A stretch of DNA of 36,979 bases. It comes from Singulisphaera sp. GP187 (GTDB taxonomy: Bacteria; Planctomycetota; Planctomycetia; Gemmatales; Gemmataceae). The position numbers were made by a program, and so were the translations under genes. Positions 1 to 36,979 of this stretch are shown here, one piece after another. The DNA lies in contig CAMBMH010000020.1 of the NCBI GenBank assembly GCA_945868575.1, forward strand, positions 1-36,979. The letters are read 5' to 3'. Every line of letters starts with the position of its first letter. Within the stretch, counting starts at the first letter, position 1. The notes beneath the pieces were generated by a model. It was not told the origin of the DNA. It worked only from the letters and a program-made list of their open reading frames with translations, and searched no databases.

Positions 1-528
1 GGCGCGATCAATGTGGTGGTGACAACGATCACGAAGGTTGCGGACCAGACGAATCTTCTATCGATCAATGCGGCGATCGAGGCGGAAAAGGCGGGTGAAG
101 CTGGTCGTGGTTTCCTTGTGGTTGCCCGTGAAATCCGCCGGTTGGCGGATCAGACGGCTGTGGCGACGCTTGATATTGAACAGATGGTTCGTCACATGCA
201 GCAAGCGGTAAGCGCGGGCGTCATGGAAATGGACAAGTTCAGCGAACAGGTCCGCGGCGGATTGCGTCAGGTAGCGGGCATCAGCCAACAGCTCACACGG
301 ATCATGGAACAGGTCCAGGGTCAGGATGGCAGATTCCGATTGGTTGAGGAAGGTGTAATGCAACAGGCGGATGGCGCCCAGCAAATTGACACAGCTATCA
401 CCCACCTTGTGGGTGGTGTCCAGCAAGTAGCGACCACATCCAAAGAGTTTTTGAGTGCATCCGCACATCTGAAGGATTCGGTATCGTCCCTCCAGGACCA
501 GGTTTCCATTTTCCGGACCACAAAATGA
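1..528 (+). CDS. Methyl-accepting chemotaxis protein, C-terminal part (WspA-like), 5' end outside window
   Basis: Only the cytoplasmic signalling end is present; the frame is open from the first base, so sensor, membrane and HAMP parts lie upstream. The hairpin-tip signature of MCPs is clear: [20 protein letters not shown] followed by [18 protein letters not shown], the region that contacts CheA and CheW. The variant EAEKAGE (instead of the common EAARAGE), the following TAVATLDIE and the later [10 protein letters not shown] segment resemble Pseudomonas WspA as I remember it. The rest is heptad-like coiled coil ending with VSIFRTTK. It is the first visible gene of a + strand operon, 37 bases ahead of a CheW gene. 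Inferred role: membrane receptor that controls the CheA kinase encoded downstream. The MCP assignment is very secure; the WspA subtype is likely. Confidence 0.93.
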
Positions 529-565
529 TCCGTATCGGGTATATATCCCTTAATGAAGGTGGAGC

Positions 566-1117
566 ATGTTAGCACTCATGTGTCAGGTTGGTGTGCAAAG
601 GTGCGCTTTGGACACAGGCTCCGTGGTGGAGGTGATTCCGCGCGTCCGCCTGGATTTGATTTCCGGTGCGGGGACGGTGTTTGGTGGAATCGCCCGACAT
701 CGGGGGGAATCCATTCCGGTAATTGATCTGGGACAACTTTTTTCGGGGAAATCCTGTTCCGACCAGTGGAGCAGCCGGATAGTTGTCGTGGAAATATCCG
801 ATGGTGGAAAAGCGCGCCGTTTTGGACTTATGGCGGAACAAATTGAGCCGGTAACATTTGCCAATGGACCAAAAACCGCGATGGAAGCCGAAGGACTTGG
901 TAATTGGGGACAGATCTGCGAGGATTCCGTGGGTGTGTTCCAAATGCTGGATTTGGAAATGGTTTACTCGGGGATTATCAAGAACTCGTTGCGGGGGCGA
1001 TCTGATTCCGTATCCCGCCAATTTGTCCACAATCATCTGTCGGTTCCATACCAGGGATTGACCCCCCAAAGCAATTTTGGAACACCAGGTGATTTTGGAA
1101 AATCGGGTGCAGGATGA
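566..1117 (+). CDS. CheW-like adaptor (WspB-like)
   Basis: This 183-residue protein is a single CheW domain, the SH3-like adaptor that couples receptors to CheA. Visible CheW features are the start region VQRCALDTGSVVEVIPRVRL, the central GIARHRGESIPVIDLGQLF (equivalent of the usual G..N.RG...PV.DL..L) and the RIVVVEI and FGLMAEQIEPV strands. The ATG at 566 has GAAGG six bases upstream; a second in-frame ATG at 578 is possible. The 3' end overlaps the next gene by ATGA, which suggests translational coupling. The last ~40 residues are not typical of CheW and look unstructured. Position between the MCP and CheR matches wspB. Cytoplasmic. The CheW call is confident; the receptor specificity is inferred from the neighbours. 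Confidence 0.85.
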   Translation: MLALMCQVGVQRCALDTGSVVEVIPRVRLDLISGAGTVFGGIARHRGESIPVIDLGQLFSGKSCSDQWSSRIVVVEISDGGKARRFGLMAEQIEPVTFANGPKTAMEAEGLGNWGQICEDSVGVFQMLDLEMVYSGIIKNSLRGRSDSVSRQFVHNHLSVPYQGLTPQSNFGTPGDFGKSGAG

Positions 1118-2559
1118 CCACCGGTTCCAATGCTTCGCGGAGACCCTCCAAAACCGAAGCGCCTATGGATGCCATTGCGGCTTCACAGCCTTTGTGGGGC
1201 GAATTCAGGGAAATATTGCGCGAATCGATCGGCTTAAAAAATGACTTGATTCAGGACAATATTCTTCGGGTAGCGTTGCGTGACTTGTCCGCCACCCTTG
1301 GTGATAATCCGACAGTTTGGCTTGATTCCGTCAAATCGGATCCGTTGATCCGACACAAATTTTGTGAACATTTCACGGTTGGGGAAACCTGGTTTTTCCG
1401 CGATTGGACTCCATTCGCGTGCCTTAGGCAATTCGCGGAGGATTTCAGGATTCGAAATGGGTCCGCTCGACCGATTCGTATTCTGAGCATTCCATGTTCC
1501 ACCGGGCAGGAACCATGGTCCATGGCGATGCAATTTGCCTGGTTGGGATGGACATCGGACCAAGTGATCATCGACGCACTGGATTTGAACCAATCCTCCC
1601 TGGCGGCGATGAAAACCAGAATTTACAAAAACTTTTCGCGACGGGAAGCCAATCCGGAAGCGAACTTGATGCTTGATAATTACACCAAGCCTTTGCCTGA
1701 TGGATTTGAGGTAGATTCCCAACTTGTCAAATATGTAAAAATCCATCATGGAAACATCCTAGATCCCCAGTTGGATCCCACAGGATGTGGAGCAAAATAT
1801 GATGTAATTTTTTCGCGAAATCTGTTCATCTATCTGGACCTTCCCTCGCGGGCCAAAGCAATGGCCAATCTGATGCGCATGCTTGACAAGGATGGTATCC
1901 TCTATTTTGGGCATGCGGAAGGCAGCGTGATTGAAGGTCATGGCCTGGTTCCTTGGAATTCGGCATTTACTTTTGCATTCACGCGAGGCAAAGCTCTGCC
2001 TGTTGTCAAAGAAATCAAATCATCATGGGCGGATCGAATGGCGGCGGGGGCGCCCGTAATTCCACCACCCAAAAGCCCTGGTAACAAAAAAACGGTCACA
2101 GATCCTTTGACCAGGAATTCGGCTATTCCACCAAAGGTTGTCGAAACCAAAACGGAACTGAAGCCCCGCAATACGGTAGCTCCGGCAAGTTCACCTGTCG
2201 TCGATCCGATAGCAAGAGCGCTTAGAGAAGCGGATGCGGGGAATTTGGACACCGCTGCTGGTCTTTACACCGCGCTTCTGAAATCCGAGCCCATGAACGG
2301 CAAGATTTGGAGGATGGCGGCGACGGTTGAACAGGCACGGGGAAAAACCGACGAAGCGATAAGGATGTTTGACCGGGCTTTGTACCTGGATCCAAAGGAT
2401 GTCGAGGCGTTGCGAATGCTGTCGCTGATCAGGCGTCAAAGGGGAGAAATTGCCCGGGCGGAGCAACTTGAACGGCGGCTTACCACTATTGATCCCGGCA
2501 ATTTAAAAAACACTAAAATAACTCCGGAAAATCCGGTTAATTATGGGGGGCACCGATAA
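1114..2559 (+). CDS. CheR methyltransferase with C-terminal TPR repeats (WspC-like)
   Basis: Transfers methyl groups from S-adenosylmethionine to glutamates of the receptor. The CheR N-terminal motif FTVGETWFFRDWTPFACL sits near residues 88-106. The SAM-binding motif follows as ILSIPCSTGQEPWSMAM (usual form: WSAGCSTGEEPYSIAM), and DVIFSRNLFIYLD with ILYFGHAEG forms the last catalytic-domain motif. A Pro/Lys-rich linker (about residues 300-365) leads to TPR helices at about 365-465 (ALREADAGNLDTAAGLYTAL, then EAIRMFDRALYLDPKDVEAL). CheR-TPR fusions are characteristic of WspC/FrzF-type systems in which the TPR helps recognise the receptor. The start ATG overlaps the preceding stop (ATGA), and the TAA stop overlaps the next start (TAATG). 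Both support one transcript with coupled translation. Length 481 residues. Confidence 0.93.
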   Translation: MTTGSNASRRPSKTEAPMDAIAASQPLWGEFREILRESIGLKNDLIQDNILRVALRDLSATLGDNPTVWLDSVKSDPLIRHKFCEHFTVGETWFFRDWTPFACLRQFAEDFRIRNGSARPIRILSIPCSTGQEPWSMAMQFAWLGWTSDQVIIDALDLNQSSLAAMKTRIYKNFSRREANPEANLMLDNYTKPLPDGFEVDSQLVKYVKIHHGNILDPQLDPTGCGAKYDVIFSRNLFIYLDLPSRAKAMANLMRMLDKDGILYFGHAEGSVIEGHGLVPWNSAFTFAFTRGKALPVVKEIKSSWADRMAAGAPVIPPPKSPGNKKTVTDPLTRNSAIPPKVVETKTELKPRNTVAPASSPVVDPIARALREADAGNLDTAAGLYTALLKSEPMNGKIWRMAATVEQARGKTDEAIRMFDRALYLDPKDVEALRMLSLIRRQRGEIARAEQLERRLTTIDPGNLKNTKITPENPVNYGGHR

Positions 2560-3257
2560 TGACGGCCAGTTCCGCGACGGTTCTAGTCCAACTGCCTATG
2601 ACCGCTTTGGATGAATCCGGAGAATTTTGTTGGAACCGAATTGGTGTCCAGGGTGACAGTTCCTGCCCAAGGTTGAAGGAAGTTGTCCATTGCCATAATT
2701 GCCCGATTTACTCCGCTGCGGGTAGAATGCTGTTTGACAGGCCACCTCCGGATGGCTTGATCGAAGAGCGTACCCTTGAAGTCGCCCGTGTGGAATCGCG
2801 GGAGACGGATGATTTGGAATCGGCACTCCTGTTCCGATTAGGCGCGGAATGGCTGTTGCTTGATGCCATCAACATTGTTGAAGTGGCTGAACCTCGCGTG
2901 ATCCGTCGAATTCCCCGGAGGACTGATGCGGTATTTCTGGGGATTGTCAACATTCGTGGGGAATTGCGGTTGGCGTTTGATTTGCGCCAATTGCTTGGGA
3001 TCGCCGCCCTTGAGGGATCACCCAAATCGCTTTCCCGATTTGTGGTGATTCATTGGGAAAGGCAAACCTGGGTATTTCCCGCCGACGAGGTCAGCGCGGT
3101 AATCCGTCATGGGCGGGCCCGGGAAACAGGAGCGCCATCCACGCTCGAGAGGTGGAAATCCGCCTTGGTGCGCACTGTGGTTGATTGGGAAGGGAAAAAA
3201 GCAGGCAAGATTGACCCAGGTGAGCTTTTGGCTCGCCTGGTGAAGCATGTGGGTTGA
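2559..3257 (+). CDS. CheW-like adaptor with N-terminal Cys cluster (WspD-like)
   Basis: Second CheW of the operon, 232 residues. Residues ~85-225 form a CheW domain: LLFRLGAEWLLLDAINIVEV, then RRIPRRTDAVFLGIVNIRGE (the GIVNIRGE motif), then AFDLRQLL. The first 60 residues are not CheW. They hold a compact cysteine pattern, CWNRIGVQGDSSCPRL then HCHNCPIYSAAGR, with cysteines at 24, 36, 45 and 48. From memory the same CWNRIGV...CP...HC.NC.VYS block occurs in Pseudomonas WspD, so this is a subfamily mark; its function is unknown to me (metal or redox site is a guess). The start overlaps the upstream TAA by one base. It lies directly before cheA, as wspD precedes wspE. Confidence 0.88.
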   Translation: MTASSATVLVQLPMTALDESGEFCWNRIGVQGDSSCPRLKEVVHCHNCPIYSAAGRMLFDRPPPDGLIEERTLEVARVESRETDDLESALLFRLGAEWLLLDAINIVEVAEPRVIRRIPRRTDAVFLGIVNIRGELRLAFDLRQLLGIAALEGSPKSLSRFVVIHWERQTWVFPADEVSAVIRHGRARETGAPSTLERWKSALVRTVVDWEGKKAGKIDPGELLARLVKHVG

Positions 3258-3286
3258 TTCCTAAACAAACAAATAAAGAGTCTCCT

Positions 3287-6157
3287 ATGTCTGATATTTT
3301 GTTGGAATTGTTCCGGGAAGAAGCCGCAACGAATCTCAATGTCCTGGCCAATGGGCTGATTGAAGGGGAGCATGGCGGCCTTCTACCCAAGGATATTGAG
3401 CCGCTCATGCGAGCCGCCCACTCCCTCAAGGGCGCGGCCAGGGTGATCGGGCTGACTCCGTTCGTTGATGTCGCCCACCTGGCGGAGGACATCCTTGTCG
3501 CCGCACAAAATGGGGTGACCCAACTGGTAAGCGCCGACTTTGATCTTTTACTTTCGACAGTCGAATTGTTGAGGGAAATGGTTGAGTTTTCAGGCCCGGG
3601 ATTTCAGAATTGGTACAGCAACGAATCGCAAAAAGTTGACCAACATTTGGATCAGTTGTCCAGGCGTGCCGCAGGCGAGGCCATTGTCCAGCCAAAGCCA
3701 ACCAAACCAACTTCAATCGAAACAAAAGCACCAGAGAAAGCTGTCGAATTGGAAATTCCCGCTGAAGCCGCGCCAGCAGTCGAAGCTTCCGCCGAAACTC
3801 CCGCATTCTGGACCTGTCTGACCGATCAGGAATCCGGGCCAATGCTCGACCTGATGAAATCGGAATTGGCAAGGGCCATGACGGATTTCCAGGCGGCGGT
3901 GGAAACAGCCAATGGCGATCCCAAAAAGATGGCTAGCATGGTCGACAACATCCGCGAATGTCGCGGTTGTGGACTATTGGTTGAAGCCACCCAGGTTGTT
4001 GAATTGACCAATGCGATTGAAAAGGTCTTGCAAGGATTGGTTGAAAACCCGGGAAACTGGCAAACGGTTCAGCCCTGGTTGCGTGACGCTTCAAAGCTTC
4101 TTGATGAAACCGGCAAGGCTTGCGGTGAGGGGTTCGCAAAGTGGACCGAGTCCCAAGCCTCACGCGCCGCCGGGATTTTTCATGTTGGGTCTGTTGGATC
4201 ACAACCCCCAAAAGTGGAAAAAGAATCCGTCAAAGTCACAGCGCCTGTCCCTGTCGTTGAGCCCGCCGTCGCCGCTCCCAAGGCTGCTGTCTCAAACGAA
4301 GTTCCCAGAAAAGAAGTACCCCCCCCATCCCCGAAACCCGAAGTTCCTGTCCCTGCCCCTGTCTCCAGAAGGGAATCCAAGGAGACAGTCTCCGAGGGAG
4401 CCCAAGCTGAGAGAATCGTAAGGATCAACGCGCAAGCCCTGGAAAAGTTGATGGGGCTTGCGGGGGAATCCCTCCTGGAGGCGCGCTGGCTTCAGGCCTT
4501 TGCGCAGAGTCTTCAACGATTGAGGCGACAGCAATCCATCCTTCAGGACGAAATGGATGAAATCCTCGGCGCGTTGGGCAAGGAGCGCGTGGATCTCGAC
4601 CGTCTTCGGGAGACCTTGCAGGGATATCGTCAAAAATTTGTCGGCCAAGGCGAATTGCTTGTGGAGAGGGTGACATCCTTCGAAGAGCATGCCAGGCAGT
4701 CTGATGATCTGAATAGTCGGCTTTATCGCGAAGTGATCCTTAGTCGGATGACCCCGTTTCGCAATGGCGTACAGGGTTTCCCCAAAATGGTACGCGATAT
4801 CTGCAAGCAACTGGACAAACAGGGCAAGCTGGAAATCCGGGGGATGGATACCGAAGTAGATCGGGATATCCTCGATAAGCTGGACGCACCCTTGACCCAT
4901 ATGATTCGCAATTCGCTGGATCATGGTCTGGAATTACCGGAAGATCGCGAAGCCGCTGGAAAGAACCCTTCCGGGAACCTTGTCCTGGAGGCCCGTCATG
5001 CCGCCGGGATGCTTGTGATTACTCTCTCCGATGATGGAAGGGGAGTCAATCTGGACAGGATTCGGGCCAAGATCATCGAGAGACGGCTAGCTTCGGCGGA
5101 TATGGTTGGCAGGATGTCGGAAACCGAACTCCTGGAATTCCTGTTCCTGCCGGGTTTCAGCACCGCGGGAGCGGTTACGGAACTTTCCGGTAGGGGTGTT
5201 GGTCTTGATGTGGTCCACAGCACCATCACGAGCGTTGGTGGAAGTGTTCGGCTTACCAGCACGGTTGGGAAGGGAACCACATTCCACATGCAGCTTCCCC
5301 TGACCCTCTCGGTGATCAGGGCGGTATTGGCGCGCATTAGTGGCGATCCTTACGCGTTTCCGCACCACAGGATTGATGGACTTATGCGGGTTCCAGCATC
5401 CGAATTGCGGTCCCTTCAGGACAGGCAATTTTTTGTGGTGGATGGGCGCAATGTTGGATTGGTGCTGGCCCGACAGATCCTACAAGTGGACGGCGAGGCC
5501 GAAAGCCAGGCGGAATTGCCTGTGATCCTTTTTTCCAGCCATGGCCAATCGTATGCCCTGTTGGTGGATGAATTTGTTGGGGAACAGGATCTCGCCGTGC
5601 GGCCGATTGACCCCCGGTTGGGCAAGGTGCCGTATGTTCATGCATCGGCGATCCTCGATGATGGTTCGCCTGTCCTGATTCTGGATGTGGACGATTTGCG
5701 ACGGGGAATTGACCGGCTTCTGGATGAGGGGCGTCTGAGGCGTACCGATGCCGCGGTTGGATCCGCGCACAGGCGAAGGCGCAAAAAAGTCCTGATTACG
5801 GACGATTCGATCACCGTTCGCGAAGTTCAAAGGCAACTCCTTTCAGGAAGGGGCTACGAAGTTCAAACGGCGGTAGATGGGGTGGATGGTTTCAACATTG
5901 CCCGGGAGGAATCGTTCGACCTCATAATCTCCGATATCGATATGCCCCGCATGAACGGTATTGAGTTTGTGACAAAAATTCGCGCGGATGGGAAATTGAA
6001 GGACACACCGGTGGTGGTTGTCAGCTATAAAGACCGTGAGGAAGACCGACTTCGTGGACTCGAGGCCGGCGCCAACTACTACCTTACCAAAAGCAGTTTC
6101 CAGGATGACACCCTTCTCCAGGTCGTCCACGAATTGATTGGAGAACCGAATTCGTGA
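3287..6157 (+). CDS. Hybrid chemotaxis histidine kinase CheA-REC (WspE-like)
   Basis: 956 residues from the ATG at 3287, which has AAAGAG six bases upstream; a TTG at 3254 would overlap the previous stop and has no good ribosome site. Domain order: Hpt/P1 at 1-110 with phospho-acceptor His45 in AAHSLKGAARVIGL; a second Hpt-like helical segment at ~174-270 with Arg223 where His is expected; a Pro/Val/Lys-rich linker to ~380; dimerisation helices; HATPase with THMIRNSLDHGLE, SDDGRGVNLDRI and GAVTELSGRGVGLDVV; a CheW-like regulatory domain; and a C-terminal receiver with Asp883 in IISDIDMPRMNG. CheA-REC hybrids are typical of Wsp and other non-flagellar systems. Predicted to phosphorylate its own REC, CheB and the REC-PP2C regulator. 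The stop overlaps the next start (GTGA). Confidence 0.95.
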   Translation: MSDILLELFREEAATNLNVLANGLIEGEHGGLLPKDIEPLMRAAHSLKGAARVIGLTPFVDVAHLAEDILVAAQNGVTQLVSADFDLLLSTVELLREMVEFSGPGFQNWYSNESQKVDQHLDQLSRRAAGEAIVQPKPTKPTSIETKAPEKAVELEIPAEAAPAVEASAETPAFWTCLTDQESGPMLDLMKSELARAMTDFQAAVETANGDPKKMASMVDNIRECRGCGLLVEATQVVELTNAIEKVLQGLVENPGNWQTVQPWLRDASKLLDETGKACGEGFAKWTESQASRAAGIFHVGSVGSQPPKVEKESVKVTAPVPVVEPAVAAPKAAVSNEVPRKEVPPPSPKPEVPVPAPVSRRESKETVSEGAQAERIVRINAQALEKLMGLAGESLLEARWLQAFAQSLQRLRRQQSILQDEMDEILGALGKERVDLDRLRETLQGYRQKFVGQGELLVERVTSFEEHARQSDDLNSRLYREVILSRMTPFRNGVQGFPKMVRDICKQLDKQGKLEIRGMDTEVDRDILDKLDAPLTHMIRNSLDHGLELPEDREAAGKNPSGNLVLEARHAAGMLVITLSDDGRGVNLDRIRAKIIERRLASADMVGRMSETELLEFLFLPGFSTAGAVTELSGRGVGLDVVHSTITSVGGSVRLTSTVGKGTTFHMQLPLTLSVIRAVLARISGDPYAFPHHRIDGLMRVPASELRSLQDRQFFVVDGRNVGLVLARQILQVDGEAESQAELPVILFSSHGQSYALLVDEFVGEQDLAVRPIDPRLGKVPYVHASAILDDGSPVLILDVDDLRRGIDRLLDEGRLRRTDAAVGSAHRRRRKKVLITDDSITVREVQRQLLSGRGYEVQTAVDGVDGFNIAREESFDLIISDIDMPRMNGIEFVTKIRADGKLKDTPVVVVSYKDREEDRLRGLEAGANYYLTKSSFQDDTLLQVVHELIGEPNS

Positions 6158-7185
6158 GAATCGCGATTGTCAACGACTTGCGCATTGCCACCGAAGCCCT
6201 CAAAAGGGTGATCGAAGCCGGGGGCCACCAACTGGCCTGGACCGCGGTGGATGGTGTGGAAAGCGTTGACAAATATCGCAATGACAAACCAGATCTGATA
6301 CTGATGGATCTGGTAATGCCCAACATGGATGGGGCGGAAGCGACCAGGCAAATCAATCAGATCAAGCAGGTTCCCATCCTTGTGGTGACCTCGTCCGTTG
6401 CCGCGAATTTCAACCTCGCCACCAAAGCTATGGGTTTTGGGGCCATTGATGTGGTTTTGTTACCGGAGATGCGCGGGAACCCGATCAAGGATGGCGCGAC
6501 ACTCCTTGGACGATTAAAAAATATCGAAGAGATAGGCAAGGGGCGTGATAGGGGATCGTCGGTCATTGTCCCGAAATTGGAAACGACTGTTGCTTCAAAA
6601 GGGATTAAATTACCCCTCATTGTGATCGGTTGCTCCACGGGTGGGCCGGCGGCATTGGAAAAAATCATCACCAGTTTGCCCAAGGATTTTCCTGCCGCAA
6701 TTATGGTAATCCAACACATTGGCTCGGAGTTTTGCGAATCGTTCGCCCGATGGCTTAACCGACCGGAAGGTCTTCCGGTTTCGCTTGCCAAGGAAGGTTC
6801 GCGCCCGGTCATAGGTCAGGTTTTGGTTTCGATGAGTCATTCCCACCTGGTCATGCGCCGGGATGGAACACTTGCTTATAGCGTTGAGCCCAAGGACAAT
6901 CCGTTTGTGCCATCAATAGATGTCTTTATGGAAAGCTGCGCCCTCAATTGGACGGGCGGCAAAGGGATCGCCGGCATCCTTACCGGAATTGGCAGGGACG
7001 GCGCAAAGGGACTCCTTGCCCTGAAGAAAGTGGGTTGGGTCACATTTGCGCAGGACGCGGCGACTTCCGTGGTTTTTGGTATGCCCAAGGTGGCGGCTGA
7101 ATTGGGTGGCGCGCAAACCATACTTCCTATCGGTGATGTCGAAAAATTTTTGAAGAACAATGTAACCGGGGCTGTAAAATTATGA
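6154..7185 (+). CDS. CheB receptor methylesterase/response regulator (WspF-like)
   Basis: Removes methyl groups from the receptor and so opposes CheR. 343 residues, starting at GTG 6154 inside the stop of cheA, with GGAGA nine bases before it. The receiver domain covers residues 1-115: Asp8 in MRIAIVND, phospho-acceptor Asp52 in LILMDLVMPNMDG. The usual Lys before a Pro at the end of beta5 is Leu103 (VVLLPEM). A linker leads to the esterase domain with Ser161 in VIGCSTGGPAALE, His188 in VIQHIG and Asp282 in LTGIGRDGAKG, the complete catalytic triad of CheB. The opening MRIAIVND resembles WspF. The stop overlaps the next gene by ATGA. In Pseudomonas, loss of WspF locks the pathway on; the same sign of control is plausible here but inferred. 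Confidence 0.94.
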   Translation: MRIAIVNDLRIATEALKRVIEAGGHQLAWTAVDGVESVDKYRNDKPDLILMDLVMPNMDGAEATRQINQIKQVPILVVTSSVAANFNLATKAMGFGAIDVVLLPEMRGNPIKDGATLLGRLKNIEEIGKGRDRGSSVIVPKLETTVASKGIKLPLIVIGCSTGGPAALEKIITSLPKDFPAAIMVIQHIGSEFCESFARWLNRPEGLPVSLAKEGSRPVIGQVLVSMSHSHLVMRRDGTLAYSVEPKDNPFVPSIDVFMESCALNWTGGKGIAGILTGIGRDGAKGLLALKKVGWVTFAQDAATSVVFGMPKVAAELGGAQTILPIGDVEKFLKNNVTGAVKL

Positions 7186-8393
7186 AACCAGAAAACAATA
7201 ACGATTCCATTGCCGGAATCCGCTCCATGAAAACGCGAATCCTCCTTGTCGATGACCAGGAGATCATTGGTCGGGCTGTCGGCATGATGTTGGCAGACCA
7301 ACCCGACATCGAATTCCTCCACATCAAAAATCCGGTGGAGGCGATTCCGTCCGCTGTTGAGTTCAAGCCGACGGTGATCTTGCAGGATTTGGTGATGCCT
7401 GAGGTGGATGGGCTGACTCTGGTCAAGTTTTTCCGGGCGCATCCGGCGACAAAGGAAATTCCGCTGATTGTCCTCTCGGCCCGTGAGGAACCCATTACCA
7501 AGGCGAAAGCTTTTGAACTTGGCGCGAACGACTATGTTGTCAAGCTTCCCGACAAGCTGGAATTGCTCGCGAGAGTCCGCTACCACTCCTCGGGTTATCG
7601 TCACCTTCTCGAAAGGAACGAGGCCTATCAGCAAATCGAGATGTCACGCCGGAGCATGGCGGGCCAGATTCAGTCCGCCCTGAGGTATGTCCAGTCGCTC
7701 CTTCCGGCCCAACTCGACGCGACGCCCGCGGTTCCGATCCAGGCAAGGTGGAATTACCTTCCGTGTTCCTCGCTGGGCGGCGACACCTTCAATTATTTCA
7801 TGCTCGATGACGATCATTTGGCGATGTACCTCCTTGACGCGACCGGTCACGGACTGGATTCGGCGCTATTGGCCGTTACGGTGATGAATGTGCTTCGTTC
7901 CCGCGCCCTTGACGCGGATTTCCTGATTCCCTCCACCGTGGTGGACGCGCTGAACAAGGCGTTTCCGATGGAGAGCTACGGAGATAAGAGTTTTACCATC
8001 TGGTATGGGGTTTATAGTATATCAAAAAGGGAGATCGCGTGGTCGGGCGGGGGGCATCCCCCTGCGTTGCTTCTTCGTCCTGGCGAGGAGCCAGAACAGT
8101 TGGAGTCGGATGGTCCGATTATCGGCATCATGCCCTGGGACGAATTCATCACCTCGAGGCGGAGCGTGCCACCCGGAAGCCGGATTTTCCTCTATTCGGA
8201 CGGTTGTCACGAGATCCACCTCCAGGATGGTGGGGAGTGGAAATTTTCCGAGTTCCTCGCGGAGGTGGTCAAAATCCGCGATATGGAAGGCGCGGCGCTA
8301 CTTCAAAACCTGCTGGAGACCTGTCGAAGCCTTGCCGGCGCGGATATCCTCGATGACGATTTTACCGCTGTATTTTTCGATTTTCCCGAATAA
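7182..8393 (+). CDS. Response regulator: WspR-like receiver fused to PP2C/SpoIIE (RsbU-like) phosphatase
   Basis: Output protein of the chemosensory operon, 403 residues. Residues 17-150 are a receiver: DD at 24-25, phospho-acceptor Asp69 in PTVILQDLVMPEVDGLTLV, Ser99, Lys121 in GANDYVVKLPD. The stretch KPTVILQDLVMP, GANDY-VKLPD, ARVRYHS and LLERNEAY is strikingly like the receiver of Pseudomonas WspR, as remembered. After a short helix the protein continues not with GGDEF but with a PP2C phosphatase: SSLGGDTFNYFMLDDD (Asp201), YLLDATGHGLDSALLAV (Asp219), IFLYSDG and DDDFTAVFFDF. The metal-binding acidic residues look intact, so an active Ser/Thr phosphatase is expected. RsbU-type enzymes dephosphorylate STAS anti-sigma antagonists; no STAS or anti-sigma gene is visible in the window. 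ATGA overlap with cheB; alternative start at 7227. Confidence 0.92.
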   Translation: MKPENNNDSIAGIRSMKTRILLVDDQEIIGRAVGMMLADQPDIEFLHIKNPVEAIPSAVEFKPTVILQDLVMPEVDGLTLVKFFRAHPATKEIPLIVLSAREEPITKAKAFELGANDYVVKLPDKLELLARVRYHSSGYRHLLERNEAYQQIEMSRRSMAGQIQSALRYVQSLLPAQLDATPAVPIQARWNYLPCSSLGGDTFNYFMLDDDHLAMYLLDATGHGLDSALLAVTVMNVLRSRALDADFLIPSTVVDALNKAFPMESYGDKSFTIWYGVYSISKREIAWSGGGHPPALLLRPGEEPEQLESDGPIIGIMPWDEFITSRRSVPPGSRIFLYSDGCHEIHLQDGGEWKFSEFLAEVVKIRDMEGAALLQNLLETCRSLAGADILDDDFTAVFFDFPE

Positions 8394-8554
8394 GTTCGGC
8401 GGCAAAAGGCAAGTCCCAAATTCCTGATTTTTGTAGTCTTTCCGATATCTTCGGTTTGGCGGTGGCCACCGTGCGTCGCACACTGTAAACCATTTTTCAT
8501 GAAGGTCCCGCGCAGGTCGGGCCGCATCCTTACCCATTCCCAGGATTTGCTCCC

Positions 8555-9175
8555 ATGCTCAGCTTTGTTTGGGCCAAGCGTCTCGCCATTGCGACGATCT
8601 TCTCGTGCCTTGCCTCCACCGCGACCCGTGCAGAGGAAGAGTTCGTTCAACTCTTCAACGGCAAGGATCTCACAGGATGGAAAACCCATCCCGATGACAA
8701 AGCCAAGTGGGAAGTCAAGGATGGCTTGATCGTCGGATCCGGGCCAGCCGGTCACCTCTTCACCGAAAGGGATGATTTCTCCGATTTCGTTTTCCGCCTT
8801 ACCTGTTCCATCTCGGACAAGGGTAACTCGGGCCAATATTTCCGCACCAAGTTCAAGAAGGCGTTCCCCGTTTCCGGCCAGGACGGTTACGAAGCCCAGG
8901 TAAACAGCACCGGCTCCGACAAGGTCAAGACCGGCAGCCTTTACAACTTTGTCAAGGTTTATGACATCCTCGTTCAACCCGACACCGAGTTCACCCAGGA
9001 AGTCACCGCAATTGGCAATCACATCGTGATCAAGGTCAACGGCAAAACCACTGTCGACCTCAAGATCGAAGACGAAAAGAAATTGTTTCTCAAGGGACAC
9101 CTCGCCATCCAACAACACGACCCCGGTTCGGTTGTAAAGGTGCGCAAGGTCGAAGTCAAGGAATTGAAGAAGTAA
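8555..9175 (+). CDS. Secreted DUF1080 protein (3-keto-disaccharide hydrolase-like)
   Basis: 206 residues with a signal peptide of about 26 residues (hydrophobic AIATIFSCLAS, cleavage near TRA-EEE). The DUF1080 hallmark FVQLFNGKDLTGWK follows directly, then WEVKDGLIVGSG, GNSGQYFRTKF and GYEAQVN, and the domain ends with GHLAIQQHDPGSVVKVRKVE. This is the concanavalin-like fold that is abundant in planctomycetes. Some members hydrolyse 3-keto-disaccharides, but many have no known substrate, so the enzymatic role here is only a family inference. AGGA lies nine bases before the ATG. It is a single-gene unit: 161 bases follow the regulator gene and two terminator-like hairpins follow its stop. The upstream gap contains small palindromes (8460-8471 and 8471-8481) but no convincing promoter. 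Confidence 0.88.
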   Translation: MLSFVWAKRLAIATIFSCLASTATRAEEEFVQLFNGKDLTGWKTHPDDKAKWEVKDGLIVGSGPAGHLFTERDDFSDFVFRLTCSISDKGNSGQYFRTKFKKAFPVSGQDGYEAQVNSTGSDKVKTGSLYNFVKVYDILVQPDTEFTQEVTAIGNHIVIKVNGKTTVDLKIEDEKKLFLKGHLAIQQHDPGSVVKVRKVEVKELKK

Positions 9176-9195
9176 ATCCAGGAGGGATTGCGCAA

Positions 9196-9242
9196 GGGTG
9201 TGGGAGCCCCAGGATGGGGCACCACACCCTGTGTGTTTTTTT
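9196..9242 (+). terminator. Intrinsic terminator, first of two
   Basis: The hairpin pairs 9198-9203 (GTGTGG) with 9222-9227 and 9206-9210 (GCCCC) with 9216-9220, with a small internal mismatch. A run of seven T begins at 9236, 20 bases after the stop of the DUF1080 gene. The gap between stem and T run makes it a slightly imperfect rho-independent terminator. Confidence 0.6.
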
Positions 9243-9257
9243 CAGTTCATAAGGAAC

Positions 9258-9303
9258 AGGCCCCTTCCCGGGAATTTCATTCCGGGAAGGGGCCTTATTT
9301 TTT
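9258..9303 (+). terminator. Strong intrinsic terminator, second of two
   Basis: A 14-bp stem (9258-9271 with 9282-9295, including GGCCCCTTCCCGG) closes a short loop and is followed by TATTTTTTG. This is a textbook rho-independent terminator for the + strand. On the - strand it lies beyond the end of the convergent gene at 9371 but has no U tract there. Confidence 0.8.
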
Positions 9304-9370
9304 GAATGGATATATCGGGAAGCTCAAACGGTAACACCGAGGGTTTTTTGCCATCCGTTTGCAACCGTAT

Positions 9371-12300
9371 TTAGCCTAGGAATTGTCCCTTTTTATTGGC
9401 GGTACCGAACGGGGAGAAATTGGAAAGCTCAATCAGTCCCCTGAAAGCCACGATTCGGACCACCGATTGAACCCCTGGTCCTGAAGCAAGAAGGATCGAT
9501 CCCTCGCGGGCGGAAAGTCTGGTGCCTCCGGCAAACTGGGGACCCGCATTGTAGTTTGCCAAAAGTTGGCCATTTTGCGCGCCGCTGAACATCGAGACGA
9601 TGTTGCCAGTGTCTGGCGCTGTGATTATGTCGGAGTATCCATCACTATTCAGATCGCTGGACGCGATTTGGAGTCCACCAGTATACGATTTGCTTGTGGC
9701 CAAAAAGTTGAGAAGGATCTTGTTGTTTAGGCCACTGTATGCAAGAACATGGGGGCCGCCGCCTTGTCCTGGGGCGACGATGATGTCCGCATATCCATCG
9801 TTGTTGACATCGCCCGCCGCGATGCGAACCCCGCCCAGAAACCCGGTGTTATAGGCGTAGAAGCTCTTGAGGATCGATCCATTCTTGCCACTATAAGCAA
9901 CGACATGGGGGCCACCGGTTTCCCCGGCGCCGAATACGGGATCCGCATAGCCGTCGTTGTTAATATCTCCAAGCGCCACGAAAGCCCCACCATAAAAATT
10001 GGGGAAAGGCTGATAACGGCCAATGGTGGCAAAAGACCGACCATCAATGATCCGGGTGGCGGTTTTGACCCCGGGACCAGTCGCAAACAGATAGTCGGCT
10101 ATGCCATCCGCGTTGACATCACCTGTCGCGACACGCAGTTCCGCGTAATAGCCCGGGAAGGGATTGGGCATCGATTTGGTTGTTCTGGTTGTTCCGCGAT
10201 ATTCGTATACCACCACATTTCCCGCCCCGGGAGTTGTGACGGCGACAATATTGGAATTGGAATTGGACGCGGGTGGCGTCATTTGCGGATAAGTGGTGGT
10301 GTAAATATGGGGGCCGGGTGGGACTTCCTCGGGGCGGAAACGGGTCTGCATGTCCTTGCCCAGGGTGCCGCCCATGGTGATGGTGACCTGTTTCAGGGTG
10401 TCATCGGTGCTAAGGGCAGAACCGGTGATCAGCGCTGCCGAGGGGATATTTCCCCCGGCGGCAGTGGAAATAAGGCGCGTGACACCGGTTGACATATCCC
10501 GGAGGAATATGCCTCCCTTGAAACCCGGATCTACGATTCCCGTAACGAGGTTGTTGGATGTGCTTGAAAACAGGATATAGCGTCCTGAATCGCTGATGTT
10601 GGGCAACGAGGCGGCGACCTCGGGATTCACCGGGTCGGCAAGTGTTGCCTGATTGCCTGATGACTTATTATTTGCGGAAACCGAGATTAGTGTGGAGGTG
10701 CCCAGATTGACATTGCGGGCCCAAAGATTACTAAAACCTCCGAGAAGAAAATTGGGGGGAAGAGGTCCCGTTCCAAATGGAGGATAGGGGGGATTGGAAA
10801 ACGGTGTGCTATAAAAGTTGTTTGCGGCGGTGCCAAACAGGTAGGTGTTTCCATCGTTGGACATCCCGCCGAAAGTAGCCAACATATTTGTGTTGGATAC
10901 GCCGTTGGGTGTGTTGATGAGCCAGGTTTTTTGCTCGTTGGTTTTGAATGTGTAAAGGTCGATGGGGGCATGCTGGCCGATGAAATAGAAACCCAAGGTA
11001 GTAGGATTTTCGGTTACCCTTGTGACCGTGATTCTTTCCAGAAGTTCGACATTGTTGTTAGTCCATCCATTTACAAGATTTGCCGCGGAGGAACTAAAGG
11101 CGATCGATTGACCATTGTCGGAGACGGCAAGATTTTGGGAATCGTAAAACTCGATGTTGGTAAATGGTGTGTAGTTCGGTTGTCCGCTGCCTGCTGCAAC
11201 AAGAGGTTGATTTGACTTTCGACTAATGAGCAGGTTCTTCCCCGAGGAGACATCAAAAGCAATGACATCCAGCGAGAAATCGGAATCGGTGGTGCCCGCG
11301 ACCAGGTTGGTGGAGGTTTGCCGGGTGCTGTAGACAACGCGGTTACCATCCCCGCTCAATTGCAGAAACTGGGGCTCGAACACCTGGCCGGGAATGGTTT
11401 GAGGGCCAAAAGGGCCGTAAGTGTAAATAAATTGCGGGTCATAAAACCCAAGGGCATTTTTGTTCAGATCAATCGTCGCCGTTTGGGCCAAACCGCCTGA
11501 TTGCAGGTTGGCGGCGCCAACGAGGGTTGTTCCTGTGACAAGGAATCCGTCGGGGGAAACCTCCGGATATACAGTATCTTTTATAGATGTGTTAAGCTGG
11601 TCGATCCAGGGGGCCGGGATCTGACTGCTGTAAAGGACTTTATTACCATTATCAGAGATGCCACAATTGCGGGTTGCGGCCTCCGACTGATACCAATTCG
11701 CCCAGGAAGTATTGTTGTTAATGCTATTTTGGGGGTTGAGGGGATTGATATAAACCTGGAATTGGATCTGGCCAAAAACGCCAATGGCCATGGGTTTGGT
11801 CGGGTCGGGGGGAAGAGAACCAGGATTCCAGGGACCATAAGGTGGCGTGACCAGAGCCTCGGCCTTGCCTTTGGAATTCAAAAGACTGACGGTGGTGATG
11901 TTGTTGGCCGGATCAGCGGCATTGGCGCTCCAAACAAACACATCCGGAGTGCCCGTGTCGTGACTGGAAATGTAGGCCTCGGTTGTGTCGCCGAGGTTGA
12001 TCCCCTGGTCAAAAATCCATTGCTGATATAGTCCCTGGTTGAAAGGTGTGTCTGGTTGGTCATTTTCCGCAGGGACTGTCGCATCGTAGCTGTGGGCGTT
12101 GATTCTCGAATCAAAAACCACATATTGCCCATCACCACTAAGCGAGGCGGATTGGGGCTCAAACGGTATCACCAAGCCATTGCCGACCCCGATATAGCCG
12201 GTGGCCTGGACGGTGCTTCCCGCGAAGTGGGTGACAAGGCGGATGGTTGGGGCGGAAACACTTTGGGAGATGTCCATCCAATAAAGGTTTTCTACCGTGG

Positions 12301-12544
12301 GGAGGCTCTGTTGCCCCGCAACCACATTGGTGTCCAGGCTTGAGAAGAGGATCTGCTTTCCCGAGTCGCTTGTGGCGATCAGGGTGCTGCCTGCGGGGAT
12401 CGGAAAATTGGGCACGCCCGTTTCCGCGATGTCAATCAACGAGGCTACCGGGGTAATTCGATCTTCAAGGAATTCCAGGTTGGGACGGCGGCATTTGGAA
12501 ACACGACCAGGCTTTCGGAAATTCTTGTTCCAACGAAAAAGCAT
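9371..12544 (-). CDS. Secreted LEDR-motif protein with beta-propeller and FG-GAP repeats
   Basis: About 1057 residues. The start is placed at 12544 (MLFRWNKNF) because AGGAG lies eight bases upstream (12553-12557 on this strand's complement); an in-frame ATG at 12571 lacks such a site. The N-terminus is basic and carries RPNLEFLEDRITPVAS, the planctomycete extracellular motif (Pfam Planc_extracel type). The first two thirds contain about seven TolB/PD40-like blades (for example LSGDGQYVVFDSR, ISDNGNKVLYSS, VSDNGQSIAFSSS, ISDSGRYILFSS). The last ~250 residues hold four FG-GAP/VCBS repeats with calcium-type loops: DVNADGIADYLFATG, DINNDGYADPVFGAG, DVNNDGYADIIVAPG, DLNSDGYSDIITAP. Likely a large surface or secreted structural/adhesive protein; no catalytic motif is seen. 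It lies downstream of the giant protease on the same strand. Confidence 0.85.
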   Translation of the reverse strand: MLFRWNKNFRKPGRVSKCRRPNLEFLEDRITPVASLIDIAETGVPNFPIPAGSTLIATSDSGKQILFSSLDTNVVAGQQSLPTVENLYWMDISQSVSAPTIRLVTHFAGSTVQATGYIGVGNGLVIPFEPQSASLSGDGQYVVFDSRINAHSYDATVPAENDQPDTPFNQGLYQQWIFDQGINLGDTTEAYISSHDTGTPDVFVWSANAADPANNITTVSLLNSKGKAEALVTPPYGPWNPGSLPPDPTKPMAIGVFGQIQFQVYINPLNPQNSINNNTSWANWYQSEAATRNCGISDNGNKVLYSSQIPAPWIDQLNTSIKDTVYPEVSPDGFLVTGTTLVGAANLQSGGLAQTATIDLNKNALGFYDPQFIYTYGPFGPQTIPGQVFEPQFLQLSGDGNRVVYSTRQTSTNLVAGTTDSDFSLDVIAFDVSSGKNLLISRKSNQPLVAAGSGQPNYTPFTNIEFYDSQNLAVSDNGQSIAFSSSAANLVNGWTNNNVELLERITVTRVTENPTTLGFYFIGQHAPIDLYTFKTNEQKTWLINTPNGVSNTNMLATFGGMSNDGNTYLFGTAANNFYSTPFSNPPYPPFGTGPLPPNFLLGGFSNLWARNVNLGTSTLISVSANNKSSGNQATLADPVNPEVAASLPNISDSGRYILFSSTSNNLVTGIVDPGFKGGIFLRDMSTGVTRLISTAAGGNIPSAALITGSALSTDDTLKQVTITMGGTLGKDMQTRFRPEEVPPGPHIYTTTYPQMTPPASNSNSNIVAVTTPGAGNVVVYEYRGTTRTTKSMPNPFPGYYAELRVATGDVNADGIADYLFATGPGVKTATRIIDGRSFATIGRYQPFPNFYGGAFVALGDINNDGYADPVFGAGETGGPHVVAYSGKNGSILKSFYAYNTGFLGGVRIAAGDVNNDGYADIIVAPGQGGGPHVLAYSGLNNKILLNFLATSKSYTGGLQIASSDLNSDGYSDIITAPDTGNIVSMFSGAQNGQLLANYNAGPQFAGGTRLSAREGSILLASGPGVQSVVRIVAFRGLIELSNFSPFGTANKKGQFLG

Positions 12545-12552
12545 CGTATCAA

Positions 12553-12557
12553 CTCCT
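12553..12557 (-). promoter_or_regulatory. Ribosome binding site deciding the 12544 start
   Basis: AGGAG on the minus strand, eight bases before the ATG at 12544. It favours MLFRW as the N-terminus over the upstream ATG at 12571. Confidence 0.6.
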
Positions 12558-12689
12558 GTTTCATCGGCCAAGGCGTCATTGCTATTTTGGGAATGGGAAT
12601 AAGCGCTAATGGGGAATTGCGCGCCAAACCGGCAACTTATCGCCAGACTTCACAGATGTTAATATATGAAATAAAAACGAATAGGAAGG

Positions 12690-12712
12690 TCCGATTGGAA
12701 AACCTGATCGGA
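12690..12712 (-). terminator. Weak terminator-like hairpin after the FG-GAP tail
   Basis: TCCGAT (12690-12695) pairs with ATCGGA (12707-12712), with an inner GG/CC pair. On the minus strand a T-rich stretch (CGTTTTTATTT) follows about a dozen bases later. It lies 28 bases beyond the stop of the out-of-frame FG-GAP tail (12740), not beyond the stop of the long frame (12996). The rest of the gap 12545-12739 shows only AT-rich sequence, presumably the promoter area of the gene at 12544. Confidence 0.3.
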
Positions 12713-12739
12713 AAGCCGGGTCGCACTGGATTGTTTGGT

Positions 12740-13012
12740 TTAATCGACAATGAGATCGTATATTTGGGATTGGATCTGCTTCAGATTACCCGTGGCCAGA
12801 ACCACCTCAGCGTTCCCGTCGCAGTTCGCGTCAGCGGAAGGGATTCCCATATCCGATGCGGAGTTGGGGGCCTTCTCAAGGAAACTGGAGATCAGGGTGC
12901 CTTTTGGTCCTGACCAGATGCGAACATCTGTGTTCGCACCGGCTTGATCTACGGTGATGATGTCCTTTTCATTGCCTTTATTTTCATCTCGTAAGTTAAC
13001 TGATCGTGAAAT
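12740..13012 (-). pseudogene. Out-of-frame C-terminal FG-GAP tail of the giant protease
   Basis: Downstream of the TAA at 12996 the minus strand is open in the +1 frame from 13012 to a stop at 12740, about 90 codons with no start of its own. It reads DENKGNEKDIITVDQAG, TDVRIWSGPKGTLISSFLEK, APNSASDMGIPSADANCDGN and AEVVLATG. This is clearly an FG-GAP repeat and matches the repeat inside the long protein (DFDKDNYDDIITTAQSGG, DFRIYSGRTGALITSFLNN, VPSSPSDVGIAS). A one-base indel between 13012 and 12996 would join it to the 3101-residue protein. It may be the true C-terminus of that gene (mutation or assembly error) or a decayed duplicate. The homology is seen directly; the frameshift explanation is inferred. 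Confidence 0.65.
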
Positions 13013-16000
13013 TTATTGTCTTTGTTGAGCGGTTGCCCAATGAATCCTCGGCTAGGACCTCTAGAGTGTATTTCCCAGCGATCAATATGTTGGTGGGCAG
13101 TGTGAGCCTCCAGGAGTTGGTTCCTATCGCAGTGTTCCAAATGCGGGATTTATTGGCTTGATCAAAAGACCGTGCTTCCGGTTGTCCGCCCAACCATAAA
13201 CCATAGGGGTTCCTAATGGCTACGCTCACATTTTTTGTACTATAACTCCCAACATTAACTGCTCCCCTTATCGACCCAGGCCACATTACCATAGGGATAC
13301 TGATGTCGGGCAAGGGGCTGGTAATTAATACCTCTGGAAGACGGATATTGGATGCGATCCCAACATCCGATGGGGAGCTGGGAACATTATTGAGGAAACT
13401 GGTGATCAGAGCACCAGTTCGTCCCGAATAGATACGAAAATCTTTATTCCCACCGGATTGAGCGGTGGTGATGATGTCGTCGTAATTGTCCTTGTCGAAA
13501 TCCTCAGTGGCGACCTGGATCGCTCCGGTAAAGCTACCGTAAGGGTTTAAGCTGTATTTGGGCATAAGGGAGTAGTCGCGTCCGGAAAATACCCGGACCG
13601 CTGCCCTGATGCCTCCGTTGGTGGCGACAAGGATATCAGAATAGCCATCCTTGTCTAAATCGGAGGTGGCTATGTTCAAACCAAAGGTGTAGCTTGTGGG
13701 AAAAGCCATGAAGCTCCTCAAAAGCGCGCCTGTGGCTCCATTAAATACCCTGACATTCGGTCCACCAGATGTCGCCGGGACGGTAACAAAATCAGGGACC
13801 GAATCCGTATTGAAATCACCAATAGCGGCACGAACACCACCAAAGAATGAGTCGTAGGGAACTACTTCACGAATTTTGCCAGCGGGGCCGTAGAGGGTCG
13901 CAATAGCAGGGGAGCCCTTTGCGCTGCCGAATACACCATAGTCGGTGTAGGAGCCCACCCTTGCAATGGTTGGCGATGCGAGGTTGGTGTTGCCAAAGGC
14001 ATCCACCACCGAACCTTCGGGTAGAGCGACCGTGTAGCGGGTGGTTCCCGTGGGTGTGAGATCAAAGGTGTATTTGCTGCCTGAACCCCGTAGGTTCGAT
14101 ACGGTTGCACCAGATACGGCGAAGTCGCTTGCAGTCAACCCGGATACCGTTGACGAGAATTCCAGATTGCCCACTTGGGTATTGTTCTGGCCGGCAACCA
14201 GATTGAACACGGTCAGGTTGCCCGGTTGGTTATTGTTTGGGCCGGTAACCAGATTGAACACGGTCACAACCGGACGGACGGTTGAATACTCAAAAGAGCT
14301 GTTGGCAATGGAGGCGTTACCAAAAGTGTCCGTGGCCTTGACCCCGACATAGTAGGTGCCATTGGCCAACTTGCTGGCGGCCAACGGTAGTGACCAGGAA
14401 GATGGTCCCTGTGCGGTGGTCCAAACGCCCACATCTGGGATAGTAGGTGTAATTCTCGGATCGACGGTCAAGGCAAAGCTTCCCGGTGCGCCGAGCCAAA
14501 CTGGTGTTTGTGACGAGAATCCGGTTCCATCGTAAAAGAGTCCATTAGGACCCTGAATTACCACGCTAACCGGGGGTGATCCCAAATGGGCCAAATGGGC
14601 ATCTGAAATGCTTCCGGAAATCGAACCAGGCCAGGATTGGGAGTTGAATTTGCTACCGGAAACGGGGCTGGTAAGGAGAAGGGTTGGAGCAACGCTGTCA
14701 ATCACAAGATTAAGAGGATCAAATGGGTCGCTTGGATTTCCTGCGCGATCCACTGCGGTTGCCACTATGCGGATCGCACCTTGAGGCAGGCCCGTCGTTG
14801 CGATGGAGAACTTGCCATTTTTGTCCGCTTTGCCTGATGCGCTGATTGGCGCGCCGGTATCCGGGGTGATAACGAGGCGGACAAGGACCCCCGGGGTCGC
14901 TTCGCCTGTGATCGTTGGGTTGTTGGTGGAAACAATAATCGGAGACGAAGAGGAGCCCTCCGATACGCGAAGCGATTGGACCACGGGATGCGAGGTGGTC
15001 AGGATCTCGATGCTGACCGGTGCGGAAAGCTGAGAGACTGATCCAGCCCGGTTGGTCACGGTGGCGGTGACTTTGTAATTGCCGTCGGGACGAAGCTGGG
15101 TCGAGTCGTCCAGGGTCCATCTTCCTGATGGGTTGGGGAAGGCATATCCGGCAAGAACATCATTCACATAAACCGAAACCAGATCGCCAAAGGTGGCAGT
15201 TCCCTGGACCGTGAGACCGGATAGATTGGTGGCCAGGTCATAGGTGCCATCTTTACGGAGTGCGCCGATAACAACCGGAGCCTGTGGAGTAAGCTGAATG
15301 AGCTCAATCGCAAGCACCGCGACTTTGGCAGCCTTGTTGCCCGCGGCGTCAATGGTGTTTACCGTTGCCTTGTAAGATCCATCGGGAAGGTTGGTGCTTT
15401 GGGGAACTTCCCATCTCCAAGTTCCAGAAGCACTTGCATAGGTCTTGCCTTGAAGTTTGCCGACCAGGCTTGCGCCTTCAAGGTCGATCTGGATTTCGGC
15501 AAAAGGTTCCGCCTTACCACCAATCGAGAACCCGGGCAGGTTGGTAAAGCCCAGTTCGTTACTGCCGTTCTTGCTCGAAAGGGAGTTGATTACCGTGTTG
15601 GCGGGAGCGGTCTGGTCGATGAGGATGCGATAGTCCTGCGATGGGGTTTGGTTTCCAAAAGGGTCGGTGCCGATGGCGCGGAGGGTATGTCTCCCTTCGC
15701 CTAGGTTGGATAGCCCCGTCCATTTCCACTCGCCGGCAATCGCGGTGACTGTTCCCAAAAACTTTTCCGCTGGAGTTCCCGCATCGGCCCAAAGAACGAT
15801 GGTAGCGCCCGTAGGGGCTTTTCCTGAAACCTCTGTAGGGGAAACACTGGTGATTCCGTCCGAGTCGCTGTAGCCCGTATCGACTTTGATTTTATCCACA
15901 GTTACCGAACCAACAGGGTAGCCGACCGTTTGTACGGTGAAGTTAAAGGTGATGGGGGCGCCAACATTTCCGGCCACATCCTCGGCCCGAACCGTTATGC

Positions 16001-19000
16001 TGTTTTGCCCCTCGGAAACCGGTATGTTGATTTGCACAGAGAACTTGCCAAGGCTATCTGCCAGCCGGGACCCGATGACAACTCCGTTTTGCAGGATTTC
16101 GACAAGGGCATTGGGTTCCGCATTACCCAGTATAAACGGGGTTTTGGAGTTGGTGTAATTGGGAACCGGAGCGGAGTCACCGGTAGCTGGATTGATGATG
16201 CCGGTAACCGTTGGGGCATTCGGGTTGGTGAGGTCCACCAGGATGGTGAAGGCGGGGGTTCCGGGGACTCCGTTGTTGGGTCCGGCGACTCCGGTCGCGG
16301 AGGTCGAACTTAGGATGATTTCATGTGCGCCTTCAGACAAGAGAGAAGTCGGCTGACTCCACTTTCCTGTGCTGTCGGCGACCACGGTCGCCAGGTTCAA
16401 CCCGTCGAGAACGATTTGGACCGAGGAATAGGGCTGGGCGGCTCCCCAGATTAACGGATTATTGGAATTGGTGATGCCGTCTTTGTCGCTGCGACCGGTG
16501 TCTTTTACGATGCTTGTGACAACAGGCAGGGATGGAACTTCGGAATTGACAACCAGCGAAACCGGCACGCTCTTTGGACTTGGTAGATCATAGCCATCGA
16601 TCTGAACGAGGGTCAGGCCGATTGGGATATTGATCGCTGTTGTTGGCAGTCCTGAGATTTGCAGATTAACCGGGCCGGGCCCAACCACCGTGGTGGTCTG
16701 GAACAGGACATTGTTCAGAAACACCTGGACTGGTCCCGTGGTGTCGAGGGTCGCTTTGAGATTGAGCGAGGTTGACTGGGTGAAATAGATTCCCTTCGGC
16801 GCCGCCGAGCCATCAATCTGGGTGATGATCGGTGCCTTGGGGCCAACGGAAACCACGGTCAAAGAGAAAGGCAACGATGCCGGACTCATATTCGTATAAG
16901 GATCTGTTGCGTAGGCAATAAGGGTGTTGGGGCCTTCGGGGATCGCTTTGGAAAGTGTAACGACCCAGTTGCCATCCGGTTGGACCGAACCCGTGCCCAG
17001 TACCGTTGACCCCGCTACGCTCATGATCTCGATGATTGCGCCGGGTTCACCGATGCCACCAAAAGTTGGAGTGGTTGAGGGAACCGAAAGGGTAAGGGAG
17101 TTGAATGGGGTGACAGTTTTGATGGTGGGGGCCAGCGGAGCGGTGGTGTCGAGAGTGAGCACACCCACGGCGACAGGCAGGCTCTCGTGGCTGCCAAGGG
17201 CGGTTTGGGTGACATAAAAATTGTAAGTCCCGTCCGCCAGGGTCGAGGTCATTCCCGCGAAGGGATTGGCAAATGTCTGGGAAAGTTTTCCGTTGACGCA
17301 GTCGATTTTCACCAAGGCTTTGAGTGGCGCGTTTTTCTCCAGAGTAGATTGGGCATAGAGGGTCACGGCATCGGCGGCTGTGCCAAACTTCGGTCCACGC
17401 AGGGTGGACCACTTCGGTCCACGCAGGGTGGATGCGGCCTGGAGGATTGCGTTGAGTGTGAAGTCCGCACCCAGTCCATTAACCGTCATGGATGTTACAG
17501 GCACCCCCTTGTAGCTAAGGGTAGCGGTTGGAGAAATGAGCTTTTCGATGAAGTCGTTGCCAATCACCGCGGTGTTCGGGGTGACGGTGATGTTGCGTTG
17601 TCCATCCGATGGCAGAACCATCTGGAAGTCGCCGAAAAATTTTTGATCGTTGCTACTGTTGTCGACTTTGAGCAACGCTTGGGCGTAAGTGGCCAAGCCC
17701 AATCCCGATCCTAATGAGGGGATTTCAAAGTATCCGGCCGCATCGGTGGTGGTGAGGTATTGGATGGCCCCGGAGGATGGGTTAATACTATTTCGAACCG
17801 AGGATGGCTCGGAAGTGGTGAAGGTGAGTGACCAGGACTGGATATAACCGTTGTTGATGACACTTTTGTCAACAACAATAAATTTCCACTGACCAAAGGT
17901 GGAAAGTCCGTTGAATTGGGAAAGATCACCCGTGGGTCTCACGGAACCAGAAATGATCGGTTTGGTGGCGGAGGCCACCAAACGGTCCAATGTAGGCAGC
18001 GATGGGTTGTTTGAGAAATTAATATCCAGGAGACCGCGGACATTGACAAAGCTGTTGCTGTAAGAGGGAAGGCTTGAGAAGATTTCGATTTTGCTACCGT
18101 CTGGACCTTCCAAGTATCCAGTCAGGTCGGACAGTCTGGAATGACGAAGGGTCATCTTCATGCCGAGGTTGGTAATCGTGCCCTGACGGCCATTGTCGGC
18201 GGTCACATCAAGCACCGCGACGGTGGGTTTGCTATCGTCAATGGAGGCGGGAACCAGCGAGGCGGGGATGAATTTGGTCGGGGTGGTTTCGCCTTGAGGA
18301 ATAAAGACCGGGTCAAATTTTCCATTTCCGTTGAGGTCGGCGTAGACCCGGCGGTCGGCGATGCCGATGCCGTTTTGGTCGACGACTTTTCCGTATGCCG
18401 CGCCCTTTTCGCCTATGAACGAAAACACGGGACCCTGATAATCGTCACCGGGCACGCCGTCGCCGTTACCATCCAATTTCGTTCCGAAGGGGTTTACCGC
18501 AGAGTTTGCGTCAACCTCAAACCGGTAGGTGCCGGGCATCATCACGCCTTCGACCCGGAAGGTGACCATATTCGTTCCGACCGCGTAATCGGAGGTAGGA
18601 ACCAGAGGGACGATGTTGTCGTCGGGGGTTCCAAAAATTCCATCCGAGCCGCGGCCCCGGAATTGGACCGGACGATCCGCTTTCATTCGGACGCTGTCCA
18701 AAAGGCCGCCAAATTCGACCTGGATGTCTTTGGGAACGGCGCTCACAGAGGAGCCCATACTGGGGAGGTTGCCCACGGCTTTAACCGATGGAAGAGCCCC
18801 CTGTCCGAGAAGTGAACGGGATGCCGGCGAGGCGGCGGTGCGAAGTTGTTCGACGACTCCGTCCTTGAAACTGATGAGGATACCAAGGTTGGCGGAACTC
18901 GATTGGGTCGGGTCCACCGAAACCGAGGTCAGACCGACAAGCGATTCGCGAATATCAGATAATTTGGATCCGCTGTTAGAGCTGAAGAATTCGATCTTTC

Positions 19001-22000
19001 CATTCGAGGTTGACGCCACATAATTCTGGGAGTCGGAGGTGAACGAAATGCCTACGACTGATACGCCTCCAAGCGGGCTGCGGGAAACAAGCCGGAAGGA
19101 GACCGTGTCCCAAATTTCGACCTGTCCTCCATTGTTGCCAATGGCGATAAATTGGCCATTGGGACTTGTTTCGACTTTGGTGAGCGGCAATTCGGACGAG
19201 CTGCCAATACTGCGAACATAACTGGCCTGCCGGGTTCCGGTTGTAGTCTTGTTTGCGGGATCAAGCGGGTCCCGGTTCCAAATGCGGGCAAATCCGGATT
19301 GGTCGGCGCTGATCAGGTATTTTCCCGTGGAGCTATATACCAGGTCGGCGACACCGCCCGGGCTGGCAACAGGGTAGTTGGTCGCGGCGGGGAATATAAA
19401 AGAGATCTTTCCAGTAGAATAAAACCATTCCTGAATCGTGCCACCATCGGTCGCCGTCGCGATGCTCAGGGAGTCGGCCGAAATCGCGAGCGCGACAACC
19501 CGACCGTTTGTGGTGGGATCGCTGAATTGGGTGACTGTCCCTTGTTGGGAATCAACGAGGAAAACGGCTCCCGCGGAGTCGAGCACAGCAAGGAAAATGC
19601 CGTTAGGGCTCCATTTGATTTGGGTGAGTGGATTGGCGCTAACGCGGATTCCGGCAAGGTTGATCTGTGCTGCAGTGCCAAGGTAAATCATTCCATCGGA
19701 TCCGGCGATGGCGCGGGTGTTTCCGTTGGTTCCAGGGTTGGCCGCGCCACGGGCCGCGACAGCATTAGCGATAACGCCGACAGGAAGAGTCTGGGAATTG
19801 CCGTTTCGGAGCGTGAAACGGTAGACCTGTTTGTCCAGGGTGGCGATCAGGATCTCGGCGCCATTGCCTCCAAACGAGACGGAGGAGATGGTATCGAATG
19901 CCGGGGAGCCATTCGGAAGAGTTACCAGTTTTCCCGATCCGTCATGGATTTCGTTCAAAGGGACAAAGTATTGGGCTACAATCGACCCATTCGTTTGGGA
20001 GCGGACTAATACATTTCCGTTGACTTGGCCATATGCAAAATTGCCGCCAGCAATGGCCAAAGCGGTGATCGGGCTTGTATCGCCTTGGGCCAGGATCCTC
20101 ATTGAGGCGGGGGATGCCGAAAGGTTCCAAACCGTGACAGTGCCGCTGTTATCCCCAATGAAGAGGGTTGATGGGACCGACGGTGAGAAAGCCAGTGCGC
20201 TCACAACCTCAGGCACTCCGGCATAGCGTATGGGAACGCCTGCAAGTGTCGGAGCGACGGTGAGGAATCCACCATTGGCGGCACCGATAGCAAGGAGCGA
20301 TTGGTTGGAATTCAACGCGAGACAATTGGCTGCGCCAACGGCGATCTTCGTGGAAAGGTTTCTTCCAAAATCCTGACGGAGGAGCGTCCCTTTTTCGCTA
20401 AGGGCGTACGCCACCCCGGTAAGATCGTTGGTTGAACCGAGGTCAGTTCCCAATTGAAGACCAACAACTTTGCTGTTGGCCTCAACGGTGACCTTGGAAA
20501 CAAGACGGAACCAGGTTCCGGAATTTGCTACTGGGCGGGTGAAATAGCTGATCGTGCCATCGGCGCTGCCCACAACCATCCGGGTATCGCTATCAAGAGC
20601 GATGCTGGTGAGGGGAACTCCGGGTGTCACGGACAGGAGCTGTTCCAGTTTTCCTGCGGCGGACCAGACTTTGACCGTGCCGTCCAGATCGGCGGCAACA
20701 CGAATCGAGGTCCCGGTGGCGACAGCGGCAAATCCGGTGGAGGATGCCGAACCGCCAAAAGCATTGATTCGGCCATGGCCAAGTTCGCCTTGATACGCGG
20801 CATTTCCCGGCAGATTGTAGATGTTGTCCGCGGAGGCGTAGATTTGCGAGACGATCTGATCGCGGGTCCAGGTCGGGTGGGCGGACTTGATCAACGCAGC
20901 GACACCCGCGGCGACCGGCGAGGCCATCGAGGTGCCGCTCATGTAATTGTAACCGTTTTGTGTGACAGTGGAGAAAATGCCACCTGCAGAGTCGGGATTG
21001 CCCTGCTGGTCGTAAAAGTCACCCCCTGGCGCGGAAATATCCACCGAGGTTCCATAATTGCTGAACGAGCTTTTTGTGTCGTATTTGCTTGTGGCCGAAA
21101 CCCAAACGACATAGGGATTGCGGGCAAGTGCCTCAGAGACATCCAGGTTGTCGTTGGCTGCCGCCACAAAGGAGATAACACCCTTGTCGTGAAGCTTCTT
21201 GAAGGCTCCAATAACCGCAGAGTCATCGGAAAGCTGGAAGCCCGCACCCTGAATGGGCGCTTGGCCGTTCATCAGGATGATGCTGGAATTGGTGATATCG
21301 GCGTTGTTCACATAGGCGTAGTTGAGGGCTTCAACGATGACCAATGAGTCATAATTAGCGGCGTTGGTCAGTTTGACCGTCATGATCTGGGCGCCGGCGG
21401 TTTGCGCTGTGGACCCGTTGGGGAGAATCTGACCGCCACCCGCGATGCCAGCTACACCAATCTGGTTATCCATTTGGGCCGCGATGATACCTGCCACATG
21501 GGTCCCGTGATCGTCAAAAACGGAGTCGGGGCGTACATCCCCAGCAGGCTTTGATCCGGTTCCGGAGAAAGGACGCTGGATATCCACACCATGAATATCG
21601 TCGATGTAGCCATTATTGTCGTCGTCGATGTTGTTTCCCGCAATTTCACCGGGGTTGGTCCAAATCGCATTCCTAAGATCAACATGGTCTATGTCGGTAC
21701 CGCTATCGGTCACGCAAACAATGGGACGATAGGCTTTATCGTTAACCGTGCCTGTTCCCCGGATATACTCCCATGCCCTGACGGCTTCGGTGTTTTGCTG
21801 TTGGTATTGAAGCGAGGCAAAAGGATCATTGGGAGAAAAATTGGCCAATCCGTACCCCTCTTGCGAGCGATAGACAAAATTGACGGAAGCAAACTCAACC
21901 TGAGGCAACACATTCACCGCGCCCGCCACGCCAACGGGGTCGAAATTGGGCTTCAGGTTGACCCGAAGCATGGTAGATGAAGAGGTTTGAAAAATGACTT

Positions 22001-22301
22001 CGCTGGTATTGAAATCGATTGCGTTTTTGAGGTCGGCGGCAGCCTGGGATTGGATTAGGTTTTTGAAGGAGTTCAGCCCCTGTGTGCCTTCCACCTCAAC
22101 CAAAAGCCGGTCGCCCGAATAGGGAGTTTTCAAACCGGGATATTTGAGGAGGGTAGGATCGTCCGCAAGCGATTCCGAGCCTGCGGCAAGGAGAAGTGCA
22201 GGGACCTGCCTGTCTTCCAAAACTTCAATGAACAGTTGCACGGCCCGATCACGGGTACGCTTGGATTTGGAGTTTGTGCGCCCAAAGGATTGCCAATTCA
22301 T
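12996..22301 (-). CDS. Giant secreted subtilisin-like protease with propeller, P-domain, Ig-like and FG-GAP modules
   Basis: 3101 residues; AGGA lies about ten bases before the ATG. The N-terminus has the planctomycete motif VLEDRQVPALLL at ~28-39. A propeptide-like segment (~50-165) leads to a peptidase S8 domain with Asp199 (TDSGTDID), His265 (DDHGTHVAG) and Ser458 (SGTSMASPVAAG), so an active protease is expected. WD40-like blades follow at ~528-1170 (DLDGTVKVWSAAG, NNGGQVEIWDT), then a short DGIFGTPDD module and an SdrD-like piece (ADLNGNGKFDP). A proprotein-convertase P-domain spans ~1355-1495, and about eight bacterial Ig-like modules lie at ~1720-2535. Next come two copies of a TSP/WPGSI domain (~2537-2664 and ~2989-3101) flanking FG-GAP repeats (~2790-2985). 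Probably cell-surface or matrix located. The last domain ends at a stop that may be frameshift-derived. Confidence 0.88.
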   Translation of the reverse strand: MNWQSFGRTNSKSKRTRDRAVQLFIEVLEDRQVPALLLAAGSESLADDPTLLKYPGLKTPYSGDRLLVEVEGTQGLNSFKNLIQSQAAADLKNAIDFNTSEVIFQTSSSTMLRVNLKPNFDPVGVAGAVNVLPQVEFASVNFVYRSQEGYGLANFSPNDPFASLQYQQQNTEAVRAWEYIRGTGTVNDKAYRPIVCVTDSGTDIDHVDLRNAIWTNPGEIAGNNIDDDNNGYIDDIHGVDIQRPFSGTGSKPAGDVRPDSVFDDHGTHVAGIIAAQMDNQIGVAGIAGGGQILPNGSTAQTAGAQIMTVKLTNAANYDSLVIVEALNYAYVNNADITNSSIILMNGQAPIQGAGFQLSDDSAVIGAFKKLHDKGVISFVAAANDNLDVSEALARNPYVVWVSATSKYDTKSSFSNYGTSVDISAPGGDFYDQQGNPDSAGGIFSTVTQNGYNYMSGTSMASPVAAGVAALIKSAHPTWTRDQIVSQIYASADNIYNLPGNAAYQGELGHGRINAFGGSASSTGFAAVATGTSIRVAADLDGTVKVWSAAGKLEQLLSVTPGVPLTSIALDSDTRMVVGSADGTISYFTRPVANSGTWFRLVSKVTVEANSKVVGLQLGTDLGSTNDLTGVAYALSEKGTLLRQDFGRNLSTKIAVGAANCLALNSNQSLLAIGAANGGFLTVAPTLAGVPIRYAGVPEVVSALAFSPSVPSTLFIGDNSGTVTVWNLSASPASMRILAQGDTSPITALAIAGGNFAYGQVNGNVLVRSQTNGSIVAQYFVPLNEIHDGSGKLVTLPNGSPAFDTISSVSFGGNGAEILIATLDKQVYRFTLRNGNSQTLPVGVIANAVAARGAANPGTNGNTRAIAGSDGMIYLGTAAQINLAGIRVSANPLTQIKWSPNGIFLAVLDSAGAVFLVDSQQGTVTQFSDPTTNGRVVALAISADSLSIATATDGGTIQEWFYSTGKISFIFPAATNYPVASPGGVADLVYSSTGKYLISADQSGFARIWNRDPLDPANKTTTGTRQASYVRSIGSSSELPLTKVETSPNGQFIAIGNNGGQVEIWDTVSFRLVSRSPLGGVSVVGISFTSDSQNYVASTSNGKIEFFSSNSGSKLSDIRESLVGLTSVSVDPTQSSSANLGILISFKDGVVEQLRTAASPASRSLLGQGALPSVKAVGNLPSMGSSVSAVPKDIQVEFGGLLDSVRMKADRPVQFRGRGSDGIFGTPDDNIVPLVPTSDYAVGTNMVTFRVEGVMMPGTYRFEVDANSAVNPFGTKLDGNGDGVPGDDYQGPVFSFIGEKGAAYGKVVDQNGIGIADRRVYADLNGNGKFDPVFIPQGETTPTKFIPASLVPASIDDSKPTVAVLDVTADNGRQGTITNLGMKMTLRHSRLSDLTGYLEGPDGSKIEIFSSLPSYSNSFVNVRGLLDINFSNNPSLPTLDRLVASATKPIISGSVRPTGDLSQFNGLSTFGQWKFIVVDKSVINNGYIQSWSLTFTTSEPSSVRNSINPSSGAIQYLTTTDAAGYFEIPSLGSGLGLATYAQALLKVDNSSNDQKFFGDFQMVLPSDGQRNITVTPNTAVIGNDFIEKLISPTATLSYKGVPVTSMTVNGLGADFTLNAILQAASTLRGPKWSTLRGPKFGTAADAVTLYAQSTLEKNAPLKALVKIDCVNGKLSQTFANPFAGMTSTLADGTYNFYVTQTALGSHESLPVAVGVLTLDTTAPLAPTIKTVTPFNSLTLSVPSTTPTFGGIGEPGAIIEIMSVAGSTVLGTGSVQPDGNWVVTLSKAIPEGPNTLIAYATDPYTNMSPASLPFSLTVVSVGPKAPIITQIDGSAAPKGIYFTQSTSLNLKATLDTTGPVQVFLNNVLFQTTTVVGPGPVNLQISGLPTTAINIPIGLTLVQIDGYDLPSPKSVPVSLVVNSEVPSLPVVTSIVKDTGRSDKDGITNSNNPLIWGAAQPYSSVQIVLDGLNLATVVADSTGKWSQPTSLLSEGAHEIILSSTSATGVAGPNNGVPGTPAFTILVDLTNPNAPTVTGIINPATGDSAPVPNYTNSKTPFILGNAEPNALVEILQNGVVIGSRLADSLGKFSVQINIPVSEGQNSITVRAEDVAGNVGAPITFNFTVQTVGYPVGSVTVDKIKVDTGYSDSDGITSVSPTEVSGKAPTGATIVLWADAGTPAEKFLGTVTAIAGEWKWTGLSNLGEGRHTLRAIGTDPFGNQTPSQDYRILIDQTAPANTVINSLSSKNGSNELGFTNLPGFSIGGKAEPFAEIQIDLEGASLVGKLQGKTYASASGTWRWEVPQSTNLPDGSYKATVNTIDAAGNKAAKVAVLAIELIQLTPQAPVVIGALRKDGTYDLATNLSGLTVQGTATFGDLVSVYVNDVLAGYAFPNPSGRWTLDDSTQLRPDGNYKVTATVTNRAGSVSQLSAPVSIEILTTSHPVVQSLRVSEGSSSSPIIVSTNNPTITGEATPGVLVRLVITPDTGAPISASGKADKNGKFSIATTGLPQGAIRIVATAVDRAGNPSDPFDPLNLVIDSVAPTLLLTSPVSGSKFNSQSWPGSISGSISDAHLAHLGSPPVSVVIQGPNGLFYDGTGFSSQTPVWLGAPGSFALTVDPRITPTIPDVGVWTTAQGPSSWSLPLAASKLANGTYYVGVKATDTFGNASIANSSFEYSTVRPVVTVFNLVTGPNNNQPGNLTVFNLVAGQNNTQVGNLEFSSTVSGLTASDFAVSGATVSNLRGSGSKYTFDLTPTGTTRYTVALPEGSVVDAFGNTNLASPTIARVGSYTDYGVFGSAKGSPAIATLYGPAGKIREVVPYDSFFGGVRAAIGDFNTDSVPDFVTVPATSGGPNVRVFNGATGALLRSFMAFPTSYTFGLNIATSDLDKDGYSDILVATNGGIRAAVRVFSGRDYSLMPKYSLNPYGSFTGAIQVATEDFDKDNYDDIITTAQSGGNKDFRIYSGRTGALITSFLNNVPSSPSDVGIASNIRLPEVLITSPLPDISIPMVMWPGSIRGAVNVGSYSTKNVSVAIRNPYGLWLGGQPEARSFDQANKSRIWNTAIGTNSWRLTLPTNILIAGKYTLEVLAEDSLGNRSTKTINFTIS
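14165..14266 (-). repeat. 51-bp tandem duplication inside the giant protease gene
   Basis: Two adjacent 51-bp units (14165-14215 and 14216-14266) differ at only a few positions. They encode two successive 17-residue units, TVFNLVTGPNNNQPGNL and TVFNLVAGQNNTQVGNL. The length is a multiple of three, so the frame is kept. Confidence 0.85.
17388..17432 (-). repeat. 24-bp tandem duplication inside the giant protease gene
   Basis: A 21-bp segment (17388-17408) is repeated exactly at 17412-17432 with a period of 24 bp. It encodes two successive STLRGPK(W/F) units just before the Ig-like part. It looks like recent slipped-strand or unequal duplication. Confidence 0.85.
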
Positions 22302-22371
22302 GGTTGCAATTCCTGATCAGAGTCGAATGAAAATGAAGGGACTAATCCGCAAAAAATCTGGCTCTCCCCTT

Positions 22372-22397
22372 AATCTTGCACAAGATTGGCAATCTTG
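22372..22397. promoter_or_regulatory. Inverted-repeat cluster upstream of the giant protease gene
   Basis: Three 7-bp half-sites alternate in orientation: AATCTTG (22372-22378), CAAGATT (22381-22387) and AATCTTG (22391-22397), with spacers of 2 and 3 bases. The cluster is 71-96 bases upstream of the ATG at 22301. It could be an operator or a leader hairpin. The rest of 22302-22589 shows no gene. Confidence 0.4.
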
Positions 22398-22589
22398 CAG
22401 TGCAATTAAGGAAATTTGGGGTATTTAGGCCTAGTCCAGCAACGCCAACCAATACATATTGTTCCCAATTCATGGAATATGACGGCCAATCCGGCAAATT
22501 TCCTGAAATTGGTAACACTATCTTGTTACAGCTGGAGCATAATGTCCCATGACGAACCAGAGTTCCTCCCCATTAAGACGGGGTTTGGC

Positions 22590-23396
22590 CTATTTTGGTT
22601 CGATAACAACGATCGGATAAATGATTTTGGCCGAAGTTGGTTCTGTTGCCAACAGGTCAACTGCCTCGATTTCAATCTGAAAGCGGCCCGGTCGGTTCGG
22701 TTGGATCGGATAGGTGCAGGGGCAAACCCGGGTGGTTTCGTCCAAAACATCACGAATTTCGGTGACCAGGGGCTTTGTCGTAATGGCCGTTCCCTTGTCA
22801 TCAAGCAATCGGATCCGGATTTCCGCGCGGCACCGAAGGGTCTTTGGATCCAGCGTGCAGTGTGCCAAGCTATATCGCAATAGAAATTGTTGGCCAGGAA
22901 GCCCATAGTTTGGCGCCGCATCCCCGGTTCCAAAACTGTTGGTGATTCTTACGATCCCGAACTTTTTAGGCGAAACCTCAATCTGACGGGATCCTTTTCC
23001 CTCGGTTTTGCCCACAAAATCGGTCGCCCGGATATTCATCGTGTATGTGCCCGGAGGCAAGTTGATCGGAAGCTCGGCCGCGACGAAAGCGGGTACCCTT
23101 CCCCCACCCAAGGGGAGAAGCGCTTCCGTGGGGCGTGGTTCCTGATCCACCAAAACTTTGCCATCAGGGCCAATCATGGTCAGACCAACCCCATAAACCG
23201 ACCGTCCCTCCCCCACAACCTTGAGTCCCGAAAGATCAAAGGCCAGCAAAACCAATTCGCCTGGTAAAAAAGCTTGGGAAGCGGGGCGCGAGGTTCCGTA
23301 TACCCCGTTGGGAATGCGGAAGTTTTCCAGAGTCAGTCCCTGGGCGCTGACCGTTTGAAGGAGAGCGAACAAACCCGCAACCATTGTGGTATTCAT
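22590..23396 (-). CDS. Secreted protein of unknown function
   Basis: I do not recognise this protein. With the start at 23396 it has 268 residues and opens with a short signal peptide (MNTTMVAGLFALLQTVSAQG). An upstream in-frame ATG at 23495 would put 33 charged and polar residues before the signal sequence, so it is less likely; no strong ribosome site decides. The mature part is beta-rich and may be two Ig-like or macroglobulin-like domains: LPGELVLLAFDLSGL with INLPPGTYTMNIRATDFVGK, then LPGQQFLLRYSLAHC with RPGRFQIEIEAVDLLA. Four cysteines cluster in the second half (HC, RC, CPC). It stands alone between the giant protease and the divergent cytochrome gene. A planctomycete extracellular protein is all I can claim. 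Confidence 0.65.
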   Translation of the reverse strand: MNTTMVAGLFALLQTVSAQGLTLENFRIPNGVYGTSRPASQAFLPGELVLLAFDLSGLKVVGEGRSVYGVGLTMIGPDGKVLVDQEPRPTEALLPLGGGRVPAFVAAELPINLPPGTYTMNIRATDFVGKTEGKGSRQIEVSPKKFGIVRITNSFGTGDAAPNYGLPGQQFLLRYSLAHCTLDPKTLRCRAEIRIRLLDDKGTAITTKPLVTEIRDVLDETTRVCPCTYPIQPNRPGRFQIEIEAVDLLATEPTSAKIIYPIVVIEPK

Positions 23397-23695
23397 GGTG
23401 AGCAACCCCGATTTTTCTTTCCAGAAACAAACTTTGCGGTATTGTGTTCCGCCGAAGAGGCCAAGCGCCAGTCGAAATTGCTGATTTGACCACAACAGGT
23501 TGAGCTCGAGGTCGAAAACGGGCTAAAATGACATTAGTGACTAATGCAAGCGTGGTTCCATTGCGAAATTGCCCCCCAGATTGGCCTCTGCCCCCCTGTA
23601 ATAGACCCGCTCAACCGGGTTTTGCCTTTCCCGGCACCATAATCAGGTTTGAACTTATGCGCTTTTTGTGCCCAACCTTCCCCCGAATCCCCCTT

Positions 23696-23700
23696 GGAGG
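23696..23700 (+). promoter_or_regulatory. Ribosome binding site deciding the 23708 start
   Basis: GGAGG seven bases before the ATG at 23708, which begins directly with a signal peptide. It favours this start over in-frame ATGs at 23528 and 23657. Confidence 0.7.
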
Positions 23701-23707
23701 GATCGCC

Positions 23708-26017
23708 ATGTCAACCGTGTTGCTTTTTGTGCTTGGCAACATTTGTCCGCTGGTTTCGGCGGCTCCACCCACCGGCGAAGAGATCTACAAAGCCCAGTGC
23801 GCATCATGTCATGGCGCAAAGGGTGAAGGTATTTCAGACAAATACCCTCATCCCTTAGAGGGGGAGCGCTCCATCGCCCAACTCAGCCGTCTCATCGCTC
23901 GGACCATGCCCGAGGACAAAGTGGGGAGCTGTGTGGGGCCGGATGCGGATAAAGTCGCCGAGTACATTCATGGCGCGTTCTATTCGGCCACCGCCCGCGA
24001 AAGGAATCGCCCCGCACGGATTGCTCTCTCCCGGCTCACCGCGAAACAGTACCAAAACGCGGTCGCCGACCTTTTTGGGAGTTTTCGTGGTCCGGCCCGT
24101 CTCGACGAGAAGCGTGGGCTCAAAGCCGAAGTTTTCGATGCCCGCAATTTCCGCAATGACAAGCGCGTTTCCGAAAAAGTGGACCCGAATATTGATTTTG
24201 ATTTTCAGACAGGCGCCCCCAAGGACGCCGAGGGGAAAGATGCCAAGGTCGATCCGAAGCAGTTCGCCGTCCGCTGGCGCGGTTCGCTTATTGCTCCGGA
24301 AACAGGGATTTACGAGATCATTCTTCGCACCGATCATGCCGGAAAAGTCCATCTCAATGACGATTCCGATCCGCTGATTGACGCCACGGTAAAATCGGGA
24401 AAAGACACGGACTACAAAGCAAATATCTATCTTGTTGCCGGTCGCAGTTACCCTCTTTCCGTCGAATTCATGAAAGCCAAGCAAGGGGTCGATGACACGA
24501 AAAAAGAAAAAGAACGCCCATCCGTTCCCGCCCAGGTGCGACTCCTGTGGAAGACGCCCCATGGTCCGCTGGAACCAGTCCCGCAACATCGTCTGAGTCC
24601 AAATTTTGCGCCCGAGGTGTTTGTTGTTTCGACCTCGTTTCCTCCCGATGACCGAAGTTTGGGCTGGGAACGGGGCACCGCCGTTACAAAGGAATGGGAT
24701 CAGGCCACCACCGAGGCGGCTTTGGAAATGGCGGGGAAACTCGCCCGTAAAGCGGACAATCTTGCCGGAACCAACGACAAGGATCCAAAAAGGATCGAAA
24801 AGCTGAAAAGCTGGGCCCGGACATTGGCCGATCGGGCATTCCGCAAGCCCATTTCCGATGAGGAAGCCAAGCGCTGGGGCGAGCGCTGCTTTGCCAAGGA
24901 CGAGGATCCTATCCTTTCGATCAAGAAGGTTGTGTTGGTGGTGTTGAAATCGCCCCGCTTTCTTTACCGTGAAGGGTTATCCCATCAGGACTCCTATGCG
25001 ACGGCCTCGCGCCTTTCTTTTGGAATTTGGGATTCAATACCCGATCAGGAACTTTTCAAGGCGGCACAAGCGAACAAACTGACCACACCCGAACAGATTC
25101 GGGCCCAGGCGGAACGGATGTTTCAGGATCCCCGCGCCAACAACAAGCTGCGCGATTTTCTTCTGGTTTGGCTGCGTGCCGACCAACGGGCGGAGCTATC
25201 CAAGGATACCAAACTTTTTACCGGGTTTGATGATGCTCTTGTAAGCGATCTGAAAAGTTCCCTGGAGCTTCGTCTGAATCAGACCCTGGATCGCAAGGGC
25301 GCTCCCTTTCCCCAGCTTTTTGAAGGGGCGGAACTCCCCATGAGCGACCGGATGGCCAAGTTTTATGGCGCGACGTTGCCTGCTGGTGTCGGCTTCCGTG
25401 ATGCAAAAATTCCCGGAGGCGACCGCGTGGGCGTTCTGACCCACCCCTATCTCTTGTCCTCGCTTGCCTACACCAAGGAAACTTCACCCATCCACCGTGG
25501 GGTCTTTTTGGCCCGTGGGGTTTTGGGGACCGGACTTCGTCCGCCTCCCGAAGCGGTTGCTCCGCTAGCTCCGGATTTGCACCCCAACCTGACCACGCGG
25601 GAGCGTGTCATCCTTCAGACAAGTCCTCCGGCTTGCATTACTTGTCATAGCGTGATCAATCCCCTCGGATTTACTCTCGAATCGTTTGATGCGGTGGGCC
25701 GTTTCCGTGACAAGGACCATGGCAAACCGGTCGATACAAAGGGGTCCTATATGGACCGCAAAGGGAACACTCTCTTTTTTAATGGAATCGCTGATTTGGC
25801 CAAATGGGCTGTGAGCAACGAGGAGGTCCATAGCACTTTCGCGGAACAGATGTTCCACAATATGGCCCAACAACCCGTGCGGGCGTATGGTCCCAATACT
25901 CTGGAAACCCTTCGGGTTGCCTTTGAGCGTTCTGGTCTGGATATGAGGAAATTGGCGGTTGAGGTTCTGGTGACCCAGGCACTCCCCCAATCCGCGCGGA
26001 CGGTGATGGCGAAATAG
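23708..26017 (+). CDS. Planctomycete cytochrome c-domain protein with PA14 and DUF1592/DUF1588/DUF1585 modules
   Basis: 769 residues from the ATG at 23708. Signal peptide MSTVLLFVLGNICPLVSA, then a class I cytochrome c domain with heme site CASCHG (residues 31-36). A DUF1587-like segment follows (RLTAKQYQNAVADLFG), then a PA14-like domain at ~136-295 (FAVRWRGSLIAPETGIYEI, LRTDHAGKVHLNDDSDPLID), which often binds carbohydrate. Next are DUF1595/DUF1592 (ADRAFRKPISDEEAKRW, SPRFLYREG, ASRLSFGIWDSIPDQEL) and DUF1588 (PPACITCHSVINPLGFTLES) with a second CxxCH (643-647). DUF1585 is at the C-terminus (LAVEVLVTQALPQ). In planctomycetes this family usually sits beside a DUF1552 gene, which is absent here. 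Periplasmic or extracellular; role in polymer oxidation or electron transfer is speculative. Confidence 0.88.
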   Translation: MSTVLLFVLGNICPLVSAAPPTGEEIYKAQCASCHGAKGEGISDKYPHPLEGERSIAQLSRLIARTMPEDKVGSCVGPDADKVAEYIHGAFYSATARERNRPARIALSRLTAKQYQNAVADLFGSFRGPARLDEKRGLKAEVFDARNFRNDKRVSEKVDPNIDFDFQTGAPKDAEGKDAKVDPKQFAVRWRGSLIAPETGIYEIILRTDHAGKVHLNDDSDPLIDATVKSGKDTDYKANIYLVAGRSYPLSVEFMKAKQGVDDTKKEKERPSVPAQVRLLWKTPHGPLEPVPQHRLSPNFAPEVFVVSTSFPPDDRSLGWERGTAVTKEWDQATTEAALEMAGKLARKADNLAGTNDKDPKRIEKLKSWARTLADRAFRKPISDEEAKRWGERCFAKDEDPILSIKKVVLVVLKSPRFLYREGLSHQDSYATASRLSFGIWDSIPDQELFKAAQANKLTTPEQIRAQAERMFQDPRANNKLRDFLLVWLRADQRAELSKDTKLFTGFDDALVSDLKSSLELRLNQTLDRKGAPFPQLFEGAELPMSDRMAKFYGATLPAGVGFRDAKIPGGDRVGVLTHPYLLSSLAYTKETSPIHRGVFLARGVLGTGLRPPPEAVAPLAPDLHPNLTTRERVILQTSPPACITCHSVINPLGFTLESFDAVGRFRDKDHGKPVDTKGSYMDRKGNTLFFNGIADLAKWAVSNEEVHSTFAEQMFHNMAQQPVRAYGPNTLETLRVAFERSGLDMRKLAVEVLVTQALPQSARTVMAK

Positions 26018-26085
26018 AACGAATCCCAAACTGGATGGCAGGGTATAATCATTGGCCCTGTTAGGCATCAAGCAAGAGGTGATTT

Positions 26086-27039
26086 GTGCTTCATTGTTTG
26101 ATTCTTTTGGTGGGTCAGGTGGCAGCCCCAGCCAATAGCCAAATGCCAATCCCGATTCGCCTCACAACCGATGGCGAATGGAAGGGGCATATTCGGGTTT
26201 CGCCTGATGCGACGGCGCTCCATTTCACACGGATCCGTCCCACCAAGGAGCGCGGTCCGCTGATGGAATTGGCAATCGTGCCCTTGGGAAAAAAGGATCA
26301 GGGGCAAAATAGCGGAATTCCGATTCCTATTGGGGAGATCAAGCCCCTTCTCAAGCCGGATCCTGGTATTCCCCAATTTGATGGGCACATTCATCCTGAT
26401 GGATCGCGGATCACCTATGTCCACGACATCCTCCAAGGGACCGATGGAAAGCTCCATATTCACACCGCCAAAATCGATGGCACAGATAGCAAAATCGCCA
26501 TTCCCCATGTGGCGTTCGAGGAATCGCCCCGCTGGTCGCCTGATGGTAAGCAGTTGCTTTGGGTCTCCACGCGAAATGGAAATCAGGAACTTTACAAAAG
26601 TGGTCCCCAAGGCGAGGGGATTGTCCGGTTGACCAATCACCCGGATGCCGACAATCAACCCTGGTGGTCGCCTGATGGGAAGGAGATTGTGTTTGTCTCT
26701 TACCGTGAGGGTGGGGCGAGGCTTTTCAAAATGAAGTCGGATGGATCGGGTACAAAGCGGTTGATTCCCCCTCGTTCCGGGCAAGGGTCCCCGGTTTCCG
26801 GGATGGGGAGTGAGAGTTGGCCTGTCTGGTCTCCCAAGGGGGACAAGATTGCGTTTTCGTGCCTTTTGCAAGGACAATCTGACATTTTCACTGTAAAACC
26901 GGACGGAACGGATCTGCGCCGGATCACCGATCATGGGGCACACGATACTTTCCCCGCCTGGACTACCGATGGCAAGGCATTGCTATTTTGTTCGGGCAGG
27001 GATGGGGGGACGGATATTTATGGGGTTCTGGTGCCTTAA
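26086..27039 (+). CDS. TolB-like beta-propeller protein, secreted
   Basis: 317 residues starting at GTG 26086, with AGAGG six bases before it. A short hydrophobic N-terminus (LHCLILLVGQVAAPANS) looks like a small signal peptide. The body is a PD40/TolB propeller with repeated blades: IRVSPDATALHFTRI, PRWSPDGKQLLWVSTRNGNQ, PWWSPDGKEIVFVSYREGG, PVWSPKGDKIAFSCLLQGQ and PAWTTDGKALLFCSGRDGGT. Each ends with a strand such as DIFTVKPDGTDLRRIT. No peptidase or other catalytic domain is attached, unlike TolB-DPP fusions. It follows the cytochrome gene by 68 bases on the same strand and may be cotranscribed. Its partner is not evident. Confidence 0.82.
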   Translation: MLHCLILLVGQVAAPANSQMPIPIRLTTDGEWKGHIRVSPDATALHFTRIRPTKERGPLMELAIVPLGKKDQGQNSGIPIPIGEIKPLLKPDPGIPQFDGHIHPDGSRITYVHDILQGTDGKLHIHTAKIDGTDSKIAIPHVAFEESPRWSPDGKQLLWVSTRNGNQELYKSGPQGEGIVRLTNHPDADNQPWWSPDGKEIVFVSYREGGARLFKMKSDGSGTKRLIPPRSGQGSPVSGMGSESWPVWSPKGDKIAFSCLLQGQSDIFTVKPDGTDLRRITDHGAHDTFPAWTTDGKALLFCSGRDGGTDIYGVLVP

Positions 27040-27420
27040 TGAATTTGAGATCCTGATTTTTTATTATAATTTGTATAAATAGTAATAATTAAATCGGTTT
27101 TCATAACATAAGCAGATAATTGTTATTAGTGATTTCACCGCCCGCCCGAGTGCTCAAAGGTCCAATTTTGTCACCAATAGAGTAGGGCAAAAATATTACG
27201 ATGCCATCGGCGAATAATTACCTTTCTCGATGATGATGAAAAAAATGTTCCATTCTTCGCCAGATGATTTGTTCCGGAAACGCCAAAATGGATTACCAAT
27301 GTCCAAAAAGGAATGGGATTTTATATTGGAAGGCCTTTCAACTGCGGAATGTGGTTTCATTTTCAAAAAATGGAAAATCCATCCAATCCGACTCCTGGGG
27401 TGAAGAGCTATCCAGCCAAA
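27040..27420. other. AT-rich intergenic region without a convincing gene
   Basis: Distinctly AT-richer than the surroundings (for example 27058-27120). A short open frame, 27230-27403 on the + strand (57 codons, starting with three ATG codons and reading KKEWDFILEGLSTAECGFIF), lacks a ribosome site and I cannot support it as a gene. No terminator, tRNA or insertion-sequence end was recognised. Confidence 0.4.
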
Positions 27421-27753
27421 TCAGGGGAATCGCCTCAGGAAAAGGAAACTTTGGACAAGGGCGACAATTAGACCCCCTATTATCACCGCCCCACAGGATA
27501 GCGCGTAAGTATCAATGTTCATATTCGGGATGAAATATAAAATCATTGAAGCAAAGACATCCACAATCCCCACAATGAAAAGGCGCTTTGCGGCGTAAGT
27601 GTTGGCGGGATACCAAACCTCCGGGTTGGATTGCGTTTTCGGCACACGGAATCCGTACCAGGGGTTCGGTCCGATTTTTCCAAAGATTAAAGGGATGCTG
27701 ATTAGTGAAAGAAGGATGCCCGAAATGGTGTACATCAACATCAAGGCAAGCAT
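27421..27753 (-). CDS. SdpI/YfhL-family small membrane protein
   Basis: 110 residues. The start at 27753 is chosen because GGGAGG lies seven bases upstream; an ATG at 27786 would add 11 residues. Three hydrophobic segments are visible: LMLMYTISGILLSLISIPLI, LFIVGIVDVFASMILYFI and CGAVIIGGLIVALVQSFLFL. Between the first two lies the family signature GPNPWYGFRVPKTQSNPEVW followed by YPANTYAAK. This matches the N-x-x-Y-G-x-R-x-P-x-T ... W ... N pattern of SdpI-like proteins. Bacillus SdpI is an immunity protein against the SdpC toxin, but most family members are uncharacterised and no SdpC or SdpR gene is nearby. Inner-membrane protein of unknown role here. Confidence 0.8.
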   Translation of the reverse strand: MLALMLMYTISGILLSLISIPLIFGKIGPNPWYGFRVPKTQSNPEVWYPANTYAAKRLFIVGIVDVFASMILYFIPNMNIDTYALSCGAVIIGGLIVALVQSFLFLRRFP

Positions 27754-27760
27754 GGAAAAT

Positions 27761-27766
27761 CCTCCC
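27761..27766 (-). promoter_or_regulatory. Ribosome binding site of the SdpI-like gene
   Basis: GGGAGG on the minus strand, seven bases before the ATG at 27753. It decides that start against the upstream ATG at 27786. Confidence 0.65.
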
Positions 27767-27952
27767 TGGCCTGTCAAACGCGACACAATTTTCCGAAAAT
27801 GTCTATTGAAAACATCTGTTTTTGAGAGTTGTTCGGGTTATTTCCTTTTTCCAAATCCATAAGGAAAACTCTATTCGTTTTGATCTTCCCCTATTGGTCT
27901 AAAAATCCCCGTAATGCAAAAAGTTGCGGCATGGATTTGGCGCGCTATGGGA

Positions 27953-28819
27953 TTATTTCATCTTTTGGGGTTCACGGAACAGCAATTGGGCAAAATGGAA
28001 CAGATCGCTCTTCCATACTTTGAAATCGTGTTGGCCTTTGGGAATGACCCTGTAGATGTGGGGGATCTTTTTCTCGTCGAGCATTTTGTGAACATTCTGG
28101 CTGATTCGAAAAAGACTATCCTTGTCCCCACAAGCCACATACAAAAGGCGCAGTTTCCTTGTCGTTTCTTCGGGATCCCGGATGAGCTCGGGAGTTGGTT
28201 TTGTGTTGGGCGCGGAAGAGAATCCCCCGACCCATGCAAATGTGTCGAGGTTGTTCAGGCCAAAATTCAACGATTGACCTCCCCCCATCGACAAACCGGC
28301 CAAAGCGCGGGATTCCCGGTTGGTTTTTACAGAATAGGCCTTTTCGATGGCTGGAATCAGATCTGTGAGGAGGTCCTTTTCAAATGCGGCAAAAGCGGGG
28401 GATTGTTTGGGAATCGGATCGTTGGATTTGATATCTTTCGCAGCCCGGCCATTGGGCATGACAACCACCATGGGAACCGCTTTCTTGTCCGCAAAGAGAT
28501 TGTCCATGATCAAATCGGGATTGCCTCCGCGAGGCCATTCGTTTTCATCGCCGCCAATCCCGTGCAGAAGATAGAGAACCGGGTATTTTTGCGAAGTGGA
28601 ATAACCAGGAGGAGTATAGACACTGGCTTTGCGTTTGATCCCGACCGTTGTCGAGTCATAAACAAAAGTTTCCAGCTTGCCGCGTTCAATATCCTCGCGA
28701 CGGGAATCAAATCCCTGGGGAGGAGATGGAAAATTCTCCTCATTGGCCTGCGAGAATATTGGTTCCGGCGTAAAGGTCATGGCAAGGATCACAAAAGGGG
28801 TATAAATACGTGAATTCAT
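27953..28819 (-). CDS. Secreted esterase, esterase D / feruloyl-esterase type alpha/beta hydrolase
   Basis: 288 residues with an N-terminal signal-like segment (YTPFVILAMTFTPEPIFSQA). The fold is the PF00756 esterase family: KRKASVYTPPGYSTSQKYPV, LYLLHGIGGDENEW, VVVMPNGR, then nucleophile Ser177 in RALAGLSMGGGQSL. Asp232 (VACGDKDS) and His264 (PKGQHDFKVWK) complete the likely triad. The family includes feruloyl/xylan esterases (XynZ type) that release phenolic or acyl groups from plant polysaccharides. The substrate here is not deducible. The ATG overlaps the stop of the MarR gene (ATGA), so the two are translationally coupled and presumably induced together. Probably periplasmic or extracellular. 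Confidence 0.88.
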   Translation of the reverse strand: MNSRIYTPFVILAMTFTPEPIFSQANEENFPSPPQGFDSRREDIERGKLETFVYDSTTVGIKRKASVYTPPGYSTSQKYPVLYLLHGIGGDENEWPRGGNPDLIMDNLFADKKAVPMVVVMPNGRAAKDIKSNDPIPKQSPAFAAFEKDLLTDLIPAIEKAYSVKTNRESRALAGLSMGGGQSLNFGLNNLDTFAWVGGFSSAPNTKPTPELIRDPEETTRKLRLLYVACGDKDSLFRISQNVHKMLDEKKIPHIYRVIPKGQHDFKVWKSDLFHFAQLLFREPQKMK

Positions 28820-29292
28820 GTTTGGTCCTCGTGGGGGTGCTGGGAAATGGATTCGCCGATGCGGATCAGATCAGGGTTAAGCGCGCTCGTAATCCGCTTG
28901 AGCAGGAAAACCAGGGTTTTCGCTTCACCTGGCTGTAGCGAGCGGAAGATTTGCTCACGGATGCGCTTTCCTGCTTTCCAGAGTGATCGAAATTTTCGTT
29001 GGCCTGCCGGTGTGAGATAGACCGTTCTGGCACGGGCGTCCTCCGGGTGGGTTTCGCGGCGAATCAGTCGATGTTTTTCAAGCAAAATGAGCATGGCTCG
29101 CACGGTGCTTGGATCGGAGTCCATCCGCTGGGCAAGTTCCCGTTGAGTGAGAGCATTGCCCCGGGCAAGAGTTGCAAGGAGTACGAATTGGTCTGCGGTC
29201 ACACCATGGGGGGCGAAAAGGGCGTCGGACCTTCTGTGGAGGGTCAGATACGATGCACGGAGTGCAATCGGGAGTTCGGTTTTCGGATTCAT
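28816..29292 (-). CDS. MarR-family transcriptional regulator
   Basis: About 158 residues with the start at 29292 (MNPKTELPIALRAS); a further ATG at 29325 would add 11 atypical residues (CVYACFLKPT). No clear ribosome site is seen for either. The winged helix is recognisable: HGVTADQFVLLATLARGNAL, TQRELAQRMDSDPSTVRAML, LLEKHRLIRRETHPEDARAR and TVYLTPAGQ, the last two being the wing. MarR proteins are dimeric repressors that usually release DNA on binding small phenolic ligands. The gene heads a two-gene unit with the esterase and faces the cupin/dehydrogenase pair. A perfect palindrome 19 bases upstream of its start is a candidate autoregulatory site. Assignment to MarR is firm; the ligand is unknown. 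Confidence 0.9.
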   Translation of the reverse strand: MNPKTELPIALRASYLTLHRRSDALFAPHGVTADQFVLLATLARGNALTQRELAQRMDSDPSTVRAMLILLEKHRLIRRETHPEDARARTVYLTPAGQRKFRSLWKAGKRIREQIFRSLQPGEAKTLVFLLKRITSALNPDLIRIGESISQHPHEDQT

Positions 29293-29310
29293 GGTTGGTT
29301 TCAAAAAACA

Positions 29311-29322
29311 TGCGTATACGCA
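29311..29322. promoter_or_regulatory. Palindrome, candidate MarR operator
   Basis: TGCGTATACGCA is a perfect 12-bp palindrome located 19-30 bases upstream of the marR-type start, where a -10 element could lie (TATACG on the minus strand). Location and symmetry fit an autoregulatory operator. No second copy was noticed near the cupin gene. Confidence 0.45.
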
Positions 29323-29553
29323 CAATTGATAATTTTACTCTCGCTGAGGATAAAGTCCAACATGGCAAAAAGGTAAGGAGCCAGGGGTATCATTCTTGAG
29401 GTTTAAGGAAGTTGGGGCTGCTCATCGCTATTGGATTCCAAGCCAACTTTCGCCCTAACGAATTCCTACACCTACGGGCAATGTTGCAGTATCTTCCCTG
29501 TGGGGTAAGAAAAACCACTCTGATCAAGCAGCATCATCAAAAAGTGGGGTCCA

Positions 29554-29949
29554 ATGGATATCCGAAGAATTGGTTCGCAACCATCAAACAAGGGACTTGC
29601 AGACTATTTTACCGGGGTAGTGCGCATCGATTCCCTTTTTAAAGCCGAAGAATCCACCCGCGCTGTTGGAGCGAGCGTCACTTTTGAGCCGGGTGCACGG
29701 ACAGCTTGGCACACCCATCCTTTAGGTCAAACCATCATCATCACCGCCGGATGTGGCCGGGCTCAAAAATGGGGGGGACCGATCGAGGAAATTCGACCCG
29801 GGGATGTGGTTTGGTTTCCTCCCGGGGAGAAGCATTGGCATGGAGCCAGTCCAACTACCGCAATGACCCATATCGCCATTCAGGAACAGCTCGACGGGAA
29901 GACCGTGGATTGGTTGGAAATGGTAAACGACGAACAATACCTTGGTTGA
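29554..29949 (+). CDS. Manganese-type cupin, (R)-mandelonitrile-lyase-like
   Basis: 131 residues, a single small cupin. The metal site is clear: His53, His55 and Gln59 in [18 protein letters not shown], and His94 in [16 protein letters not shown]. This spacing equals that remembered for the Granulicella hydroxynitrile lyase GtHNL (His53, His55, Gln59, His94). The ending [20 protein letters not shown] also belongs to this family. Members catalyse cyanohydrin cleavage in vitro but their natural role is uncertain; many are annotated simply as cupin. The gene is divergent from the MarR/esterase pair and 153 bases before an alcohol dehydrogenase. Cytoplasmic, no signal peptide. Possible job: handling of aldehydes or cyanohydrins (inference). 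Confidence 0.88.
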
Positions 29950-30102
29950 AACACCCAGAACCTCCCTGGAAACTGTTTCACTCGACTCCTTTTTGGGATC
30001 AAAAAATATTGGTTCAACCAAATGGAGGCTTCTGTTTTGCTGTTTCCTAAAATCCATATTGAGCCTGAGCTTTCCAAACCCAAGTTCTTTTTGGAATGAA
30101 AC

Positions 30103-31167
30103 ATGACACGAGCCTTTGCAGCAGCCAGTTCACAATCTCCCCTTGCCCCTGCCAACATTGCCCGGCGTGAAGTGGGCCCAAACGATGTGGAATTTGACAT
30201 CCTCTATTGTGGGGTGTGCCATTCGGATATTCACACTGTTCGAAACGAGTGGTCTGCATGGCCCACCGTTTATCCATGTGTTCCGGGGCACGAAATCGTT
30301 GGAAGGGTCACCAAAGTAGGCTCAAAAGTAACGGCATTCAAACCGGGTGATCTGGCCGCTGTTGGGTGCATGGTTGATTCTTGCGGAACATGTCCAAGTT
30401 GCAAGGAGAGCCTGGAGCAGTACTGCGACAATGGCGGAACCGTTTTCACCTACAACGGTCCCGATTCGCACAATGCCGCGCCTGTGACTTATGGAGGGTA
30501 TTCGGACAAAATTGTCGTCAACGAAAAGTTTGTTCTCCATGTTTCGCCCAAGCTGGATCTTGCCGCGACCGCGCCGCTTCTTTGCGCCGGGATTACCCTC
30601 TATTCCCCACTCAAACATTGGGGTGCCGGCCCTGGAAAAAAGGTAGGTATTGTCGGACTTGGCGGGCTGGGCCACATGGGGGTGAAACTTTCCCACGCGC
30701 TCGGGGCGCAAACGGTATTGTTCACAACCTCCCCTTCCAAGGTCGCCGATGGGAAAAGGCTTGGGGCGGGCGATGTTGTTGTTTCGACGAATGCCGAAGA
30801 GATGCAAAAGCACCTTCGCAGCTTTGATCTGATCATCAACACGGTTGCTGCCTCGCACGATCTTGACCCATTTTTATCCCTATTGAAAAGGGATGGAACC
30901 ATGGTCCTTGTTGGGGCTCCCGCTCATCCCCATCCTTCGCCCACCCTTTTCAACCTCATTTTGGCGAGGCGTTCGATTGCCGGGTCGGGTATTGGCGGGA
31001 TCGCCGAAACCCAGGAAATGCTCGATTTTTGCGCCGAAAGAAACATCGTTTCAGACATCGAACTGATTCCAATTCAGGGAATCAATGAGGCTTACGAGCG
31101 GATCCTGAAAGGTGATGTCAAATACCGGTTTGTGATTGATATGCAGTCGATCAGGAAATCGGTTTGA
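30103..31167 (+). CDS. Zinc-dependent NADP alcohol/aldehyde dehydrogenase, YahK/CAD type
   Basis: 354 residues, medium-chain dehydrogenase. Catalytic zinc ligands: Cys39 in YCGVCHSDIH, His63-Glu64 in VPGHEIVGRV and Cys161 in LLCAGITLYSPL. Structural zinc cysteines are 94, 97, 100 and 108 (DSCGTCPSCKESLEQYC). The nucleotide-binding Rossmann motif GIVGLGGLGHMGVKLSHALG is at ~183-202. TTSPSK after the second beta strand (rather than an Asp) fits NADP preference as in E. coli YahK and cinnamyl alcohol dehydrogenases. Reduces aldehydes to alcohols, often for detoxification. It follows the cupin on the same strand and may be cotranscribed. The short gap 29950-30102 contains an inverted repeat (TTGGTTGAA / TTCAACCAA) of doubtful meaning. 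Confidence 0.92.
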   Translation: MTRAFAAASSQSPLAPANIARREVGPNDVEFDILYCGVCHSDIHTVRNEWSAWPTVYPCVPGHEIVGRVTKVGSKVTAFKPGDLAAVGCMVDSCGTCPSCKESLEQYCDNGGTVFTYNGPDSHNAAPVTYGGYSDKIVVNEKFVLHVSPKLDLAATAPLLCAGITLYSPLKHWGAGPGKKVGIVGLGGLGHMGVKLSHALGAQTVLFTTSPSKVADGKRLGAGDVVVSTNAEEMQKHLRSFDLIINTVAASHDLDPFLSLLKRDGTMVLVGAPAHPHPSPTLFNLILARRSIAGSGIGGIAETQEMLDFCAERNIVSDIELIPIQGINEAYERILKGDVKYRFVIDMQSIRKSV

Positions 31168-31330
31168 GAAGACATTCCTAAAGCGCCCGCTGTTTGGACA
31201 GACGACAGCTTTGATAATCTCCCCCCTCACAACTTCAAATTTTTGCTCATGGTGGGGCGGGGGTGCGGAGTGGGCCAAGGAGTAATCACCATTTGTCACA
31301 TGCGATTGCCCAACCGGAATCGGAGTCCGC

Positions 31331-31603
31331 ATGAAAAACCTGTTTACGAATGCCCGGTGGGCCCTGGGAGCCATGACGCTCATTGTTTATGCGTCCATTC
31401 AGGCCGCGGGGGGAATTGATGCCGCGGGCGAATTGCTTCTGAAAGCTTTGGCAGCTTGTGCGTTTTCCTGGGTTTTGTTGGTAATTGTGGAGGTTTGCTA
31501 CCATGCCATCAAAGGCAAGGGGCAAGCATGTCCTTATTGTGGCGAATTGCGCCAGATGGCATCGTTTCGAGTTTACCAATCCTGTCCCAAATGTGGCAAA
31601 TAG
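31331..31603 (+). CDS. Small membrane protein with C-terminal zinc ribbon
   Basis: 90 residues; GGAG lies five bases before the ATG. Two hydrophobic segments (ALGAMTLIVYASIQAAGGI and LLKALAACAFSWVLLVIVEV) are followed by a cytoplasmic-looking basic stretch. A zinc-ribbon pattern ends the protein: ACPYCGELRQM, then SCPKCGK at the very C-terminus (two CPxC knuckles 17 residues apart). I do not recognise a named family. It stands alone, convergent with the caspase-like gene 90 bases away. Real coding is supported by the ribosome site and the intact CxxC pairs; the function is unknown. Confidence 0.7.
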   Translation: MKNLFTNARWALGAMTLIVYASIQAAGGIDAAGELLLKALAACAFSWVLLVIVEVCYHAIKGKGQACPYCGELRQMASFRVYQSCPKCGK

Positions 31604-31693
31604 GCAGTGAGCGAAAGGAATCGGAATCGGGAACACAAGCGGTTGTCCAAAAAAAGACCAAATGACCCTTTTAAATAGAAATAAAAATTCTCA

Positions 31694-33124
31694 TCAGGAA
31701 TTGGATTTGGGCAACAGGTGAAGGATGCCACCGGCGATTTTTGATTGTGTGGTTTCCGCCTGTCCGAGGAGTTCGGCAGGCTGGAAACCACGAAAGGTTA
31801 TGGCGTCGATTTCCAGTCCCAACTGGTAGGATCCTTGGGAGAATTCGGCTTTGTGTTCCAATTGGCTTTCCAGTTTCCAGCCGTTCGCCTTCATTCCCGG
31901 AATGAGTTGTTTTAAAGTGATTTCGGTTGATAATCCCATCCGGATCTCCGAGGGGCGAAGGTCCAGCGTCTCCAAGATCTCGGCAATTTTTTGCGGTTTG
32001 GAAAACCAGCTACTAAAGAAAGTCACATGCTCCAAAAGCCAACCCGCTTTGTCGGTTTCGTGGAGGTATTCCAGCCAATACCGGCCACCCGGAAATCGAA
32101 TGCCCGGGCCTTCCGCGTAGACATCGTCCTCGGGGAAGTCAAAATTGTTTTTCAGGCGGGCGACCGCGCGACCCAGGTCTTCCTGAAAATGTTCGGCCAG
32201 GGTTTCATTTACGCGGCTCGCGATGTATTGCGCGGAATAGGTTTTGCGGATGGCGGTCAAAACATCCTTGACCCGCAATGCCTCGGATCCCACAAATTGA
32301 ACCGAGGCGATAGGCGATTTTCCTAATGAGAGAGACGATTCGATCAATCTTGGTGTGAAATCTCCCAGGATGGTGGGATTAGCGGAGTTATTCACCAAAA
32401 GGGGAACCCCATTTGAGGGGTCACCAGCCAATTCGTCGAGTACCCGAGCCGATACAAACTTGTAAAGACTATTCAGAGTTAGGTGCTTCCCCTCAAGTGC
32501 CTCCCTGGCGCCACCGAGCGCCGCCTTGAGGTGATAGGTAAAAAGACTAAAGCGTGGGTCGGGAGACTCGTTGGAGAGGGTTTCGCAATCAGCACAGGAA
32601 ACCAGCACAATTGTTCCCTTTTTGCGACCAAAATAGTTGAACAATAAATCCGCTGTAATTTTCGAGTCATCCGATTGGAACCAGGAGGCGTCAACAATGA
32701 CGAATTTCTGTTTTGCTTTGGATTTGTCCAGAAATTTGAAAATCTGATCAAAACCGACAAGGCAACCGGGATCCTCTGCGTCGTAGGCATCCTCGGGAAC
32801 AAGATACATTTGATCCCCGATCGAAAGGCCATGCCCGCTGAAATAGAACAAAAGGGAATTTTCCGATCCGGCGCCTGCCGCAAGGCTTTTCACGGCGGCA
32901 AGAATGGCACCACGCGAAACGCTTGAGCTTTTCGTGGTTAGTGAACTTACCTTGCCGGTTTCGGCGCAAAGTTGGGTATAATTAAGGAAACAGTCGCGGA
33001 TCGCCAGAGCATCATTTTCAAATTGGCTCAGCGGGAGAAATCCGGAACCATCCACCTGCCTTGAAACGCCTATGGTCAGGACATGGATTGGCACCAAACG
33101 ACCGTCTTGGTCACTTGAATTCAT
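31694..33124 (-). CDS. Caspase-fold (peptidase C14-like) protein, probably catalytically dead
   Basis: About 476 residues with the start at 33124, preceded by AAAAAAGG at seven bases; the ATG at 33151 is the alternative. The caspase p20-like domain is clear: HVLTIGVSRQVDG, ENDALAIRDCF, then LLFYFSGHGLSIGDQMYLVP with the catalytic-type His98. Where metacaspases have D-A-C or D-C-C, this protein reads KFVIVDASWFQSDD, placing Ser147 at the Cys position (codon TCC, 32684-32686). The following family strand is present (GTIVLVSCADCETLSNE, then RFSLFTYHLKAALGG). The last ~210 residues are an unrecognised domain (VFF-, WLEYLHETDKAGWLLEHVTF). No signal peptide. Likely a pseudo-caspase scaffold; a serine-active variant cannot be excluded. 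Confidence 0.8.
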   Translation of the reverse strand: MNSSDQDGRLVPIHVLTIGVSRQVDGSGFLPLSQFENDALAIRDCFLNYTQLCAETGKVSSLTTKSSSVSRGAILAAVKSLAAGAGSENSLLFYFSGHGLSIGDQMYLVPEDAYDAEDPGCLVGFDQIFKFLDKSKAKQKFVIVDASWFQSDDSKITADLLFNYFGRKKGTIVLVSCADCETLSNESPDPRFSLFTYHLKAALGGAREALEGKHLTLNSLYKFVSARVLDELAGDPSNGVPLLVNNSANPTILGDFTPRLIESSLSLGKSPIASVQFVGSEALRVKDVLTAIRKTYSAQYIASRVNETLAEHFQEDLGRAVARLKNNFDFPEDDVYAEGPGIRFPGGRYWLEYLHETDKAGWLLEHVTFFSSWFSKPQKIAEILETLDLRPSEIRMGLSTEITLKQLIPGMKANGWKLESQLEHKAEFSQGSYQLGLEIDAITFRGFQPAELLGQAETTQSKIAGGILHLLPKSNS

Positions 33125-33491
33125 CCCACGGCCTTTTTTAAGCTCCGTCATATGGCATCTCTGTGCGGGCGATCAGAAATTGGCCAGGTTCAGGCTTTTT
33201 ACCCAATGGCCCATTCCCTGGATTTTTTGAGCCGCTAACGGCTTCGAATAGGCCGTCCAATAGGTCAACTTTGGATCGGTTTCGAAAATTGTTCCGCTCA
33301 TCTTTTATCAGCTTTTATTGTACGAGGAGGTTAGGTTAACATTCGCCCAATGTCACGGACGGCTTGTGGTTGGCTTGACCGCCCAGATTGTTTGGGTAGA
33401 TTGTCCGTTTGTAAGGAGAGTGCTGTTTAGTACAGCAATCGGCTAATACGGAACCCTTCAAATAGCACATTTTTATCCAGGACCCTCCGGC
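33125..33491. other. Intergenic region between divergent genes
   Basis: About 365 bases between the caspase-like and LamG genes. It must hold both promoters, but no convincing -35/-10 pair was picked out. A small inverted repeat, TGCTGT (33421-33426) and ACAGCA (33432-33437), lies 55-71 bases before the LamG start and could be an operator or just chance. Confidence 0.35.
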
Positions 33492-34379
33492 ATGCAGCGA
33501 TACCTTTTGGCCAATATGACAACGATTTTGGCAAGTTGCCTGTTTTCGGGGTCTTGGGCATTGGTTCAGGGGTCTGATCCCATTTCAGGCATTCGTGAAA
33601 CCCTGACTTTATCCGCCACATACGAATCCGGTCCGGATGCCGACTTTGCCAAAGGAGACAAGCGAATCTTTGCCGCATCCTCGGCGGAGAGAAAGGATTC
33701 CAACCCGGGCTTGCCCGCCGGGGAATTTGAAATTGCCAAAGGGGAAGGGCGTCAGGGTGGTAGCGCGCTTCGATTTGTCAAAAAGTCGAACAAAGTGGTT
33801 TTTTATCAGGCGGCAGGAAATGTCGATTATCAGAAATCCGATTGGAGTGGCACGGCTTCGTTTTGGCTAAACCTGGATCCACAAACCGATTTGGGAGACT
33901 GGTATTGCGATCCGATCCAGATCACTGAAAAAGGTTGGAATGATGCGGCGATTTGGGTCGATTTCACCAAGAATGAGAGGCCAAAACACTTTCGCTTGGG
34001 TGTACTGGCTGATTTGAAAGCGTGGAACCCCAAGGGAAACCTGGATTTTGACAAGCTTCCTCCCGGTGAGCAGCCTGCGGTTGTGGTGCCCCGGGCGCCT
34101 TTCTCCAAAGGGAAATGGACCCATGTGGCAATCGTTTTTGAGCACTACAACACAGCTACTCCCAATGGGATTTCCAAACTATATCTCGATGCAAAGCTTC
34201 AGGGGAGCGTATCCCCCCGCAACCAGCAATATACCTGGAATCCTGAAAAAGCGGCGATTCAGATCGGTATGGGGTATGTTGGGCTTTTTGATGATCTTGC
34301 GATTTTTAACAAAGCGTTAAGCGAGGCGGAGATCCAGGCGCTTCACAAGCATAAAGGACCATTGACGGATTCCCGTTAA
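33492..34379 (+). CDS. Secreted LamG (concanavalin A-like) domain protein
   Basis: 295 residues. The N-terminus MQRYLLANMTTILASCLFSG with SWALVQGSD reads as a signal peptide; AGGA is nine bases upstream of the ATG. From ~70 the protein is a LamG-type jelly roll: GGSALRFVKKSNKVVFYQ, WSGTASFWLNLDPQTDL, KGKWTHVAIVFEHYN and ISKLYLDAKLQGSV. It ends with IGMGYVGLFDDLAIFNKALS and EAEIQAL, the usual end of LamG domains in planctomycete proteins. Such domains bind glycans; no catalytic residues of a hydrolase are evident. The next gene, 54 bases downstream on the same strand, is an alginate-lyase-like protein, so a shared role in polysaccharide breakdown is plausible. Confidence 0.85.
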   Translation: MQRYLLANMTTILASCLFSGSWALVQGSDPISGIRETLTLSATYESGPDADFAKGDKRIFAASSAERKDSNPGLPAGEFEIAKGEGRQGGSALRFVKKSNKVVFYQAAGNVDYQKSDWSGTASFWLNLDPQTDLGDWYCDPIQITEKGWNDAAIWVDFTKNERPKHFRLGVLADLKAWNPKGNLDFDKLPPGEQPAVVVPRAPFSKGKWTHVAIVFEHYNTATPNGISKLYLDAKLQGSVSPRNQQYTWNPEKAAIQIGMGYVGLFDDLAIFNKALSEAEIQALHKHKGPLTDSR

Positions 34380-34433
34380 GTTAATTATTTCGGTAATCAC
34401 AAGCGCAAGTAATTTTGGTATAGGATTTTTAAA

Positions 34434-35570
34434 ATGATTAAATTGGTTTGTTCTATTTTTGATTGCCGTCAAAATTTCTTGAAATTTCTGGTTTTCGCCG
34501 GATTGTATTGCGTTGCGCTGGGCGGTTCCCATTGCTTTGCGGAAATGCGATTTTCGCATCCTGGAGCCACACATAACCAGGCGGATCTCCTCTTTGTCAA
34601 ATCCAGGATTAAAGCGGGTGAACAACCCTGGGCGGGATATTTCGAGCAACTTCGAAAGCTGGCTGTGGCAGGTGATAAAACCCGGATTCCAATGGATGAA
34701 AATGGACAAAAGGATGAGGGGAGGAAAGCCTATGCCAATGCGCTTGCCTGGTGGTATACCGAAGATACAGTATATGCGGAAAATGCGATAAATATCCTGA
34801 ATCATTGGGGCAAATCGTTCAACGGCTATGAGCCTTTGGTTGGTCAAAACCAGCTTCTTGGTGGCTGGATTGGATCTTTGCTGGGGCCCGCGGCAGAACT
34901 TATGCGCGGATACAAAGGCTGGAAATCCTCTGATCAGGCCATGGTGCAAGCCATGTTCAAAAAGCATTTTTATCCTGTTTTGAACACGATGAGCACATGG
35001 AATGGGAATGTCGATCTTACACAAATTGATGCAATGATGAATATTGCCGTTTTTTGTGAAGATGAAAAAGAGTTCAGGCTTGGTATGAGCAGGTTCAATT
35101 CAAGGACCAAGTCCTATTTTTACCTGGAATCCGATGCCAAGCTCCAGGACATGGAATTTTGGTTTAGGCCAAAGAAATGGGTCAATGGATTGACCCAGGA
35201 AACCTGTCGCGACAATGGTCACCATGCCCAATTCGCCATCGCATCGGCAATTCACACAATGGAAGTGGCATGGAACCAGGGTGTGGACCTTTATGGAGAA
35301 CATTCCGAGCGTTACACCGCAGCATTGGAGTTGCTCGCCTTGCAGCTCCATTCGGGTGAAATGCAGGGAACCTGCTCCAATAACAAGTCGAACGGAAATT
35401 TGTTCTCAACCTGGGAAGTCGGATACAATCACTACCACAATCGCAAGGGGCGGAAACTTCCCAATACAAAACTTTTGCTTGAAACCAGGGTCCGTTCCGA
35501 TGGAAAATCGGAATGGAATATTTTCTATGAGTCATTAACGCACAATATTTTGTATGATTTTAGGAGATAA
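34434..35570 (+). CDS. Secreted alginate-lyase-like protein (PF05426 type)
   Basis: 378 residues; AGGA lies upstream of the ATG and the N-terminus (FLKFLVFAGLYCVALGGSHC) is a signal peptide, possibly with a late cleavage at CFA-E. The mature start FSHPGATHNQADLLFVKSRI, then GEQPWAGYFEQL, ANALAWWYTEDTVYAENAIN and ILNHWGKS is the (alpha/alpha) toroid pattern of the alginate lyase family. Further helices carry QNQLLGGWIGSLLGPAAELM, and NGLTQETCRDNGHHAQFAIA holds the conserved Asn/His-rich segment likely at the active site. Members cleave uronate polymers by beta-elimination; many planctomycete copies have no proven substrate. Expected to be periplasmic or extracellular and to act with the LamG neighbour. 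The final ~60 residues are complete with WEVGYNHYHNR. Confidence 0.83.
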   Translation: MIKLVCSIFDCRQNFLKFLVFAGLYCVALGGSHCFAEMRFSHPGATHNQADLLFVKSRIKAGEQPWAGYFEQLRKLAVAGDKTRIPMDENGQKDEGRKAYANALAWWYTEDTVYAENAINILNHWGKSFNGYEPLVGQNQLLGGWIGSLLGPAAELMRGYKGWKSSDQAMVQAMFKKHFYPVLNTMSTWNGNVDLTQIDAMMNIAVFCEDEKEFRLGMSRFNSRTKSYFYLESDAKLQDMEFWFRPKKWVNGLTQETCRDNGHHAQFAIASAIHTMEVAWNQGVDLYGEHSERYTAALELLALQLHSGEMQGTCSNNKSNGNLFSTWEVGYNHYHNRKGRKLPNTKLLLETRVRSDGKSEWNIFYESLTHNILYDFRR

Positions 35571-35781
35571 TTACTTTAGAACCTTCAATTGTGTCATTGC
35601 AGAGATGTGTTTTTGTTAATTTTGAGTAAAAACTTGACAGTTTTCCTTGAGATCCGGTAGGATTTCCCAAGACAGGGTGCAGTTTTTGGCCAAGTTGACC
35701 GATTGTTCAAGATTGCAGGATTTGAAGAGAAAAATTTCGTTTCCCAGGAGAAACCGCCCCAATCAAGTTGTTCCCACCTTT

Positions 35782-35785
35782 GGAG
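35782..35785 (+). promoter_or_regulatory. Ribosome binding site deciding the 35792 start
   Basis: GGAG six bases before the ATG at 35792. It favours MLRVTGAF as the N-terminus over the TTG at 35768. Confidence 0.6.
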
Positions 35786-35791
35786 ATTCAA

Positions 35792-36979
35792 ATGCTTCGG
35801 GTAACCGGCGCGTTTTGGGCCTTTTTTGACCGCCAGAGATCAAAGCCATTTGGTGGTTCCCGTCGCTTCCACGCCCAGATTGAGATTTTGGAAAAAAGGG
35901 ACACCCCTGCCTCCCTTTATCCTCAATTTGCTTTTGGTTCCCCGACGAATGGGGCCAAGCCACTCTCTTCAGCTGGTCCAACGGGTTTGACCCCCGCCCA
36001 GATTCGCCATGCGTATGGATTTGATCAGATAAGTTTTAACAATGGAGCTATTGCCGGAGATGGGTCCGGGATGACAATTGCTATTGTCGATGCCTATGAC
36101 AATCCCAAAATTGCAAGCGATCTCCATCAATTCAACCTGGCTTTTGGATTGCCTGACTCGGGTTTCACCAAAGTGAACCAGACCGGTGGCACCAACTATC
36201 CTGCGGTGGATGCGGGATGGGCCGGGGAAATCGCGATGGATGTGGAGTGGGCCCATGCCATGGCGCCCAAGGCAAATATCCTCCTGGTGGAGGCCACAGA
36301 CAGTTCTTACGAAAACATGTTTGCGGCGGTGGCCTTTGCCGCCAAGCAACCTGGTGTGGTTGCCGTTTCGATGAGTTTTGGCGGTTCGGAATATACGGGC
36401 CAAAAAGCGTTTGATTCCGTGTTCAAGACCCCAGCCGGGCACAACGGAGTCACTTTCATTGCGTCTTCAGGGGACAATGGCGCTCCTCTATGTTATCCTT
36501 CCTCCTCGCCCAATGTCCTTTCGGTGGGGGGACCCGGATTACCCTGAACGGGGCCAACAAGATCACCACGGAAACCGGTTGGTCGGGGAGTTGTGGCGGA
36601 ATCAGTTCGGTTGAGCCTCTCCCCGCCTATCAGAAAGGCGTTGTTCCCGCGAGTGTGACCCGCCGCGCCAATCCCGATGTTTCGTACAATGCGGATCCGA
36701 TTTCGGGAGTCGCGGTATACGACACGGTGAACAATCCTGCCAGCGCGCCTTGGTATTCGCTTGGCGGAACCAGTGCGGGAGCGCCCCAGTTGGCCGCCAT
36801 GATCGCGATCGCCGATCAGGGGCGCAAGTTGGCCGGATTGGGCACGCTTGACGGGGCGACGCAGACCCTGCCCGCGATCTACGCGATGGCCTCTTCGAAT
36901 TTCAGGGATATCACCACGGGCATAAGCAACGGAAGCCCAAGCTATTCCGCCGGGGTGGGCTACGATTTTGTCACCGGAC
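35792..36979 (+). pseudogene. Sedolisin (peptidase S53) with LE-x-R motif; frameshifted near 36526, 3' end outside window
   Basis: The N-terminus has the planctomycete motif IEILEKRDTPASL. The S53 catalytic domain begins at ~65 (GLTPAQIRHAYGF): Glu146 and Asp150 in GWAGEIAMDVEWAHAMAP, and Asp228 in IASSGDNGAP. The first frame stops at 36545-36547 right after LSVGGPG. From the run of six G (36526-36531) onward another frame continues the family perfectly: TRITLNGANKITTETGWSG, then VTRRANPDVSYNADP, then the nucleophile Ser in YSLGGTSAGAPQLAAM, and on to the last base of the window. Adding one G restores one frame. So either the gene carries a one-base deletion or the G run was misread. Sedolisins are acid serine-carboxyl endopeptidases; the usual N-terminal activation domain is missing here. 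Confidence 0.82.

Follow-up and report, generated by a model that had tools for sequence, protein, structure and literature searches.

What does a caspase-fold protein do when serine occupies the position of its catalytic cysteine? The question is raised by a gene in a 36,979-nucleotide stretch of DNA from Singulisphaera sp. GP187, the whole of which we refer to as the window, and for whose product the original prediction had offered two answers: a pseudo-caspase used as a binding or signalling scaffold, or a serine variant of the peptidase. We addressed this question using the active site itself, the relatives of the protein in Planctomycetota and the selection acting on those relatives.

The gene and its surroundings

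The pseudo-caspase gene (Table 1) is isolated in the sense that both flanking genes lie on the opposite strand, with a Laminin_G_3 gene upstream and a gene for a 354-aa dehydrogenase downstream. Residues are numbered here from the first start codon; His98 and Ser147 of the original prediction, counted from the second ATG, correspond to His107 and Ser156. The gene seems to be intact, and its codon usage is ordinary for the window, the in-frame value being 0.169 per codon compared with 0.063-0.233 for 13 other genes. By eye, no signal sequence was evident among the first residues of the protein, and a Pfam scan of neighbouring genes in the window detected no defence genes.

The window also holds a 90-aa ORF (31331-31603, plus strand) that is convergent with the caspase gene and combines a membrane-like stretch with a C-terminal zinc-ribbon-like CPYCG...CPKCGK. 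Further away are a chemosensory-type cluster (13-8393, plus strand) encoding an MCP, CheW, CheR with TPR, a further CheW, a CheA-like kinase, CheB and a response regulator with SpoIIE phosphatase, and an ORF of 3101 aa (12996-22301, minus strand). DUF1592/DUF1588 domains, which we take to be of planctomycete type, are present as well.

Table 1. Positions in the window of the pseudo-caspase gene, its domains and its active-site residues
Feature	Position	Strand	Basis or remark
Pseudo-caspase gene	31694..33151	minus	485 aa, one open frame, codon usage
Alternative start (second ATG, Met10)	33124	minus	would give 476 aa
Caspase-fold (Peptidase_C14) domain, residues 22-254	32390..33088	minus	Pfam match 40-237 and fold match 17-242
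Asp47, kept; matches the first of the S1-pocket Asp positions (basic pocket, two Asp)	33011..33013	minus	alignment; role from PMC6426788
His107, catalytic His position (FSGHG), kept	32831..32833	minus	sequence, alignment
Asp154 (D of D-A-S), second S1-pocket Asp position, kept	32690..32692	minus	alignment
Ser156 (TCC) at the catalytic Cys position	32684..32686	minus	sequence, alignment
C-terminal region, residues 260-485	31697..32374	minus	probable diverged copy of family domain; decoy test, hhalign, secondary structure

Serine replaces the catalytic cysteine

Peptidase_C14 was the only Pfam match in the protein (35 bits against a cut-off of 21.4, E=1.5e-8). The catalytic histidine is present in FSGHG, residues 104-108, and the glycine following it is kept, while the strand FVIV is directly followed by D154-A155-S156, so that the catalytic cysteine is absent. 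The plus strand reads GGA at the Ser156 codon, giving TCC, and base 32685 alone separates this codon from TGC. Sequence and alignment thus agree with what had been read from the DNA alone: a retained histidine and a D-A-C motif changed to D-A-S, one base away from cysteine. No other cysteine takes over the catalytic position, since Cys54, Cys62, Cys130, Cys186 and Cys189 all align elsewhere; Cys186 aligns with the cysteine of a later 'SC' motif, which is present in 40 of 65 relatives. The residues after Ser156, W-F-Q, differ from the family motif, which in dyad-bearing relatives reads, for example, C-E-S-G or C-S-S-G.

An AlphaFold2 model of the protein had a mean pLDDT of 49, with block means of 66-90 over residues 41-150. 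Comparison with caspase folds matched model residues 17-242 to MALT1 (7ak1; Z 14.5, rmsd 3.6 over 170 residues), the model being weak after residue 157. Pseudo-orthocaspases are without a p10 domain; here the match runs as far as residue 242, but with model pLDDT below 50 over residues 176-318. By the Pfam and MALT1 matches, the caspase fold is kept. A sequence search of solved structures gave no credible match, and the anti-phage defence caspase profile PDLC02987 of PADLOC reached 24 bits over just 75 of its 453 positions. Taken together, the window protein is a caspase-fold protein with serine at the catalytic cysteine position.

A two-domain caspase family in Planctomycetota

With the window protein as query, matches were found in 35 of 59 related genomes, the best of them at 42 bits and 30% identity. 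Three matches (L004, L005 and L011) ran beyond the caspase domain and thereby identified a two-domain family of proteins of about 480-590 aa, in which an N-terminal caspase domain is joined to a common C-terminal domain that matched no entry in Pfam or NCBIfam. A profile built from 11 two-domain members, leaving the window protein out, had hits at E <= 1e-20 in 130 of the 397 genomes searched for the class, in many cases through the caspase domain alone. In the window's own family, matches were obtained in 49 of 95 genomes and 19 of 39 genera; among the matches listed, 40 of these genomes hold one that spans both domains and 3 more hold one truncated by the edge of a contig. Copies of the C-terminal domain without a caspase domain exist too: among the matches listed, 28 start at a profile position of at least 247, and 25 of these 28 come from genomes of family f4. 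No description of the two-domain family was found in titles and abstract openings of the papers listed for the open-access literature on pseudo-orthocaspases and planctomycete caspases.

Across 16 family loci, no conserved neighbour was common to more than 6, some of these neighbours being antisense frames, and inspection by eye of the ORFs around L005, L011, L069, L062 and L067 revealed no common defence set. One further member, L177 on an IMG/VR contig, carries the full motif D-A-C-H-T-G and is directly preceded by a gene for a 990-aa helicase (L177:13-2985), for which the best PADLOC match was HmaA (366 bits), with DrmD at 247. The C-terminal domain of L062, folded alone, gave a model with pLDDT 75.7 and pTM 0.70. 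Its matches in the PDB were weak (Z up to 7.8), many of them to TATA-binding protein or other saddle-like sheets, and those to viral predicted structures had low TM-scores. We drew no function from these matches, which may reflect a common arrangement only.

Most relatives lack the dyad, and dyad-less members are under purifying selection

For residue counts we used 65 relatives from E-value-ranked matches, including every full-length match among those listed for the 11-member profile. Twelve duplicate loci, 15 C-terminal-only ORFs and L162, which is without the N-terminal part, were removed before counting; the C-terminal-only L038, L043 and L054 were never in the set. Two relatives truncated by the edges of their contigs, L145 and L161, are part of the 65-row column counts and outside the 63 full-length relatives, and L177, a later find with an intact dyad, is in neither number. 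The His-Cys dyad was present in 9 of the 63 full-length relatives and absent from the other 54, the commonest state being Arg-Asp (21). By column, histidine is kept in 20/65 and cysteine in 11/65, whereas the two columns aligned with the S1-pocket Asp are Asp in 54/65 and 59/65. These columns we take to be the named S1-pocket residues, going by motif positions and by the alignment.

The cysteine column, whose assignment is uncertain in very divergent rows such as L121, L147, L128, L148, L146, L149 and L150, holds D, S, G, R, T, P, A and E, a spread that suggests that catalysis was lost rather than the nucleophile exchanged; nothing in it favours the serine variant. One relative, L084, has the His-Ser state of the window protein, and other relatives in which histidine is kept have G, R, T or A in the cysteine column. 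Serine in this column is scattered over separate branches (L084, L034, L118/L142, L120, L143, L117 and L127), and D-A-S does not mark a clade. The branches, most of them supported, are those of an unrooted 48-row tree built after removal of near-duplicates, of four long rows and of the window protein. Placing the window protein on the tree was rejected, its branch being too long at 3.97 changes per column. Parsimony on the 48 rows requires a minimum of 7 switches between presence and absence of the dyad and a minimum of 18 changes of the letter in the cysteine column. Because the dyad form is canonical elsewhere, we infer that these changes were losses rather than gains, and that the peptidase dyad was probably lost several separate times within the family.

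Dyad-less members evolve under purifying selection. In nine dyad-less pairs (L065/L067, L104/L106, L104/L107, L099/L103, L096/L098, L091/L094, L128/L148, L089/L090 and L131/L138) dN/dS (NG86) was 0.036-0.208 for the whole gene and 0.03-0.23 for the caspase domain, values that are raised in some pairs by residues upstream of the likely start codon. Of the two parts of the protein, the C-terminal one had the lower ratio in seven of the nine pairs, L104/L107 and L099/L103 being the exceptions; three further pairs with mixed dyad states or saturated dS were not used. Such low ratios indicate that the dead forms are maintained genes. Together with homology and the missing dyad of most full-length relatives, they lend support to the idea of a pseudo-caspase serving as a non-catalytic module, as far as this can be judged from sequences.

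The window protein is probably a divergent family member

The window protein itself has no close relatives in the searched genome contigs, in the 95 genomes of its family or in the 102 genomes of its order, among which its best match was 42 bits. Two other genomes of the genus, G001 (100% complete) and G002 (79%), held no counterpart at E <= 0.001 and no DNA-level match of the gene region, and the locus has no neighbourhood in common with the 16 family loci except the gene itself. Within its own genome it was the sole match of a Pfam family search at E <= 0.001. A more sensitive profile detected further caspase-like genes in the assembly, C87 (L111), with His and Cys at both sites (GHA, DIC), and C102 (L113, in G000), which is without the dyad (GSG and DVN). 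C102 has same-state counterparts elsewhere in the genus, L112 in G001 and L110 in G002, the frames being ~870-890 aa long. A separate set of 690-880-aa frames in genomes of the family (L013, L014, L016, L020, L023, L026, L029 and L030) also has a partly eroded dyad, with GHA, GHG or GHL at the histidine site and DVC, DVF or DIC at the cysteine site.

At the threshold of E <= 1e-20, the 11-member profile had no match in the window genome, and at a loose threshold one of 65.5 bits (E=5e-18). This profile covers residues 79-347 of the window protein at 66 bits. The C-terminal region alone scored 2-5 bits, which is not significant, with 1 of 500 shuffles scoring higher than 4.7 bits; comparison of this region with the family domain by hhalign gave a probability of 52% and an E-value of 1.4e-4. 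In a decoy test against 60 ORFs with a caspase domain and a long tail (62 rows, two of them the window gene itself), the window protein came first, with a tail score of 2.4 bits against -1.7 for the next. Its gain from the full-length over the caspase-only profile was 11.8 bits, compared with 5.7 for the best of the 60 decoys. Length and N-terminal caspase domain also fit the family, and helices and strands are predicted to follow one another in the tail as they do in the family domain, although this prediction is not independent, as the alignment behind the model contained family sequences. We therefore regard membership of the window protein in the two-domain family as probable, with very strong divergence from the other members. 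What had been described as a 210-residue C-terminal domain of unknown kind does lack a Pfam or NCBIfam match, but is probably a diverged copy of the domain common to this planctomycete family.

Discussion

We favour the view, with a probability of roughly 0.55, that the product of the gene is a cytoplasmic pseudo-peptidase with a caspase fold, probably a fast-evolving representative of the two-domain family. Without the cysteine, the protein would not be expected to cleave. Most likely, its caspase domain takes up a basic peptide or partner and leaves it uncut, a proposal based on the two retained Asp residues, which in related proteases hold Arg or Lys side chains. Binding of this kind might in turn control or position the C-terminal domain. 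The pattern in the family as a whole is one of repeated loss of the peptidase site, with the two-domain protein retained by selection.

The main competitor to this reading, which we think unlikely although it deserves consideration, is that the window protein is an orphan pseudo-caspase that stems from a different C14 lineage, stands outside the two-domain family and has a C-terminal region unrelated to that of its members. Its single-sequence matches to L004 and L005 (41-40 bits) are indeed no better than that to the caspase L003 (42 bits), the tail score alone lacks significance and synteny with the 16 family loci is absent, yet the protein ranked first of 61 in the decoy test and agrees with the family in length, domain order and the order of secondary structure in the tail. 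Improbable in our opinion is a function-less caspase gene in decay: extreme divergence and the missing orthologue in two other genomes of the genus are what such a relic would look like, but 485 open codons with normal in-frame codon usage, both S1-pocket Asp residues, the glycine after the histidine and the fold have all been kept.

The two remaining explanations concern Ser156 itself, and to neither do we give much credence. A working caspase-fold serine peptidase, in which Ser156 stands in for cysteine and acts with His107, would suit the retention of His107 and the next glycine and the identical His/Ser state of L084; it is nevertheless very improbable, given that other His-keeping relatives have G, R, T or A at this site. 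To our knowledge, no activity has been described for a caspase with serine in place of cysteine. An error of sequencing or assembly at base 32685, the true residue being cysteine, would need a single base only, but is scarcely plausible when W-F-Q after Ser156 also departs from the dyad-bearing relatives and most relatives lack the cysteine too.

Returning to the pseudo-peptidase reading, a broader scenario can be sketched, which we offer tentatively and consider rather doubtful as a whole. In Planctomycetota, several conversions of a caspase-type peptidase may have produced regulatory modules that no longer cut and now work for a new C-terminal domain, whose fold weakly resembles TATA-binding protein. 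By one route, Arg-Asp would have completely replaced His-Cys in a clade that is widespread in the window's own family; other routes would have passed through Ser, Gly, Arg or Ala. In this process the window protein would be an extreme outlier that still bears the histidine. A protease of defence or cell death is conceivable as the ancestor, because full-dyad L177 adjoins the HmaA/DrmD-like helicase, a neighbour that gives a hint of a role in defence. Peptidases that are dead and yet under selection can show what caspase domains do besides cutting, and a family with intact, half-lost and fully lost sites, whose C-terminal domain also occurs alone, provides natural comparisons.

Relation to known systems

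Among described systems, EACC1 conflict systems contain caspase-like peptidases (PMC8195603), and the EACC1-associated caspase NF047832 was the best NCBIfam match of the window protein (60.4 bits, E=1.6e-16), yet far under its curated cut-off of 140 bits. In a 2012 survey, the dyad was intact in 84% of bacterial metacaspases and 64% of those in Planctomycetes, and serine was the commonest replacement of cysteine, so that the Cys-to-Ser change seen here is of a reported type; the section of that survey with the planctomycete figure mentions neither the two-domain family nor its C-terminal domain (PMC3501461). The Trypanosoma brucei metacaspase TbMC1 has the same residue pair as the window protein, with His kept and Cys replaced by Ser (cited in PMC6426788). 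TbMC1 is a eukaryotic type I metacaspase, whereas the window protein is bacterial. We know of no C-terminal domain in TbMC1 that resembles that of the family.

Closest in kind are the bacterial pseudo-orthocaspases, 858 of 9,994 orthocaspases, which share with the window protein the caspase p20 fold, a substituted dyad, the retained Asp pair of the S1 pocket, whose residues have been named for orthocaspases, and often an unidentified C-terminal extension (PMC6426788). They differ in that 90% of them come from Alphaproteobacteria and Cyanobacteria, the term 'planctomycet' occurring nowhere in that article, and in that their commonest dyad is Tyr-Ser, compared with His-Ser in the window protein and mostly Arg-Asp in the two-domain family (PMC6426788). 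In Synechocystis, deletion of a pseudo-orthocaspase leads to higher tolerance of oxidative stress (PMC7889975). On its own, the window protein is a single divergent case of this known pseudo-orthocaspase kind; the useful object is the planctomycete family.
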